Assembly: GCA_028282925.1 (NCBI GenBank)
Contig: JANQGV010000001.1
Span: 1-60,464, forward strand
DNA: 60,464 bases
Reading direction: 5' to 3'
Origin: Thermodesulfobacteriota bacterium
GTDB taxonomy: Bacteria > Desulfobacterota > WTBG01 > CAIYCZ01 > CAIRTM01
Positions within the stretch are counted from its first letter, which is position 1. Each line of letters begins with the position of its first letter. This document shows, in pieces, positions 1 through 60,464 of the stretch. The notes under the pieces are model-generated. The model was not told where the DNA came from, made no database searches, and was given only the letters and a program-made list of their open reading frames with translations. Made by a program: the position numbers and the translations under genes.

Positions 1-95
1 TCGTAACCGGGATATTCAGAAATGTTCAGAAGCCGGAATTCACCAGTGCATATCGAAAATATGCTGATGGTGTCCAGGCCGGTATGGAGGGGTAA
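1..95 (+). CDS. korB: 2-oxoacid:ferredoxin oxidoreductase beta subunit, 3' end (partial)
   Basis: An open frame enters from the left edge (first full codon at 3) and stops with TAA at 93-95. Its about 30 residues (including GIFRNVQKPEF and SAYRKYADGVQAG) look like the C-terminal tail of a thiamine-diphosphate-binding beta subunit of a 2-oxoglutarate/2-oxoacid ferredoxin oxidoreductase. It ends one base before the proposed GTG start of the gamma subunit, so the two are almost certainly cotranscribed. Only the tail is visible; the identification rests on the motif and on the neighbouring gamma subunit. Confidence 0.6.
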   Translation, partial: VTGIFRNVQKPEFTSAYRKYADGVQAGMEG

Positions 96-96
96 C

Positions 97-699
97 GTGA
101 CGCACAAAAAAAAGAGCGAAACAACGGGATTTGCCGGAGACCTGATCGACCGTTTGAACATACGGGTTTCCGGCTCCGGAGGACAGGGTGTCATATCAAC
201 CGGGATGCTGCTGGGGGCGGCCATTGCAATCGGCGACGGACGCAACGTTTCCCAGAGCCAGGCCTATGGGCCCGAAGCCCGGGGCGGGGCGGCCCGGGCC
301 GATATTATCGTCAGTGACGGGGAAATTTATTTTCCCGAGTGTAACGATCTTGATATCCTGATTGCCTTTACCCCCGAGGCCTATGAAAAGTTTGCGGTGC
401 GGGCAAAACCGGACGGCCTGGTTCTGGCGGATGAAGATGCGGTTGATGTGCTGGTGGGCAATGCCCGGACCGTGAAAGTGCCTTTTCTGAAAACAGCCCA
501 GGAAAAGTTTTCGCGCCCGATCGTGGCCAACATAGTAGCCCTTGGTTTTCTTTCCACCTATACGAAGATTGTCAGCAAGCGAGCCCTGCGCGATATTATC
601 ACCGAACAGTTTTCCGGGTCCAGCCACCTTGAAAACAACCTGCAGGCACTGGAAGAAGGTTTCCGGCTGGGGGGCAAATTTTCCAAAGACGCGCATTAG
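97..699 (+). CDS. korC: 2-oxoacid:ferredoxin oxidoreductase gamma subunit
   Basis: Gamma subunit of a 2-oxoacid (probably 2-oxoglutarate) ferredoxin oxidoreductase, which makes or consumes acyl-CoA with ferredoxin in anaerobes. The glycine-rich GSGGQGVISTG stretch near residues 25-36 and the SQAYGPEARGGAARADIIVS segment are diagnostic of the POR/KOR gamma family, and the length (about 200 aa) is normal. I choose GTG at 97 because GGAGGGG lies 6-7 bases upstream and the open frame before it overlaps the upstream subunit. The stop codon overlaps the first base of a dispersed repeat. Confidence 0.88.
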   Translation: MTHKKKSETTGFAGDLIDRLNIRVSGSGGQGVISTGMLLGAAIAIGDGRNVSQSQAYGPEARGGAARADIIVSDGEIYFPECNDLDILIAFTPEAYEKFAVRAKPDGLVLADEDAVDVLVGNARTVKVPFLKTAQEKFSRPIVANIVALGFLSTYTKIVSKRALRDIITEQFSGSSHLENNLQALEEGFRLGGKFSKDAH

Positions 700-813
700 A
701 GGCTGTCGGATAACGCCCATCTCCTGCGTTGCGCTCACCCTTCGTCACTGCGACGTACAAGCAAGTACGCCTCTGTCCGTGCAGCCTGTATCTCCGGGCA
801 TTGCATCAGCCTC
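700..813. repeat. Dispersed MITE-like repeat, copy 1
   Basis: Begins directly at the korC stop codon with AGGCTGTCGGA and carries the conserved core CTGCGTTGCGCTCA, CGTCACTGCG and the small hairpin CGTAC...GTACG shared with the copies near metK and rtcB. The terminal GAGGCTG/CAGCCTC pair is weak here, so this looks like a diverged copy. It contains no credible gene; the short frames crossing it are not conserved. Confidence 0.6.
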
Positions 814-877
814 GCTACGAATCCTCGCTTGATCTGGGACTAGAAAATACCGGGGAACATCCTTCTGCTACGTGCTT

Positions 878-1399
878 TCAGGAAAGGATACTGAGAATCG
901 TTTCCAGTGGAATACGCTTGTCGGGGGGGAGGTCATGGGCCTGGGCGAATTGGTTGTTTACCGCAATCAGTATGGTGTTGAGGCGCTCAAGGTGCAAAAG
1001 GTCGCTTTCCGGAAGATCATTAATTAATAGCTCAGTGAAATTTTGGGGGCAGCAGTCCCGCCACGAACCCTTTTCGCCGGTGATGAGCAGAGGGATTCCG
1101 TGGGTGCGGCAAATGATGGGGCGCCGGTCGTAGAGCAGGCACAGGTCGTCTGCAAGCAGTATGCATACGTCCGAACCCGGGGCCTTTGCATGCAGTTTGG
1201 CCTGGGTTTCAGAATCTTTTTCGAGGCCTTCACGCAGAAAATAAAACTCCACGGGCAGCAGGCTGAGGTTTTGGCAACAGCATGTGCTGCAGCCGCTCCG
1301 GCACCGGATATGGGGGCTGTATTTGCGGGTGATTTCTGCGCAGAAGCCGTCTGCTTTTGCAATAAAATTTCTATACTGGATAAAGCTGTTTTCGTCCAT
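878..1399 (-). CDS. YkgJ-family cysteine-cluster protein
   Basis: Small cytoplasmic protein of the CxxCxxCC (YkgJ/UPF0153) family, thought to bind zinc or an iron-sulfur centre. C33-x3-C37-x2-C40-C41-C42 is followed by a second set in the DVCILLADDLCLLYDRRPIICRTHG region (CxxYxxRPxxCRxxG is the family hallmark) and by DCC. The length (173 aa) is typical. No biochemical role can be read from the sequence. It is transcribed convergently to korC and stands alone. A hairpin followed by a T-rich run on its own strand lies about 110-150 bases upstream. Confidence 0.8.
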   Translation of the reverse strand: MDENSFIQYRNFIAKADGFCAEITRKYSPHIRCRSGCSTCCCQNLSLLPVEFYFLREGLEKDSETQAKLHAKAPGSDVCILLADDLCLLYDRRPIICRTHGIPLLITGEKGSWRDCCPQNFTELLINDLPESDLLHLERLNTILIAVNNQFAQAHDLPPDKRIPLETILSILS

Positions 1400-1510
1400 T
1401 ATATCAGGGCCGATCGTTTTTTATCACCTGTTCGGCAATTGTAGCACAGGAGAACGTAAATGACTATAAGCGTTTATAATTGCAGGGCTTTTTTTGAAAG
1501 CCGGCATGAA

Positions 1511-1545
1511 CTGCAAAAAGAAAAGCCGGACATCAAGCGTCCGGC
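1511..1545 (-). terminator. Hairpin plus T-rich run, reading leftward
   Basis: On the minus strand GCCGGAC-7 nt-GTCCGGC is followed by TTTTCTTTTT, the form of a Rho-independent terminator. It points toward the YkgJ gene from upstream, so it would act as an attenuator or insulator rather than an end-of-gene terminator. The plus-strand reading lacks a T-run. Confidence 0.45.
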
Positions 1546-1704
1546 CTTCCTCAGGGGGTGGGGGGTTACAAATCTATTTAATATATATTATAAATTTCGA
1601 TTATATGCAATAAGACGATTTTCTTAAAATGCTCTTTTTCGATTTTATATTATTTATCGGGATGTAATAGTAAAACTTGAGCAAAAGAAGGACTACGGCG
1701 AATT

Positions 1705-1794
1705 ATGTATGTAAAAAGGATGCGGAGGTTTTTAACTATCCGAAAAAACATCTTTTTAATGTCTATGGTGATAATGATTCATGGTTGGCTTTAG
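1705..1794 (+). CDS. Possible 29-aa basic/hydrophobic peptide
   Basis: ATG at 1705 runs to TAG at 1794. The peptide has a strongly basic N-terminal part (KRMRR, RK) followed by a hydrophobic stretch (IFLMSMVIMI), like a minimal signal or membrane peptide. AAGAAGGA lies about 13 bases upstream, too far for a good ribosome site. It may simply be chance in an AT-rich spacer. Confidence 0.15.
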   Translation: MYVKRMRRFLTIRKNIFLMSMVIMIHGWL

Positions 1795-1883
1795 CTTAAG
1801 TATCCATTTTAAATGATCGATACACTAATTAATATGAACACTATGAAATCTTTTCATAAAAATACACATGAGGATATAAAAAA

Positions 1884-4800
1884 ATGATCTACACGAATTT
1901 TTTCCACCGGGGCATCCTGGGGCTGTTTTTGATTATGATACTTGCAGGAAGCAATGGTGTTGAAAACGCTGTTGCCCAGGAAGTGTTGCACGTGCCGGTG
2001 GGGCAAAAAACAACGTTTACCCAGTTCAACTATCACTATGCTTTTTTCGCGGATGATGAATCGTTGCCGCCCCCGGAACAACGCAATGTCTATTCCGAAG
2101 GCACAATAGCTCACTCATCGGTGTTGGCTGATCCGGGTACGGGATCTGAAGTCTATGCCGAAATCGGCATTGTATTCGAGCTTGATCTGACAGGGCTCTC
2201 GCCTGATGATGTTAAACAGATGCCGGTAAGTATATCTTTTGATTATTCGTATGAACTAAATGCGTCGTGGCAAAGCGGGCGGAATGTGGCCATTGCCGCC
2301 ATCGAAATCCCAGACTTTAGAGAGGGCAGTGTTGCGCGGGTCGGGTATCCCAACGACAACGGTACCCTCGAGAACAGTGAAGTGGTCACCTTTACCCACT
2401 GGCCTTACGACGCCGCGCGGCTTACCGCCGGCGATTTTATGAACCCGGAACAGGTGCTTTTTCTTACGGCGTACGCCCGGGCCCTTGCCCCGGGCAATGC
2501 CGGTGCATGCAGCGCCGATTCATATGTGACGTTGAACAGTATTACCTTTGATTTCCCTCAGGGCACCACAACCACCACTACCATTCCGGATAACAATACA
2601 GCTCCAACCACCACGACTACCATAATGCCCGAAGAGCTGACCGCAGATTTTGTAGGTAAGCCACAGATGGGTAAAGCACCTTTAATGGTAAAATTTTTTC
2701 CCCAGGTAAGCGGTAACGCAGTTGACGGCTTCTGGGACTTCGGGGACGAGGAGACCAGTGAAGAGCACTATCCCGAGCATATATATCATCAACCCGGTAC
2801 GTACACGGTGACCCTTACGGTGGTGAGTGATACCGGAGATGAGTTTCAGGTCGTCAAGACGGATTACATAACGGTTGTAGAATCGCAACTCATGGCGGAC
2901 TTTTATGCCCTTCCGGAAGCCGGTGCTCCGCCGTTACAGGTAGCTTTTGAAGATGCGTCACGTGGGCCGGTTGTTGCCTGGGACTGGGACTTCGGGGATG
3001 GAAATATCAGCACGGAGCAACACCCGGTTCATACCTATGCCGAGATGGGGGAGTATACCGTCAGGCTCATGGTTACCGACAACAACGGCAATTTTGATAT
3101 CAAGGAAATCGTAAACCTGATTGTCGTTAATGACAATATACTGGAAGCAGACTTTGCGGCCTCGCCGTTAAAGGGCCCGGCGCCCCTGACCGTGCAGTTT
3201 CAGGACAGCTCAAGCGGCAATGTGGTGGAGTGGGCGTGGAATTTCGGCGACGGCCGGTACAGCAAGGAACAAAACCCCACGCATATATACGATGCGCCGG
3301 GAACCTATTTTGTCGGGATGAGAGTTTCGGACGGGGAGCGTACTGCAACCGAAATTAAAGAGGGGTATATTGCCGTGAGCCCCGGGTCGGACCGGCAATA
3401 TTCTCTTTCCGGAACGGTTACCGGGCTGAACACTATGGACGTGCATGTGTTTCTTTCCGGAGATGAGGAACGCATTACCAAAGCCGATCAGGAGGGAGCC
3501 TATAGTTTTCAAGGGCTTTCTTCAGGCGCATACGTTGTGACACCGTACGCCGAAGGAGTTGCTTTTGATGTGCCCAGTAAAGAAGTTGCAATAGCAAACC
3601 AGAGCGTCGGCGGCGTTGATTTCAACGCCCGCAGCAGCGGCCCGGTTATTGTGTCCGTGTTTGCCGAACCGCACAAGGTGCCGGCGGATGATGAAACCCC
3701 GGTGACATTTTTCGCCCAGGTGGATCATCCCTCCGGGCTTGACAGCATTGCGCGGGTAGCGATGGACCTGGAGTCCATCGGGGGCAAGCCGGAGCAGGAT
3801 ATGTTTGATGACGGCACCAATGGTGATGATGTGGCCGGGGACGGTGTGTATGCCTACCAGACCACTGTGGCGGCCGAAACGCCTCCCGGGCCGAAGGGGG
3901 TGTTTGTCGGGGTGGTGGATACAGCCGGCATGTTCAACTATGAAGTCATTGAAATGGGAACATCACGGTCCTTTTCTGGAACGGTGGGACAAAACGGGAC
4001 TCAGAAGAAAACCGTACAAAATGAAATTGAGGGCCAGACTCTGGTTACCAGTTACGGTCTCGGTGGAGGAGGAGCAGCAGGTGGAATCGCATCTGCTGCA
4101 GAAGCGGGCTCAGTACTTCTGCAGCTCTTTACCCCGGACAATGAAGCCTATTTTGACAGCCCGCTTGCAGTTTCTTCCCAGACGGCTGAGATCCAGGTAA
4201 AGGATGCATCCAAGGGAACCTGGACGTTTGAAATCCAGAACAAAGGAACCCAGAGTCAGCAGTACAGCCTTTCGGTTGCAACTTCGGGTACAGGTGTTAT
4301 ATCCGGTGCGGTTTTGGATGCCGAAACCGGCCAGGGCATTGATGACGGTGTTGTAACCACAACCGGCGGCGGCTCCACCGTGACTCAGGAAGGTTATTAT
4401 GCCCTGCTGCACCCGGCAGGCGTTTTTACCGTGCAGGCATACAGTCAGAGCGGTACGTATCTTACGGCCTCCAAATCGGTTACCGTTTCTTCCGGTGCGA
4501 GCCAGGAAGTTAATCTGGCCCTGCAGAGCACATCAAGCACCGACAACGGTACACGCCCCTGTGTTTTAGCCCGGTTTTTTAACCGGCCCGGTGATGCGGC
4601 CCTGCTTGACAGCATGCGCGGTGTTCGGGACGGTCTGTTGAAAAAGACGAGTCGTGGGAGAGAGTATACGGCCCTGTATTACCGGTATTCGCCGGAAGTA
4701 GCGTTGATAGTACAACAAAACAGCAGACTCAGAAGCATGATCAAAGCCTGTGCGTTTGATATGCTGATGCTGCTTTCCAGTGTGCACAGCGGAAAGACAC

Positions 4801-4931
4801 TATGTCTCAGCGCAAATCAGGTGAAAAAGATAAGCGTGTGCCTGGAAATGATTAAATCAGAGGCAAGCCCGGAGTTGCAGACGGAGCTGTCCAGCATACT
4901 GCAACGTGTGCAGGAGGGCAGGCTCTTTTAA
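1884..4931 (+). CDS. Secreted multi-PKD-domain surface protein with CFI-box-like C-terminus
   Basis: Large exported protein (1015 aa). Residues 1-32 form a signal peptide ending at a likely AVA/Q site. A beta-rich N-terminal domain (about 35-215) is joined by Thr-rich linkers (TTTTTTIPDN, TTTTTI) to three PKD domains at about 251-335, 336-417 and 421-503, each with a WxFGD core and a GxYxVxLxV strand. Two carboxypeptidase-regulatory-like folds (about 510-580 and 810-890) flank a domain with DDGTNGDDVAGDGVY, like the choice-of-anchor/REJ-type modules. The last 120 residues, starting at about 892, resemble the CFI-box C-terminal domain (LYYRYSP is conserved) but have CVLARFF where CFIATAAYG is usual. 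The ATG has GAGG 11-14 bases upstream. The role is probably surface adhesion or matrix; the substrate is unknown. Confidence 0.8.
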   Translation: MIYTNFFHRGILGLFLIMILAGSNGVENAVAQEVLHVPVGQKTTFTQFNYHYAFFADDESLPPPEQRNVYSEGTIAHSSVLADPGTGSEVYAEIGIVFELDLTGLSPDDVKQMPVSISFDYSYELNASWQSGRNVAIAAIEIPDFREGSVARVGYPNDNGTLENSEVVTFTHWPYDAARLTAGDFMNPEQVLFLTAYARALAPGNAGACSADSYVTLNSITFDFPQGTTTTTTIPDNNTAPTTTTTIMPEELTADFVGKPQMGKAPLMVKFFPQVSGNAVDGFWDFGDEETSEEHYPEHIYHQPGTYTVTLTVVSDTGDEFQVVKTDYITVVESQLMADFYALPEAGAPPLQVAFEDASRGPVVAWDWDFGDGNISTEQHPVHTYAEMGEYTVRLMVTDNNGNFDIKEIVNLIVVNDNILEADFAASPLKGPAPLTVQFQDSSSGNVVEWAWNFGDGRYSKEQNPTHIYDAPGTYFVGMRVSDGERTATEIKEGYIAVSPGSDRQYSLSGTVTGLNTMDVHVFLSGDEERITKADQEGAYSFQGLSSGAYVVTPYAEGVAFDVPSKEVAIANQSVGGVDFNARSSGPVIVSVFAEPHKVPADDETPVTFFAQVDHPSGLDSIARVAMDLESIGGKPEQDMFDDGTNGDDVAGDGVYAYQTTVAAETPPGPKGVFVGVVDTAGMFNYEVIEMGTSRSFSGTVGQNGTQKKTVQNEIEGQTLVTSYGLGGGGAAGGIASAAEAGSVLLQLFTPDNEAYFDSPLAVSSQTAEIQVKDASKGTWTFEIQNKGTQSQQYSLSVATSGTGVISGAVLDAETGQGIDDGVVTTTGGGSTVTQEGYYALLHPAGVFTVQAYSQSGTYLTASKSVTVSSGASQEVNLALQSTSSTDNGTRPCVLARFFNRPGDAALLDSMRGVRDGLLKKTSRGREYTALYYRYSPEVALIVQQNSRLRSMIKACAFDMLMLLSSVHSGKTLCLSANQVKKISVCLEMIKSEASPELQTELSSILQRVQEGRLF

Positions 4932-5177
4932 TTCAGTGTATCCAGACAGCCCCTTTTTTTGGGGTGAATGCAGCGTATCCGGGAAAATATATTTTCTTGC
5001 AAGCCTTTACCCTCAGGGGTACAATATCATAACAGGTCAAAATCCAAGGGGTATTTTCATACGAGTAGTACTATACCTGTTCCGCGTTGAAACAATCTTA
5101 TGGCGGCACTGCTTTCCTATCGTGAGGTACTGCCGGAATAGAGCACCAGACCGACCTGCGCAATCACTAACAAACAA

Positions 5178-6551
5178 TTGGGTGTAAAGGGCGTGGAAGA
5201 GGTAACGAGGGTATTAATCGTTGATGACAGCCCAACAATCAGATCAGGTCTTTCAAGGGATTTAAAAAATCTGGGCTTTGACGTCGTGCAGGCCAGAGAC
5301 GGACAGGAAGGCTTTGATCTAGCGCTGTCTCAGGCCTTTGATCTGGTTATTACCGATATTGATATGCCTGAGATGGACGGGTTTGAGCTCTGCTATCGTT
5401 TAAAAAGGGCAGAGGAAACCCAGGCGGTTCCGGTCATTATTTTAAGTTCGAATGATGGGGAAGAGGATATAGAACGCGGGTTTGAAACCGGCGCCGCTGC
5501 GTTTGTCAGCAAAACCGATGCCCGTGAGAAACTACATGTTCGCATTGAGGAGGTATTGAACCGCGCTTTTTTTGCTCGAGAACGGCTTATTCTGGTCGTG
5601 GATGACTCGAAGCTGATACGAACCATTACCCACGACGGACTTGTCAGGGCGGGGTTCCAGGTGGTAACCGCTGAAAATGGGAGTAAAGCTTTGGATGCGC
5701 TGTCGCGTCATACCCCCGATCTTGTTCTCAGTGATATCCAGATGCCGGTGCTTGACGGATTCGGGTTGTGTGCCGCCATGCGTAAAAAGCCGGAATGGGC
5801 GGCGATCCCGTTTGTTGTAATGAGCACGGTAAGTGACCGCTCCATCATCAGGAGGATCATGGAGCGGGGGGCCTGTGCCTACCTTGAAAAGCCTTTTAAT
5901 ATGGAGCAGCTTGTTATAACGGTTGAAAAGCTGCTATCCGACCATTTTCAGCTATTATTGAAGGAGAAAGAGCGGCTTGATGCTGAGCGCTCTGCTATGA
6001 TCGGCAGTATTACGAGCCTGGTTCAGGCCCTTGAAGCCAGAGACCGCTATACCCGTGGGCATTCTGAAACGGTTGCCCGTATTTCGGTTGGTGTTGCGCA
6101 AAAAATGGGCTTCAGCGCCGAAGAGCAGGAAATGATACATATGGCGGGCAGGCTTCACGATCTGGGGAAAATCGGTGTGCGTGACAGCATACTGCTCAAA
6201 CCGGGTGTCCTGTCTGAACGCGAATTCAGTCAAATCAAGAAGCATCCGGTTATCGGGGCTGAAATCCTGGGACCTGTTCCCAGCCTGGAACCCATCATCC
6301 CAGGCGTGCTCTACCATCATGAGCGAATGAAGGGACAGGGCTATCCGAAGGGCCTGAAAGGAGATAAGATTCCGCTTACCGCCAGAATCATCGCCGTTGC
6401 AGACACCTATGAAAGTCTTATAAGCGACCGTCCCTACCACAAGGGCGTTCCCAAGGAGGAGGCGGTTGCAGTAATAGAAGATGCCCGTTCAAACCTGTTG
6501 TGTCCTGATTGTGTAAAGGTTTTTATGGAATGGATAGAGCACAATAATTAG
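5178..6551 (+). CDS. Response regulator with two REC domains and an HD-GYP c-di-GMP phosphodiesterase
   Basis: Cytoplasmic signalling protein (457 aa). Two receiver domains (about 10-125 and 135-250) each keep the acidic pocket (VDD), the phospho-acceptor Asp (VITDIDMP and VLSDIQMP) and a switch region. The C-terminal HD-GYP domain (about 265-455) has GHSE, the HDLGK metal motif, HHER and GQGYPKGL, so it should degrade cyclic di-GMP. Two receivers in tandem suggest integration of two phospho-inputs. The track start is TTG at 5178 without a clear ribosome site; GTG at 5193 is an alternative with AAAGG too close upstream. It lies next to the surface PKD protein and the glycan regulator, consistent with biofilm control, but no partner kinase is present. 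Confidence 0.88.
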   Translation: MGVKGVEEVTRVLIVDDSPTIRSGLSRDLKNLGFDVVQARDGQEGFDLALSQAFDLVITDIDMPEMDGFELCYRLKRAEETQAVPVIILSSNDGEEDIERGFETGAAAFVSKTDAREKLHVRIEEVLNRAFFARERLILVVDDSKLIRTITHDGLVRAGFQVVTAENGSKALDALSRHTPDLVLSDIQMPVLDGFGLCAAMRKKPEWAAIPFVVMSTVSDRSIIRRIMERGACAYLEKPFNMEQLVITVEKLLSDHFQLLLKEKERLDAERSAMIGSITSLVQALEARDRYTRGHSETVARISVGVAQKMGFSAEEQEMIHMAGRLHDLGKIGVRDSILLKPGVLSEREFSQIKKHPVIGAEILGPVPSLEPIIPGVLYHHERMKGQGYPKGLKGDKIPLTARIIAVADTYESLISDRPYHKGVPKEEAVAVIEDARSNLLCPDCVKVFMEWIEHNN

Positions 6552-6756
6552 CTGAGATAGTCGGAGGTGTTTTTTGCCTTTCTCCGGCGATTACCCCACT
6601 GGAATCCATACACTACACCCCGGTTATAAAAAAAATCCGCACATTATCAGGAACTTGTCTGATTCCGGCCGGTTGTAATGTAATAAAAGCCAATAATGAC
6701 ATGCAAACCGGTCCTGAAATGGTGAATTAAAAAACCGAGATTAAATTTAGATAATA

Positions 6757-6792
6757 AATATTGCAAATATTGTATTAAATATCGCAAATATC
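6757..6792 (+). promoter_or_regulatory. Two 15-bp direct repeats spaced 21 bp, upstream of the regulator promoter
   Basis: AATATTGCAAATATT (6757-6771) and AATATCGCAAATATC (6778-6792) match at 13 of 15 positions and start exactly 21 bp apart, two helical turns. They lie just upstream of the -35 box at 6819, a position typical of an activator or a second regulator. The binding protein is unknown. Confidence 0.5.
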
Positions 6793-6795
6793 ACC

Positions 6796-6810
6796 GTTCA
6801 TTTTATGAAC
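6796..6810. promoter_or_regulatory. Operator-like palindrome 1 (GTTCAT-N3-ATGAAC)
   Basis: GTTCATTTTATGAAC, a perfect palindrome with a 3-bp centre, ends 8 bp before the -35 box. The same half-sites recur at 6847-6861 across the transcription start, 51 bp away centre to centre. This suggests a dimeric repressor binding on both sides of the promoter. Confidence 0.6.
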
Positions 6811-6818
6811 ATTATTGC

Positions 6819-6846
6819 TTGACAGGCGGAGTAAAATAATTATATT
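6819..6846 (+). promoter_or_regulatory. Sigma-70 type promoter of the EPS regulator gene
   Basis: TTGACA (6819-6824), a 16-bp spacer, and TATATT (6841-6846) make a near-consensus promoter. The expected start site is about 6852-6854, only 2-4 bases before the ATG at 6856. The transcript would therefore be nearly leaderless and would lack a ribosome binding site. Confidence 0.7.
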
Positions 6847-6861
6847 GTTCATAATATGAAC
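6847..6861. promoter_or_regulatory. Operator-like palindrome 2 overlapping transcription and translation start
   Basis: GTTCATAATATGAAC has the same half-sites as palindrome 1 and lies directly after the -10 box. Its right arm contains the ATG start codon of the regulator. A protein bound here would block transcription initiation, so autorepression by the winged-helix regulator is the simplest reading. Confidence 0.6.
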
Positions 6862-7443
6862 ACTAAAAACCATGCAGATGATATAGCCTATAAATTGCTT
6901 GATGAACTGGATAAGGATGCCGTGATATCCCAGCGCGCACTGGCCGATCGGCTGGGGATTGCCCTTGGCCTGGTAAACGCCTATATCAAGCGATTGTGCA
7001 ATAAGGGTTATATAAAAATAAAATGGTTACCAAAAAAAAGAATCAAGTATATTATCACCCCCCAGGGCTTTGCCGAAAAATCCCGCCTTGCATATAAGTA
7101 TATGCACTATTCAATTTTATATTTTAAAGATATCCGCAGTAAAATTGAAGATACCTATGCGGGTATGCTGAAAGCAGGGGTTAAAACAATACTGCTGTGG
7201 GGTGATGGTGAGTTGGCCGAACTGTGTTATGTGTCTACCCGGGGCTATCCGCTGGAAGTTGTCGGGGCTGTGGGTACTACGGGGTCTGAAAATGGTTTTT
7301 TTGGTCGTGCAATTTATACGGCAGATCAATTGACGGACGTTGATTTTGACGCAATTCTTATTGCCACCCTTGATAAGAAAGCCGTGAGCGTTTTAGAGAA
7401 GAGCGATATCAACACTGAAAAAATTTATTATCTTGAACAATGA
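6856..7443 (+). CDS. EPS-associated winged-helix (MarR-like) transcriptional regulator with Rossmann-like sensor domain
   Basis: DNA-binding regulator (195 aa). A winged helix-turn-helix spans about residues 10-75 (SQRALADRLGIALGLVNAYIKRL, then a basic wing) and matches the EPS-associated MarR-type family that heads exopolysaccharide loci. Residues 105-190 form a Rossmann-like half (ILLWGDGELAELCYV..., then IYTADQL and DFDAILIATLD), like the N-terminal domain of NeuD/PglD sugar acyltransferases, so it may sense a nucleotide-sugar or related ligand (inference). The start codon lies inside an operator-like palindrome. The stop overlaps the next ATG (ATGA), giving translational coupling with the antiterminator. 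Confidence 0.82.
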   Translation: MNTKNHADDIAYKLLDELDKDAVISQRALADRLGIALGLVNAYIKRLCNKGYIKIKWLPKKRIKYIITPQGFAEKSRLAYKYMHYSILYFKDIRSKIEDTYAGMLKAGVKTILLWGDGELAELCYVSTRGYPLEVVGAVGTTGSENGFFGRAIYTADQLTDVDFDAILIATLDKKAVSVLEKSDINTEKIYYLEQ

Positions 7444-8003
7444 CTCTCTGCGCAGGGACTGATACATCCAGAATGCAAGACTCTGTTTCGGACGAAACCG
7501 GTTCCGAAATATGCTGGTATGCAGTATATGTAAAGTCCCGACATGAATTTAAGGTGCGCGAATTACTGGAAAAAGCTACTATCGAAGTCTTTCTGCCAAC
7601 GGTTGAACGGCTGAGACGGTGGAAGGACCGTAAGAAAAAGGTAACGTTCCCACTTTTTCCCGGGTACCTGTTTGTGCATACGCCGAGCAGCAAGCCGGAC
7701 CTGCTCGCAGTGTTAAAAACTCACGGCGTTGTGCGCTTTATCGGCGTCCACCCAGGAGTTCCGCTTCCGGTTCCGGATGTGCAGATTGAATCGCTTCAGA
7801 AGCTGGTTGCCAGCAGGGAGGATCTGGAGCCGTATCCGTATCTGCAAAAGGGACAACTGGTGAGAATCGTCAGCGGTCCTCTTGCCGGGGTGGAGGGGAT
7901 TCTCGAAAAACGACAGGGACAGCATCTGCTTGTTCTGTCGATTGACATATTGCAGCAGGGCGCGTCGGTGAAAATTGATGCACTCGATGTAGAGCCGGTA
8001 TAG
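7440..8003 (+). CDS. UpxY/RfaH-type NusG paralogue, transcription antiterminator
   Basis: Specialised NusG paralogue (187 aa) that travels with RNA polymerase and prevents early termination in long polysaccharide operons. The NusG N-terminal fold covers about 20-115 (CWYAVYVKSRHEFKVRELLEK, FPLFPGYLFVH) and a KOW segment about 130-170 (KGQLVRIVSGPLAGVEGIL). It is coupled to the regulator by a 4-base overlap; ATG at 7473 is an alternative start. A long plus-strand glycan operon follows directly, as usual for UpxY/LoaP/RfaH genes, and a strong hairpin lies just downstream. Confidence 0.85.
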   Translation: MTLCAGTDTSRMQDSVSDETGSEICWYAVYVKSRHEFKVRELLEKATIEVFLPTVERLRRWKDRKKKVTFPLFPGYLFVHTPSSKPDLLAVLKTHGVVRFIGVHPGVPLPVPDVQIESLQKLVASREDLEPYPYLQKGQLVRIVSGPLAGVEGILEKRQGQHLLVLSIDILQQGASVKIDALDVEPV

Positions 8004-8020
8004 AAGAAAAAGTGCATAAA

Positions 8021-8064
8021 CGGTTTGTCCGGTTCAAGCGGATAAACCGGCTTATTATCCCTTT
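8021..8064 (+). terminator. Strong hairpin between the antiterminator gene and pseB
   Basis: An 11-bp stem (8021-8031 with 8039-8049, one G-U pair) and a 7-nt loop are followed by a T-rich run (CTTATTATCCCTTTT). It could be a leaky terminator or the RNA element at which the UpxY-type protein loads. Its place between the antiterminator and the first biosynthetic gene fits either role. Confidence 0.5.
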
Positions 8065-8144
8065 TAGGTCACAAGGCTAATAACTGGTTTTGTAACTGAG
8101 AGGGCGGAGCTGTATCAACCAATCAAATTTAAACGAGGTTTATA

Positions 8145-9152
8145 ATGTTGAATGGAAAAAATGTTTTAATTACGGGGGGAACCGGATCATTCGGCAAACA
8201 AATGCTCAAGACGGTGCTTGAGCGGTATTCTCCCAACAAGCTTATTGTTTTTTCCCGGGATGAGCTTAAACAGTATGAACTTGCACAAAGGTATCCGAAA
8301 GATGAGTATCCGTGTATCCGATATTTCCTGGGAGATGTCCGTGACCAGAATCGTCTGCATGAAGCATTTCATGGAGTTGATTATATTGTGCATACAGCTG
8401 CCCTCAAGCAGGTGCCGGCAGCGGAATATAACCCGTTTGAGGCGATAAAAACGAATGTGCTTGGAGCACAAAATGTGATCTCTGCCGCCATCAATCAGAA
8501 TGTAAAAAAAGTAATTGCGCTTAGCACCGACAAGGCGGCTAATCCGGTTAACTTATATGGTGCATCAAAACTGTGTTCGGACAAGCTGTTTATAGCCGGT
8601 AATGCCATGAGCGGAGAAGCCGAATCCAGATTTTCGGTAGTCAGGTACGGAAATGTTGTTGGTAGCCGTGGTTCGGTTATTCCGCTTTTTTTGAAACAGC
8701 GAAGCAGTGGTACATTAACCATTACCGATGAACGAATGACGCGCTTTTTTATTACCCTGCAGCAGGGAGTGGATTTTGTTCTGGAATGTCTGGAAAAGAT
8801 GAATGGCGGTGAACTGTTCGTGCCGAAGATACCCAGTGTAAAGCTTACGGATATTGCCGATGTGATAGCGCCGGAAGCAAAGAAGGAGATAATCGGGATC
8901 CGGCCAGGCGAAAAACTGCACGAAGTGATGGTTCCTGAGGATGAAACCCGGCAAACCCTCGAGTTTGACAATTATTTTATTATACAACCCAATTTTGTCT
9001 GGTGGGCCAAGGAAGATTATCTGAAACAGAATGGCGGCACCTCGTGTCCTGACGGATACGAGTACGCCAGCAATAACAATACCCGATGGCTCAGTGAAGA
9101 GGAGATCCGGGGTATGGTTAATGATTACTGTAAGGAGCATGGCATTGAATAA
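8145..9152 (+). CDS. pseB: UDP-N-acetylglucosamine 4,6-dehydratase (inverting)
   Basis: First enzyme of CMP-pseudaminic acid synthesis: UDP-GlcNAc is dehydrated and C5-inverted to the 4-keto-6-deoxy-L-arabino sugar. The short-chain dehydrogenase fold shows GGTGSFG for NAD(P) binding (about residues 10-16), TAALKQVP, LSTDKAANPVNLYGASK with the YxxxK pair, and RYGNVVGSRGSVIPLF, all hallmarks of PseB. The length of 335 aa is usual. GAGG lies about 9 bases before the ATG. It heads the pse gene run and the next gene overlaps its stop. Confidence 0.93.
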   Translation: MLNGKNVLITGGTGSFGKQMLKTVLERYSPNKLIVFSRDELKQYELAQRYPKDEYPCIRYFLGDVRDQNRLHEAFHGVDYIVHTAALKQVPAAEYNPFEAIKTNVLGAQNVISAAINQNVKKVIALSTDKAANPVNLYGASKLCSDKLFIAGNAMSGEAESRFSVVRYGNVVGSRGSVIPLFLKQRSSGTLTITDERMTRFFITLQQGVDFVLECLEKMNGGELFVPKIPSVKLTDIADVIAPEAKKEIIGIRPGEKLHEVMVPEDETRQTLEFDNYFIIQPNFVWWAKEDYLKQNGGTSCPDGYEYASNNNTRWLSEEEIRGMVNDYCKEHGIE

Positions 9153-10302
9153 AACGATACCCTATGGACGTCAATCAATCGATGAACAGGACATTGAGGC
9201 GGTCGTTGAAGTTCTTCGGTCAGACTGGTTAACAACCGGCCCGAACGTAGAGAGTTTTGAAGGAACGATTGCTGGTTTTGTTGGAGCGGCAAATGCTGTT
9301 GCGGTATCGAGTGGTACTGCTGCTCTGCATGCAGCAATGTATGCCATCGGCATTGGACCGGGAGATGAGGTTATTGTTCCACCCATAACCTTTGCGGCAA
9401 CCGCCAATGCGGTGGTGTTTCAAGGAGGCATTCCTGTTTTTGCGGATGTAGACGAAGATACCTTGCTGATCAATCCGGAGCGGATACGGGAAAAAATCAC
9501 TTTACGTACCAAAGCAATTATTGCCGTTGATTATGCCGGGCATCCCTGTGACTATGACGCGCTGAGAAAAATTGCTGATGAAAAAGGCATTGTGCTGGTT
9601 GCGGATGCCTGTCATGCCCTTGGTGCAGCATATAAAGGGCGCATGGCCGGTAGCCTGGCCGATCTGACTGTCTTCAGCTTCCACCCGGTAAAACACATAA
9701 CAACCGGAGAGGGGGGTATGGTTACAACTGATAACCCGGACTATGTCAAACGCATGCGGATGTTTCGAAACCATTGTATCGATGCGGACTTTAGGCAGCG
9801 TGAGGAAAAAGGGGCATGGTTTTACCAAATGGTTGATCTTGGCTATAACTACCGGATTTCAGACTTTCAATGTGCCCTGGGGATGAGTCAGCTTAAAAAA
9901 CTGCCGGAGTGGATACAGCGCAGGCAGGAAATAGCGGCAGTGTATGACCGGTTTTTTGTCGAGCAGAAAAGAGTACGGTCATTGCAAGTGAATCCCAATG
10001 TGAAACATGCCTATCATCTCTATGTTGTACGAGTCGACGACAGGGATGGTGTTTTTAAGGCGCTACGAAGTAATGGCATTGGTGTGAATGTCCATTATGT
10101 TCCTGTACATTTGCATCCATATTATAAACAAAAATTTCGATACGGGGAAGGGTTGTGCCCGGTAGCCGAAAAGGTTTATGGCGAAATTATCAGCTTGCCT
10201 ATGTATCAAGGCTTGACTGAGGAATTGCAGGATATCTGTTTGCAGCAGCTGAAAGCGCTGCGGCGCACATTGGATGGCGAGAATGAGCAATATGCAAAGT
10301 GA
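9139..10302 (+). CDS. pseC: UDP-4-amino-4,6-dideoxy-N-acetyl-beta-L-altrosamine transaminase
   Basis: PLP aminotransferase of the DegT/DnrJ/EryC1 family that aminates C4 of the PseB product with glutamate. IPYGRQSIDEQDI at the start, WLTTGPNVE, SSGTAALHAAM and the PLP lysine in SFHPVKHITTGEGG (about K185) identify it. The frame extends further upstream inside pseB, so I use the ATG at 9139; the TTG at 9145 is equally likely because AAGGAG (9132-9137) is correctly spaced only for it. It overlaps the pseB stop and the next gene's start, so the genes are translationally coupled. Confidence 0.92.
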   Translation: MALNKTIPYGRQSIDEQDIEAVVEVLRSDWLTTGPNVESFEGTIAGFVGAANAVAVSSGTAALHAAMYAIGIGPGDEVIVPPITFAATANAVVFQGGIPVFADVDEDTLLINPERIREKITLRTKAIIAVDYAGHPCDYDALRKIADEKGIVLVADACHALGAAYKGRMAGSLADLTVFSFHPVKHITTGEGGMVTTDNPDYVKRMRMFRNHCIDADFRQREEKGAWFYQMVDLGYNYRISDFQCALGMSQLKKLPEWIQRRQEIAAVYDRFFVEQKRVRSLQVNPNVKHAYHLYVVRVDDRDGVFKALRSNGIGVNVHYVPVHLHPYYKQKFRYGEGLCPVAEKVYGEIISLPMYQGLTEELQDICLQQLKALRRTLDGENEQYAK

Positions 10303-11185
10303 CCCTCAGCGCCTTGTGCTGGGGGCTGCTCAGCTTGGGATGGATTATGGTGTTGCGAACATTACAGGGAAACCTGATTCTATAGAAGCGGAAAAAGTCG
10401 TCCGCAGTGCCTGGGAAGGAGGTGTCCGGGAATTTGACACTGCTCCGGGATATGGGGATAGCCAAAAAAAACTCGGGCGCATTTTTGAAACACTCGGAAT
10501 CAAATCTCAGGCAAGGGTTATCTCCAAAATTGATACGTCGCTTGATCATCTCGACAAGGATGCTTTAGGCAGTTCAATTAAGCGAACGCTGGAAGATTTG
10601 CGGTGTGATTCTTTATATGGACTGATGCTGCACCGGGAATCATTTCTGGAATTATGGGATAAAGGGCTCGGTAATATTCTTGAGACTTTTATTGATCTGG
10701 GGATGATTGAGTTTGTTGGCGTTTCTGTATATTCAAACGACAAGGCTCTTCAAGCGCTTTCAACCGAGGGGATTTCCATGGTGCAGGTTCCGGCAAATAT
10801 TTTTGACCGTAGGTTTGAAGATGCCGGTGTGTTTCAGCTTGCAGATGAACTCGGTAAGACGGTATATATACGCAGCGTTTTTTTACAGGGACTGTTATTA
10901 ATGAATACAGATGACCTTCCAAAAACAATGATGTTTGCAGAACCTGCTTTGAGGGATCTGTGCCGGCTGTCTGAGGAAACAGGACTTTCCCGGCAGGAAC
11001 TGGCCTTGGGGTATGTGAAAAGCGTATATCCTGATGCAAAAATTTTGTTCGGTGCTGAAACAGAATTGCAGGTGAAAGAAAACATGAAAGTGTGGGAAAA
11101 AAAGTTTCCTGAGGGGCTGGACAAAAATTTTCGTGCTAGATTTGCTCACCTGGATGAGCGGATTTTAAATCCGTCTTTATGGTGA
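10283..11185 (+). CDS. Aldo/keto reductase, nonulosonic-acid cluster type
   Basis: NADPH-dependent aldo/keto reductase (about 300 aa, TIM barrel). It keeps LGAAQLGMDYG at the start, FDTAPGYGDSQ (Asp and Tyr of the catalytic tetrad), VISKI (Lys) and LMLHR (His). Such reductases are common in nonulosonic-acid and flagellin-glycosylation loci, but the substrate has not been settled. The gene overlaps pseC by about 20 bases, and starts at ATG 10274, 10283 or 10292 are possible. It is probably part of a variant pseudaminic or keto-sugar branch together with the class-III aminotransferase downstream. Confidence 0.82.
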   Translation: MSNMQSDPQRLVLGAAQLGMDYGVANITGKPDSIEAEKVVRSAWEGGVREFDTAPGYGDSQKKLGRIFETLGIKSQARVISKIDTSLDHLDKDALGSSIKRTLEDLRCDSLYGLMLHRESFLELWDKGLGNILETFIDLGMIEFVGVSVYSNDKALQALSTEGISMVQVPANIFDRRFEDAGVFQLADELGKTVYIRSVFLQGLLLMNTDDLPKTMMFAEPALRDLCRLSEETGLSRQELALGYVKSVYPDAKILFGAETELQVKENMKVWEKKFPEGLDKNFRARFAHLDERILNPSLW

Positions 11186-11311
11186 TGTGACATGGGGAGT
11201 ATTTACCTCTTTAGGAAAAAACTGCAAAGGCAGGCCGGAACAGTATGGAGAGTTGAATGGCAACTGATGGATCCTTTGAAGGGTGAATGAAATAATTCAG
11301 GCAGTGGAGTA

Positions 11312-12649
11312 ATGGCAGATTTCAGTATGAGAAAAAAATCACAAAGTTTCGCATATCAAAAAAAAGCAAAGAAGTGTATCCCAGGCATGACTCAACTGCT
11401 TTCAAAACGACCTGATCAGTTTTCTTATGGTGTTTGGCCTGGCTATTACAGTAAAGCCGAAGGTGTGCAGATATGGGATCTTGACGGTAACAGGTATATT
11501 GATATGAGTATTTCTGGGATAGGAGCGAATGTGCTTGGTTACGCCGACCCTGATGTGGACAGTGCGGTAAGAAATGCCATTGCTCATGGAACCAGTTGTA
11601 CTCTCAACTGTCCCGAGGAAGTGGAATTGGCAGAGCTGATGTGCGATCTCCATTCGTGGGCAGATATGGCACGGTTTGCACGCACCGGTGGTGAAGCAAT
11701 GGCAATTGCGGTAAGGATAGCGCGGGCTGCTACCGGTAAGGATACAGTTGCTTTTTGCGGGTACCATGGCTGGCATGACTGGTACCTGGCAGCAAATCTT
11801 GGTACCGAGAATGCTCTTGGAGAACATTTGCTGCCAGGGCTGAATCCGTCAGGTGTTCCCAGGGGCCTTGCAGGCACAGCTCTTCCTTTTCGTTATAATC
11901 ACCTGGAAGATCTGGAAGTTATTGTGGATGAGCATGCGGAAACTATTGGGGCCATCATCATGGAGCCTATACGCAGTGAACACCCCATTCCCGGTTTCAT
12001 TGAAGGAGTTCGCGCACTGGCAGATAGAATAAATGCTGTTTTGATTTTCGATGAAATTTCTGCGGGCTTTCGGCTTTCCGCCGGAGGCGCCCACCTTGTT
12101 ATTCATTCCGTAACACCTGATGTTGCAGTTTTTTCCAAGGCCTTGGGAAATGGCTATCCTGTTGCGTCCATTATCGGCAGGGATGCTGTAATGGAGGCGG
12201 CACAGCAAACATTTATCAGCAGCACCTACTGGACTGAGCGGATCGGTCCGGTTGCGGCCCTGGCTACGATACATAAATTTCGAAAGCATAATGTTGCGAA
12301 ACACCTGGTGCACGTAGGTGAGTTAATACAGGAAGGGTGGCGCGAGGCGTCCGGGGAAACCGGCTTGGATATAGCCATCGGTGGTATACCACCGTTGAGC
12401 CATTTTGTCTTTCAGGGAAATAAGGCCTTAACCCTAAAGGCATATTTTGTACAACTTATGCTGGAACGAGGTTTTCTGGCATCAAACCTTTTTTATGCAA
12501 TGTATGCACATTCTCATGAACATGTTGACCAGTATCTGAATGCAGTACGGGAAAGTTTTACGGAGATTTCCCATGCACTTGCAAGCAATGATATTGAAAA
12601 AAAACTAGAGGGTGACCCGGCATCTGCTGGATTTAAACGACTTACCTGA
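11312..12649 (+). CDS. Class-III PLP aminotransferase, glutamate-1-semialdehyde aminomutase-like
   Basis: Fold-type I class-III aminotransferase (445 aa). It has GGEAMAIAVRIARAATG, YHGWHDWY, LIFDEISAGFR and the PLP lysine in VFSKALGNGYP (about K276), which resemble glutamate-1-semialdehyde aminomutase. Here it lies between pseC/aldo-keto reductase and pseF, not with heme genes, so an amino-sugar or amino-keto substrate is more likely than heme synthesis. Homologues recur in nonulosonate loci without a firm function. GGAG lies 4-7 bases before the ATG. The 126-bp gap upstream holds nothing recognisable. Confidence 0.83.
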   Translation: MADFSMRKKSQSFAYQKKAKKCIPGMTQLLSKRPDQFSYGVWPGYYSKAEGVQIWDLDGNRYIDMSISGIGANVLGYADPDVDSAVRNAIAHGTSCTLNCPEEVELAELMCDLHSWADMARFARTGGEAMAIAVRIARAATGKDTVAFCGYHGWHDWYLAANLGTENALGEHLLPGLNPSGVPRGLAGTALPFRYNHLEDLEVIVDEHAETIGAIIMEPIRSEHPIPGFIEGVRALADRINAVLIFDEISAGFRLSAGGAHLVIHSVTPDVAVFSKALGNGYPVASIIGRDAVMEAAQQTFISSTYWTERIGPVAALATIHKFRKHNVAKHLVHVGELIQEGWREASGETGLDIAIGGIPPLSHFVFQGNKALTLKAYFVQLMLERGFLASNLFYAMYAHSHEHVDQYLNAVRESFTEISHALASNDIEKKLEGDPASAGFKRLT

Positions 12650-12717
12650 AATCAGTAGCGTGTGACATAACTCATTAGGATTGGTTTTTTTAATTTTTTC
12701 TTCGCAAACGGAAAGAG

Positions 12718-13452
12718 ATGAAAATAGCAATTATCCCGGCACGAGCCGGCAGTAAACGAATTGCAAATAAAAACATTATTGATTTTTGCGGTAAGCCGAT
12801 GATTGCATACGCCCTGGATGCAGCCGGCCGGGCGAACCTTTTTGACAAGGTGCATGTTTCAACGGATTCCGAGCATATTAAAACCCTTGTGGAAGATATG
12901 GGTTGCGTAGTTGATTTTATGAGGCCGGTTCATCTTGCGGATGACCAAACGGGTCTCATTGCCGTTCTTCAATGGGTCCTTGAGGAATATTCGTCTATGG
13001 GGCTGGAGTTTCAAGACGTCTGTTGCCTGATGCCGTCTTGTCCGTTAATTGATCCGGGGGATATTGTGAAGGGATATGAAAAATATCTGTTTCATGAAAA
13101 ACAATTCCCGTTGCATGTAGTAGCACCGTATCCTGTGCCCATTGAATGGGCTTATCGGAAAAGTGAAGAAGGCTTTCTGACGCCGGTCAATGCCGGTATG
13201 TTTGCATGTCGTTCGCAGGACCTTCCGAAAGCATATTTTGAATCAGGTCCGTTCTCGATATTTCACCGTTCGCATCTGCTGCGTGATAATCCGGTTTCGG
13301 ATGAGAATTTTATTTCAATTATGCTGCCCCCCGGAAAAGCGGTCGACATAGATGATGCCGACGGCCTCAGGCTTGCGCAACAGCTTTATCTGGGACGTAA
13401 GGTAGCCGGTAATCCTGAGCTTATGCAGCAACTCTGCAGCGAAACGGAATAG
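12718..13452 (+). CDS. pseF: Pseudaminic acid cytidylyltransferase
   Basis: Activates pseudaminic acid with CTP to CMP-pseudaminic acid, the donor for glycosyltransferases. The N-terminal IAIIPARAGSKRIANKNI is the CMP-sugar synthetase signature, followed by CCLMPSCPLIDPGDI and VDIDDADGLRLAQ. The length (244 aa) is normal, and it lies directly upstream of pseG and pseI. AGAG precedes the ATG. CMP-sialic or CMP-legionaminic synthesis is less likely because PseB, PseC and PseG are all present. Confidence 0.9.
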   Translation: MKIAIIPARAGSKRIANKNIIDFCGKPMIAYALDAAGRANLFDKVHVSTDSEHIKTLVEDMGCVVDFMRPVHLADDQTGLIAVLQWVLEEYSSMGLEFQDVCCLMPSCPLIDPGDIVKGYEKYLFHEKQFPLHVVAPYPVPIEWAYRKSEEGFLTPVNAGMFACRSQDLPKAYFESGPFSIFHRSHLLRDNPVSDENFISIMLPPGKAVDIDDADGLRLAQQLYLGRKVAGNPELMQQLCSETE

Positions 13453-13507
13453 TTTCGTGCAGCCTGTGCCTGCTGATGATTAGTAAACCATTGGGTATCA
13501 GTCTTCG

Positions 13508-14650
13508 GTGAACATGTTTTCTGAAAGTCATGAGGGAAAAACGTTATGCGGAGAGTCTATCACCTGTCGTCCCGAGTGGGTTTTCCGTGTCGATGCTTCT
13601 GAAGCTACAGGTATGGGGCACCTGTTCCGGTGCCTTAGTTTGTCGGACATTGTTCAGGAGGCCGGTTATTCTGTTCGATTTCTGATGAAGCATTCTGCTT
13701 CGGCGAGTATTGCCTTGCTTGAAAAAAAAGGAGTCCCCTATGCTGTATTTGAAAAAACAGTAACATTTGAAGAAGAGGGGAAGCTTTTTAGAGCGGAAAG
13801 AAATCCAAACTCTGTAATTATTTTGGATATTTCCCATGGTATTACCTTTTCAGAAATAGTGCAGGTCGAAAATTATGTAAAGTTGCTGCGACAGTGCTGT
13901 TTGAAAGTTGTGGTGATTGACGGGTATATGCAGAATGCTTTGCTGAATTGTATCCCCTTGGCAGCCGATGTGGTGATAACTCCGTATTACCCGGCTGAAA
14001 GTATATCTCCGCATGGAGAAAAAGGATTTGTTCATCTCGCAGGACCTGAATATATGATTTTTCATCCTGATTATGAAACAATACCCAGCGGTGCTCGATC
14101 AATTTCTTCTACGGTTCGAAAAATTCTTATTACCTGCGGGGGCTCTGACCCCAAAAGTCTAACACTGGAGGCACTTAAAGGCCTTGACCAGATAATGGAT
14201 TATGAGCTTGAAATTCGCATAGTAATAGGGCCAAGCTTTAATGAAGGCTTGAAAAAAAAGATAGAGGAAACGGCAGGGGGGATGACGCATAACTGTACAT
14301 GTATCGAGTCGCCGGCTTCATTGGTTAATTGTATGCGCTGGTGTGATCTTGCTGTAAGCAGTACCGGCTTGACAAAATATGAACTGGCTCTTACTGGAAC
14401 TCCCGCTGTATTTTTCTCTATCGACCGGGAACATGCCGAGATACATGAAAAGTTTCAGGGAGCGGGTACGGGTGTTGATTTGGGAGCAGGTGAAGATGGA
14501 TTACCGGACCGGATTAAGAATGTCGTCGAGAGACTCATCCCTGATTTTGCCGCTCGTTCCGAGATGTCTCGCAACGGAATGAAGCTGGTTAACTGTCGGG
14601 GAGCGCATTTGATTGTTGATACTATAGGGAGGTTGTTACATGCTGGATAA
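13508..14650 (+). CDS. pseG: UDP-2,4-diacetamido-2,4,6-trideoxy-beta-L-altropyranose hydrolase
   Basis: Glycosyltransferase-B fold hydrolase that removes UDP from the bis-acetamido altrose before condensation with PEP. FRVDASEATGMGHLFRCLSL near residues 26-45 is the PseG signature, and ITCGGSDPKSLT plus the C-terminal SSTGLTKYELALTGTP complete the nucleotide site. The frame begins at GTG 13508; ATG 13514 is an alternative and neither has a clear ribosome site. The stop overlaps the pseI ATG by 11 bases. Confidence 0.9.
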   Translation: MNMFSESHEGKTLCGESITCRPEWVFRVDASEATGMGHLFRCLSLSDIVQEAGYSVRFLMKHSASASIALLEKKGVPYAVFEKTVTFEEEGKLFRAERNPNSVIILDISHGITFSEIVQVENYVKLLRQCCLKVVVIDGYMQNALLNCIPLAADVVITPYYPAESISPHGEKGFVHLAGPEYMIFHPDYETIPSGARSISSTVRKILITCGGSDPKSLTLEALKGLDQIMDYELEIRIVIGPSFNEGLKKKIEETAGGMTHNCTCIESPASLVNCMRWCDLAVSSTGLTKYELALTGTPAVFFSIDREHAEIHEKFQGAGTGVDLGAGEDGLPDRIKNVVERLIPDFAARSEMSRNGMKLVNCRGAHLIVDTIGRLLHAG

Positions 14651-15650
14651 AGAATTTTTTATCGGGAAACATCTCATTAAAAACGGCAATGAACCTTTTG
14701 TTATTGCCGAGGCGGGGTCCAACCATAACCAATCATTTGATACCGCACGCAAACTGATAGATGCAGCTGCAGAGGCCGGTGCACAAGCCGTCAAGTTTCA
14801 ACTGTTTTTAGCGGATGAACTGTACCCCTGTGATCATGCATTGTATCCTGTATTCAAGTCGATCGAACTTAATCGTGACTGGGTACACAAGCTTGCCGAA
14901 CATGCTGCGGGAGAGGGGATCTGTTTTTTGGCCTCCGCCTTTGATCCCGAAGGGGTTGACTTGCTTTCCGATGTAGGGGTCGCAGCCTTTAAGGTTGCAT
15001 CTTCTGAAATTGTTAACTTTCCGTTGCTGGCCTGTATGTCCCGTAAGGGATCTCCGCTGCTTGTCTCGACCGGGATGTGTGATCTTGTTGATGTTATTGA
15101 GGCGGTAGAGTTCTGTGAACAACTGGGGCAAACATCGCTGGGGATTTTGCAATGCGGTGCCGAATATCCTTTGCCCCCGGACAATGTGCATCTGCGGGTG
15201 ATGGATGTATTGCGTTCCATGTTTTCATGCCCGGTAGGGTTTTCCGACCATACAACAGGTTTTGGCGCAGCCGCAGCCGCAGTGGCACGGGAAGGCTGCG
15301 TTATTGAACGTCATTTTACGCTGGATAAAAAGGCTGATGGGCCGGATCATTTTTATGCAATGGAACCCGGTGAGCTGAAGCAGTTGGTTGCGATTTTACG
15401 CGAAGTATACCAATCTCTGGGGCAATCACAAAAGAACATGCTCCCAAGCGAAAAAAAGGCCGGCCGACGAGAGGGGCTGTATGCGGCCCGAGATTTAAAG
15501 GCAGGTGAGATTATCGCCCTGGACTGTGTCGCCGTACAAAGGCCTGCACCCGGGTTGCGTAAAAGACATCTGGATAAGATCGTCGGATGCACTCTTGCGA
15601 AAGACATATGTAAAGATGAGCCGTTAGACTGGAACAGTATTCAATTTTAA
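14640..15650 (+). CDS. pseI: Pseudaminic acid synthase
   Basis: NeuB-family synthase that condenses the PseG product with phosphoenolpyruvate to make pseudaminic acid. The TIM barrel shows FVIAEAGSNHNQSF, GAQAVKFQ, VSTGM, LQCGAEYPLP and GFSDHTTG, and a C-terminal SAF (antifreeze-like) domain covers the last about 60 residues (ARDLKAGEIIALD). At 336 aa it is full length. Its start lies inside pseG, so the two are coupled. Confidence 0.92.
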   Translation: MLDKEFFIGKHLIKNGNEPFVIAEAGSNHNQSFDTARKLIDAAAEAGAQAVKFQLFLADELYPCDHALYPVFKSIELNRDWVHKLAEHAAGEGICFLASAFDPEGVDLLSDVGVAAFKVASSEIVNFPLLACMSRKGSPLLVSTGMCDLVDVIEAVEFCEQLGQTSLGILQCGAEYPLPPDNVHLRVMDVLRSMFSCPVGFSDHTTGFGAAAAAVAREGCVIERHFTLDKKADGPDHFYAMEPGELKQLVAILREVYQSLGQSQKNMLPSEKKAGRREGLYAARDLKAGEIIALDCVAVQRPAPGLRKRHLDKIVGCTLAKDICKDEPLDWNSIQF

Positions 15651-15690
15651 AAATTCAACAATAAATAAGTTTTAACTGGAAAAGCGTGCT

Positions 15691-16380
15691 ATGGGTTTAA
15701 AAAACCTGATTATTTTCGGAACCGGCGAAATAGGGCGGTTGGCGCGCTACTATTTTGATAATGACAGTCCTTATGCTGTTGTCGGCTTTACCGCCGATGA
15801 CCGTTATGTAGAAGACACGTCCTGCTGCGGATTGCCGCTGGTACCCTTCAGTCAGGTGCAGAACGTTTTCCCGCCGGATACCTGTGCTATGCACGTTGCG
15901 CTTTCTTATGCAAAACTTAACCAGACACGGGCCGAGAAATATTATGCGGCCAAAGAGGCGGGTTACAATCTTGCGTCGTATGTGTGCTCAAGGTCGGTGT
16001 TTTGGGATGATCTGGAAATGGGTGATAACTGTTTTATCCTTGAAAATCAGACAATTCAACCAACGGTTGCAATCGGCTCTAATGTTATGATTTGGAGCGG
16101 TAATCATATCGGTCACGGCAGTGTCGTAGGAGATCATACGTATATCAGCAGTCATGTGTGTTTGTCAGGGCATAGCGTTATTGGGACGCATTGTTTTTTT
16201 GGAGTGAACTCTGCAACAAAAGATTTTATTGCAGTAGGCGACCGTGTTTTTGTTACCATGGGATCAATTGTTACGGCAGATGTTGAGGATGGGGGAGTGG
16301 TGCTTGGTGCCAAAGGTGATGTTTTGCAGTCTTCTTCACCTGAGGCAATAGATATAAAAAGAAAATATTTTTATTTATAA
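15691..16380 (+). CDS. NeuD/PglD-like sugar O- or N-acyltransferase
   Basis: Two-domain acyltransferase (229 aa): an N-terminal Rossmann-like part (IIFGTGEIGRLARYYF) binds the sugar nucleotide, and a C-terminal left-handed beta-helix of hexapeptide repeats (about 115-200: GSNVMIWSGNHIGHGSVVGDHTYISSHV) binds acetyl-CoA. The fold is that of NeuD, PglD and related enzymes. It follows pseI, so O-acetylation of the nonulosonic acid is likely; N-acetylation (a PseH-type role) cannot be excluded. Confidence 0.8.
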   Translation: MGLKNLIIFGTGEIGRLARYYFDNDSPYAVVGFTADDRYVEDTSCCGLPLVPFSQVQNVFPPDTCAMHVALSYAKLNQTRAEKYYAAKEAGYNLASYVCSRSVFWDDLEMGDNCFILENQTIQPTVAIGSNVMIWSGNHIGHGSVVGDHTYISSHVCLSGHSVIGTHCFFGVNSATKDFIAVGDRVFVTMGSIVTADVEDGGVVLGAKGDVLQSSSPEAIDIKRKYFYL

Positions 16381-16481
16381 AATTTAAATTTTTTAAGAGC
16401 AATACTTTTTAATTCTATGCGGATTAATAAGACTGTTTATGATATTAATAACAGATTTTAACCTCTTGGAGGTGTGGCGGA

Positions 16482-17240
16482 ATGACTGAATATAATTACA
16501 GGCAAGAAACAAAAGCAACGGCGGAAAACATTTTGAAAAGAAAAGAATTGTATAAGCTTTTTGCTGATCGACCCATGCCGGATGATCAGTTGTTGACAAA
16601 CCTTGGTCTATTCATGCGCAGCTCCGATATTGTGAAGATATTGTTTATCAATGAGCTTTATGAACTCATAATGGATATACCGGGCGTAATTATGGAGTTT
16701 GGCATTTGGTGGGGGCAAAATATAATCTTGTTTGAAAATCTGCGCGCTATTTATGAACCGTTCAATCAGAGTCGGAGAGTTGTCGGATTTGACACATTTG
16801 AAGGATATCCGGAAATATCATCAAACGATATTGAAAGCGAAACAATTAAAATCGGTGGTTATACTGTCTCGGAATCATATAACCACTACCTCGAAAAGCT
16901 ATTAGCATATCATGAAGAAAATAATGTTTTAGGAAACATCAAAAAACATACCTTGATTAAGGGCGATGTTACAGATACCGTTCCGAAGTATTTTAACGAC
17001 AACCCGGAAACAATTGTTGCTCTAGCTTATTTTGATTTAGCTCTTTACAAGCCGACTTATGAATGTTTGCAGTCGATAAAACCACATTTAATCCGGGGTA
17101 GTGTAGTGATGTTCGATGAGTTGAATTCCAGGGAGTATCCCGGTGAAACAATAGCATTTAAAGAAGTGTTGCAGTCGGAAAATTTTACGTTAAAACGTTC
17201 GCGTTTCATGAATGACAGAGCATTTGCTATAATGGATTAA
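16482..17240 (+). CDS. TylF/MycF-like methyltransferase-fold protein
   Basis: A 252-aa protein with a class-I methyltransferase core: GVIMEFGIWWGQN is the SAM-binding glycine motif, VVGFDTFEGYPE follows as in the TylF/MycF macrocin O-methyltransferase family, and ALAYFDLALYKPTYECL matches its metal/acidic motif. Members in glycan loci may methylate sugars, but activity is not proven. A clear GGAGG precedes the ATG at 16482. Codon use is visibly more AT-rich than in the pse genes, suggesting separate origin. Confidence 0.7.
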   Translation: MTEYNYRQETKATAENILKRKELYKLFADRPMPDDQLLTNLGLFMRSSDIVKILFINELYELIMDIPGVIMEFGIWWGQNIILFENLRAIYEPFNQSRRVVGFDTFEGYPEISSNDIESETIKIGGYTVSESYNHYLEKLLAYHEENNVLGNIKKHTLIKGDVTDTVPKYFNDNPETIVALAYFDLALYKPTYECLQSIKPHLIRGSVVMFDELNSREYPGETIAFKEVLQSENFTLKRSRFMNDRAFAIMD

Positions 17241-17251
17241 GAGTTTTGCTT

Positions 17252-18157
17252 ATGAAGTGGAAAAAGAAAGGCTTAATTATTATGCCTAAGAAAGAGGATG
17301 CCTGGCTGATGTCGCATGCTATGGTGCCTACTGTTCAAAAAATTGGAGAAAACGTATATCGCGTGTACTGTTCCGGGCGGGATGACCAAAATCGTTCGTT
17401 GATTGGATATGCCGATATTAAGGCGGGAGAAACCTTTGGTGTTGTAAGTGTTTCGAAGCGGCCCGTGCTGAGCCCGGGCGAATTGGGATGTTTTGATGAT
17501 AATGGGGTGACGCCTTCGTGGGTAGTCGATTGGGAGGGTAAACAGTATTTATATTATATAGGTTGGAAGCCGCGTTCTACAACTAGAATGAGTCTTGTTG
17601 CCGGGTTGGCAGTAAGTAACGATGGTGGGAAGACTTATGTTCGATATTCCAAGGCTCCTATTTTGCATCGAACTAATCTAGAGCCATTATCAATTTTAAC
17701 GGGCCCCTGTGTGCTTAAAGAAGGTGGTTTGTGGAGGATGTGGTATGTTTCGGGGGTTGAGTGGGTTAATGCGGATTTGCCTCGCTATAATATTAAATAT
17801 GCGGAATCTTCCGATGGTATAGCCTGGGCTCAAAAAGGAATCGTCTGTATTGATTTTAAATCAGGAGATGAAACAGCCCTGGCCCGCCCGTGTGTAATCA
17901 AAGACCGGGATGTATACCGGATGTGGTTTTCATATAAAACTGAAATAACAACCTATCGAATCGGCTATGCTGAGTCGGAGGACGGTATAGATTGGAATCG
18001 TATGGACGAATGTGCTGGTATTGATGTGTCGGAATCGGGATGGGATTCGGAAATGATCGCATACTCCTGTGTTTTTGAAAATGCGGGACAGTGGTATATG
18101 CTTTATAATGGCAATGGCTATGGAAGGAGCGGTATTGGGTTGGCGGTGCTTGAATGA
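17252..18157 (+). CDS. Five-bladed beta-propeller, glycosidase-like protein
   Basis: About 300 aa. Repeating blades (SGRDDQNRSLIGYAD, WVVDWEGKQYLYYIGW, GGLWRMWYVSGVEW, DRDVYRMWFSYK, GQWYMLYNG) resemble the GH43/GH32-like propeller family. No signal peptide is present, so it is cytoplasmic, unlike a typical polysaccharide hydrolase. I place the start at ATG 17252, since the first in-frame codon at 17246 is TTG. It may bind or process a sugar in glycan assembly; the function is unknown. It overlaps closely with the following WbqC gene. Confidence 0.65.
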   Translation: MKWKKKGLIIMPKKEDAWLMSHAMVPTVQKIGENVYRVYCSGRDDQNRSLIGYADIKAGETFGVVSVSKRPVLSPGELGCFDDNGVTPSWVVDWEGKQYLYYIGWKPRSTTRMSLVAGLAVSNDGGKTYVRYSKAPILHRTNLEPLSILTGPCVLKEGGLWRMWYVSGVEWVNADLPRYNIKYAESSDGIAWAQKGIVCIDFKSGDETALARPCVIKDRDVYRMWFSYKTEITTYRIGYAESEDGIDWNRMDECAGIDVSESGWDSEMIAYSCVFENAGQWYMLYNGNGYGRSGIGLAVLE

Positions 18158-18158
18158 T

Positions 18159-18857
18159 ATGAGTCAAAAAAAAATTGCTATAATGCAGCCAACATACTTT
18201 CCCTGGCTGGGATATTTTGCCTTAATGGACCGGGTGGATGAGTTTGTTTTTCTCGACTCGGTTCAGTTTGAGCGACGTTCCTGGCAGCAGCGCAACCGTA
18301 TTAAAACTGCAAACGGGGTGCAGTTGCTTACCGTGCCCGTCATGAAAAAAGGACTGCGGCAGCAAAAAATAAATGAAGTTGAAATACAACAGGATGTAAA
18401 TTACATTGCAAAACATATCGGATCTATTTCGGCGGCATACTCAAAAGCCCCGTTTTATGACAGATACCGGGAAGATCTTTTTTCGGTGCTTGCCGAAAAT
18501 TATACAAAGTTAAGTGATTTAACAATAGGGTTGACCGTGAAACTCAAGAATATGCTGGGCATTGAGTGTTGCCTGTGTAAAAGCAGCGATATGGATGTGT
18601 CCGGCACAAAAGCCGATTTGCTGGCAAATATTTGCGAACAGCTTTCGGCTACGCAGTATATCTCTCCAGTGGGCTCGCGGGGTTATCTGGAAGCATCGAC
18701 AGCCTTTCAAGAAAAAAATATCGCCGTTGAATATAATGAATATATTCATCCGGAATATCCCCAGTTGTTCGGTACCTTTGAGCCTTTTATGTCTATAATA
18801 GATCTCCTTTTTAATACAGGCCCTGACAGTCTGGCAATTATACGTTCGGGTGTTTAG
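18159..18857 (+). CDS. WbqC-family protein
   Basis: WbqC-like protein (232 aa), a family common in O-antigen, flagellin-glycan and nonulosonate loci whose reaction is not established. IAIMQPTYFPWLGYFALMDRVDEFVFLD at its N-terminus and RRSWQQRNRIK are the family hallmarks. The frame continues upstream inside the propeller gene, so I start at ATG 18159, one base after that gene's TGA. It may serve an acyl or amino acid modification of the sugar (inference). Confidence 0.82.
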   Translation: MSQKKIAIMQPTYFPWLGYFALMDRVDEFVFLDSVQFERRSWQQRNRIKTANGVQLLTVPVMKKGLRQQKINEVEIQQDVNYIAKHIGSISAAYSKAPFYDRYREDLFSVLAENYTKLSDLTIGLTVKLKNMLGIECCLCKSSDMDVSGTKADLLANICEQLSATQYISPVGSRGYLEASTAFQEKNIAVEYNEYIHPEYPQLFGTFEPFMSIIDLLFNTGPDSLAIIRSGV

Positions 18858-18909
18858 GAATCTTCAGCGTTTAATATTTTATGATGACCTTATGTGAGGA
18901 GTAATAAGT

Positions 18910-20125
18910 ATGAGTATACTCAAACGATGTACCCGTTGTGTTCTTCCCGAAACACATGAAACAATCCTGTTTGATAATGATGGCGTATGTAATATTTGTC
19001 GCCAGCATGAGCATAAAAAAGAAAATATTGATTGGAAAGATAGAAAAAAAGACTTGATGCGCTTATTGAAAACTATCGTGGTAAATACGATTATGATTGT
19101 ATTATCCCCTTTAGCGGAGGCAAAGATTCAACATAGACCGTGCATTATCTTGTTAAGGAATATGGCATTAAACCGCTGGTTATGCGGTTTGATCATGGGT
19201 TTTTGCGGCCGAAAGTATTAAAAAACACAATACGCACAATGCGGCAGCTTGGTGCAGACATGCTGCACTTTACTCCCGATTGGAAGGTTGTCCAGAAATT
19301 GATACTTCAGAGCTTTTTGGAAAAAGGTGACTTTTGCTGGCACTGCCATGTCGGGGTTGTATGCTATCCGTTGCAGATTGCTGTGAAATATAATGTTCCA
19401 CTGATTTTCTGGGGGGAGTCTCCTGCTGAGTATACGGCATACTACAGCTATGAAGAAGTTTCTGAAATGGATGAAAAGCATTTTAATCGTATAACCAATC
19501 TGGGAATAACCGCGGAGGACATGTTTGTTCGACTTGAAGGACGAGTGAGTGAACGGTCTCTTAAACCTTTTATTTTCCCATCGTTAAAGGAACTTCGGAA
19601 AATAAAATGCCGCTCAGAGCATCTCGGATCGTATGTGCCATGGGATGTCAAAAGTCAATCGAAAACCATCATGGATGAGCTTGGATGGGAGGGGGATGCT
19701 GTGGAAAATGTGCCTCCTGGTTATGAATACGAAAAAATCGAATGTGTTTTTCAAGGGGTGCGCGGGATTACATAAAATATATTAAACGAGGCTATACGCG
19801 TCCGGCGCATCTTGCCTCCCTTGATATACGAAACAAACGACTTAACCGCCCAGAGGCAATGGAACTTATTAAACAGTATGAAGGTAATCGACCGCCAAGC
19901 CTTGATCTGTTTTTGAAGTTTATCGGCCTTACCGAGCAAGAGTTTCTGGATATTGCCATGAGTCATTCTGTTTCTCCATACCGCCATGAGCCTTCTCAGG
20001 AAGGGACAGGGGTGAAAACACACGATTTTGGTTGTTGTCCTGATTTTGGCGAAATGCCCAGGGAAGAAGCGGAAATGCAACTGGAGAGATGGCGTAGAAG
20101 GCAGAATTGCCACACTGCGGGATAA
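18910..20125 (+). pseudogene. N-acetyl-sugar amidotransferase (WbpG/PseA-like), broken by three lesions
   Basis: Remnant of an amidotransferase that converts an acetamido sugar to acetamidino, using ammonia from a HisH/HisF pair. The zinc-ribbon start (RCTRCVLPETHE, CNICRQHE) and the PP-loop (PFSGGKDST) remain. Three lesions break it. A one-base loss in the A7 run at 19044-19050 shifts frame. In the restored frame a TAG at 19134-19136 follows GGKDST, where a Tyr codon would be expected. A net two-base insertion lies in GCGCGG near 19762-19765, in the segment that should encode VRDYIKYIKRGYTRP. Downstream residues (FDHGFLRP, GESPAEYTAYY) remain well preserved, so inactivation is recent or the assembly is wrong here. 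Confidence 0.85.
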
Positions 20126-20140
20126 CGGGACACAAAATCG

Positions 20141-20762
20141 ATGGTCGGCATAATTGATTATGGTATGGGGAATATCCTCTCTGTGCGTAATGCAGTAGAG
20201 TGGCTGGGATATGAATGTACCGTGTGTCAAAGTGGAGACGCGCTAGTTGATGTCGATCACATTGTCCTGCCCGGTGTCGGTGCATTTCGGGACTGTATGT
20301 TGAATTTGCATCGACATGGTTTTGTTACGGCGTTGGAGAAGGCCGTCTTTCAGATGAAAAAGCCCATTCTGGGTATTTGTTTAGGTATGCAGGTAATGGC
20401 TCGAAAAAGCTATGAAAACGGAGTGCACGAAGGCTTGGGCTGGCTTGATGCGGAGGTGATTCGTCTGGAGCCGGACGATTCATCGTTACGGATACCTCAT
20501 ATCGGATGGAATGAGGTATCCTTTGTCTCCAAGAGCCCGTTTTTTGAACGTCTGCCGCAAATCCCCGATTTTTATTTTGTACATATCCTATCATATGAAC
20601 TGTTTCAATGCTGCTGATTGTGTAGCGGTCAGTGACTATGGGGGTTCTTTTACAGCTGCAGTACAGAAAGATAATATTTTTGCAACGCAATTCCATCCCG
20701 AGAAGAGCCAATGCCTGGGACTTCGGGTGCTGGAAAATTTCATAGAATGGGAAGTTGAATAG
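20141..20762 (+). pseudogene. HisH paralogue (glutaminase of the sugar amidotransferase), frameshifted
   Basis: Class-I glutaminase of the HisH type that would supply ammonia to the amidotransferase. It starts IIDYGMGNILSVRNAVEWLG, keeps the nucleophile motif GICLGMQVM and, after the break, the HPE motif ([14 protein letters not shown]). An extra A at about 20585 shifts frame: removing it restores [14 protein letters not shown] across the junction. The stop at 20617 truncates the protein before His and Glu of the triad. It follows the broken amidotransferase, not a histidine operon. Confidence 0.85.
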
Positions 20763-20765
20763 CTC

Positions 20766-21553
20766 ATGTTGAAACGTCGGCTGATCCCCAAGCTCCAGAT
20801 GAAAGCCAGCCGGTACGGAACGGCCCATCGGATGATATTGGTAACAACGTTACAGTTTGGTGACGTTATAGAAATAGGGGATCCTATTTCGCAGGCCAAG
20901 ATTTATGAGGCTCAGGCTGCCGATGAATTGATTTTTCTTGACCTTGATGCGGGATGCGAAAACCGTGAAACAATGACCGAGGTTGTAAAAAAGGTAGCTG
21001 AGCAGATTTTTATGCCATTTACTGTCGGCGGTGGAGTGCGGTCTGTTGATGATTTTAGAACGTTACTGAGCTACGGAGCCGACAAGGTAAGCATTAATAC
21101 TGCTGCAGTTGAAAATCCTGATCTCATTAATCAAGCCTCCCATGTTGCCGGTGCTCAGTGCGTTGTTCTCAGTATTGATTACCGTAAGGATTCTGCTGGA
21201 CAGAGTCGGGTTTGGATTAGGGGGGGAGTGTTGAGACGGGCTTTGATCCGGTCGGCTGGGCCCAAGAAGGAGAACGCCGTGGAGCGGGCGAAATTGTTTT
21301 AACATGTATCGATCGAGATGGAACACGTTCAGGGCTTGATGTTGAGATGATAGCCCGGGTGTCGGAGAGTGTTTCTGTTCCTGTTGTTGCATCGGGAGGA
21401 TGCGGGCTTGCGGAGCATTTTGTTGATGGGTTTTTGAGTGGTCGTGCTGATGCTGTGGCAGCCGGTACATATTTTTGTTTTAAAGATGAGCCACCCATGC
21501 AAACCAGGGCCCGAATTGCAAATGCAGGTATTCCCATTCGGCTTCACCGATAA
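20766..21553 (+). pseudogene. HisF paralogue (cyclase-type partner of the sugar amidotransferase), frameshifted
   Basis: TIM-barrel HisF-like protein that pairs with HisH. RLIPKLQMK, GDPISQAKIYEAQAADELIFLDLDA and FTVGGGVRSVDD are preserved, as are the downstream IVLTCIDRDGTRSGLDVEMI and VVASGGCG in another frame. The G-run at 21220-21226 has seven G; adding one restores the frame (GGSVETGFDPVGWAQEGERRGAGEI). The truncated product ends at 21302. Together with the two previous genes it makes one broken module. Confidence 0.85.
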
Positions 21554-21586
21554 AACGGGATTCCTTGCGTTGTTGGAAGGGATTGT

Positions 21587-22138
21587 ATGAGCAGTGTCAG
21601 ATCAATGCAGATTGAAACAGAACGTCTGATGTTGCGTACCATGTCGCCAGACGATGTGACTGAGGATTATTGTGGCTGGCTGAATGATCCTGCAGTAAAT
21701 AAATATTTGAGTTGTGAAAAGGTTCGACACACAAAGGGTAGCTGTCGTGATTATGTGCGGTCGTACCTAGAACGAGCAGATGCAGCGCTGATCGGAATTT
21801 TTTTAAAAGAAAACCATTTACATATCGGAAATATTACACTGTCGTCGCTGAATTGGAAAGATCGTATTGCAACCGTTGGTATCAGTATCGGACGAAAAGA
21901 GTTGTGGGGCCAGGGATATGGTTGCGAAGCACTGAGCACAGTTATTGAGTACTGTTTTGCCACTCTTGATATGCACAGAGTGCAAGCCGGAGTTTCAGAA
22001 AGTAATGTATCGTCACTGAAGCTGTTTTTAAAATGCGGGCTCAGGCAGGAGGGGGTTTTGCGTGAAAACCACCGAATCAATGGTAAACTTGAGAATAGTT
22101 TTATATTAGGGCGGTTGCGAACCGATTCGTTCGAATAA
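21587..22138 (+). CDS. GNAT acetyltransferase, PseH candidate
   Basis: RimJ/RimL-type GNAT (183 aa): TERLMLRTMSPDDVTEDYCGWLNDPAVNKYLS at the start, RKELWGQGYGCEAL as the acetyl-CoA loop, and NVSSLKLFLKCGLRQEG near the end. In the pseudaminic pathway an N-acetyltransferase (PseH) must act between PseC and PseG, and no other GNAT near pseC fits, so this is the best PseH candidate (inference). A second Met at 21605 could be the start. It lies between the broken amidotransferase module and the second amino-sugar set. Confidence 0.7.
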   Translation: MSSVRSMQIETERLMLRTMSPDDVTEDYCGWLNDPAVNKYLSCEKVRHTKGSCRDYVRSYLERADAALIGIFLKENHLHIGNITLSSLNWKDRIATVGISIGRKELWGQGYGCEALSTVIEYCFATLDMHRVQAGVSESNVSSLKLFLKCGLRQEGVLRENHRINGKLENSFILGRLRTDSFE

Positions 22139-22193
22139 CGTGCTGGGAATGCCATGTCGCCGTGGCCCAGTGATAAGAGAAGGAGGAAAATTG

Positions 22194-23222
22194 ATGCAAA
22201 CGGTTCTTGTGACAGGAGGTGCAGGGTATATCGGCAGCACCTTATGTGGTGCGCTATTGAAAAGTGGCTATCGGGTTATATGTTTAGACCGGCTTTTTTT
22301 TACAACTGAACCATTAAAGTCCTATGCGGATAATGAGAATTTTTCAGTCATAAAAGAAGATATCCGTAACGTAACTCCGGAAACATTTAAAGGCGTGGAT
22401 ATTGTTATAGATCTTGCCGGCATTTCAAACGACCCGGCCTGTGACCTTGACCCTCAGCTGACAGAGGCAATAAACCATAACGGAACAGTCCATGTGGCAA
22501 AAACCGCGCGCATGGCGGGAGTCAGTCGCTATGTAATGGCTTCATCGTGCAGTGCCTATGGGGCAGGCAGTTCAGAACAGCTTACTGAGGAATCAAAGCT
22601 GCAACCGGTTTCGTTATATGCAAAAGCAAAGGTTGATTCTGAAAAAGATATTCTCCCGCTGGGAACCCCTGATTTTTGTGTCACAGCACTCCGACTGGCA
22701 ACTGTCTTTGGGGTGTCGTTCCGTATGCGATTTGACCTGATTGTTAACATTATGACAATGCATGCATTGACCAAAAAACGTATTGTGGTCCTTGGAGGAG
22801 GGAAACAGTGGCGGCCTCTGGTACATGTTCGGGATGTAGCAGGAGCATTCATGACCGCTATGCAGGCACCAGTTGCCCAGGTGAACGGGGAAGCTTTTAA
22901 TGTGGGATCAACTGATTTGAATTTCCAGGTTATCCAGGTGGCACATCTGATTGAGCAAGTGATTCCCGGTATAGAGATCGTGGTGGCCCCCGATGACCCC
23001 GACAAAAGAAACTATAATGTATGCTTTGATAAAATATCCCGCGTGTTGAATTACAAGACGACTTGCTCAATCGGCGATGGAGTTGCTGAAGTAAAACGCA
23101 TGCTTGACGATGGCAAGATTGATGTCGACGATGTCCGCTGGTACACTGTGAAATACTATAAATATCTTATTGAGGCAGATGCGTTGTTGCGTGAAATTAA
23201 ACTAAACGGGAGGCTATTTTAA
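22194..23222 (+). CDS. Extended SDR, NAD-dependent sugar epimerase/dehydratase
   Basis: Nucleotide-sugar modifying short-chain dehydrogenase (342 aa) with GGAGYIGS at residues 8-15, the catalytic SSCSAYG and YAKAK (YxxxK), and a C-terminal sugar-binding half. The exact epimerase/dehydratase activity cannot be read. I start at ATG 22194 because AAGGAGG lies 7 bases upstream; the frame is open further left. The next gene follows at once, so the two form a pair in which this enzyme supplies a keto sugar. Confidence 0.8.
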   Translation: MQTVLVTGGAGYIGSTLCGALLKSGYRVICLDRLFFTTEPLKSYADNENFSVIKEDIRNVTPETFKGVDIVIDLAGISNDPACDLDPQLTEAINHNGTVHVAKTARMAGVSRYVMASSCSAYGAGSSEQLTEESKLQPVSLYAKAKVDSEKDILPLGTPDFCVTALRLATVFGVSFRMRFDLIVNIMTMHALTKKRIVVLGGGKQWRPLVHVRDVAGAFMTAMQAPVAQVNGEAFNVGSTDLNFQVIQVAHLIEQVIPGIEIVVAPDDPDKRNYNVCFDKISRVLNYKTTCSIGDGVAEVKRMLDDGKIDVDDVRWYTVKYYKYLIEADALLREIKLNGRLF

Positions 23223-24347
23223 ATGAAAGTCGACTTTTTTCTTCACAACGTGGGGGAGCAGGAGCGGGGGCTGGTCGATGAAACCCTTCAATCGGTTTTT
23301 TTAACAACTGGACCAAGGACAAAAAAATTTGAGGAGGCCTTGTCGGCTTACCTGGGCACACAGTACTGTGTCGGAACCACCAGCTGGACTATGGGCGCCT
23401 TTATTACCCTGAAAGCCCTGGGTATCGGTGCAGGGGATGAAGTCATTACTTCGCCGATGACATTTATAGCTACCGGTAACGTCATATTGCATGCAGGAGC
23501 CCGGCCGGTGTTTGTGGATGTTGAGCCGGATACCGGCAATATTGATGCCGATCAAATTGAGAAGGCCATTACGCCGAAAACAAAGGCGATTATGCCCATA
23601 CATTTATACGGACAAATGTGTGATATGAAGAAAATTTCCGATATAGCTCAGCGCCACAATCTCTATGTTATTGAGGACAGTGCTCACTGTATTGAGGGTG
23701 TCCGGGACGATATTCGACCGGGGCAGGTAAGTGATGCAGCGGTGTTCAGCTTTTATGCCACAAAAAATATCACCTGTGGTGAAGGCGGTGCAATTGTCAC
23801 AAACTCAGAAGATCTCACCAAAAAACTCCAAAAATATCGCCTGCACGGTATGAGCAAAGGTGCCGCCGAACGCTACAGTAAAGCATATCAGCACTGGGAC
23901 ATGGAGTTGCTGGGGTATAAATGTAATATGAACGATATTCAGGCTTCAATGCTGTTGCCGCAGTTGGAAGCCATTGAAGAGATCAGGACCCGCAAAGAAG
24001 CGATTTGCAGGCGTTATGAGGAGGCATTTGCCGGACTGGAGGGGGTCACGTTTCCTGTAGCTTTGCCGCAATCAAAACATGCTCGCCATATATTTACTAT
24101 CTGGGCCGATCCGGAAAAGCGTGACGAGGTTCTGCTGAAACTTCAAGAAGCGGGCATCGGGGTGGCTGTTAATTTTCGGGCCATTCACCTGCTGACATAT
24201 TACCATGAAACCTTCGGGTACAAGCGAGGAGATTTCCCCGTTGCAGAAAAAATCGGCGATTCGACCATCACGATTCCCCTGTATGCAAAAATGAGTAACG
24301 AGGCTGTTGAGTACGTTATCAGTTGTGTTGCTGATATCTGCTCATAG
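23223..24347 (+). CDS. DegT/DnrJ/EryC1/StrS sugar aminotransferase
   Basis: PLP enzyme (374 aa) that aminates a nucleotide keto sugar. FLTTGPRTKKFEEALSAYLG, GDEVITSPMTFIATGN, VIEDSAHCIEG and the PLP lysine in SFYATKNITCGEGG (about K181) are present. It begins directly after the SDR stop, and a GNAT follows, an SDR-aminotransferase-acetyltransferase set typical of an N-acylated amino sugar. This is a second amino-sugar route beside pseudaminic acid. Confidence 0.87.
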   Translation: MKVDFFLHNVGEQERGLVDETLQSVFLTTGPRTKKFEEALSAYLGTQYCVGTTSWTMGAFITLKALGIGAGDEVITSPMTFIATGNVILHAGARPVFVDVEPDTGNIDADQIEKAITPKTKAIMPIHLYGQMCDMKKISDIAQRHNLYVIEDSAHCIEGVRDDIRPGQVSDAAVFSFYATKNITCGEGGAIVTNSEDLTKKLQKYRLHGMSKGAAERYSKAYQHWDMELLGYKCNMNDIQASMLLPQLEAIEEIRTRKEAICRRYEEAFAGLEGVTFPVALPQSKHARHIFTIWADPEKRDEVLLKLQEAGIGVAVNFRAIHLLTYYHETFGYKRGDFPVAEKIGDSTITIPLYAKMSNEAVEYVISCVADICS

Positions 24348-24414
24348 CGGATTATTAGAGAATAGGGGCTTTGCCTGTTGTGTGAATTATTGAAGATTAT
24401 GAAGGAGAACCGGC

Positions 24415-25101
24415 ATGTTTGAATCATTGAAACTCCAACGTTTTGATACCGATATTTTTCGTGTTCCGTTTTACCGGGTCGCCACCTTTGATGAAAAAAT
24501 GTTGGAAGCTGATATGGAAGAACTCAAAAATATGCATCCGTTGATAGTGGATGTGAAGTTCGATTCCTACAGGCGTGAGTGGGACCACTTTTTTCAAATG
24601 CACGGTTTTCGAAAAGTGTGCATGCAGGTTGAACTTGAGTGTGCCGTATCTGCCCAGGATAAGAGCGCCGGCGCCAATATTGAAACAGTTGTATCTTTTC
24701 CTGAAGACGTTATTGATCAGCATGCGGAAAATATTTTTTTCGACCGCTTTTCCCTCGACTTTTTTATTTCTCAGCAGACAAAAAACAGCTTTTATCAGGC
24801 TTGGATTAACAATTCATTGAAGAATCCAGAAATAAAGGTTGCCAGTATCGGTAATAATTTTTGCACATTCAAAGAAAAAAGCGATTTCCTGGATATTGAT
24901 TTGTTTTCTGTGCTGGATAAACGCCAAAAAATAGGAACTAAGATTCTCAAAACCTTGAACTCGTTTGCCTGTCAAAGCAATAAAAAGTTTGTTAGAGTTT
25001 TAACCGAGTGTGAAAATATGCCTGCATATGAATGTTATGTCCGCTGCGGATATGTCCCCAAGAGATTTATAAGTTGTTTCCATCTGGTGAAGGCTGAATA
25101 A
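24415..25101 (+). CDS. GNAT-like sugar N-acyltransferase (WecD-type)
   Basis: 228 aa. The C-terminal half ends in a GNAT-like segment (KRQKIGTKILKTLNSFA, then ENMPAYECYVRCGYVPKRF), as in WecD/FdtC-type acyltransferases of dTDP- or UDP-amino sugars. The N-terminal half begins ESLKLQRFDTDIFRVPFYRV, like such enzymes. It follows the DegT aminotransferase, so it probably acylates its amino product. A good AAGGAGAA ribosome site precedes the ATG. Confidence 0.7.
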   Translation: MFESLKLQRFDTDIFRVPFYRVATFDEKMLEADMEELKNMHPLIVDVKFDSYRREWDHFFQMHGFRKVCMQVELECAVSAQDKSAGANIETVVSFPEDVIDQHAENIFFDRFSLDFFISQQTKNSFYQAWINNSLKNPEIKVASIGNNFCTFKEKSDFLDIDLFSVLDKRQKIGTKILKTLNSFACQSNKKFVRVLTECENMPAYECYVRCGYVPKRFISCFHLVKAE

Positions 25102-25236
25102 GCATTCTTTGCCTGCGTGTGTCTTGTGATTCAAGTTGTTAAACTGAGACGCGCTCTAGGTTCAATAGAATTCTTCATCGGTGTTTTATTTCCTATGAAT
25201 ACAAAACAACATAAGATATGAGTAGTTAGGGTCAGT

Positions 25237-26637
25237 ATGTGTCCGGTTGAAAATAAAAATATAATTTGTTATCTGCCGATAGAAACGGTTGCCCGGGAAC
25301 TTGATGCAAAGGTCTATTTAGCGACAGAACTGGTTAAGAAAGGGTTCGCCTGTGTTTTGGGGGCAAAGGGGGGGGTGATGTTGCATATGTTAAACATCAA
25401 TGCCCCCTTTGTGCATATTGATAAAGGGGTGAACCCTGGAAAAATTGAGTTTCTAAAAAAACTCAAGAACAGGGGGGGGATTGTATTTGACCTTTTAGAA
25501 GAGGGTGGAGTCTATTCTGATATGATGTCTGTTTTGTTGCCGTATCATGAAGATGTGCTGCCGTGTGTTGATGCGGTCTTGTTATGGGGGGAAGCACAGA
25601 AACAGATCATAATGGAGAACCGGAAAAACATACGCGATGGGCAGTTGATGGTTACAGGTTATCCAAGCTTTGATTTGCTGCAAAACGACAAGCTTGATTA
25701 TTACGAAAAGCTTAGCCGACAGAATAAGGAAATTGGAAAAGGCTATATTTTGATAAATACAAATTTTGCATGCTTTAATGGGCAAATAGGTTTTGAGGAA
25801 TCGAAACGAGTTAATAAAAATGCCGACTATTTATATGTAGAAGAGCAAAGGGTTAAATACCAAGAGCAGTGCGAATATGAAAAAAAAGTCTATAATTATT
25901 TTATAGAAATGGTGCAATCTCTGGCAAAACAACTTAAGGATATACGTATTGTAGTGCGCCCTCACCCTGCTGAAAACTTTTCGAACTATGAAAAGCATTT
26001 TGAAGAAATTTCAAATGTTCGGGTGATCCGTCAAGGATCGGTTCGGGAGTGGATCATTAATGCTAAAGCAGTTATTCATCATGATTGCACAACGGGGATT
26101 GAATCTTTTTTAATGGGAATTCCGACTATTTCATATGTGCCGATATTGGAAAAAAAACGCACCTGCTCACTGCCGATTGATGCCAGTGAGAAGGTTTCGA
26201 CGCTTAACAGTCTGATTCAGATGATGGATGCACTGATTGAGGATAATGTATTTTCCTATTCAGAGCCTTATGGTGATAAAGTGCAGAGAATGAGCCCGGT
26301 TATTGCCAATATTTCATTTAAGGCTGCAGAAAGAATTGTTGCGTGTGTAGAAGAAATTGTTAAGGATAAATATAAAAAAAGAGATGGCTATCGTCAGACT
26401 ATTAACCTGAGGCTGCACTGGTTGATGCTGCGATCCCGTATCGCCAAAACGCTGAAAATATTTTTTAAGGAAAAAACAAACGATAACATCAGTCAGTATC
26501 AGCGGAATAAATTTCAGGGAATAAGCCGAAATGATATATGTCGGCGTTTGATGATTTTGAGAGAATTGGATCAGGCTATGCCTGATGTTAACGTAAAAAA
26601 AATATTTGAAAACACGTATTTGTTGCAGAGACAGTAA
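25237..26637 (+). CDS. Surface carbohydrate biosynthesis protein (GT-B-like transferase)
   Basis: 466 aa, similar to the surface-carbohydrate / CDP-glycerol-glycerophosphotransferase-like family. ICYLPIETVARELDAKVYLATELVKKGF opens it, and RIVVRPHPAENF and VIHHDCTTGIESFLMGIPTISY are typical of its nucleotide-binding half. Members transfer sugars or polyol phosphates to surface glycans, and some are thought to handle nonulosonic acids, but the acceptor here is unknown. It is AT-rich and lysine-rich, suggesting lateral origin with its neighbours. Confidence 0.72.
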   Translation: MCPVENKNIICYLPIETVARELDAKVYLATELVKKGFACVLGAKGGVMLHMLNINAPFVHIDKGVNPGKIEFLKKLKNRGGIVFDLLEEGGVYSDMMSVLLPYHEDVLPCVDAVLLWGEAQKQIIMENRKNIRDGQLMVTGYPSFDLLQNDKLDYYEKLSRQNKEIGKGYILINTNFACFNGQIGFEESKRVNKNADYLYVEEQRVKYQEQCEYEKKVYNYFIEMVQSLAKQLKDIRIVVRPHPAENFSNYEKHFEEISNVRVIRQGSVREWIINAKAVIHHDCTTGIESFLMGIPTISYVPILEKKRTCSLPIDASEKVSTLNSLIQMMDALIEDNVFSYSEPYGDKVQRMSPVIANISFKAAERIVACVEEIVKDKYKKRDGYRQTINLRLHWLMLRSRIAKTLKIFFKEKTNDNISQYQRNKFQGISRNDICRRLMILRELDQAMPDVNVKKIFENTYLLQRQ

Positions 26638-26725
26638 AAGTCGTCGTTTCAAAATAGCAATAGCGCAAACATGCCTAGTGGCCGGGTGATTGATTTATTG
26701 ACCGCCGTATAGGTGAGGACGTTTC

Positions 26726-28195
26726 ATGATTGATTCATTGTTTTTGATTAAGACGCATTCCAAAGGCCGGGTTGAGTTGCCGTTTTCTTTGCTTGCCATA
26801 GGCACTGCGGTTGAAAAAAACGGTTTTAAGGTGAAATTGATGGATTTGCAATGTGCAGCTGATCCAAGTGTTGAATATGTGATTGATGAAATTAATCTGT
26901 ACAGGCGAACGAATCAAGAATTTATAGTCGGTATCAGCTCTTTGTCGACCCAATATGCTTGGGTTAAAAAATTCATATTGACGTTAAAAGATAAGCTGCC
27001 GGGAATTTCGGTGGTTGTTGGGGGCCACATTGTAGTTGCAGCAGAACTTTTGCTAAACAAGGCGCAGGCTGACTATATTTGCCTTAAGGAAGGTGAGGAA
27101 GTTCTCCCTGAACTGATTAGAAGGATAAACAAAGGAGATACTTCTCCCTCCTTGCCCGGTATTGCCTTTAAAAGAAACGGTGAAATAATAAAACATAAAA
27201 ATAATAGATATTTAAAAGAATTTGAAATTCCGAACCTTTCTTTAATTAAGTTGGAAGATTATCTTGTGCATCCTAGAGAAGACATTCTTTTTGGGCAACA
27301 TTCGGAGTATATAAAAAGAGCAGACGAAGATGACAAATTGGTGTCAATAATGTTTTCCCGTGGTTGCTTTGGTTCCTGCGGGTTTTGTCATCGGCACATA
27401 CCTGGATACCGCCAACCGCCTGTTGATTGGTGCATCGAGTATTTGAGACTGTTTTATGACCGTTATGGTGTTAAATATTTTCGCTTTTTGGACGAGCTTT
27501 TTTTGCATGACAGAGAATGGTTAAATGAATTTTATGAGAAACTAACCGACTCAGGTATGAATATTCTTTTTAGGATAGCCGGATCTCGGACCGACTGTAT
27601 TGATGATGATATTTTAAACAAATTGAAAACGATGGGTTGTATAGCGGTTAACTACGGGATAGAATCTGGTTCTCAGGTGATGCTGGATAAAATGAAAAAG
27701 CGAACCACAGTCGAACAAAATAGAAAGGCGATTCGCAAAACTCTCGAACATGGTATGAGTGTTATCACATATTATATTCTTGGGTATCAAGGGGAAACCT
27801 CAAGAACTCTTCGTGAAACGTCGGACTTTATGACCGAGCATGGCATTGAGCGACAAAACTATAGTACTATTTTCCCTATTCCGGTCCCTGGTACAGAACT
27901 TTATAATTATTGCCTGCAAGCCGGTATTATTGAAGATGAAGAACGGTATCTCGAGAAAGAATTAAATGAAATTGCAATGAAAAAGAAAATTTTGAAACTA
28001 GGGACTGTTGAGGTTTCGGAACTCAAACGGTTTAGATATAAGCATTTGCTTCTGTATAGTCTGAATCAAAAAGTCGGCGGATATATTCCGTTTCGAATGT
28101 TGAAAATATTTGTTTTAAGAACGACTTGGGTTGAATACCTACTAGCCTGTTTCCGTAGAATGAAAAAAATATGTAGTTTTTCGATGTCAGGATAG
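26726..28195 (+). CDS. B12-binding radical SAM protein
   Basis: 489 aa. A cobalamin-binding-like N-terminal domain (about 15-150, with GISSLSTQ and VVVGGHIVVAAE) is followed by a radical SAM core with SRGCFGSCGFCHR (CxxxCxxC) around residue 212-222. Enzymes of this family alkylate or rearrange small molecules, including sugars and lipids. The substrate cannot be deduced. It stands between a transferase and a GT2 in an AT-rich block. Confidence 0.85.
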   Translation: MIDSLFLIKTHSKGRVELPFSLLAIGTAVEKNGFKVKLMDLQCAADPSVEYVIDEINLYRRTNQEFIVGISSLSTQYAWVKKFILTLKDKLPGISVVVGGHIVVAAELLLNKAQADYICLKEGEEVLPELIRRINKGDTSPSLPGIAFKRNGEIIKHKNNRYLKEFEIPNLSLIKLEDYLVHPREDILFGQHSEYIKRADEDDKLVSIMFSRGCFGSCGFCHRHIPGYRQPPVDWCIEYLRLFYDRYGVKYFRFLDELFLHDREWLNEFYEKLTDSGMNILFRIAGSRTDCIDDDILNKLKTMGCIAVNYGIESGSQVMLDKMKKRTTVEQNRKAIRKTLEHGMSVITYYILGYQGETSRTLRETSDFMTEHGIERQNYSTIFPIPVPGTELYNYCLQAGIIEDEERYLEKELNEIAMKKKILKLGTVEVSELKRFRYKHLLLYSLNQKVGGYIPFRMLKIFVLRTTWVEYLLACFRRMKKICSFSMSG

Positions 28196-28221
28196 TGGAT
28201 ATTTCTGAGGAAGAATAGGAA

Positions 28222-29001
28222 ATGGTTAGAAACATGGAAATATCCGTTGTTATACCGACCCATAACCGGAATGATTTATTGGAGCGTGCGGTGCAGAGCG
28301 TTATTGCTCAGACTTTGTTGCCATTTGAGATCATTGTGGTTGATGATCTTCCTACCATTGAGACAAAAGACATTATTGAAGCCTTTGATGCAAAAGGTGA
28401 TGTGCATTGCAGATACTTTGAAAACCGTGAGATTTGCGGGGCTCTGGGGTCGCGCAACCTGGGGGTTCGTCATGCCATGGGGAGCCATCTTGCATTCCTC
28501 GATGATGACGATTATTGGGATAAAGAATACCTGAAAACAGCAACATCCGTTATTCAGTCGACAGGTGCGGAAGTAACCCTTACCGCCCGAACAATGTGTT
28601 ATGCTTCCGGGCGCCGGAAACCCGGAAAGGTCCCGCCTGATTCCTATTGCAAGAAAGACTTTTACCTCAAAAATCCGGGGGCCTCATGTTCGAATTTTAT
28701 TGTGCGGAAAGACCGGTTTCTGGAGGTCGGTGGATATGACTTGCGTGTTTCCGGTAGCGCAGATAAGGATATATTTATGCAGCTTATGGACTTGGGATGT
28801 TCGTACGTTCCCATCAAAGAACGTCTGGTATTCAAGTGGGAAGGCCACGAAGACCAGTGGTCAACCAATGCCCGCAGGGTTTTGCCGGATGTGATAAAGT
28901 TTTATCGTAAATACTGGGATGAGATGGATATTATTATTCATTTAAAGATGTTGAAAAAAATTCTGAGGCTTGCTCTGCAGGCTGCTCAGGCGCGATCATA
29001 A
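28222..29001 (+). CDS. Family 2 glycosyltransferase
   Basis: GT-A fold glycosyltransferase (259 aa). SVVIPTHNRNDLLERAVQSVIAQT is the GT2 nucleotide-binding start, FLDDDDYW the DXD metal motif, and GASCSNFIVRKDRFLEVGGYD the acceptor side. GGAA precedes ATG 28222; ATG 28234 is an alternative. It adds one sugar of the glycan repeat; donor unknown. The next gene, an ABC flippase, starts 17 bases after it. Confidence 0.87.
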   Translation: MVRNMEISVVIPTHNRNDLLERAVQSVIAQTLLPFEIIVVDDLPTIETKDIIEAFDAKGDVHCRYFENREICGALGSRNLGVRHAMGSHLAFLDDDDYWDKEYLKTATSVIQSTGAEVTLTARTMCYASGRRKPGKVPPDSYCKKDFYLKNPGASCSNFIVRKDRFLEVGGYDLRVSGSADKDIFMQLMDLGCSYVPIKERLVFKWEGHEDQWSTNARRVLPDVIKFYRKYWDEMDIIIHLKMLKKILRLALQAAQARS

Positions 29002-29018
29002 TTATAGACGGATTTGGT

Positions 29019-30782
29019 ATGCTGCTGAAAATATTTTTATTTATTTGGAAGGAATACAGGGTAAAAACGATTGTTGCGACGATCCTGATGACGGTAGTAG
29101 GCCTTTTGAACGGTATCAGTGTGGTGTCAATAGTTCCTTTTATTAATGTTATTCGCACAGAAGACGCGCCTGGAGCCTACACTGTTGTGTCAGTGTTTGA
29201 AAAATTTTTTGCAAGCATGGGCGCCGCACTTTCCCCCTTGAACCTTTTGTTTTTTTTGTTTGGTCTTCTGTGTTTAAAGTCCGTGCTTACTGTTTGGAAA
29301 AATATTCTATTGCGGGCCATGCGGATCGATGTTGAGATCGACAGGAAAAGCAATTTGTACGGATTAATTTTGAACGCGCAGTTGAGTTATTTGTACCATT
29401 TTAAATTCGGGCGTATCGCGAATGTCATCATTAACGAAACGCGCATGATCGGGATGTTGATAAATTACATTGCCAGGTTTTCAACGTGCATTATTAATAT
29501 GATGGTCTATGTAGCGGTGGCCTATATTATTTCCTGGCAGCTGACAATAGTAACGGCTGCGCTCAGCATATTAATATATTTGCTGATCAGCAGGGTTTTT
29601 GTCAGAGTTAAAAAACTCGGCTATGAAGTTGCCAACGTAAATAATTATATCCAGGAATTAATTAATTATTCATTGTCCGGCTATAAAATCGTTAAAAGCT
29701 TTGTCGCAGAAACGATTGTCAGCCAGAGGTTAGCGTATTATCTCGCACGCCTGAAAAAAGCCAATATCAAGCTTGTTGTTATTGAAAGTTTGCTGGGATC
29801 TATATATGAGCCGTTAATCGTCCTGGTGGCCATTATTATGTATCTGGTGTACCGATTTGATTTAGCGGTTTTTTTAACATTTTTGGTTGCCCTGTTCAGG
29901 ATGTACCAGTCGTTTAAGGATATCCAGAATACCCATTTGAAAATGGCGCAGTTTGTTGCCTCTCTTGAGATGTATGATGAGACCGTTTCCGGTTTCCAGA
30001 AGCACCAATATCATCAGGAAAAAGAAGGACCCCTTTTTACGCAACTGAAAGAAACAATCTCATTTAATAATGTTATTTATTCTTACAAGACATCAAAACA
30101 CGATTTTACCCTTGGACCAATCAGTGTCACCATACCACGCGGAAAGGTTATTGGTTTTGTCGGCAAGTCAGGGTCGGGGAAATCAACCTGTGTTGATCTT
30201 GTGGAGGGTTTTCTTGTTCCTGACTCCGGCACGGTTGAACTTGACGGAAAAAGTCTTTCTGATTACGATATGGCTTCTTTTCGAAAGAAGGTGGGATATG
30301 TCTCGCAGGATATTTTTATGATTAATGATACCATAGCCAAGAATATTGCTTTTGGTGACAAGACTATAACGCAGGAGCAGATTGAAAATGCCTGTAAATT
30401 AGCCGATGCCGACGAATTCATTCAACTATTGCCTGAGCGATATGACACAATGCTCGGCGAAGGAGGAACTCGGCTCTCCGGAGGGCAGAAGCAGCGTATT
30501 GCACTTGCACGGGCACTGGTGCGAAACCCTGAAATACTCATTTTGGATGAGGCAACAAGCGCACTTGATAATGAGTCGGAACGGCAAGTGCAAAAGTCAA
30601 TTGATGCTTTGTCGGGTGAACTTACCATTATTGTTATTGCTCACCGGTTTACTACGGTACAGAACGCCGATTATATTTATATGCTGGAGGACGGCAAAAT
30701 AGTTGAAGAGGGTACCTTTGACACACTGCTGGCTCAGGATGGAAAGTTTCACCAGATGTATTCAATAGGCCAGGCAAGATAA
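29019..30782 (+). CDS. ABC transporter with fused membrane and ATPase domains (lipid-oligosaccharide flippase type)
   Basis: Half transporter of the MsbA/PglK type (587 aa). About six membrane helices occupy residues 1-310. The ATPase domain follows with FVGKSGSGKST (Walker A, about 380-390), YVSQDIFM (Q-loop), LSGGQKQRIALARAL (signature) and ILILDEATSALD (Walker B). Its place among glycosyltransferases suggests that it flips a lipid-linked oligosaccharide across the inner membrane. No separate Wzx/Wzy pair is visible in the window. Confidence 0.85.
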   Translation: MLLKIFLFIWKEYRVKTIVATILMTVVGLLNGISVVSIVPFINVIRTEDAPGAYTVVSVFEKFFASMGAALSPLNLLFFLFGLLCLKSVLTVWKNILLRAMRIDVEIDRKSNLYGLILNAQLSYLYHFKFGRIANVIINETRMIGMLINYIARFSTCIINMMVYVAVAYIISWQLTIVTAALSILIYLLISRVFVRVKKLGYEVANVNNYIQELINYSLSGYKIVKSFVAETIVSQRLAYYLARLKKANIKLVVIESLLGSIYEPLIVLVAIIMYLVYRFDLAVFLTFLVALFRMYQSFKDIQNTHLKMAQFVASLEMYDETVSGFQKHQYHQEKEGPLFTQLKETISFNNVIYSYKTSKHDFTLGPISVTIPRGKVIGFVGKSGSGKSTCVDLVEGFLVPDSGTVELDGKSLSDYDMASFRKKVGYVSQDIFMINDTIAKNIAFGDKTITQEQIENACKLADADEFIQLLPERYDTMLGEGGTRLSGGQKQRIALARALVRNPEILILDEATSALDNESERQVQKSIDALSGELTIIVIAHRFTTVQNADYIYMLEDGKIVEEGTFDTLLAQDGKFHQMYSIGQAR

Positions 30783-30807
30783 AATAATCGTTCAGGAGAG
30801 TTGTTGG

Positions 30808-31842
30808 ATGACGTTAGCATCACCTCAGAAAATTCATCATGCGCTATTAAAGGCCAGGAATAAAAAGCCAGGTAGAGGAATTAAACAACGGATGGTGCGC
30901 TGTGCAGCTCTTGCTCTCGAAAAGTGTATCGAATCGCGGTTGATTCGCAAGGTGCGAAATACACTCAGGACGGAAGACAAAGTTCTCAGGAAATATGACG
31001 CAATGGCCGGCAGCTATATTGATGATTATAACATCCTGTTGACAAGCGGCAACGAAATACTTACTGTTTATGACGGTGTTTTTGATATTGTTCCTTACAA
31101 TGAGCTGTCTGAAAAATATTTTTCTTATATTTCGAAAAACATATTGGAACCGCTCGAGCCGCAAAAGAAATGCACTATTGAAATTGGGGCGGGTGAGTTG
31201 ACGACAAGTATTGCCTTTGCCCAGCGAGTCAAATTTTCGGAAATATCAGCACTGGAACTCTCCTGGTCTCGTATTGCGGCAGGCAGACAGTTTGCCGAAT
31301 CCAAGCAGGTTGACTTTACCCATCTTTTGGCTGGAACAGCTCTTGATTTGCCTTTGAGTGACAATTCGTTTGATATCGTCATTACCAGTCATTGTCTTGA
31401 GCAGATTCCAATGCATGTCCACAAGGTTTTATCTGAACTCTACCGTGTCAGTCGTGAATACATAGTCTTGCTGGAACCGTCCTATGAGCTGGGTGATTCA
31501 TATCAAAAAATGTGTATGAAAAGAAAGCATTTTGTTCGCGGCCTTGACAAAATTATCCGTGAACGAGGGTATCGACTTGAGCGCCATGAGCTGTTACCGT
31601 ACTGCTGGTCCTTCAAAAACCGGACGGCATTATACTTGATTAAAAAGGAGGTGTCCGGCAGCCGGCGACCTATTGTAGATAAACTTGCATGTCCTCTATG
31701 TAAAGAATCGCTCTTTAAGCCCGATCACCAATTCTATTTTTGTAAATCCTGCGGGATTTTGTATCCAGTGGTTGGCGGTATCCCTTGTCTAAACCCCGCA
31801 AACGGTATCCTGGCAACAAAATATGAGCAGTTTTCTTCCTGA
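30808..31842 (+). CDS. SAM methyltransferase with C-terminal Trm112-like zinc ribbon
   Basis: 344 aa. A class-I methyltransferase core has TIEIGAGELTTSIAFAQR (motif I), DLPLSDNSFDIVITSHCLEQI (motif IV region). The last 50 residues form a Trm112-like ribbon (LACPLCKESLF, YFCKSCGILYPVVGGIPCL). It directly precedes the CysC-like kinase of the proposed phosphoramidate module, so it is a candidate for the O-methylation step (inference); sugar or lipid methylation is also possible. A good AGGAGAG ribosome site precedes ATG 30808. Confidence 0.78.
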   Translation: MTLASPQKIHHALLKARNKKPGRGIKQRMVRCAALALEKCIESRLIRKVRNTLRTEDKVLRKYDAMAGSYIDDYNILLTSGNEILTVYDGVFDIVPYNELSEKYFSYISKNILEPLEPQKKCTIEIGAGELTTSIAFAQRVKFSEISALELSWSRIAAGRQFAESKQVDFTHLLAGTALDLPLSDNSFDIVITSHCLEQIPMHVHKVLSELYRVSREYIVLLEPSYELGDSYQKMCMKRKHFVRGLDKIIRERGYRLERHELLPYCWSFKNRTALYLIKKEVSGSRRPIVDKLACPLCKESLFKPDHQFYFCKSCGILYPVVGGIPCLNPANGILATKYEQFSS

Positions 31843-31914
31843 CAACAGGATGTTTTTCCATGTGATTAAAATAAGGGTCGGATATTGCCGGTCTGTTGGA
31901 GGTAAGCATTTACA

Positions 31915-32427
31915 ATGGTTATATGGATTATAGGGTTGGCTGGAAGCGGTAAAACAACCATAGGAACGCAATTGTACGAGCGGCTCAAGCCTGAGACGCG
32001 TAATCTTGTCTTTATAGATGGCGACATGATCCGGGAGATAATGGGAAACGACCTGGGACATACGGTTGCCGACCGGAAAAAGAATGCCGATAGAATCTGT
32101 AATTTGTGCAGGGCACTGGAACAACAGGACATCAATGTCATTGCCTGTGTTCTGTCGCTTTTTCATGAATCCCAGGAGTGGAACCGTAATACCTATAAAC
32201 AGTACTTTGAAATTTTTATCGATGCTTCGATGGATACCCTTTTGCAGCGTGATCAGAAGGGACTCTATTCCGGTGCCCGGAACGGAACTATTCAGGACGT
32301 TGTAGGTGTTGATATACCCTTTGCGCCTCCTCGAAATCCGGACTGTGTGATTGATAATAATAGTAGTTGTGAAGACTTCAGCCAGATTGTAGATGATATC
32401 ATGCGGGTTCTTCCCCCATTGAAATAA
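31915..32427 (+). CDS. CysC-like kinase, probable cytidine diphosphoramidate kinase (Cj1415 type)
   Basis: P-loop kinase (170 aa) of the adenylyl-sulfate kinase fold: GLAGSGKTT (Walker A, residues 7-15), FIDGDMIREIM, HTVADRKKNADRI and RDQKGLYSGARNGTIQDVVGVDIPF. It is shorter than usual CysC proteins (about 200 aa). No sulfate-activation genes are adjacent, but glutamine-kinase, cytidylyltransferase and hydrolase genes are. In Campylobacter jejuni the homologous Cj1415 phosphorylates the 3'-OH of cytidine diphosphoramidate. That role is therefore more likely than PAPS formation, though PAPS supply for the local sulfotransferases cannot be excluded. AGG lies upstream of the ATG. Confidence 0.72.
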   Translation: MVIWIIGLAGSGKTTIGTQLYERLKPETRNLVFIDGDMIREIMGNDLGHTVADRKKNADRICNLCRALEQQDINVIACVLSLFHESQEWNRNTYKQYFEIFIDASMDTLLQRDQKGLYSGARNGTIQDVVGVDIPFAPPRNPDCVIDNNSSCEDFSQIVDDIMRVLPPLK

Positions 32428-33704
32428 TGCCGACAATGTATACGGTTACCGTGATAATTGTATGCGCAGTCGTTATTGATCTGTGCGCTATCCTTGTTGT
32501 CACCTGGTTGAAGCGAGATTTCCAGTGGCTGATAACGGGTGCCGACGAGTGCCCGCAGATAGACAGCGGATCTCTGCAGCGTTTTCTTAAGCATGGATAT
32601 GACCCGGTTTTGGGTTGGGAGCGCAAAGCCGGCACAATGAAGAGAGAAGAGGTCAAATCCGTCGGCGAACAACGGCGTCATTTCATTGAAACAAGCTATG
32701 CAATTAATGAACACAAAGCCCGTTTGAATCCCGGGCATGAAAACCTGCCCGTCGTGATCACCACCTATGGTGATTCCTTTGCTTTTGCACGGCATGTGAA
32801 TGACGATCAGACCTGGCAGTGGCATTTGTCCCGAAAAACAGGGACAAATGTTGTTAATTTGGGGGTGGGCAACTACGGTCTTGACCAGGCCCTGGTGCGC
32901 CTTAAGCGGGAATATCCTCGCCAAAACAGCAGGATTGTCATTATGATGGTTGTTCCTGAAACCATCAGCCGCATTGTAAATGTTTGGAAACATTATTCAG
33001 AATATGGTAACACCCTGGGGTTTAAGGGGCGTTTTTTTAAGACAGACGGTGCACTTCAATGGCTGGATACCCCCATTGACCGTCCCGAAGAGTACCAGAA
33101 CATTTCCGCCCACCTTGATCGGATTCGGGAAATTGATATCTGCTATCAAAAGAAATTTCGCAACGATATTATTAGATTTCCGTACAGCCTGTCTCTCTTG
33201 AGGAATTGCTCCCGGCATTTTCCCCTTGTGGGCGCTCTGGTTGTGCGAAAACTGTATGCACTTTGCGGGTGCTACGACGAACATGTGCTCAACAGGCCCT
33301 GGAAACTGGTTTTGAAACGAAACTTTGCATTTACGCATGAACTATATAAGCAAAATGAACCAGCCGAGCTTTTATGTGATGTTATTGATGCATTCAGCGA
33401 GTTTGTCTGCGACAATGGCAGCACACCCGTGCTGGTGTTCGCGCCTTACCGCCAGGATGTTGATTTTATTGTGAAACAGTATCATTTTTATCAACATGTG
33501 GTTGAGCATTCCGCCCGGAAAATGATCACCGTTGATTTGAGCGATGCTATTCGACAGCACACCACCTTGGATGAATTGTATGTAAGCAGATTTTACGGAG
33601 CCCACTTCAGCGATTACGGTAACCGATTTGCGGCAGAGAGTCTTTATTCAGAGCTTGTCAATAAAGGGGTTCTAGATAAGGACAGCTCGACAGGTGCTTC
33701 CTGA
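32427..33704 (+). CDS. SGNH/GDSL-hydrolase-like protein with N-terminal membrane anchor
   Basis: 425 aa with one hydrophobic anchor at about residues 5-27 and an SGNH fold: TYGDSFAF (block I serine), GVGNYGLDQAL (Gly and Asn blocks) and FYGAHFSDYGN with a terminal His. Homologues act as esterases or O-acyl transferases on glycans. The start codon overlaps the kinase stop (TAATG), so it is coupled to the phosphoramidate genes. It may add or remove a substituent on the polysaccharide; which one is unknown. Confidence 0.75.
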   Translation: MPTMYTVTVIIVCAVVIDLCAILVVTWLKRDFQWLITGADECPQIDSGSLQRFLKHGYDPVLGWERKAGTMKREEVKSVGEQRRHFIETSYAINEHKARLNPGHENLPVVITTYGDSFAFARHVNDDQTWQWHLSRKTGTNVVNLGVGNYGLDQALVRLKREYPRQNSRIVIMMVVPETISRIVNVWKHYSEYGNTLGFKGRFFKTDGALQWLDTPIDRPEEYQNISAHLDRIREIDICYQKKFRNDIIRFPYSLSLLRNCSRHFPLVGALVVRKLYALCGCYDEHVLNRPWKLVLKRNFAFTHELYKQNEPAELLCDVIDAFSEFVCDNGSTPVLVFAPYRQDVDFIVKQYHFYQHVVEHSARKMITVDLSDAIRQHTTLDELYVSRFYGAHFSDYGNRFAAESLYSELVNKGVLDKDSSTGAS

Positions 33705-33740
33705 AACCGGCTTTGATATAGGTATCGTAAACGGCCAATC

Positions 33741-36700
33741 ATGAATATGAAACCGAAAACAAACAAAGCAAAAGCAATTATCCTCGGGGGTTCCCGGGGT
33801 GTGCGCTATCTTGACCCCAACAAAAGTTATCCCCGCTCCCTTCAAGAGGTAAGCCCCGGCAGCAGGGCGCTGGACTGGACCCTGCATGCATTTGACGCCC
33901 AGGGAATAACAAGAGAACAGATTGTTTTTGTGGGCGGGTACCACGTTGAAAAGGTTATTAAGGCATATCCCGGCATGAAGTATTATTTTCACGAGGCCTG
34001 GGACCGGGAAAAGCAGGGTGAGGCCCTGAAGCTGGCACGCAAGGAGCTTGATGGCCCCTGCTTCATTTGCGATACTAATGTTGTTTTTAGAGACAGGGCT
34101 TTGGAAAAGCTGTCGGAGGTCACGGCAGACATTGTGATCGGTAGTGTTACAGGTGCGCAGAATGAAAAGATGCAAGAAGGTCAGGTAGGCCTGATATGTT
34201 TGAGCGCTGCAGGGTCAAGCGCCCTGCAGGGTTTTCTGGATACCGATACAGCAGGTGAAAAAGATCTGGCGGAAATCTGGACATGTATGGACACATATGG
34301 TGTAACCGTGCAGTCGGTGGACATCAGCAGTGACTGTGCCGTGCTGTCCGATTTGGAAGCACTATCTCGTTTTGTTCTGGGTAGCAAGGCCCAAACACTT
34401 GAACGGCTGCAGCCAGTTCTTAAACATGCAACGGTGCTTCCGCAGGTCAGGTTTTCCCCTCATGAGTGGTATGATGACCGAAAATCCATTATGGTTCGTA
34501 TCTGTGAGAACCTGAAAGATGACAGGCTGGTAGTACGCAGCAGTGCCGGCAGTGAAGATTCATGGGAATCTTCACAGGCAGGAAGGTATACCAGCGTGCT
34601 GAACGTTGACGCCTCTTCGGAAAAGGAACTTGCCGATGCCGTCGACACGGTTATCAGGGCCTATTGTGTCGAAGAATCTTCGCCCGAATGCGACAGTCAT
34701 GAAGTGTTTGTTCAGCCCTGCCTGACGGATGTTGCTTTAAGCGGGGTGATTTTAACCCGCGACCTTGATACGGCAGCCCCCTATTATATTATGACGATTG
34801 ATCGTTCGTCCGGGCGTACTGATTCTGTAACCGGCGGTGACGGCCAGGAAGTTGAAACGTTTGTTTGCTATAAAAACACGCAACAGCCGTTGTCGGCGCC
34901 GTTTCTTGAAAAGCTTGTAGATCTGGCGCGGGAGCTGGAGGACCTTCTGGAACACGACAGTCTTGATATAGAATTTGCCGTTGATGAAAACGATGTTTAT
35001 TATGTGCTGCAAGTCCGGCCGTTGTTGCACAACAATAAGCGGACAGGTCTTGTTGACAGCGATTTTGAAGAAGAGTTGCAGCAGGTTCGTGTTTTTGTGG
35101 ATGATCTGATGCAGCCCAGCACGTATGTGCACGGGCGAAAAACCCTTCTCGGAAATATGCCCGACTGGAATCCGGCCGAAATTATCGGCACGGCACCCCG
35201 GCCCCTTGCCCTTTCGCTTTACCAGACGCTGATTACCGATGCCGCCTGGGCTCAGGCGCGCAGCCTGATCGGCTATCGTGATGTAACGGGCGAGCCGCTG
35301 CTGGTTTCACTGGCCGGCGTGCCTTATATCGATTTAAGAGCAAGCTTTAATTCATTCCTGCCTGCGTCGCTTGGTGACGATACGGCAGCTCGTCTGGTGG
35401 ATGTCTACCTGGCTCTCCTCAGTGCAAAGCCGAATCTGCACGATAAGATTGAATTCGAAATTGCCATAACCTGCCTGAGTTTTGATTTTGAAGAACAGAT
35501 CGGCCGTCTGCAGGAAGCCGGCCTTTCCGGTGAAGATATTTCTGCTTTGCGAGGGAGCCTGCTGCAACTAACCGATTCAATTCTCTGCGGGGATGTTTCA
35601 CCATATGACGAACTTGTCGACAGCATCAAACTGCTGTCTCAGTCGAGGGACAAACTGATCGGGCAGCCGGTTGCTGTCAGGCAAATTCCGCGAACCATAA
35701 CATATCTGGTGCGGGACTGTATCCGGTACGGCACCATTCCCTTTTCTGTATTGGCGCGCTACGCCTTTATCGCTATCAGTATTCTAAAATCGTTATCGGC
35801 ACGCGGCGTTTTTTCCGATAACGAATACCACGAATTGATGAATAGTATTCCCACCATTGCCTCACAAGTGTCACGGGACCTGTATTTGCTGGGCCAGGGG
35901 GAGATGCCCGAAGAGACTTTCAGTCGTACCTACGGTCACCTGCGGCCGGGAACGTATGATATCACTTCGCCTAATTATGCCCGCATGACGGATGTGTTTA
36001 AACAATCGGCTTTCCCTGCCGGTGCGGAGTGTTCTGGAGCGGATGCCTGCACCCACAACAGCGAAAAGGCCCGCCGTATCCTGTTGAATAAACAACAACA
36101 GATTACCGCCTTGCTGCAGGAATGCGGTTTTTCCTGTGCGGCAGACAAACTGATTGATTTCATTCTGCACGTTATCCCGGGAAGGGAATGGGCGAAATTT
36201 GAATTTACCAAAAACATCAATGCCGTTCTCGAACTGGTTGCCGAGTATTGCGGTGCCCTGGGATTCTCCCGGGAAGAAGCATCGTATCTTTCTATTGAGA
36301 GAATCATGCGCCTGGCAACCGATAGTCCATCGTACACAACCGCCATGCGTTTACAGCGGTTGATCGGCCTGGAAAGCAAGCGGCATTCGCTTACTGCGTC
36401 TCTGCGCCTGCCCCATTTTATTGCCGGTGTGAATGACCTCAATGCATTTCAGCTGCTGCAGTGGCAACCAAACTTTATAACGCGCAGGTGTGTAACGGCA
36501 GGGGTGGTCGACCTGGACCAAAATCCTGAGCCGGATTACATCGAAGGGAGTGTGGTGCTGATTGAAAGTGCCGATCCGGGTTTTGACTGGATATTCAGCT
36601 ACCGGCCGGCCGGACTCATTACCCAATATGGCGGGGCCGCATCGCATATGGCTATTCGATCTGCTGAGTTCAACCTGCCTGCAGCTATCGGCTGTGGAGA

Positions 36701-36779
36701 TCTCCTGTTTGAACGGGCAAAACGTTCGCGCAGAGTTGAGCTTGATTGTGCCAACAAGAATTTGAGATTTATTCTGTAG
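33741..36779 (+). CDS. Fusion: nucleotidyltransferase-like domain plus PEP-synthase-like L-glutamine kinase (Cj1418 type)
   Basis: 1012 aa. Residues 1-235 resemble a nucleotidyltransferase (AKAIILGGSRG at the start), but the usual GxGTR and PK motif are altered (GGSRGVRYL, YPRSL). About 245-450 is a PPDK/PEP-synthase-type ATP-binding domain (RLVVRSSAGSEDSWES, VLQVRPLL). The C-terminus (about 930-1012) is a phosphohistidine swivel domain with ASHMAI, catalytic His at about 969. The latter two parts match the Campylobacter L-glutamine kinase Cj1418, which phosphorylates the amide of glutamine at the start of O-methyl phosphoramidate synthesis. No pyruvate/PEP-binding barrel of a full PEP synthase is seen. 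The N-terminal fusion is unusual. Neighbouring genes encode the other steps. Confidence 0.8.
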   Translation: MNMKPKTNKAKAIILGGSRGVRYLDPNKSYPRSLQEVSPGSRALDWTLHAFDAQGITREQIVFVGGYHVEKVIKAYPGMKYYFHEAWDREKQGEALKLARKELDGPCFICDTNVVFRDRALEKLSEVTADIVIGSVTGAQNEKMQEGQVGLICLSAAGSSALQGFLDTDTAGEKDLAEIWTCMDTYGVTVQSVDISSDCAVLSDLEALSRFVLGSKAQTLERLQPVLKHATVLPQVRFSPHEWYDDRKSIMVRICENLKDDRLVVRSSAGSEDSWESSQAGRYTSVLNVDASSEKELADAVDTVIRAYCVEESSPECDSHEVFVQPCLTDVALSGVILTRDLDTAAPYYIMTIDRSSGRTDSVTGGDGQEVETFVCYKNTQQPLSAPFLEKLVDLARELEDLLEHDSLDIEFAVDENDVYYVLQVRPLLHNNKRTGLVDSDFEEELQQVRVFVDDLMQPSTYVHGRKTLLGNMPDWNPAEIIGTAPRPLALSLYQTLITDAAWAQARSLIGYRDVTGEPLLVSLAGVPYIDLRASFNSFLPASLGDDTAARLVDVYLALLSAKPNLHDKIEFEIAITCLSFDFEEQIGRLQEAGLSGEDISALRGSLLQLTDSILCGDVSPYDELVDSIKLLSQSRDKLIGQPVAVRQIPRTITYLVRDCIRYGTIPFSVLARYAFIAISILKSLSARGVFSDNEYHELMNSIPTIASQVSRDLYLLGQGEMPEETFSRTYGHLRPGTYDITSPNYARMTDVFKQSAFPAGAECSGADACTHNSEKARRILLNKQQQITALLQECGFSCAADKLIDFILHVIPGREWAKFEFTKNINAVLELVAEYCGALGFSREEASYLSIERIMRLATDSPSYTTAMRLQRLIGLESKRHSLTASLRLPHFIAGVNDLNAFQLLQWQPNFITRRCVTAGVVDLDQNPEPDYIEGSVVLIESADPGFDWIFSYRPAGLITQYGGAASHMAIRSAEFNLPAAIGCGDLLFERAKRSRRVELDCANKNLRFIL

Positions 36780-36793
36780 AGAAAGAGTGCCGA

Positions 36794-37450
36794 ATGAAAA
36801 CAGTCCTGGTGACGCCGAGAATTGAAGACGTTGCAGCATATTCAGAAACCCGTGAATGTGTGGACGTGCGCTGGGGTAAGCTCCTCCATGAAATGGGCTT
36901 TCTCCCCATGACTGTATCCTTACACTCGCCCATTGACGAGTTATTTCAGGCCGTGGAGATTGCAGGAGTTATTTTTACCGGCGGCAATAACTTATGCCAG
37001 GTCGAGCCGAATCGCCTGTCCGAGATGCGCGACCGGTTTGAAAAGAGGCTTCTTGACGCAGCCCTGGAGCAAGGGGTGGCGGTTATCGGCGTTTGCAGGG
37101 GAATGCAGCTCCTGGCGTCACACTTCGGAGGTGAGCTGGTTCAGGTCGAGGGGCATGTTGCCCAGCGGCATGCCCTTGTTTTGGAGAAAGGGGCATGGTG
37201 TGAACCGTTTTTGAACCGGCAGACAAGTGTTAACTCATATCATGGCTGGGGAATACGTGAAATGCCGGCCCCGCTCAAAACGGCGGCCAGGTCTGCGGAA
37301 GGGTACGTTGAAGCGGCGTATGACCCGTCCCGACCGGTTTGGGGCATGATGTGGCATCCCGAGCGGGAGGATCCATTCCGTTTGTCGGAAATGGAACTGC
37401 TTTCTTATGTTTTGAACAAAGACTATTTATTTCAGAACAGTATAGTGTGA
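36794..37450 (+). CDS. Class-I glutamine amidotransferase-like hydrolase, probable gamma-glutamyl-CDP-amidate hydrolase (Cj1417 type)
   Basis: 218 aa, in the PuuD-like class-I glutaminase family: the nucleophile lies in VIGVCRGMQLLA (about C101) and the His/Glu pair in MMWHPERE (about 187-190), with IFTGGNNL near the start. I use ATG 36794 because the frame upstream lies inside the kinase gene. In Campylobacter, Cj1417 of this family cleaves glutamate from CDP-glutamine to release cytidine diphosphoramidate; the linkage to a glutamine kinase and cytidylyltransferase supports this over gamma-Glu-GABA hydrolysis. It ends 7 bases before the next ATG. Confidence 0.78.
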   Translation: MKTVLVTPRIEDVAAYSETRECVDVRWGKLLHEMGFLPMTVSLHSPIDELFQAVEIAGVIFTGGNNLCQVEPNRLSEMRDRFEKRLLDAALEQGVAVIGVCRGMQLLASHFGGELVQVEGHVAQRHALVLEKGAWCEPFLNRQTSVNSYHGWGIREMPAPLKTAARSAEGYVEAAYDPSRPVWGMMWHPEREDPFRLSEMELLSYVLNKDYLFQNSIV

Positions 37451-37457
37451 AACAATC

Positions 37458-38369
37458 ATGGTACCGTATCTGAAGCGGCTGCGGGAACTGGTCGCAGGTA
37501 AAAAAAAATATAGACAGTATGCAGAAGTGTTTGACGCCCCTGAGGTTTCACGTGAAGGCAAATCGCTGGTTTTGGGTTTTGGTGCCGGACGCTGTGGTCA
37601 GCGGTGGCTCTCGGATATTTTCGATCAGCATGAAAACTGCTGCAGTCATCCGGAACCTTTTTCAGAGCAGGAGAGTTTTTTCAGGTATGTAACATGGCAC
37701 AAGCTGGCTATAGATATGGGCGGTTTTCATGCTCTGATGCTGGCGGCTGCAAATTGGGACTGGAACCGGGCCGATATTTCCGCTTTTTTCAGTCCCTTCT
37801 ATTCTTTTGGCGTTGCTGAACTGGTAGAGCGGCTCCAGCCGACCCATCTTTTTTTTAATATCCGCAAACCCGAAGACTGTGTCAACTCATTATATGTCAA
37901 GGGATGGTATGCCGGCACTTTTACTCCTCCCGCTGCAGGAAAAATTTCCGGGCCACAGCCCCTGCATGCCAGGGGGCTTCACCGTAATTTCAGCCGTATC
38001 ACGCCTTCCGGTGAAGAATGGACACAATGGCAGGGTCTAAGCCGTATTGGTAAGATTGCCTGGTATTATGTTACCGTCAATACGGCGATTTTGAAGGCCC
38101 TTGACGAGATCGGATCAGTTAAAAAAGTTATTATGAAACTTTCTGATATTGACCAGAACTATGATTATTATCAATACCTGGCCGACTATATGCAGTTGCG
38201 GCCGGTTTTGTCTCATGAACGTTTTGCGTGTTTGAAGGGCCAGGCCTCAAATGTTCAGAAACGCAAACACCGCGTGCAGGATTGGAGCAGTCAGGAGAAA
38301 AGAGAATTTGAAGAAATCGTAGGACCTTTTTATGCTACCTACGACAGCTTACAGACAACCGGAATATAA
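37458..38369 (+). CDS. Sulfotransferase-fold protein in the phosphoramidate module
   Basis: 303 aa. FGAGRCGQRWLSDIF (about residues 40-54) corresponds to the 5'-phosphosulfate loop and NIRKPEDCVNSLY (about 133-145) to the 3'-phosphate-binding motif of sulfotransferases. It lies 7 bases after the hydrolase and just before the cytidylyltransferase, inside the proposed phosphoramidate gene set. Because the donor of that pathway is a 3'-phosphonucleotide like PAPS, this protein could transfer phosphoramidate instead of sulfate (inference). A plain PAPS sulfotransferase remains the conservative call. Confidence 0.65.
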   Translation: MVPYLKRLRELVAGKKKYRQYAEVFDAPEVSREGKSLVLGFGAGRCGQRWLSDIFDQHENCCSHPEPFSEQESFFRYVTWHKLAIDMGGFHALMLAAANWDWNRADISAFFSPFYSFGVAELVERLQPTHLFFNIRKPEDCVNSLYVKGWYAGTFTPPAAGKISGPQPLHARGLHRNFSRITPSGEEWTQWQGLSRIGKIAWYYVTVNTAILKALDEIGSVKKVIMKLSDIDQNYDYYQYLADYMQLRPVLSHERFACLKGQASNVQKRKHRVQDWSSQEKREFEEIVGPFYATYDSLQTTGI

Positions 38370-38391
38370 ACATACTGGAAAGCAGACTGAT

Positions 38392-39126
38392 ATGGTAACA
38401 GGAATTGTTTTGGCAGCAGGGGAAGGAACACGCTTACGTCCGTATACTGAAAAGGTCCCGAAATGTATGGTGCCGTATAAAGGCAAACCACTGCTTGACT
38501 ACATTGTGGAAACTTTTCACCAGGAAGGTGTGAACGACCTGGTTCTGGTGCGAGGCTATAAGGGAGAGACCATCCAGCGGACAGATCTGCAGTACTATAC
38601 CAACGAAGACTATGATCGGACAAATATGGTGTATACGCTTTTCTGTGCCGAGGATGCTCTGCGAGGGGATGTGATTATTTCATATGGTGATATTATTTAC
38701 AGGCCGGAGGTGTTGCAGGCTCTGTTAAAAAGTAACTATGACTTTTCCGTTGTCGTCGACAGCGAGTGGCGGGCGCTGTGGGAGCAGCGCATGAGTAATC
38801 CTCTCGACGATGCAGAAACAATGAAACTGGACGCTTCCGGAAAGATAGTTGAGCTCGGCAAGAAACCAAAATCATATGATGAGATACAGGGGCAGTATAT
38901 TGGGCTCATAAAAATCGGTGCACATGCAATTGACAAGGTGAGGCAGTTTTATCACGCCATGGGTAAAGAGAAAATGTATGACGGCAAAGACTTCAATAAC
39001 ATGTATATGACTTCATTTATCCAGGAGGTAATTGATAACCTGATGCCTGTCCATGCTGTTTCGATTGCCGGTGGGTGGCTTGAATTCGATTCCGTTGAAG
39101 ATCTCGCGCTGGAGTTTATCGGTTAA
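38392..39126 (+). CDS. Nucleotidyltransferase, probable CTP:phosphoglutamine cytidylyltransferase (Cj1416 type)
   Basis: 244 aa with the canonical GIVLAAGEGTRLRPYTEKVPKCM signature split across residues 4-26, then NMVYTLFCAEDAL, DVIISYGDIIY and a terminal GGWLEFDSVEDL motif typical of phosphocholine-type cytidylyltransferases. The frame is open upstream, but ATG 38392 lies after the previous stop and has GGAAAG before it. In Campylobacter the Cj1416 homologue makes CDP-glutamine from CTP and phosphoglutamine; the neighbours here support that. Phosphocholine or another alditol phosphate is the alternative. Confidence 0.75.
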   Translation: MVTGIVLAAGEGTRLRPYTEKVPKCMVPYKGKPLLDYIVETFHQEGVNDLVLVRGYKGETIQRTDLQYYTNEDYDRTNMVYTLFCAEDALRGDVIISYGDIIYRPEVLQALLKSNYDFSVVVDSEWRALWEQRMSNPLDDAETMKLDASGKIVELGKKPKSYDEIQGQYIGLIKIGAHAIDKVRQFYHAMGKEKMYDGKDFNNMYMTSFIQEVIDNLMPVHAVSIAGGWLEFDSVEDLALEFIG

Positions 39127-39141
39127 AAAATATTTTTAATT

Positions 39142-40272
39142 ATGAATATTGTCTATATTGCCAACTCTGCCATCCCATCCCGGGCGGCCAACAGCGTACA
39201 GGTTATGAGCATGTGTGCGGCATTGGCGGGTGCCGGGCATTCCGTCACCCTGATTGTGCCCGACCGCGCACATCAAACACTTCGGAATGCTGACCCCTTT
39301 GCTTTTTTCGGGGTGGCGCGTTCGTTTCAGATAGAAAAAGTGCGAGCGGTTAAAAGGTTCCCTCTTGGTATGCTGAATTATTTGTTTGCCGGACTGGCTG
39401 TTTTGCGGGCCGGTCGATTGAAATCAGACTTGATATATACCCGGGACCCGGTTGTAGCAATCGTAAGCGTGCTGATGAAGCGAAGAGTTGTGCTGGAATT
39501 GCATGAACCTATTGATGCTGATACTGTTTCAATGAAACTGATTTCCCGGCTGAAGATTTTTCATCGAGACGGGTTCGAAAAACTGGTGGTTATTACCGAT
39601 CCGCTCCGGGACTACTATAAACAGTTCGGGTGTCCGGCCGACAAAATCGAGGTGATGCCCGATGCAGTTGATGCTGCCCGTTTCGAAAAATTGAAAACGG
39701 TCAGTGGTAAAAAAGGTACATATTGCATCGGCTATCTGGGCAGCCTGTATTCCGGCAGAGGGGTCGAAGTTATATTTGAACTTGCCCAGCTCCGGCCCCG
39801 TGATGTTTTTTTTGTATATGGCGGCATCGAGAAATATGTGCAAAAGTGGCGTGAACGGATGCACGGCATTGAAAATCTGCACATTAAAGGGCATATTCCC
39901 AATGCCGAGGTACCTGCTGCATTGGAGACTATTGATGTTTTGCTGATGCCGTATCAGCGAAAGGTGGCGGCAAGCGGGAACCGGGGAGATATCTCGAAAG
40001 TGTTTTCCCCTATGAAGATGTTTGAGTATATGGCATCCGGCCGCCCGATCATTTCTTCGAACCTGCCAGTGTTGCAGGAAGTGCTTCAGCATGAAGAGAA
40101 CTGTTTGCTGGTTGAACCTGACGATATTTATGCCTGGAAGAAAGCCCTTGATCGAATTATAGATGAGCCGGATCTGGCAACTACTCTAGCAACAAACGCA
40201 CGTAAGCAGGTTGAACTTTTGTATACATGGGATAAACGAGTGCAGCGTATCCTTGAAAGCATTGCTGTATAG
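39142..40272 (+). CDS. Family 4 glycosyltransferase
   Basis: GT-B glycosyltransferase (376 aa): NIVYIANSAIPSRAANSVQVMSM at the start, VMPDAVDAARFE, IGYLGSLYSGRGVEVI and the EX7E region KMFEYMASGRPIISSNLPVLQE. It shares its opening with the GT4 at 43872, so the two may be related. Donor and acceptor are unknown. It follows the cytidylyltransferase by 15 bases and a methyltransferase follows it. Confidence 0.88.
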   Translation: MNIVYIANSAIPSRAANSVQVMSMCAALAGAGHSVTLIVPDRAHQTLRNADPFAFFGVARSFQIEKVRAVKRFPLGMLNYLFAGLAVLRAGRLKSDLIYTRDPVVAIVSVLMKRRVVLELHEPIDADTVSMKLISRLKIFHRDGFEKLVVITDPLRDYYKQFGCPADKIEVMPDAVDAARFEKLKTVSGKKGTYCIGYLGSLYSGRGVEVIFELAQLRPRDVFFVYGGIEKYVQKWRERMHGIENLHIKGHIPNAEVPAALETIDVLLMPYQRKVAASGNRGDISKVFSPMKMFEYMASGRPIISSNLPVLQEVLQHEENCLLVEPDDIYAWKKALDRIIDEPDLATTLATNARKQVELLYTWDKRVQRILESIAV

Positions 40273-40331
40273 TTTTGCCGCACGTTTCTTAACCGTTTAA
40301 TCAGATTTCGTTATAACCAGCAGGGGCTGTA

Positions 40332-40946
40332 ATGTTAACAGGTCGCGAATACTTTTATCCTCTTTTCAGAGAGTCGGTCGAAGAGATTGCACGGGAATCG
40401 GTGGTTCTGGATCTGGGAACAACTTCCAAATTTCGTAAAGAGCTGGCCCCTTTCCGCAGCTGTTTCGGCGGGAATTATTTTTCACTCGATTATAAACCCT
40501 CTCTTGCTTTCGGTTCGGATAACGTTGACCTGAATGCAAGTATCTATGCCCTTCCCCTTGGGGACGGTTCCGTTGGAGCGGTGCTGTGTATATCGGTTTT
40601 TGAGCATCTTTACGACCCCTTCCAGGCTGCCAATGAGCTGCTGCGTATCCTGAAGCCGGGGGGGAAAGCTTTGTTTACTATTCCGTTTATCTACGGTGAG
40701 CATGCCAAGGGTGGTGACTATGGTGATTTCTACCGCTTTACCGAGGAAGGTATCCGTTATGTGTTCAGGAATTTCACGGGGATTGAGGTGGTTCCCCTGG
40801 GCGGATCGGTGTACTGCCGGTTGACCATGTTTCCGAAGCTGTTACGAATGTGTCAAAACGGGTTGTGCATGAAAGTGCTTGCATATCTGGACAGCAAGAC
40901 GCGGGGAAAAACAGTTTCTTTCTGGCTGACAAAGCTGGTGAAGTAG
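40332..40946 (+). CDS. Class-I SAM-dependent methyltransferase
   Basis: 204-aa Methyltransf_11-like protein: VVLDLGTTSKF (modified motif I), YFSLDYK, LPLGDGSVGAVLCISVFEHLYDP and ELLRILKPGGKALFTIPFIY. It is the last plus-strand gene of the proposed phosphoramidate run and a second methylation candidate. GGGGCT-type purine-rich sequence precedes ATG 40332, weakly matching a ribosome site. Confidence 0.78.
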   Translation: MLTGREYFYPLFRESVEEIARESVVLDLGTTSKFRKELAPFRSCFGGNYFSLDYKPSLAFGSDNVDLNASIYALPLGDGSVGAVLCISVFEHLYDPFQAANELLRILKPGGKALFTIPFIYGEHAKGGDYGDFYRFTEEGIRYVFRNFTGIEVVPLGGSVYCRLTMFPKLLRMCQNGLCMKVLAYLDSKTRGKTVSFWLTKLVK

Positions 40947-41062
40947 GTGCCCCGAGGCGCATATCCTTTTTCCGTTATCAGCCGCATCGGCAAGCTTGAT
41001 ATTGTTTTGCTGAAGCTGTTGCGTGTTTTGATTGTTACGTTACAGTAGCGGCGCCAACACAT

Positions 41063-41296
41063 TCAGGGCCGCGGGCCCATTGTGTAGAGTGTTGCGTTTT
41101 TGCTTAGCCATGATCGGATCTGCTTTTCTACGGTGCCGCCGGAACCGATAATAAGTACATTTGCATGCGGCGAAATGTTGGAAAGTTCGGCTTTGAGTAA
41201 TTGATCCACGTTATGGCGGGAGTGCTTTTTTACCAGACAATAAAAAAGTGTTGATTTGAGTAATGAACATCGTTGTGTGCGAATGCCTTGATAGTA
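41063..41296 (-). pseudogene. Remnant of a SAM methyltransferase gene
   Basis: After the stop of the minus-strand FrhB fusion the same frame continues for about 77 codons without an obvious start and ends in TGA (41063-41065). It reads LLKSTLFYCLVKKHSRHN, VDQLLKAELSN and ANVLIIGSGGTVEKQIRSW, resembling the start of glycan-locus methyltransferases with a glycine-rich SAM motif. The rest of the gene is absent. Reading-frame coincidence cannot be ruled out, but the GSGG context is persuasive. The remainder of 40947-41062 holds nothing recognised. Confidence 0.4.
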
Positions 41297-43765
41297 TCAA
41301 CCAAGTTGTTGGAAGACGTCGGAAGTAGGGATGTTTTTAAGCCGCTCTGAAATAGTATGTCCGGCTTTGGTATTCTGTGTAAGCAACATGTCTAAGGCGC
41401 TCAAAAGTTTTTCAGTTTCCAGGGGCTTTTGAATGTCAAAATAACAATCGAGTTGCCCGCAGAGTTTTAGTAATTCATGATATTTGTCGGCCCACCCGAT
41501 AACCAGGGCCGGAATCCCGTTTTTGTAAGCATGGACTATGGAATGGTAGCGTGATGCTATTATGAAGTCAAATTGCCTGATGGCATGTTCCAGTTCGATT
41601 GCATTCAGGTCACTGCTTACCAGTCGGACCTGTTCGTTATCGGGAAAAAATGTTTTAATGCCTTCACACAGCGGTGCGTCTTTAGAGGAATGACCCAGTA
41701 TATATACTGTTTTGTCTGTCGACAGCAGCTTTTCGATAAGGGTCCGGTACATGGCGTACATGGCATCGCTTTCCGTTCTTTGTAATACTTTCTCGTTGGG
41801 GATGATGCCGATTGATTGAGGCGCGATGCGGATTTTATGCAACACCGGATCCCGGGTAAACAGATTGGTAAGGGTATAGTCTCGACCGGTAAGGACAATG
41901 TCACAGGATTTTTCAGCATTCTGTTTTGTGAATTGTTTAATTAAACGCAGGCTTTCGCTTTCGCGGGCAAAAATTTTAGCGGGATAGGTGAGATACTTTT
42001 TAAACAAAGGAAAAAGAATAAGCTTGTGTATGAGCGGATACTGAAAAGGGCCGATTGACTGCGGAAGAATATAGTAGGGGATGCCGATTGACTTGGCCAG
42101 TAGAATATTCAGTATGTAAGAAAGGGAGATCTGAAAGCCCCAGGCTGAGGAAAGCTGGTAGCCGCTAATGTCGATGCAAAAGGCCGCTTGTTTTACAATA
42201 TTGATACATTCACCTTCGGCATGTGCGATTCCACGACGCTGAATTGAACGTATGAGCCTCGACTTAGTGTTCATGTCGGCGGGAAGGATGCCAAAGGAAA
42301 ACCGTTCTTTTTCAGAAGCTGATCGCTTGTAATCCGGCGTAGAGCAGAGATACATTTTTTTTCCGGGAAATCGGTTTTTGAGGCTGTTGATTGCCGTAAA
42401 GGTCATGGCCTGGGCGCCTTTGTTGAAAAGTTCGCCCCCGAAAATAAGTACAACATCGCCGCCCTGTTTTGGCTTTGAGGGCCGGAATGTGAGATCTGAT
42501 CCGAATGCGGCTGCAACCCTGCTGAAGAGAACACCCCTGCGAACAAGCTGGAGCGCTTTTGCACGCACCTTAGTCAGCAGAAGCGCCAGGTGTATTCTAT
42601 GGATGCGGTATTCCTGTCCCCATCGGATATGTCGCTCGCGGCGTTTTAGTTCGTCGGTTGCCTGAGTGCTCGCGGAAGAAGGCGCAGAATCAATGTTGAG
42701 ATTGTGCCGAGTTTTGAATATCGAGGTGAATAGTTCGTTTTTCCGTTTAGCATGCAGGTTTTGTGACTGCCGGATTGTTTCAATGCTTTCCTGGGCGACT
42801 TCAAACTGCTCAAGATGTTTTTCAAGGACGGTAGCTCCCTTATCGGTTCGTACAATGATGCTGGAAGTGCCCTGGCGGCTGCCTTTGGCTGTAACATAAC
42901 AGTCGCCGCAGGCAATGTCTGCTCTACTGTTGAGTTTGTCGCAGCAAAAGAGACATCTTTTGAGTTGAAAGAAGGGTTTGAGTTGCATTCTGATTTTGCG
43001 ATCGACAAAGGCTTCTCTGCCGGATGAAAAAACCAAGCGTGTGTGGCCCGGCCATCCGGAGTTTTCCTTTGAGCGGAAAACAAGATGGGAGAGGGTCTCA
43101 CCCGGCCTGCGGTACTTGTCGGCAAAATATGTTATGATGTTCTGGTTGAGTGTTTTGTCGCAGAACAGGCCAAGGAACAAGAGATTTTGTTCGCTCATGC
43201 CGCTATGTGCTATGTGCTTTTTGATCCCCAGGAACTGGCAGGGGGTACCCACGATGATGTACCGTTTATCCTCCATTTTTTGCAGGGATTTAATTACCTC
43301 GTAAACCGAAGCCGGTATATATTTTGATTTGGCGGATTGTATGACGGTATCAATTGATTCTGTTTTGTTCAGACGAGGCGGTTTTTCAGAGAATGGGGTC
43401 GCATTCAAAACGAAGGCGGCATCATACTCCGCTGAATCAAGCAAGGCGACGATGAGACCTGTTATGATGCCTCCGCTGGTGGCGTGAGTGCGAATATCCT
43501 GGTTTTTGCAGTAAGCGCTGTATGCCTGGCGGCAGGGGCCGTCGGGGCTGTGGGTGGCAGGGAGGCTTCCCTGGCTGAAGTCAATGCCGGGACACAGCTT
43601 TAAGCATAAACCGCACTCTGAACAGCGGTCGGTCAGGATGCGGGGCAGGAACTGTCCCGCTGTAAACTGCATGGATACAGCTTGGTGTGGGCAGATGGCC
43701 GCGCATATTTCACACGACAGGCACAGGCCAAGATCACGAGTCTGCTTTACGATGTTGCTGTTCAT
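41297..43765 (-). CDS. Fusion: ferredoxin/FrhB-type coenzyme F420-like oxidoreductase plus polysaccharide pyruvyl transferase
   Basis: 822 aa. Two 4Fe-4S motifs (CLSCEICAAICP at 14-25 and CSECGLCLKLCP at about 43-54) precede an FrhB/FdhB-type N- and C-terminal region (about 80-340: ATSGGIITGLI, VGTPCQFLGIKKH, RCLFCCDKLNSRADIACGDC). The C-terminal half (about 440-790) is a polysaccharide pyruvyl transferase (LIFGGELFNKGAQAM, ILPQSIGPF, ASRYHSIVHAYKNGIPALVIGW). Each part usually stands as a separate gene in glycan loci; the fusion links a redox domain to ketal or pyruvyl modification. The gene runs against its neighbours. Confidence 0.82.
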   Translation of the reverse strand: MNSNIVKQTRDLGLCLSCEICAAICPHQAVSMQFTAGQFLPRILTDRCSECGLCLKLCPGIDFSQGSLPATHSPDGPCRQAYSAYCKNQDIRTHATSGGIITGLIVALLDSAEYDAAFVLNATPFSEKPPRLNKTESIDTVIQSAKSKYIPASVYEVIKSLQKMEDKRYIIVGTPCQFLGIKKHIAHSGMSEQNLLFLGLFCDKTLNQNIITYFADKYRRPGETLSHLVFRSKENSGWPGHTRLVFSSGREAFVDRKIRMQLKPFFQLKRCLFCCDKLNSRADIACGDCYVTAKGSRQGTSSIIVRTDKGATVLEKHLEQFEVAQESIETIRQSQNLHAKRKNELFTSIFKTRHNLNIDSAPSSASTQATDELKRRERHIRWGQEYRIHRIHLALLLTKVRAKALQLVRRGVLFSRVAAAFGSDLTFRPSKPKQGGDVVLIFGGELFNKGAQAMTFTAINSLKNRFPGKKMYLCSTPDYKRSASEKERFSFGILPADMNTKSRLIRSIQRRGIAHAEGECINIVKQAAFCIDISGYQLSSAWGFQISLSYILNILLAKSIGIPYYILPQSIGPFQYPLIHKLILFPLFKKYLTYPAKIFARESESLRLIKQFTKQNAEKSCDIVLTGRDYTLTNLFTRDPVLHKIRIAPQSIGIIPNEKVLQRTESDAMYAMYRTLIEKLLSTDKTVYILGHSSKDAPLCEGIKTFFPDNEQVRLVSSDLNAIELEHAIRQFDFIIASRYHSIVHAYKNGIPALVIGWADKYHELLKLCGQLDCYFDIQKPLETEKLLSALDMLLTQNTKAGHTISERLKNIPTSDVFQQLG

Positions 43766-43871
43766 GTTGAAAATATCTCACATTTTATATGCCAATGCAA
43801 GCGCTGCCTATGATGAGGAGTATTAGCAGTGCAATGATTATTACGGGTGGGCGTATCGGAGAGGATATGTT

Positions 43872-45062
43872 TTGAAGGTTCTGTATGTGGCTAACGCCAG
43901 GCTGCCGACGGAAAAGGCGCATGGCTATCAAATCTGCAAAATGTGTGAATCTTTTGCCGCAGTCGGGGCTGAAGTGCATTTGCTCCACCCCCGGCGAACA
44001 CAGCCATCGTCGCTTTCCGGCCGGACAGTGTTCGACTATTACGGCCTGAGAAAAAATTTTCAGGTTCGGACCTTAGCAAACTGGGATGTGGTACGTTTGG
44101 AACGATTCCTGCCTTTGCGGATTTTTTCCGTACTGTTCATGCTGCATGCGCTTTTATGGGGTCTCTGTGCTGTATTGACTGCGCGTCGATATGGAGCTGA
44201 CCTGTACTTCACCCGCGATATTTACTGTGCTTTTTGGTTTGTACTGTTAAAGGCGCCGACCATATATGAAATACATGTTGATGAGGGCATGCTGCACCGT
44301 TTTTTTCTGCGACGGCTTGTCCGGAATCCGTCATTGAAAAAAGTGGTTGCCCTTGCCGCAACGCTTAGGGACCATTGTGTTTCCAGGTTGGGTTGTCCCC
44401 CTGAAAAGGTTCTTGTTTTGCATCATGGCGTCGATACCGAACAGTACAATCGAGTGCCTGAAGTCGCAAAGTGTCGCAAAGAGCTTGAGGTGCCTTCAGA
44501 CCGTAAGGTGTTGGGATACGTGGGGCGGTTTGAAGTGCTTGGTCACGATAAAGGAGTTATGGGTATTTTGCAGGCGATGGCGCTGCTCTGTAAAACAGAT
44601 ACGCCCACCCCGTTGTTTCTCTGCGTAGGGGGGCCCATGGACGCGGTGCCGCTTTATTTGCAGTTCGCAGAGACATCGGGTATTCCCCGGGACAGTTTGC
44701 GTTTTGTCGACCGGGTGCCCAATGCAGACGTGCCGCGCTGGTTGAACAGTTGTGATGCAATTGTGCTGCCTTTAAATGCCGGATATATGCAGAATATCGG
44801 GGCAATGCCCTTAAAGCTGTTTGAGTACATGGCCTCCGGAGTGCCTATTGTTGCGCCTGACCTGCCTGTGTTACGAGAGGTGCTGGTGCATGGAAGAAAT
44901 GCCTGGCTGGTGGTGCCGGATTCGGATCGGTCCCTGGCAGACGGTATTGAAGAGGTGCTGACTACCGATGGGCTGGCCCGGCGCCTGGGGAGGCAGGCCC
45001 GGGAAGATGTACAGCAGTATGCATGGAACGAACGGGCTGCCAGGATTTTACGGTTGGCTTGA
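43872..45062 (+). CDS. Family 4 glycosyltransferase
   Basis: 396 aa, GT-B fold with KVLYVANARLPTEKAHGYQICKM at the N-terminus, YEIHVDEGML, LHHGVDTEQYN, GYVGRFEVLGHDKGVMGIL and KLFEYMASGVPIVAPDLPVLREVL. The likely start is TTG 43872, with GGAGAGG 7-13 bases upstream and no better ATG at the conserved N-terminus. It is divergent to the FrhB fusion gene. Substrates are unknown. Confidence 0.88.
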   Translation: MKVLYVANARLPTEKAHGYQICKMCESFAAVGAEVHLLHPRRTQPSSLSGRTVFDYYGLRKNFQVRTLANWDVVRLERFLPLRIFSVLFMLHALLWGLCAVLTARRYGADLYFTRDIYCAFWFVLLKAPTIYEIHVDEGMLHRFFLRRLVRNPSLKKVVALAATLRDHCVSRLGCPPEKVLVLHHGVDTEQYNRVPEVAKCRKELEVPSDRKVLGYVGRFEVLGHDKGVMGILQAMALLCKTDTPTPLFLCVGGPMDAVPLYLQFAETSGIPRDSLRFVDRVPNADVPRWLNSCDAIVLPLNAGYMQNIGAMPLKLFEYMASGVPIVAPDLPVLREVLVHGRNAWLVVPDSDRSLADGIEEVLTTDGLARRLGRQAREDVQQYAWNERAARILRLA

Positions 45063-45114
45063 AACGGAGGTGCCTTATGGTAGTATCTATTTTGGCCGCT
45101 CTCAGCAGCCCATG

Positions 45115-45984
45115 CTATTCAATTTCTGAATCGGTGATAAAATCCTTCCACTGATCCGGTATCCTGCCTGTGAAGCTTTTGAGGGCAAGCACCTCCCGGC
45201 TGAAAGAAGATTGCAGTTGGCCCCGGTCCTGCATGCTCAGCGGCGGAGCCTTTGATGTCAAGAATTTTTCATAGAATACGTTGAATAACGAATTGTTTTT
45301 TAAGAGCCTTGTCAGGGTTCTGCTTTTGACTATTATGTTTCGCGCTTTGTACAGGAGGGGGTAGCGAAACATTTTATTTTTGCTGCTCGGCAAGGTTGTA
45401 AGCTTCATGGGCGGCACACCGAAAAAAGAGAGGATTTCGGCAATGGCATGATCCGTGTTTGCTGTAAATTCTTCGAAGAAGATTATTTTGAACTGCGACG
45501 GATCGAAAGCGCTCAGCCAGTTTTTTTCAAGGATGGTGTAATAGCATCCGCGTTCCAGGTAGTTGGGGTAGCGCTCGATAAAGTCGATGAATTTTTTCGG
45601 CATTTCAGGATATTTGTCACTGTTGTTTTTAAAGAAACCGTTTTGCAGGTGCATCAAGTAGTGAGAGTAGACATAATCGATGGGGTTTCTGAGGATGACT
45701 AGAAATTTCGGATGCTGGTCCTGCAGTGCGGCTTTAATCCGGGGGGCGACCTCGTGACCCATTTTGAAGTATACGGGAGAGGTGTCGATGCGCAGACCGT
45801 TCTGCGGGAAGGTGTCGGCATACCAGCCGGTTCCGCGCTGAAAGTTGTTTGAATAAAAACTCACTTCCTGAAATGTGCTGAGTGATATGTCGGGATGTGC
45901 TTTCAGCAGGTTATACAGGTAGGTGCTCCCGGCGCGTTGTGTGCCGATATGAAAGTGCAGTGGTAATGCCATGCGGTTACTCAT
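45115..45984 (-). CDS. Sulfotransferase (heparan-sulfate type)
   Basis: 289 aa. FHIGTQRAGSTYLYNLLKAHPDI is the 5'-phosphosulfate-binding loop and ILRNPIDYVYSHYLMHL the 3'-phosphate motif, with KEVSFYSNN-like FQEVSFYSNN as in glycan sulfotransferases. It would transfer a sulfo group from PAPS to a polysaccharide hydroxyl, or use a related 3'-phosphonucleotide. The radical SAM gene 21 bases upstream is in the same orientation. Confidence 0.85.
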   Translation of the reverse strand: MSNRMALPLHFHIGTQRAGSTYLYNLLKAHPDISLSTFQEVSFYSNNFQRGTGWYADTFPQNGLRIDTSPVYFKMGHEVAPRIKAALQDQHPKFLVILRNPIDYVYSHYLMHLQNGFFKNNSDKYPEMPKKFIDFIERYPNYLERGCYYTILEKNWLSAFDPSQFKIIFFEEFTANTDHAIAEILSFFGVPPMKLTTLPSSKNKMFRYPLLYKARNIIVKSRTLTRLLKNNSLFNVFYEKFLTSKAPPLSMQDRGQLQSSFSREVLALKSFTGRIPDQWKDFITDSEIE

Positions 45985-46005
45985 CGTTTCGGCCTGTGTC
46001 AGGAG

Positions 46006-47010
46006 TTACAGCATCCTGCATGTCCTGCACAGCGGCAGGACATTGCTCCGGTCGTCGATCAACCCCAGAGTGTACAGGCGAGAGTTGATGTATTGTTCCG
46101 AATTCCAGACATCTTCCAGGCTGTGGGTGAGCAGGGAGAGATGTTCGGCCTTTTTTTCGCCCGAGAAACAGCAGGGAATGGTTTTGCCGTTGGAATTGAT
46201 ATACAGGGCGGTAAAAAGCCAGGCGCACGGTTTTGCTGCCTTGGGAGGGATGCTGTTTCCAATTTTAGGTTGCTTTTCCTGCCAGTTATTGTTTTTAAGG
46301 CTCCAGGTGTAAGACTTGTCGTTTAGTTTATAACTGCCGGCGTACGCGACGAACTCGTCGCAGTTGTGCTTTTTGGAGATTTTTTCAGTTTCCCCCACGA
46401 ACCGGTGGTTCCACTCGAACACCAGCATCCTGCAGGTGAGGATGGGATAGGGGCTTTTTAATTTTTTTTTATAATAGCTGATCTTTTCAAGATTTTCCAG
46501 CAACGTGTCCAGTTTGCCGCCGGTACGGTACTGCTCGTAGGTCTGCTGGTCATGTCCGTCGATACAGCACGTGAGGCGGAAAAGCCCAGAAGTGACCAGG
46601 TCGTGGATATATTGGTCGTCCAGCCTGACCGCCATGTTTGAAGACAATCGACAGCGCACGCCAGCCTTTGTTGCGTAGCTTATCATTTTGGGTAAGTCCG
46701 GATTCAGCAGAGGCTCACCGAAGTTATGCAACTGAAGCAGAAGAGCATATTTCTTGATTTTATCGAATATGATTTTAAAATCGTCAAGGGGGAGCAGTTT
46801 TTTTTCGAAATGCAGGGCTTCATCATAGTTGCCCTGAATACAGTACCGACAGCGCAGGTTGCAGACCGTAGATGGATCTATGGCATATCTCCTGGGGTAA
46901 TACTTCAGTTTGCCTGTTTTGGGCAATAGATAGTGCCGGGCCACATTAAAGACTTTTGATGGCTTCATGTTGCCGGGATACATATAGTCGCTTTTTAAAC
47001 CTGTGGTCAT
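46006..47010 (-). CDS. Radical SAM/SPASM protein
   Basis: About 334 aa from the Met at 47010 (open frame starts at 47112). The radical SAM motif is in STVCNLRCRYCIQGN, and a C-terminal cluster region (KPCAWLFTALYINSNGKTIPCCFSG and LPLCRTCRML) is SPASM-like, so an auxiliary Fe-S cluster is likely. Similar proteins in glycan and peptide loci modify unknown substrates. I prefer the internal Met because the first 34 residues lack similarity to the family and AGGA lies before it. Upstream is a divergent spacer to a GT4. Confidence 0.78.
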   Translation of the reverse strand: MTTGLKSDYMYPGNMKPSKVFNVARHYLLPKTGKLKYYPRRYAIDPSTVCNLRCRYCIQGNYDEALHFEKKLLPLDDFKIIFDKIKKYALLLQLHNFGEPLLNPDLPKMISYATKAGVRCRLSSNMAVRLDDQYIHDLVTSGLFRLTCCIDGHDQQTYEQYRTGGKLDTLLENLEKISYYKKKLKSPYPILTCRMLVFEWNHRFVGETEKISKKHNCDEFVAYAGSYKLNDKSYTWSLKNNNWQEKQPKIGNSIPPKAAKPCAWLFTALYINSNGKTIPCCFSGEKKAEHLSLLTHSLEDVWNSEQYINSRLYTLGLIDDRSNVLPLCRTCRML

Positions 47011-47250
47011 CTTGCAGTTCCTGTATAGCTGTTGCGTTTGCGATCTAACTATTCTATACCCCTTTGGTTTTGTGTCAATAAAATTGTTGTTTATGTTGAT
47101 GGATTTGATCAATCACAGGTCTGAGCACGGCCGTTTGTGTCGCTCCGTAATGAGAACGAAAATGAATAGAGCATTGTTGTGCCCTTGAAAACAGGGGGGT
47201 AAAGAGGGTATAGTGTGCCTGCAAAACTGATTGCACTTTGAAAAAACGTT

Positions 47251-48288
47251 ATGAAACTATTGATTATTACACAAAAAGTCGACCGGCATGATGATGTTCT
47301 GGGCTTTTTTCACAACTGGATAGAAAAGCTTGCCGGGTTTTTTGCCGGGATTGCGGTTGTCTGCCTTGAAAGAGGGGACGTGAATCTGCCGGGCAACGTG
47401 CATGTGATGAGCCTGGGGAAAGAGAAGGGGTGCTCCCGTCTTCAGTATGTCTTGAATTTTTACCGGTACATTACCCGGGAACGAAAAAACTACGATGCTG
47501 TTTTTGTCCACATGAATGCTGTCTATGTTGTTTTAGGCGGCCTTTTGTGGAAGCTTTGGAAGAAAAAAGTTTTCATGTGGTACAACCATGAATACGGCAA
47601 TGCACTTGCCAAGGCTGCGGTTAAACTTGTGCGCACCGCTTTTTACACATCCTCTTTCTCATTTGCTTCGCGCTATTTAAACAGTAAGCGCATGCCGGCC
47701 GGAATTGATACGGATATTTTTGCTCCCGATAATGATGTGCCCCGGATAGAAAATGCGCTGCTGTATGTCGGCAGAATTGCAGCGATTAAGAAGGTAGACG
47801 TGCTGGTTGACGCGGTCAGCCTGCTGGAACAGAAAGGCATAGACGTTGTCTTGCAGATTGCCGGGGCTCCCGGGAAGGGTGACGAAGAGTATTATCAAGA
47901 TATCAGAAGGGAATCCGCTGAGATTGAGCAGGCCGGGAAAATTCGGTTTTTGGGAAAAGTCCCCAACCATGCTACTCCGGAACTCTACCAGCGAAGTCAG
48001 ATCCTTTTCAACCTGTCACCACCGGGTCTGTTTGATAAGACGGTGATGGAAGCCATGGCATGCCGGTGTCTGGTGCTGGTGTCAAGCCCGGCTTTTAAGG
48101 AAATGCTGCCGGACGAGTGCATGTTCCGGGAAGGCGATTCTGAAGATCTGGCATCTAAAATTGAAGGTCTGCTGCAACTGCCTGCTGAACAACGGCAGGA
48201 GTCCGGTAAGGGTTTCAGGCAGCGTGTTGTTGAAAGCCACAGCCTTAAAAGTCTGGTTGAAAAACTCACGAAAGAATGTGCAGAATAG
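47251..48288 (+). CDS. Family 4 glycosyltransferase
   Basis: 345 aa with a GT-B C-terminal half: MPAGIDTDIF, LLYVGRIAAIKKVDVLVDAVSLLEQKG, IRFLGKVPNHATPELY and FNLSPPGLFDKTVMEAMACRCLVLVS. The N-terminal acceptor half is short (ITQKVDRHDDVLGFFHNWIEKL). It is the last glycosyltransferase on the plus strand of the locus, and converges with larC. Substrates cannot be assigned. Confidence 0.87.
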   Translation: MKLLIITQKVDRHDDVLGFFHNWIEKLAGFFAGIAVVCLERGDVNLPGNVHVMSLGKEKGCSRLQYVLNFYRYITRERKNYDAVFVHMNAVYVVLGGLLWKLWKKKVFMWYNHEYGNALAKAAVKLVRTAFYTSSFSFASRYLNSKRMPAGIDTDIFAPDNDVPRIENALLYVGRIAAIKKVDVLVDAVSLLEQKGIDVVLQIAGAPGKGDEEYYQDIRRESAEIEQAGKIRFLGKVPNHATPELYQRSQILFNLSPPGLFDKTVMEAMACRCLVLVSSPAFKEMLPDECMFREGDSEDLASKIEGLLQLPAEQRQESGKGFRQRVVESHSLKSLVEKLTKECAE

Positions 48289-48296
48289 GCTGCGTC

Positions 48297-49457
48297 CTAC
48301 CGCTTTTTTATAACTTCCTCATAGATTTTTCTTAAGGGTAGTTTCTTGCTCTGTGCCAGCCGTCGGCACTCCTCGAACTCCGGCACAATTCTCTCTCCGC
48401 CGGAACCATCTCCCAGAACCTTTGCTTTAATGCTACCGTATCTGGTCCTGATTGTCGTGCTGCGGCGGGTGACGATACTGCGTTCGGCACGGTACGAGCG
48501 CACCCCGGCGGTTGTCGATTCCTGGAACAGAATGGCCGTAAGCAGGTTTTGCTGATTCTCGTTGCATACTATTTTTACAAGGATTCCGGGACGATTTTTT
48601 TTCATCTGGGCCGGTATAAAGGACACATCCAGGGCCCCCTCCTCAAACAGCCTTTCCATGAGATAGCCCGCCCATTCAGGGTTCATGTCGTCAATATTCG
48701 CCTCAAGAACCCGGACAGACTCTTTTCTTGTCCCGCTTTGCAGGGTGCCCATTATGACCCTGAGCATGTTTGGCCGGTCTTTTAACTCCCGGGTGCCGGA
48801 TCCGTAGCCGGTCTTTCCGATGGTCATCGGGGGCATAGGGCCAAAAACGTCTACCAGGCCGGCTAAAATAGCGGCACCGGTCGGGGTTACCATTTCGGCT
48901 TCAACGCCGGCTGAATATACGGGAACACCTTTGAGGATTTTCAAGGTTGCCGGTGCCGGAACCGGAATGGTGCCGTGCCGACAGGTAACAAAGCCGTGCC
49001 CTAACGGGACCTCCGAGGCAAAGAGTTTTTCAATGCCCAGGTAGTCAATGCCGACGGCACAGCCGACAATATCGACAATGGAGTCGAGCGCCCCGACTTC
49101 ATGGAAATGAATATCTTCAATTTTTTTGTTGTGAACCTCCGCTTCCGCCCGGGCGATGTGCTTGAAAATCGTCAGGCTCGATTCTTTAACGGAAGGTGCC
49201 AGGCGGCTTTTTGTAATAATTGCTTCGATATTGCTGTAGGATCGGTGGGGTTGCTTGCCGGCTGTAGTTTTAACCGTCAGCCGCCGGCCGGAAATGCCCA
49301 TGCGTGTGGTTCGGGAAAAGTGAAGAGAATAGCCGGGTAAGCGCAGTTTTGCCAGCTCTTCTTTGAGGTGTTTTTGCGGGAGCCCCAGGTCAACCAGGGC
49401 GCCAAGGGTCATGTCGCCGCTTATTCCGGAAAAACAGTCTAAAAACAGGCATTTCAT
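48297..49457 (-). CDS. larC: LarC, nickel-pincer cofactor biosynthesis protein
   Basis: 386 aa, DUF111 family. LarC inserts nickel into the pincer cofactor of lactate racemase and relatives in a CTP-dependent step. KCLFLDCFSGISGDMTLGALVDLG is the signature start; HFHEVGALDSIVDIVG, GTIPVPAPATLKIL and VTPTGAAIL follow. The protein appears continuous, without the programmed frameshift of lactobacilli. LarB, LarE and a racemase are not in the window. It is the last gene of a minus-strand set with the acyl-CoA ligase. Confidence 0.92.
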   Translation of the reverse strand: MKCLFLDCFSGISGDMTLGALVDLGLPQKHLKEELAKLRLPGYSLHFSRTTRMGISGRRLTVKTTAGKQPHRSYSNIEAIITKSRLAPSVKESSLTIFKHIARAEAEVHNKKIEDIHFHEVGALDSIVDIVGCAVGIDYLGIEKLFASEVPLGHGFVTCRHGTIPVPAPATLKILKGVPVYSAGVEAEMVTPTGAAILAGLVDVFGPMPPMTIGKTGYGSGTRELKDRPNMLRVIMGTLQSGTRKESVRVLEANIDDMNPEWAGYLMERLFEEGALDVSFIPAQMKKNRPGILVKIVCNENQQNLLTAILFQESTTAGVRSYRAERSIVTRRSTTIRTRYGSIKAKVLGDGSGGERIVPEFEECRRLAQSKKLPLRKIYEEVIKKR

Positions 49458-49535
49458 AGTGCGTGGTCCTTTTTAACACAATGGTTTGTGTTTTTCTACT
49501 GTATGCAACTCAAAAAGGCAACAAAATAATATGTG

Positions 49536-51047
49536 TCAGGTATCATCCTGTCGCCTGCTGCACAATACTTTCAGGTCGGTTTTCGGTACCTTTTGGGCTG
49601 CATTGCGCGGTAGTTCGTCCATGAACAGTATAGTGCGCGGGCATTTAAAATCCGCCAGATGCTTTTTGCAGTAGGCTTTGATTGCTTCAGCGGAATATGA
49701 CATGTTTTGTCGCAACACAAGGCACGCGCTGACCGCTTCGCCCCATTTTTCATCAGGCAGTCCGATAACGGCTGCATCGGCTACGGCGGGATGCTGCAGG
49801 AGTACCTGCTCAATGTCGGCCGGATAAATGTTTACGCCGCCGCTGATGATTATGTCCTTTTTTCTCCCCACCAGCGACAGGAACCCCTCTTCGTCAATCA
49901 TGCCTATATCGCCGGTATGCAGCCACCCGCCTGACAAAGCGGTTTCGGTAGACTGCGTATCCTTGTAATAGCCCTTCATGATATTGGGGCCCCGGCACAG
50001 CACCTCGCCGATTGTGCCGCGCTCTGCACTATTGCCCGTATCGTCTTCAATCATTACCTCTACACTGAGCATGGGTTTGCCGACAGTCGTTGTGTGCTGA
50101 AAGAAGTCATGCGGTCCCAGGAATGCAATGCCCGGTGAGGCCTCGGTCATGCCGTAGACATCAAAAAAAGCCGCCCGGGGAAACAGTTCCTGCAGACCGG
50201 TCTTTTGCTGTGGGCGCATGGGCGCCGCGCCGGTAACCACCCTCCTGACGGAGCGGGTATCCCAGCCACCCCGCTGCAAGGCGTTGTGCATCAGGAGAAA
50301 CATTGTGGGGGCCTGGGTAAGTGCGGTGATTTTTTCTTCCGCAATAAGCGTCAGGCAAGCTTCCGGGTCGAATTTCTCACACAGCACAAAGGCGGCCCCG
50401 TTGAATATATAGGTGAACGTTCTGCCCAGAGTCGACGTGTGAAAAAGCGGTGTCGGGGCCAGTTCCCGGTCACTTGGAGACATGCCGTAGGCCGCGGTAT
50501 AGTTCATTGTGTTCCAGAAGAGGTTGCCGTGGGTCAGGACCACGCCTTTTGGAGTGCCGGTTGTGCCGGCGGTGTACATAATAAAGGCTTCATCCCGGTC
50601 TGTTACGGGTGTGTCGCTAGAGGTCCTGGGAATTTTTGAGAAAAGTTTCTGGTATTCGCCGTTTTGTGTGTCGATGTCTATCAGGTGCCGGAGTGTCGAA
50701 ATGTTTTGGGGAACTTTTTCGGCAAGGTCTTCGCTAAAAAAAAGGGTTTCACTGTCGGCATGCCGCACTAAAACGGCAAGGTCTTCTGCGGTTAAACGGC
50801 AGTTGAGCGGTACGCACACCCCGCCGATTTTCATCAGCGCGAAGATAATCTCGATGTATTCGGTACAGTTATGCGACAGTATGCCTGCTTTGCAGCCTTT
50901 TTTTATGCCCCTGGCAGAAAGTGCATCGGCCAGGCAGGATGCGCGTTCATATAAACGGCCATAGGTTATCCTCTTGCCGTTACAGATTACGGCAACACTG
51001 TGCGGCCAGGTCGTTGCGGCATGTTCAAGAATGTGCCAGAGATTCAT
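49536..51047 (-). CDS. AMP-dependent acyl-CoA synthetase/ligase
   Basis: 503 aa ANL-superfamily enzyme that adenylates a carboxylate and forms a CoA thioester. IMYTAGTTGTPKGVVLTHGN (P-loop-like), YGMTEASPG, GWLHTGDIGMIDEEGFL, GRKKDIIISGGVNIYP and the C-terminal lysine in AAQKVPKTDL are present. A medium- or long-chain fatty acid or aromatic acid is possible; the substrate is not evident. It lies between a GT2 and larC on the minus strand. Confidence 0.88.
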   Translation of the reverse strand: MNLWHILEHAATTWPHSVAVICNGKRITYGRLYERASCLADALSARGIKKGCKAGILSHNCTEYIEIIFALMKIGGVCVPLNCRLTAEDLAVLVRHADSETLFFSEDLAEKVPQNISTLRHLIDIDTQNGEYQKLFSKIPRTSSDTPVTDRDEAFIMYTAGTTGTPKGVVLTHGNLFWNTMNYTAAYGMSPSDRELAPTPLFHTSTLGRTFTYIFNGAAFVLCEKFDPEACLTLIAEEKITALTQAPTMFLLMHNALQRGGWDTRSVRRVVTGAAPMRPQQKTGLQELFPRAAFFDVYGMTEASPGIAFLGPHDFFQHTTTVGKPMLSVEVMIEDDTGNSAERGTIGEVLCRGPNIMKGYYKDTQSTETALSGGWLHTGDIGMIDEEGFLSLVGRKKDIIISGGVNIYPADIEQVLLQHPAVADAAVIGLPDEKWGEAVSACLVLRQNMSYSAEAIKAYCKKHLADFKCPRTILFMDELPRNAAQKVPKTDLKVLCSRRQDDT

Positions 51048-51068
51048 GAAAAAATCCGTGATGTCAAT

Positions 51069-51896
51069 TCAGGCATAGCGCCCGGGAAGCTGTTTGTAAT
51101 GATTTCCTTCTGTTTCTTTTCCGTGCTTCAGGCACCCGTTTCCGTAGATGCGACATTTTTTTTCAAGTTCATGATGTGCCGCCGTGCGCAGATCCGTGCT
51201 TAAGGCGCCTTCCTCCAGTATTTTGCAGAGGGCTTTAATGCGCAATTTGTCGAGATTCGGTACGGTGCGTGACTGCTGGTCGGGGTGTCCTCCATGCTTT
51301 ACGATGAGCGGTTCTTCGATCAGGTAAATGGCATAGTGCGGGGCAATTCGCAGCCACAGGTCATAGTCTTCGCAGGCCTGCATGGTTTCGTCAAACAGTC
51401 CCACGTGTTGAAAAACGCTTTTGTGAACCATGACGGCCGAGGGGCTTACAATGCACAGCGGCAGGCACTGCTTAAAAATCCAGCCCGAGTGCTTTTTGTG
51501 CTTCTTCATGGGATTGACCCGCACGCCGTTCCTGAGCCAGATCTCCTCGGTCTGGCAGACTTTGATTTCCGGATGTTCCAGGAAAAAGGACACCTGTGTT
51601 TCAAGTTTTTTGGGGAGCCAGATGTCATCGGAATCGAGCAGAGCGATATACTCACCATGGGATGCCCCAATTCCGCTGTTGCGGGCGGCGCTCGGCCCGC
51701 TGTGCTCCCGGGTAATAACGGTTGCCCGGTCAGCATATGCTTTTAGTGCTTCGGCAGTGGCATCGGTTGAGCCGTCATCGACGATGATGATTTCATAATG
51801 GCGATAGGTCTGTTCGAGAACCGATTCAATTGCGGCCCCAACTGTTTCCGAGCGATTGTATACCGGGATAATAATGCTTATTAATGGCTGTTTCAT
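51069..51896 (-). CDS. Family 2 glycosyltransferase
   Basis: 275 aa GT-A enzyme: ISIIIPVYNRSETVGAAIESVLEQTYRHYEIIIVDDGSTD, then GPSAARNSGIGASHGEYIALLDSDDIW with the DXD-type motif, and EDYDLWLRIAPHY. It ends 22 bases before the acyl-CoA ligase start, so both are likely cotranscribed. The sugar and acceptor are unknown. Confidence 0.88.
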   Translation of the reverse strand: MKQPLISIIIPVYNRSETVGAAIESVLEQTYRHYEIIIVDDGSTDATAEALKAYADRATVITREHSGPSAARNSGIGASHGEYIALLDSDDIWLPKKLETQVSFFLEHPEIKVCQTEEIWLRNGVRVNPMKKHKKHSGWIFKQCLPLCIVSPSAVMVHKSVFQHVGLFDETMQACEDYDLWLRIAPHYAIYLIEEPLIVKHGGHPDQQSRTVPNLDKLRIKALCKILEEGALSTDLRTAAHHELEKKCRIYGNGCLKHGKETEGNHYKQLPGRYA

Positions 51897-52204
51897 GCAC
51901 GTAACGCTCTAAACGGTTTTGCCTGCTGGTAGCTACTACGCAGGGCAGGTGTATATGCCCTATGAGTATATATGAGTAACTATAGCACAGATGCGTAGAA
52001 ATAGAAAAAGATACCTGTGTTACCATAGGCGGCTACTCCTGAAAAAAATGAAAAATACTCCTTAAAAAATGCACGCCCTACCATGGGGGCGCGATTGACT
52101 GCCTGTCGTTCTTTGATACAGTGATTGAAGGCTGCAAAGCAGGGAAGCACGTGGTCGGAAACGGCATTAGATCAGACGATTTGTTTACGCAGGAGGAGCG
52201 GAAC
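51897..52204. other. Divergent intergenic region, about 310 bp
   Basis: Spacer between the GT2 gene (minus) and the small secreted protein (plus). A weak promoter candidate, TTGACT (52095-52100), 16 bp, TACAGT (52117-52122), reads toward the secreted protein. Otherwise it holds AT-rich sequence and no recognisable RNA or gene. Confidence 0.35.
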
Positions 52205-52480
52205 ATGAAAGGAGTTCTAAGGCTTAATGTCATCCTGGCCTTTTGTATCGGTATTGCTTTTGCATTATGTCATGGGCTGGAAAGCCGGCCGATACAACAG
52301 ACCCGCGAGACGACAAAGCTGAGCGGCGCCGCGGTCCCGTCAACGAAAGCGTCTGTGGTCGGGACGTCCATAGACGTGAACGGGTTGCCCTGCGGCGGGG
52401 GAAAAGTTGAGACGGCTTTAGTACAGAAGCGGGGCACTGTTTCAAAGGGGGAATGTACGTTTGCACATGTGCTGGAATAG
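52205..52480 (+). CDS. Small secreted protein of unknown function
   Basis: 91 aa from ATG 52205, which has AGGAGG 8 bases upstream. The N-terminus (KGVLRLNVILAFCIGIAFALCHG) is a clear signal or lipoprotein-like leader, and the mature part is hydrophilic with a Cys-Gly-Gly pair and another Cys near the end. I do not recognise it. The frame is open upstream, but the strong ribosome site decides the start. A hairpin terminator follows at once, so it is a single gene. Confidence 0.5.
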   Translation: MKGVLRLNVILAFCIGIAFALCHGLESRPIQQTRETTKLSGAAVPSTKASVVGTSIDVNGLPCGGGKVETALVQKRGTVSKGECTFAHVLE

Positions 52481-52494
52481 AAACATGATTACAT

Positions 52495-52526
52495 GACTGT
52501 CTTTATTCGGCAGGACAGTCTTTGCT
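52495..52526 (+). terminator. Probable Rho-independent terminator
   Basis: GACTGTC-12 nt-GACAGTC followed by TTTGCT, 15 bases after the stop of the small secreted gene. The T-run is short, so strength is moderate. The minus-strand dut gene ends nearby, but its strand lacks a T-run after the stem. Confidence 0.5.
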
Positions 52527-52561
52527 GAAGGGCGGAAACCCCTCCCGCCTTTCAGCTTTTT

Positions 52562-53011
52562 TTACGTTCCGGTATGGCCGAAGCCGCCGTCGTTGCGGTC
52601 TGTTTCCGGCAGCTCCTCTACCTGTATCCATTCCGCCTGCTCTACGGAGTGGATCACCATTTGGGCAATGCGATCGCCACGCTGAACCACAAACGGTTCT
52701 TCGCCCAGATTTATCATGATAATTTTTATTTCTCCGCGGTAGTCGGCATCGATTGTTCCGGGAGCATTCAGCAGTCCGATGCCGTGCTTGATTGCCAGCC
52801 CGCTGCGCGGACGAATCTGGGCTTCAATTCCCGGTGGCAGTGCTATGGCGATGCCGGTTGGAATCAAGGCCCTTTTGCCGGGGTTTAAAACGATCTCTTT
52901 TTCAGGGGAGGCATATATGTCCATCCCGGCGGCATGACTGGTCATATAGCGTGGCAGGGGCAGGTCTTCCGTGCCCGGCAGGCGTTTGATCTGTACAGGG
53001 GTCGTTTTCAC
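52562..53011 (-). CDS. dut: dUTP diphosphatase
   Basis: 149 aa trimeric dUTPase that hydrolyses dUTP to dUMP, supplying thymidylate precursor and keeping uracil out of DNA. Motifs are clear: [37 protein letters not shown] (Ser and catalytic Asp), [12 protein letters not shown] and the C-terminal [11 protein letters not shown] lid. It is the last gene of the minus-strand set after the lytic transglycosylase, 36 bases downstream. Confidence 0.94.
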
Positions 53012-53047
53012 AATTCATGTCCTTTCTCTGGAGGGCTGCGGTCTGAA

Positions 53048-53620
53048 TCAGCGCATTTTCTGATACGTGTTTTTGTATTTCAAAACTTTTTTAATGTAGT
53101 TGCGTGTCTCTTCATACGGTGGGACGTCGTTTTTTTTCAACACGGCATTCTCCCCGGCATTATACGCCGCGAGTGCCAGGCGAACGTTTCCATCGAACAT
53201 ATCGAGCAGGGTTCTGAGATAGCTGATACCTCCCTGGAGATTCTCATCGGGGTTGAAGGGGTTGTACACCTGTAGTTCTTTGGCTTTATGCGGCATGAGC
53301 TGCATAAGGCCCTGGGCGCCTTTTTTTGACACCGCGTAGGGGTCGAACCCGGATTCGGCCTTAATGACCGCTTTTACCAGGGCCGTATCCATTTGGTATT
53401 TTCGACAGAGCTTTGTGATGATGGGGTCGTACCTGTTTTCTTTTTCCCGTACTTCCGCGCTGTTTTTGATGACGACTTTATAGCCGGTATGCATCGGGAC
53501 ATTGGTAAAGTGAACAACCCCGTTTTTGTCGACATACTTATAAATGTCCGCCAGGCCGAGGTCCGGCCCTGCAAGAAAGGCGCAGATAAGGAAGAGGACT
53601 GTAAGTGCATGTGCTTTCAT
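53048..53620 (-). CDS. Lytic transglycosylase with SLT domain
   Basis: 190 aa exported muramidase-like enzyme. A signal peptide (ALTVLFLICAFLAGPDLGLA) is followed by a DUF4124-like segment (DIYKYVDKNGVVHFTN) and the SLT fold: catalytic Glu in VIKAESGFDP, then KGAQGLMQLMP and LALAAYNAGENAV. It cleaves peptidoglycan glycan strands in the periplasm. Its start overlaps the stop of the upstream phosphatase by 4 bases, so they are coupled. Confidence 0.92.
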   Translation of the reverse strand: MKAHALTVLFLICAFLAGPDLGLADIYKYVDKNGVVHFTNVPMHTGYKVVIKNSAEVREKENRYDPIITKLCRKYQMDTALVKAVIKAESGFDPYAVSKKGAQGLMQLMPHKAKELQVYNPFNPDENLQGGISYLRTLLDMFDGNVRLALAAYNAGENAVLKKNDVPPYEETRNYIKKVLKYKNTYQKMR

Positions 53621-54426
53621 GGCAGCGTTTCCCCATCCTGCTGAATGATCTTTACCATGGACTCATGCAGCAAGGCATTGGAGGCAATCACTTCTCCCTG
53701 GGTCAGGCCGCACGGCCGGCCTGCATAATCCGTTACCCTGCCGCCGGCTTCGGCTACTATCAGGCATCCGGCTGCAATGTCCCAGGGTTTGAGTTTCAAC
53801 TCCCAGAATCCGTCAAATCGTCCTGCGGCAACGTAGCAGAGGTCGAGTGCCGCCGCTCCGTCACGGCGGATTGCCCGGGCGGATTTAATGAAACGGGTAA
53901 AGTGATCGAGATTGTTTTCACTGCACTCATGCACATCGTAGGGGAACCCGGTGCAGAGCAGGGCTCTGTCGATATCACCCGTTGTGGAAACCTGTATGGG
54001 GTGTCCGTTAAGCAGAGCTCCGCAGCCTTTTGCAGCCGTGAAACATTCATTCCGCAACGGATCATATACGGTGCCCCAGATAACGGTTCCATTCTGTTCG
54101 CATGCCAGGGAAACACAGAAAAACGGGTAGCCGTGGGCGTAATTTGTTGTGCCGTCAAGGGGGTCGAGAATCCATCTGTATGGTGCCGATCCCGCTATTT
54201 CCTGTTGTTCTTCCGTCAGAATACCGTGATCCGGGCACTCCCGGTTCAGAAACTTTACAATGGCGTCTTCGGTTTTCCGGTCGGTGTCGGTAACAAGGTC
54301 CAGCTTGCCTTTGTAGGTTATGTTCTGGGAGTCGCCGTAATGCTCTTTAAGGACGGCACCGCCGATTTTCACGGCTTTAAGGCCTGTTTCCTGTATGTGT
54401 TTGTCTATAAGAGCTGCCGATGCCAT
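53617..54426 (-). CDS. Inositol monophosphatase family protein
   Basis: 269 aa Mg2+-dependent phosphatase (SuhB/IMPase-like). Motif A WILDPLDGTTNYAHGYP, motif EEQQE (ILTEEQQEIAG), and C-terminal motif B PWDIAAGCLIVAEAGGRVTD are present. It may dephosphorylate inositol-1-phosphate or similar sugar phosphates, or act as SuhB. It heads the minus-strand trio phosphatase, transglycosylase, dut. The 254-bp spacer behind it carries the metK promoter on the other strand. Confidence 0.88.
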   Translation of the reverse strand: MASAALIDKHIQETGLKAVKIGGAVLKEHYGDSQNITYKGKLDLVTDTDRKTEDAIVKFLNRECPDHGILTEEQQEIAGSAPYRWILDPLDGTTNYAHGYPFFCVSLACEQNGTVIWGTVYDPLRNECFTAAKGCGALLNGHPIQVSTTGDIDRALLCTGFPYDVHECSENNLDHFTRFIKSARAIRRDGAAALDLCYVAAGRFDGFWELKLKPWDIAAGCLIVAEAGGRVTDYAGRPCGLTQGEVIASNALLHESMVKIIQQDGETLP

Positions 54427-54593
54427 GGTTTTATTTATATGTGTGGTTTTTTAAGTACTTGTCTATACCACATTTTCCGGAATTTCGGAAGGACTAAGCA
54501 TTTGTATAAGGATATATTTTTGTATAAATTTATTTTTATTTTAATTAGATAATATTATATTTAAAAAAATAGATTGTTCGGTAATATTTTAGT

Positions 54594-54622
54594 TTGACTT
54601 CTTATAGAACTTATCTTATAAA
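54594..54622 (+). promoter_or_regulatory. Sigma-70 type promoter of metK
   Basis: TTGACT (54594-54599), 17-bp spacer, TATAAA (54617-54622), in an AT-rich spacer 59 bp before the metK start. No S-adenosylmethionine riboswitch fold could be recognised in the short leader. Confidence 0.65.
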
Positions 54623-54680
54623 AAGTAGGATAACTTTAGTAAATATCATGTAAATTTTTAACGTGGAGGGTGATACTGTT

Positions 54681-55844
54681 ATGTCAATGACCAACTACCT
54701 ATTTACCTCTGAGTCAATCACCGAAGGACATCCTGATAAAATAGCAGACCGTATTTCCGATTCAGTTCTGGACGCTATAATGGCACAGGACAAGAAATGC
54801 CGGGTTGCCTGTGAGACGATGGTGACAACGGGCGTAGCCATAATTGCCGGTGAAATCACCACCGATTGTTATGTTCACTTTCCCGACATCGTCAGGGAAT
54901 CGATCAAGGATATCGGGTACAGCGATTCATCCATGGGTTTCGACTGGGAGACGTGTGCGGTTATGAGTTCGGTCGACAAGCAGTCTCCGGATATCGCCAT
55001 GGGCGTTGATGAGCATACCGGCCATGAGCAGGGCGCCGGTGACCAGGGATTGATGTTCGGGTTTGCCTGTGATGAAACACCGGAACTGATGCCCATGCCC
55101 ATTCAGTACGCACACGGCCTTACAAAACGGCTTGCGTATGTGCGTAAAAATAATGTTCTCGATTTTCTGCGGCCGGACGGCAAGTCCCAGGTCACCATCG
55201 AATACCAGGACAAGAAGCCGGTTCGGGTTGATACCGTTGTTATTGCAACGCAGCACAGCCCCAATGTAAAAGACAAGGACCTGAAAGAGGGCATCATCGA
55301 AGAGGTCATATCCAAGGTCATTCCGGCCGACTTGATGGACGACAAGACCAAATTCCATATCAATGCAACCGGCCGGTTTGTTATCGGCGGACCCCAGGGT
55401 GATTGCGGCCTGACAGGCAGAAAGATTATCTGTGATACGTATGGCGGCCAGGGCAGCCATGGCGGCGGCGCTTTCTCGGGCAAGGACCCGTCCAAGGTCG
55501 ACCGTTCCGCTTCCTATATGGCGCGCTACGTTGCCAAGAACGTTGTTGCAGCCGGACTGGCCTCCCACTGTGAAGTGCAGCTTGCCTATGCAATCGGTGT
55601 TGCCCAACCGGTGTCGATTATGATCAATTCCTTTGGTACCAGCAAAATACCGCCTGATGAAATCGCCCGCATCGTCAACGAAGTTTTCGATTTCCGGCCT
55701 GCCGAAATCATTAAAAAGCTTAACCTGTTGCAGCCGATCTACAAGAACACTTCGTCCTACGGACATTTCGGAAGAGAAGAACCGGGATTCTCCTGGGAAA
55801 AGACCGATATGGCCGACACGCTTAAAGGGAAAGCCGGCATCTAA
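54681..55844 (+). CDS. metK: S-adenosylmethionine synthetase
   Basis: 387 aa. Makes S-adenosylmethionine from ATP and methionine, the donor for the methyltransferases and radical SAM enzymes in this window. [35 protein letters not shown] and [16 protein letters not shown] identify it. I start at ATG 54681, with GGAGGGTGAT 8-16 bases upstream, rather than the upstream ATG at 54663. A single-gene unit with its own promoter; two repeat copies and a terminator lie downstream. Confidence 0.95.
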
Positions 55845-55855
55845 GCCGGGGATAG

Positions 55856-55980
55856 GAGACTGCCGGAAAATATCCATCTTCTGCGTTGCGCTCTGTTTTC
55901 GTCACTGCGGCGTACAACCACGTACGCCTCATTTCTCAGGGTTTCGCACGCCTTGAATCTGAACATCCTCCAACAGTCTC
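55856..55980. repeat. Dispersed MITE-like repeat, copy 2
   Basis: Starts GAGACTGCCGGA and ends TCCAACAGTCTC, a 12-bp terminal inverted repeat with 10 matches. The interior has CATCTTCTGCGTTGCGCTC, CGTCACTGCG, the perfect hairpin GGCGTAC-6 nt-GTACGCC and GCACGCCTTGAATCTGAACAT. It starts 11 bases after the metK stop. Confidence 0.7.
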
Positions 55981-56012
55981 CCTGCACGTTACTTTTATGT
56001 TAATATATTAAT

Positions 56013-56047
56013 AAGGGCTTGAGATATCTCTCTTAAGCCCTTTTTTT
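56013..56047 (+). terminator. Rho-independent terminator
   Basis: AAGGGCTT pairs with AAGCCCTT around the small palindrome GAGATATCTC, followed by seven T. It lies between two repeat copies, about 170 bp after metK, and is the clearest terminator in the window. It probably ends the metK transcript. Confidence 0.75.
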
Positions 56048-56054
56048 CATGAGG

Positions 56055-56177
56055 AGGCTGCTGAGAAATGCCCACCTTCTGCGTTGCGCTCATCCTTTGT
56101 CATTGCAGCGTACGGCCGAGTACGCCTCATGCCAAACGATTTCGCGCGCCTTGAATCTGAACATTTCTCAGCAGCCT
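56055..56177. repeat. Dispersed MITE-like repeat, copy 3 (best ends)
   Basis: AGGCTGCTGAGAAATG (56055-56070) and its exact reverse complement (56162-56177) make a 16-bp perfect terminal inverted repeat. The core matches copies 1, 2 and 4 (CACCTTCTGCGTTGCGCTCA, CGTACGGCCGAGTACG, CGCGCCTTGAATCTGAACAT). No transposase is inside, so it would move only in trans. Confidence 0.75.
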
Positions 56178-56327
56178 GATAGTACCGGGGTGTATAGATA
56201 TCTTTATCAAGGTGCACCGAAGTAATGGAAAATAAAATTATTCGTTGACAATGCCCGGGTACTCCATTACTCCATTAATATCGCGACAGTATGCTTACAT
56301 TGCAAAAAAAGTTGATTTAGCGGGCTT

Positions 56328-58235
56328 ATGTGCGGAATTTGCGGAAAAATCTATTTTGACAGATCACGTAGCGTCGATCAGGAATTGATTGAACGGATGA
56401 CATCGGTGCTTGAGCACCGGGGCCCGGACGACAGCGGTGTATACGCTTCCGGCCCGGTGGGGCTCGGCCATCGGCGCTTGAGTATTATAGACCTGACGGC
56501 AGCCGGACATCAGCCGATGGCGAATGAAGATGGATCGATCCATATCGTTTACAACGGGGAGATCTACAATTTCGAGCAACTGCGTCCCGAGCTTGAGGCC
56601 AAAGGACATGTTTTCAGGTCCAACACCGACACTGAAGTAATCCTGCATCTGTACGAGGAAGCGGGCCCGGCCTGCGTTGAGCGCCTGCGGGGGATGTTTG
56701 CCTTTTGCATCTGGGACTCCCGGCGGCGGGAACTCTTTCTGGCCCGGGACCGGGCCGGCAAGAAACCGCTGGTGTATGCCGTGGTTGATGGAGCATTTAT
56801 ATTTGCCTCAGAAATAAAATCGCTGCTGCTTGATCCGTCCGTGGATACACAGCTCAACCCGGAAGCACTGCACCATTATCTGACCTACCAGTACGTTCCC
56901 GGACCCCAAACCATTTTTAAAGGTATATATAAACTACCCCCGGCCCATACTCTTGTGATGCGAAACGGAGAAGTCCGGACAGACCGGTACTGGGATCTCG
57001 GCTATGTTCCCAAAATAGAGGCAGGGGGGGAACGTGACTATGTTGAAAAGCTGCGGCATGTGTTCAAGGAAGCGGTCAAAGTCCGGCTGCACAGCGATGT
57101 GCCCCTGGGAGCATTTCTGAGCGGCGGTATCGATTCAAGCGCCACGGTTGCGGTTATGAGCGATCTTGTCAACCGGCCGGTCAAAACCTTTTCCATAGGA
57201 TTTGAGGAGTCGGACTTTAATGAAGTGCAGCACGCCCGCAGGGTTGCCGATCTGTTCAAGACCGACCATACCGAATTCATCGTCAAGCCGGATGCCCTTG
57301 ATGTGCTGCCGAAAATCCTCTGGCATTATGACGAGCCGTATGCCGACCCCTCGGCCATTCCTACCTACTATGTTTCCAAACTTACCCGGGAACATGTAAC
57401 GGTGGCGCTTAACGGCGACGGTGGTGATGAGACGTTCGGCGGCTATGAGCGCTATGTTGCCAATACCCTGGCCGAGCGCTACACAAAAATTCCGGCATTT
57501 CTCAGGAAGGGGATTCAGGGGCTGGTCGATAAACTGCCTTACCAGGATTACCGCTGGAGTATCATCCGCAGGTTGAAACGGTTTATCGGTGGTGCCACCG
57601 ATGACCCGGCACGGCGCTGTATCCAGTGGCTGTGCTATTTCAACAACGAGATGAAGGAACAGCTCTACACGGCTACCTTTGCACGTGAGGTGGCCGGCAG
57701 CGATTCCGTGTCGCTTATTGCCGACATCTACAACCGGGCCGACGCCGATAACCTGATCGACAGGACCATGTATGCCGACGTCATGCTGTATTTGCCGTAC
57801 GACCTCCTGGTAAAGGTGGACATTGCCAGTATGGCCCACTCCTTGGAAGCCCGCTCTCCTTTCCTCGACCACCACGTTATGGAGTTTGCCGCACATTTGC
57901 CGCAATCGCTCAAGCTTAAAGGAATGCAGACAAAGTATATATTGAAGAAAGCATTCGAGGATGTCCTCCCCCATGATATCCTGTATCGCAAGAAGATGGG
58001 GTTCGGTGTGCCGCTCAATTCCTGGTTCCGCAATGAGCTTAAAGAGGCAACCAGAGACATTTTGTTCGATGCACGCACGCTGGGAAGGGGGTACTTTCGT
58101 AAAAACGCGGTTGAGCAACTGCTCAGCGAACACAACGGCATGCAGGCAGACCATAGCTACCGGTTGTGGGCACTGCTGTATCTTGAACTCTGGCACCGCA
58201 TGTTTGTGGATAAAAGCGAGGTGCTGGGGATATAG
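56328..58235 (+). CDS. asnB: Asparagine synthase (glutamine-hydrolysing)
   Basis: 635 aa. An N-terminal Ntn glutaminase begins MCGICGKIYF, with Cys2 as nucleophile, HRGPDDSG, and NGEIYNF; the synthetase domain has the PP-loop GAFLSGGIDSSATVAVM, then ALNGDGGDETFGGYERY. It makes asparagine, or amidates another acid; such genes also occur beside exopolysaccharide loci. No ribosome site is strong, but the Cys2 requirement fixes the start at 56328. It is followed 11 bases later by an archease. Confidence 0.93.
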   Translation: MCGICGKIYFDRSRSVDQELIERMTSVLEHRGPDDSGVYASGPVGLGHRRLSIIDLTAAGHQPMANEDGSIHIVYNGEIYNFEQLRPELEAKGHVFRSNTDTEVILHLYEEAGPACVERLRGMFAFCIWDSRRRELFLARDRAGKKPLVYAVVDGAFIFASEIKSLLLDPSVDTQLNPEALHHYLTYQYVPGPQTIFKGIYKLPPAHTLVMRNGEVRTDRYWDLGYVPKIEAGGERDYVEKLRHVFKEAVKVRLHSDVPLGAFLSGGIDSSATVAVMSDLVNRPVKTFSIGFEESDFNEVQHARRVADLFKTDHTEFIVKPDALDVLPKILWHYDEPYADPSAIPTYYVSKLTREHVTVALNGDGGDETFGGYERYVANTLAERYTKIPAFLRKGIQGLVDKLPYQDYRWSIIRRLKRFIGGATDDPARRCIQWLCYFNNEMKEQLYTATFAREVAGSDSVSLIADIYNRADADNLIDRTMYADVMLYLPYDLLVKVDIASMAHSLEARSPFLDHHVMEFAAHLPQSLKLKGMQTKYILKKAFEDVLPHDILYRKKMGFGVPLNSWFRNELKEATRDILFDARTLGRGYFRKNAVEQLLSEHNGMQADHSYRLWALLYLELWHRMFVDKSEVLGI

Positions 58236-58246
58236 CCGGTCGAACA

Positions 58247-58663
58247 ATGAAAAAATACGAACTTATCGATCATACCGCGGATATCGGGCTGCAGATATAC
58301 GGCAGCAGCCGGGAAGAGGTTTTCCGGCATGCCGGGTTTGCCCTGTTTGACATCATGACAGATATTGCAACGGTAAGGGCGCTGGAAAAACGAACCTTTA
58401 CTCTTCAGCGTGATAACCTGGAAGAGTTGCTCGTGGAATGGATGGGTGCTCTTTTGTTCCTGTTCGACACGGAACACCTGCTTTTTTCCCGTTTTACCAT
58501 TAACGACATTTCAGATACGGTTTTGATTGCAGAGGCTCATGGCGAAACGTTTGATCCGTCACGCCACGTGATCGAAACAACAGTCAAGGCTGTAACCTAC
58601 CATAGCCTTTCCATACTACAACAAGCTAATTCCTGGCAGGCAACGGTAATACTGGATGTATAA
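58247..58663 (+). CDS. Archease, RtcB cofactor protein
   Basis: 138 aa. Archease speeds guanylylation and turnover of the RtcB RNA ligase. YELIDHTADIGLQIYG at the N-terminus with the conserved metal-site acids, the LLVEWMGALLFLFDTE stretch and VKAVTYHSL near the end are typical. It is followed by rtcB after 81 bases, its known partner. It begins 11 bases after asnB. Confidence 0.92.
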   Translation: MKKYELIDHTADIGLQIYGSSREEVFRHAGFALFDIMTDIATVRALEKRTFTLQRDNLEELLVEWMGALLFLFDTEHLLFSRFTINDISDTVLIAEAHGETFDPSRHVIETTVKAVTYHSLSILQQANSWQATVILDV

Positions 58664-58744
58664 AAACGGTTGTCCCGGAATATCACACTGTTTAAATACG
58701 TGCTATACTGTAACGTATAGACAGGAGCCGGGGAAGAAGAACTA

Positions 58745-60199
58745 ATGGGTAAAGAGCAGATAATCCATCCGGAAAAAATAGATAACAGCCGCTGGCGGGT
58801 GCTCAAACGCGGTGCAATGCATACCGATGGTATTGTGTATGCCAGCGCCGAGATGCTGCCGAAAATACAGCAGGACCAGAGCCTAAAACAGGTTGCCAAT
58901 GTTGCCTGCCTGCCCGGCATCGTCGGCAGTTCGCTGGCTATGCCGGACATCCACTGGGGATACGGTTTTCCAATCGGCGGAGTGGCCGCTTTTGATATGG
59001 ATGAGGGGGTTATATCCCCCGGCGGGGTCGGATACGATATCAACTGCGGTGTGCGGCTTTTCCGGACCGGCCTGCAACGCGATGATATTGTCCGCGATAT
59101 TCCCTCTCTTATTGAGGGACTGTTTGCAAATATTCCTTCCGGCATCGGGTCGGCACGAAAAGACTTGAAACTGGGTGGTAAAGACTATGAAGCGGTGCTG
59201 AAGCGAGGGGCGACCTGGGCGGCTGAAAAAGGGTTCGGCAGCCGCAACGACCTGCTGCACATCGAAGACCAGGGCTGTATTGCAGGAGCCGACCCCACCG
59301 TTGTTTCCGATAAAGCCTTTGAGCGCGGGCGGCCCCAGTTGGGGACCCTGGGGTCAGGTAATCACTTTGTTGAAATAGGTTATATCGACCAGGTGTGCGA
59401 TGAACAGGCGGCCCGAATGCTGGGCCTGTCCCTGGGAGCGATTGTTGTAACCGTGCATACCGGTTCACGGGGGTTCGGCTACCAGGTATGCGACGACACC
59501 ATTAAGATCATGTTGAAGGCATCTCAAAAATACGGCTTCAACCTGCCCGACAAACAGTTGTGTTGCGCTCCCATCAACTCCCCGGAAGGTAAACGGTACC
59601 TGGGAGCCATGACATGTGCTGCCAACTATGCCTTTGCCAACCGTCAGATTATCGGGCACTGGGTACGCCAGACCTTTGAGCAGGTGCTTGGTGCAAGTCA
59701 ACGTGAGCTGCGCATGGAGCTGGTTTACGATGTGTGCCATAATATTGCAAAAATCGAAAAGCACACCGTGGGTGGGCAGGAACAGAAAGTCTGCGTTCAT
59801 AGAAAGGGCGCAACCCGGGCCTTTCCGCCGGGACATCCGCTGGTGCCCGATGCTTATAAACAATGCGGCCAGCCGGTATTGATTCCGGGTGATATGGGCC
59901 GCTGTTCGTATGTGCTGGTGGGAACCGAACAGGCCATGCAGGAAACCTTCGGCAGTACCTGTCACGGTGCGGGCAGGGCAATGAGCCGGCACCAGGCCAA
60001 AAAGGCCTCGCGGGGCCGGGCCATTGCGCGCGAACTGGAGGACAAAGGAATTTATGTTCGGGCCGCGGGCAGGGCAACGCTGGCTGAAGAGATGCCGGAG
60101 GCCTACAAGGATGTCTCTGCGGTTGTTGATGTGGTTGATAGTGCCGGGGTAGGGAAGAAGGTGGTGAAGTTGAAGCCCTTAGGCGTCATAAAGGGCTGA
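58745..60199 (+). CDS. rtcB: RtcB family RNA-splicing ligase
   Basis: 484 aa. GTP- and Mn2+-dependent ligase that joins RNA ends bearing 2',3'-cyclic phosphate or 3'-phosphate with 5'-OH, for repair or tRNA. GYDINCGVRL holds the metal Cys, GSGNHFVEIGYI, TVHTGSRGFG and YDVCHNIAKIEKH the metal His residues, and HRKGATRAFPPGHP is the segment of the guanylylated His. Full length. GGAGCCGGGGAAG precedes ATG 58745. A truncated repeat starts in its stop codon. Confidence 0.94.
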   Translation: MGKEQIIHPEKIDNSRWRVLKRGAMHTDGIVYASAEMLPKIQQDQSLKQVANVACLPGIVGSSLAMPDIHWGYGFPIGGVAAFDMDEGVISPGGVGYDINCGVRLFRTGLQRDDIVRDIPSLIEGLFANIPSGIGSARKDLKLGGKDYEAVLKRGATWAAEKGFGSRNDLLHIEDQGCIAGADPTVVSDKAFERGRPQLGTLGSGNHFVEIGYIDQVCDEQAARMLGLSLGAIVVTVHTGSRGFGYQVCDDTIKIMLKASQKYGFNLPDKQLCCAPINSPEGKRYLGAMTCAANYAFANRQIIGHWVRQTFEQVLGASQRELRMELVYDVCHNIAKIEKHTVGGQEQKVCVHRKGATRAFPPGHPLVPDAYKQCGQPVLIPGDMGRCSYVLVGTEQAMQETFGSTCHGAGRAMSRHQAKKASRGRAIARELEDKGIYVRAAGRATLAEEMPEAYKDVSAVVDVVDSAGVGKKVVKLKPLGVIKG

Positions 60200-60247
60200 G
60201 GCTGTCGGAAAAAGCCCATCTTCTGTGTTCCGCTCAGTCCTCGCCAT
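60200..60247. repeat. Dispersed MITE-like repeat, copy 4 (truncated)
   Basis: Starts at the rtcB stop codon (TGAGGCTGTCGGA), as copy 1 does at korC, with CCCATCTTCTGTGTTCCGCTCAG matching the core in two pieces. It fades after about 48 bases, so only the left end remains. Confidence 0.55.
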
Positions 60248-60340
60248 TTTGTGTTCAATTTGTAATTAAAAACAACTTCCAAAGCAGTAAAATATAAAAA
60301 TTCTGTTGGGCTAGTGAGAAAACTTTTTAATAAGACGCAA

Positions 60341-60392
60341 GCGCCTCCCCCTTTTCTTTGGCGCGCAAAGAAAAGGGGGCAAAAGAAAGGCG
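60341..60392. repeat. Long perfect hairpin element
   Basis: CCCCCTTTTCTTTG (60347-60360), a 5-base GCGCG loop, then CAAAGAAAAGGGGG (60366-60379), a 14-bp perfect inverted repeat, nested within an outer GCGCCT/AGGCGC pair. A second hairpin, CCCGCC-6 nt-GGCGGG, follows at about 60405-60423. It sits in non-coding DNA at the window's edge and could be a dispersed repeat or a terminator-like structure. Confidence 0.5.
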
Positions 60393-60464
60393 CCCTGCAA
60401 CGTGTCCCGCCAAAAACGGGCGGGATGCCCTCGCGGCACGATTTCAGTCGGCGGGTCAACAAAC

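Follow-up and report, generated by a model that had tools for sequence, protein, structure and literature searches.

Gene content of the locus

The window analysed here is a stretch of 60,464 nucleotides from a Thermodesulfobacteriota bacterium, whose genome is 5.6 Mb in size and 96% complete. Positions 31915-39126 contain a run of six genes, all on the plus strand (Table 1). The first encodes a CysC-like kinase and the second a protein of 425 aa with an SGNH fold; these are followed in order by genes for a PEP-synthase-like protein of 1012 aa, a PuuD-like Cys hydrolase, a protein of 303 aa, and a cytidylyltransferase. Four of the six (all but the SGNH-fold and 303-aa proteins) are predicted enzymes that a preliminary description of this DNA had reported as one run. 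All four ORFs are intact and lie at or near the positions reported then, and Pfam and NCBIfam concur with the family assigned to each, but the two further genes inside the run had gone unmentioned.

Table 1 Predicted features of the six-gene run and of the gene directly upstream.
Feature	Position	Strand	Basis
SAM-dependent methyltransferase, C-terminal Trm112-like segment	30808..31842	+	Pfam Methyltransf_11 3e-11
CysC-like kinase, CDP-amidate kinase (Cj1415) type, 170 aa	31915..32427	+	APS_kinase 4e-35; tree, residues
Membrane-anchored SGNH-fold protein, 425 aa	32427..33704	+	Homologues, motifs, structure model
L-glutamine kinase (Cj1418 type), 1012 aa	33741..36779	+	NF004508
Nucleotidyltransferase-like N-terminal domain of the kinase ORF, probably degenerate	33741..34364	+	Related fused domains
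Gamma-glutamyl-CDP-amidate hydrolase (Cj1417 type), class-I amidotransferase fold	36794..37450	+	Peptidase_C26 7e-26; NF045546
Diverged protein with sulfotransferase-like motifs, 303 aa	37458..38369	+	Motifs, hhalign
CTP:phosphoglutamine cytidylyltransferase (Cj1416 type), 264 aa	38332..39126	+	NTP_transf_3 2e-14; reciprocal best hit

The hydrolase has 218 aa when counted from its ATG, and the start of the listed ORF is a TTG at 36746. The similarity of the cytidylyltransferase to its relatives starts at about residue 21-22, near position 38392. The run is surrounded by genes for glycosyltransferases, sugar-nucleotide and sugar-modifying enzymes, an ABC exporter, and a nonulosonic-acid block, which together make up a polysaccharide region, and a genuine sulfotransferase is encoded at 45115-45984. 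The G+C composition of the cassette (49%) and of the window (48%) is not decisive.

Relationship of the four enzymes to the Campylobacter set

P-N bonds are a rarity in biology. The four reactions that make the donor of O-methyl phosphoramidate (MeOPN), those of the kinase, cytidylyltransferase, hydrolase, and CysC-like enzyme, are established for the Campylobacter enzymes; for the later steps, the pairing of gene and reaction is our assumption, drawn in part from the titles of cited papers. In C. jejuni, the donor is made by cj1415-cj1418 and transferred by cj1421/cj1422 (PMC3907429). The route opens with the N-phosphorylation of glutamine, and 3'-phospho-5'-cytidine diphosphoramidate is among the later intermediates (PMC6429109). 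The same review describes MeOPN as known solely from Campylobacter, and another calls the glutamine kinase C. jejuni-specific (PMC9561416). Papers on C. botulinum and Legionella were set aside as precedents, as phosphoramidate appears there only in citations or discussion.

Reference loci were obtained by running the gamma-glutamyl-CDP-amidate hydrolase model on 299 genomes of the order to which a Sulfuricurvum locus belongs, with 11 at or above the curated cut-off. We infer that these loci come from Campylobacter; the comparison proteins are those of Campylobacterales and not C. jejuni's own. Several of the loci contain methyltransferase, methyltransferase, kinase, hydrolase, cytidylyltransferase, and CysC in that order, and one (L124) also encodes 610-612-aa proteins where cj1421/cj1422 would sit. 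Against the Campylobacterales references, searches return best hits both ways for all four window proteins.

The kinase ORF scores 865-866 bits with NF004508 (cut-off 501), and the runner-up in the genome reaches ~19 bits. It is 33-35% identical over ~800 aa to the Campylobacterales kinases (34.6% to that of L124, E 1e-158) and encodes a full-length Cj1418-type kinase, in which the phosphohistidine motif GGxxSHMAIR and the ATP motif RSSxxSED are kept as in Campylobacterales. The earlier assignment to the PEP-synthase-like family is correct but incomplete, as ~208 extra residues at the N-terminus had escaped notice. These residues are nucleotidyltransferase-like and are missing from the Campylobacterales kinases. 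A related N-terminal domain is fused to the kinase in ~30 loci, in most of which its signature residues are lost; in the window, its P-K motif has R for K, and a Pfam search with the domain gave nothing at E 5. Our guess is that the domain may be a scaffold or play a regulatory role.

The hydrolase is 29-31% identical to its Campylobacterales counterparts, with which it shares Cys101, His188, and Glu190. Its top NCBIfam model, well ahead of the others, is NF045546, named 'gamma-glutamyl-CDP-amidate hydrolase', at ~130 bits, which is under the curated cut-off of 250; across the host genome, this model gives 129 bits for the window hydrolase and 35 for the runner-up.

The cytidylyltransferase is 41-46% identical to the Campylobacterales type (E to ~1e-75), and the DGKDFNNMYMTSF motif is common to both. 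A Campylobacterales cytidylyltransferase searched against the host genome finds the window gene first (46%, 6e-64) and the runner-up at 4e-13, and the enzyme stands apart from the other nucleotidyltransferases of the genome. Its nearest solved chain is LicC (1jyk, E 3e-16), which would fit a phosphocholine-type modification by a LicC-like cytidylyltransferase. We consider such a modification highly improbable and rejected a LicC-type phosphocholine enzyme on score, because the match to the Campylobacterales phosphoglutamine type is far stronger and the enzyme accompanies the glutamine kinase and the hydrolase in nearly all loci with full flanks (see below).

The CysC-like kinase is 41-45% identical to its Campylobacterales counterparts. 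When searched against the host genome, the CysC of L124 finds the window gene first (45%, 7.7e-40) and a second, canonical CysC elsewhere in the genome at 4.5e-20. In a tree of 100 sequences, a branch with 100/100 support splits 68 sequences from cassettes, Campylobacterales, and the window from 31 APS kinases, which include E. coli CysC and the host's own second CysC; the one exception is the cassette CysC of L059, which groups with the APS kinases. The APS-kinase invariants F, P, R, and Y at positions 48, 81, 86, and 135 are substituted in the window protein, and the cassette-type residues Q70, N89, Y96, L108, V128, and N147 are all present. We note that PRK05541, an NCBIfam model named adenylyl-sulfate kinase, scores above its cut-off, while the apsK equivalog model stays below. 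Taken with the genuine sulfotransferase encoded in the window, the PRK05541 score could suggest a true APS kinase that feeds PAPS to nearby sulfotransferases, next to an unrelated PEP-synthase-like, PuuD-like, and LicC-like set. This is very unlikely, since the tree, the residues, and the reciprocal hits are all contrary, the genome already has a canonical CysC, the apsK score falls short, and CysC is fused to the glutamine kinase in other loci; a genuine sulfation module was ruled out by the tree and residues. Judged by its sequence, the window CysC is of the CDP-amidate kinase type and no ordinary APS kinase. The objection foreseen earlier, that it might be a true CysC bearing every residue specific to that enzyme, is contradicted by its place in the tree and the replaced invariants.

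Homology, the CysC tree, diagnostic residues and motifs, reciprocal hits, and neighborhood statistics thus identify the four genes as the Cj1415-Cj1418 set, as had been proposed, and not as CysC, PEP synthase, PuuD, and LicC.

Distribution of the cassette in bacteria and archaea

Scanning the kinase alignment against species genomes gave at least 548 stretches that encode relatives, and the best 80 of these come from ~20 phyla, with five archaeal entries. The claim that the pathway exists outside Campylobacter was therefore an understatement. Among 49 loci with full flanks, picked by the glutamine kinase alone, the hydrolase and the cytidylyltransferase are both present in 47, and CysC is present too in 31. 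This co-occurrence is independent evidence of one pathway, because only the kinase was used to pick the loci. In addition, CysC and the kinase are fused in one ORF in 9 of the best 80 loci, mostly from Acidobacteriota. The E values of the window proteins against Campylobacterales (1e-32 to 1e-158) and the recurrence of the set are far beyond chance.

The set is found on plasmids of Azospirillum, Vibrio, Pseudohalocynthiibacter, and Agrobacterium, and cultured carriers include Magnetovibrio blakemorei, Haloferax elongans, and Cohnella panacarvi. Within the window's phylum, only 6 of the 395 genomes have the full-length kinase, and the 8 genomes of the same family all lack it; this pattern points to horizontal spread and is consistent with horizontal acquisition of the cassette.

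The genes next to the set may vary with CysC. A sulfotransferase is found in 13 of 33 loci with CysC versus 0 of 16 without it, and a TagB-like gene in 4-5 of 33 versus 10 of 16; CDP-glycerol-phosphotransferase-like genes lie chiefly in loci without CysC. These counts are suggestive of a tie between CysC and the type of terminal transferase. On the kinase tree, the association comes down to just 4 independent pairs and is not significant, so we treat the correlation as a hypothesis and not a result.

Candidates for transfer and methylation

Homologues of the SGNH-fold gene lie beside or directly after CysC in six loci (L047, L052, L060, L088, L102, and L136). GDS, GxGNYG, and His are invariant, and the protein has blocks I, III, and V (GDS, GxN, His) in a flavodoxin-like fold. 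Its structure model (pLDDT 85.5; Z 18.9 to CgnD and ~16-17 to TesA) resembles SGNH enzymes; PatB and other group transferases belong to this class. The 425-aa protein is a reasonable candidate, and no more, for the terminal transfer of the phosphoramidyl group or for a tailoring step.

The 303-aa protein has the sulfotransferase-like motifs GxGRCG and RKPEDCVNS, and hhalign gives 85.7% to sulfotransferases versus 0.1% to an unrelated control. It has no match in Pfam, and single-sequence folding gave no usable model (pLDDT 34.9), so its kinship to sulfotransferases rests on the motifs and a weak profile match. The sole homologue of the gene sits in a genome without a full-length glutamine kinase hit. 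A sulfotransferase fold would suit the transfer, because 3'-phospho-CDP-amidate resembles PAPS; a sulfotransferase-fold enzyme might use this compound, and the 303-aa protein is a candidate transferase for such a PAPS-like 3'-phosphonucleotide donor.

The Campylobacter MeOPN transferase was rejected as the transferase of the window, as its profile hit nothing there and the 612-aa protein of L124 (Cj1421/Cj1422 type) found no match in the host genome, although this empty answer is weak evidence because the family varies even within Campylobacterales. For a Cj1419/Cj1420-type methyltransferase, too, the OMT profile hit nothing near the cassette and the genome gave no match, which is again weak evidence; other methyltransferases are present. 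The O-methyl part of the preliminary description is therefore left unsupported. One of these other methyltransferases is encoded directly upstream of the CysC-like gene, has one homologue among the glutamine-kinase loci (L076), and is a candidate that could O-methylate the phosphoramidate. With both Campylobacter proteins unmatched, the product may be unmethylated, as in Xanthomonas and Shewanella, or methylated by this upstream enzyme.

Proposed pathway

By homology to the Campylobacter enzymes, the glutamine kinase would N-phosphorylate L-glutamine, and the cytidylyltransferase would couple the product to CMP drawn from CTP. The Cys hydrolase would then strip glutamate to give CDP-amidate, and the CysC-like kinase would add a 3'-phosphate to form 3'-phospho-CDP-amidate, a PAPS analogue. 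A transferase would move the phosphoramidate onto a sugar of the surface glycan built by the neighboring genes. This transferase is probably not of the Campylobacter type, and the SGNH-fold protein or the 303-aa protein is the likely candidate. The adjacent upstream methyltransferase may also methylate the group.

Synthesis of (3'-phospho-)CDP-amidate at this locus is well supported as a prediction, because of the reciprocal matches, the CysC tree and residues, the co-occurrence in 47 of 49 loci, the fusions, and the spread of the set. We believe that the locus is very probably a horizontally mobile cassette that makes an activated phosphoramidate for transfer to a surface glycan, the latter suggested by the gene neighborhood. 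The same donor might instead serve another target (a small molecule, a lipid, or a flagellin glycan), or be transferred without the 3'-phosphate. CysC is absent from a third of the loci, the kinase, hydrolase, and cytidylyltransferase genes of Agrobacterium vitis adjoin a LysE exporter and a CDP-alcohol phosphatidyltransferase and not a glycan cluster, and the nonulosonic-acid block of the window is of a kind used on flagellins. We regard these options as unlikely here, given the CysC in the window and its glycosyltransferase, sugar-nucleotide, and ABC exporter neighbors, and keep the surface glycan as the probable target.

The pathway itself is already known; new are its breadth, the fused kinase domain, and the alternative partner genes. 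The presence of the set in ~20 phyla, archaea included, suggests that a chemistry called Campylobacter-specific in reviews is probably widespread but mislabelled: a common surface chemistry, overlooked because every gene bears a plausible wrong name. One tentative possibility, which we consider less likely than not, is that phosphoramidate activation is a widespread and laterally moving chemistry of surface glycans with interchangeable terminal transferases, in which sulfotransferase or SGNH-fold enzymes act on 3'-phospho-CDP-amidate where CysC is present and CDP-glycerol-phosphotransferase-like enzymes act directly on CDP-amidate where it is absent. If so, the window would represent the SGNH or the sulfotransferase kind. 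The cassette genes also provide genetic markers to pick organisms for 31P NMR, as well as candidate families for the terminal transfer.

Comparison with known systems

Like the MeOPN system of C. jejuni (cj1415-cj1418, cj1421/cj1422), the window has the four donor enzymes with their catalytic motifs, clustered in a polysaccharide locus, and an identical kinase-hydrolase-cytidylyltransferase order. In contrast, its CysC is upstream instead of after the cytidylyltransferase, its kinase has the N-terminal domain, two extra genes are present, and the Campylobacter transferase and methyltransferase were not found.

Similar in layout are the SGNH-type cassettes of Omnitrophota, Peregrinibacteria, Propionivibrio, and Thioglobus (L047, L052, L060, L088, and L102), in which CysC is directly followed by an SGNH-fold protein 31-41% identical to that of the window, with the same three other enzymes alongside. 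Their methyltransferase gene, however, usually follows the SGNH gene, whereas that of the window is upstream and of a different type. A cassette from the same phylum (genome G033, L139) shares the N-terminally extended kinase (core 46% identical), the hydrolase, the cytidylyltransferase, and CysC, but differs in gene order, and a clear sulfotransferase-family gene flanks its kinase in place of the 303-aa and SGNH genes.

The LPS of Xanthomonas campestris and Shewanella (sp. MR-4), as cited in PMC3907429, carries phosphoramidate groups without O-methyl and offers a parallel on surface glycans outside Campylobacter.

Variation of the cassette among genomes

In nine loci selected from other genomes by their glutamine kinase, the CysC-like kinase (CysC, a putative CDP-amidate kinase) and the glutamine kinase form one ORF (L045, L048, L053, L054, L063, L077, L080, L081, and L098), and most carriers of these fusions are Acidobacteriota. 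Cassettes without CysC tend to have a CDP-glycerol phosphotransferase-like gene and an N-terminal extension of the kinase (L064, L066, L070, L074, L085, L093, L099, and others). In the CysC-less set of L029, genes for a LysE exporter and a CDP-alcohol phosphatidyltransferase come after the kinase, hydrolase, and cytidylyltransferase genes, and the end product is possibly different. We note that a pair of genes, for an unassigned 175-250-aa protein family and a formyltransferase-like family, recurs downstream of CysC (L031, L035, L036, L038, L050, and others).

Other genes of the window

An 822-aa ORF combines a polysaccharide pyruvyl transferase domain with a part of the ferredoxin/FrhB-FdhB (F420 hydrogenase beta) type, and the glycan region also holds a genuine sulfotransferase-family gene. 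A further block contains Polysacc_synt_2, DegT aminotransferase, class-III aminotransferase, CTP_transf_3, NeuB, and hexapeptide protein families, gene types like those of pseudaminic or legionaminic acid synthesis.

Locations of the features described
Feature	Location	Strand	Basis
Nonulosonic-acid type gene block	window 8145-16380	+	gene families present
822-aa ORF, two-part fusion	window 41297-43765	-	domain content
Genuine sulfotransferase-family gene	window 45115-45984	-	family membership
Kinase-hydrolase-cytidylyltransferase without CysC	L029 (Agrobacterium vitis plasmid) 7914-13003		gene order
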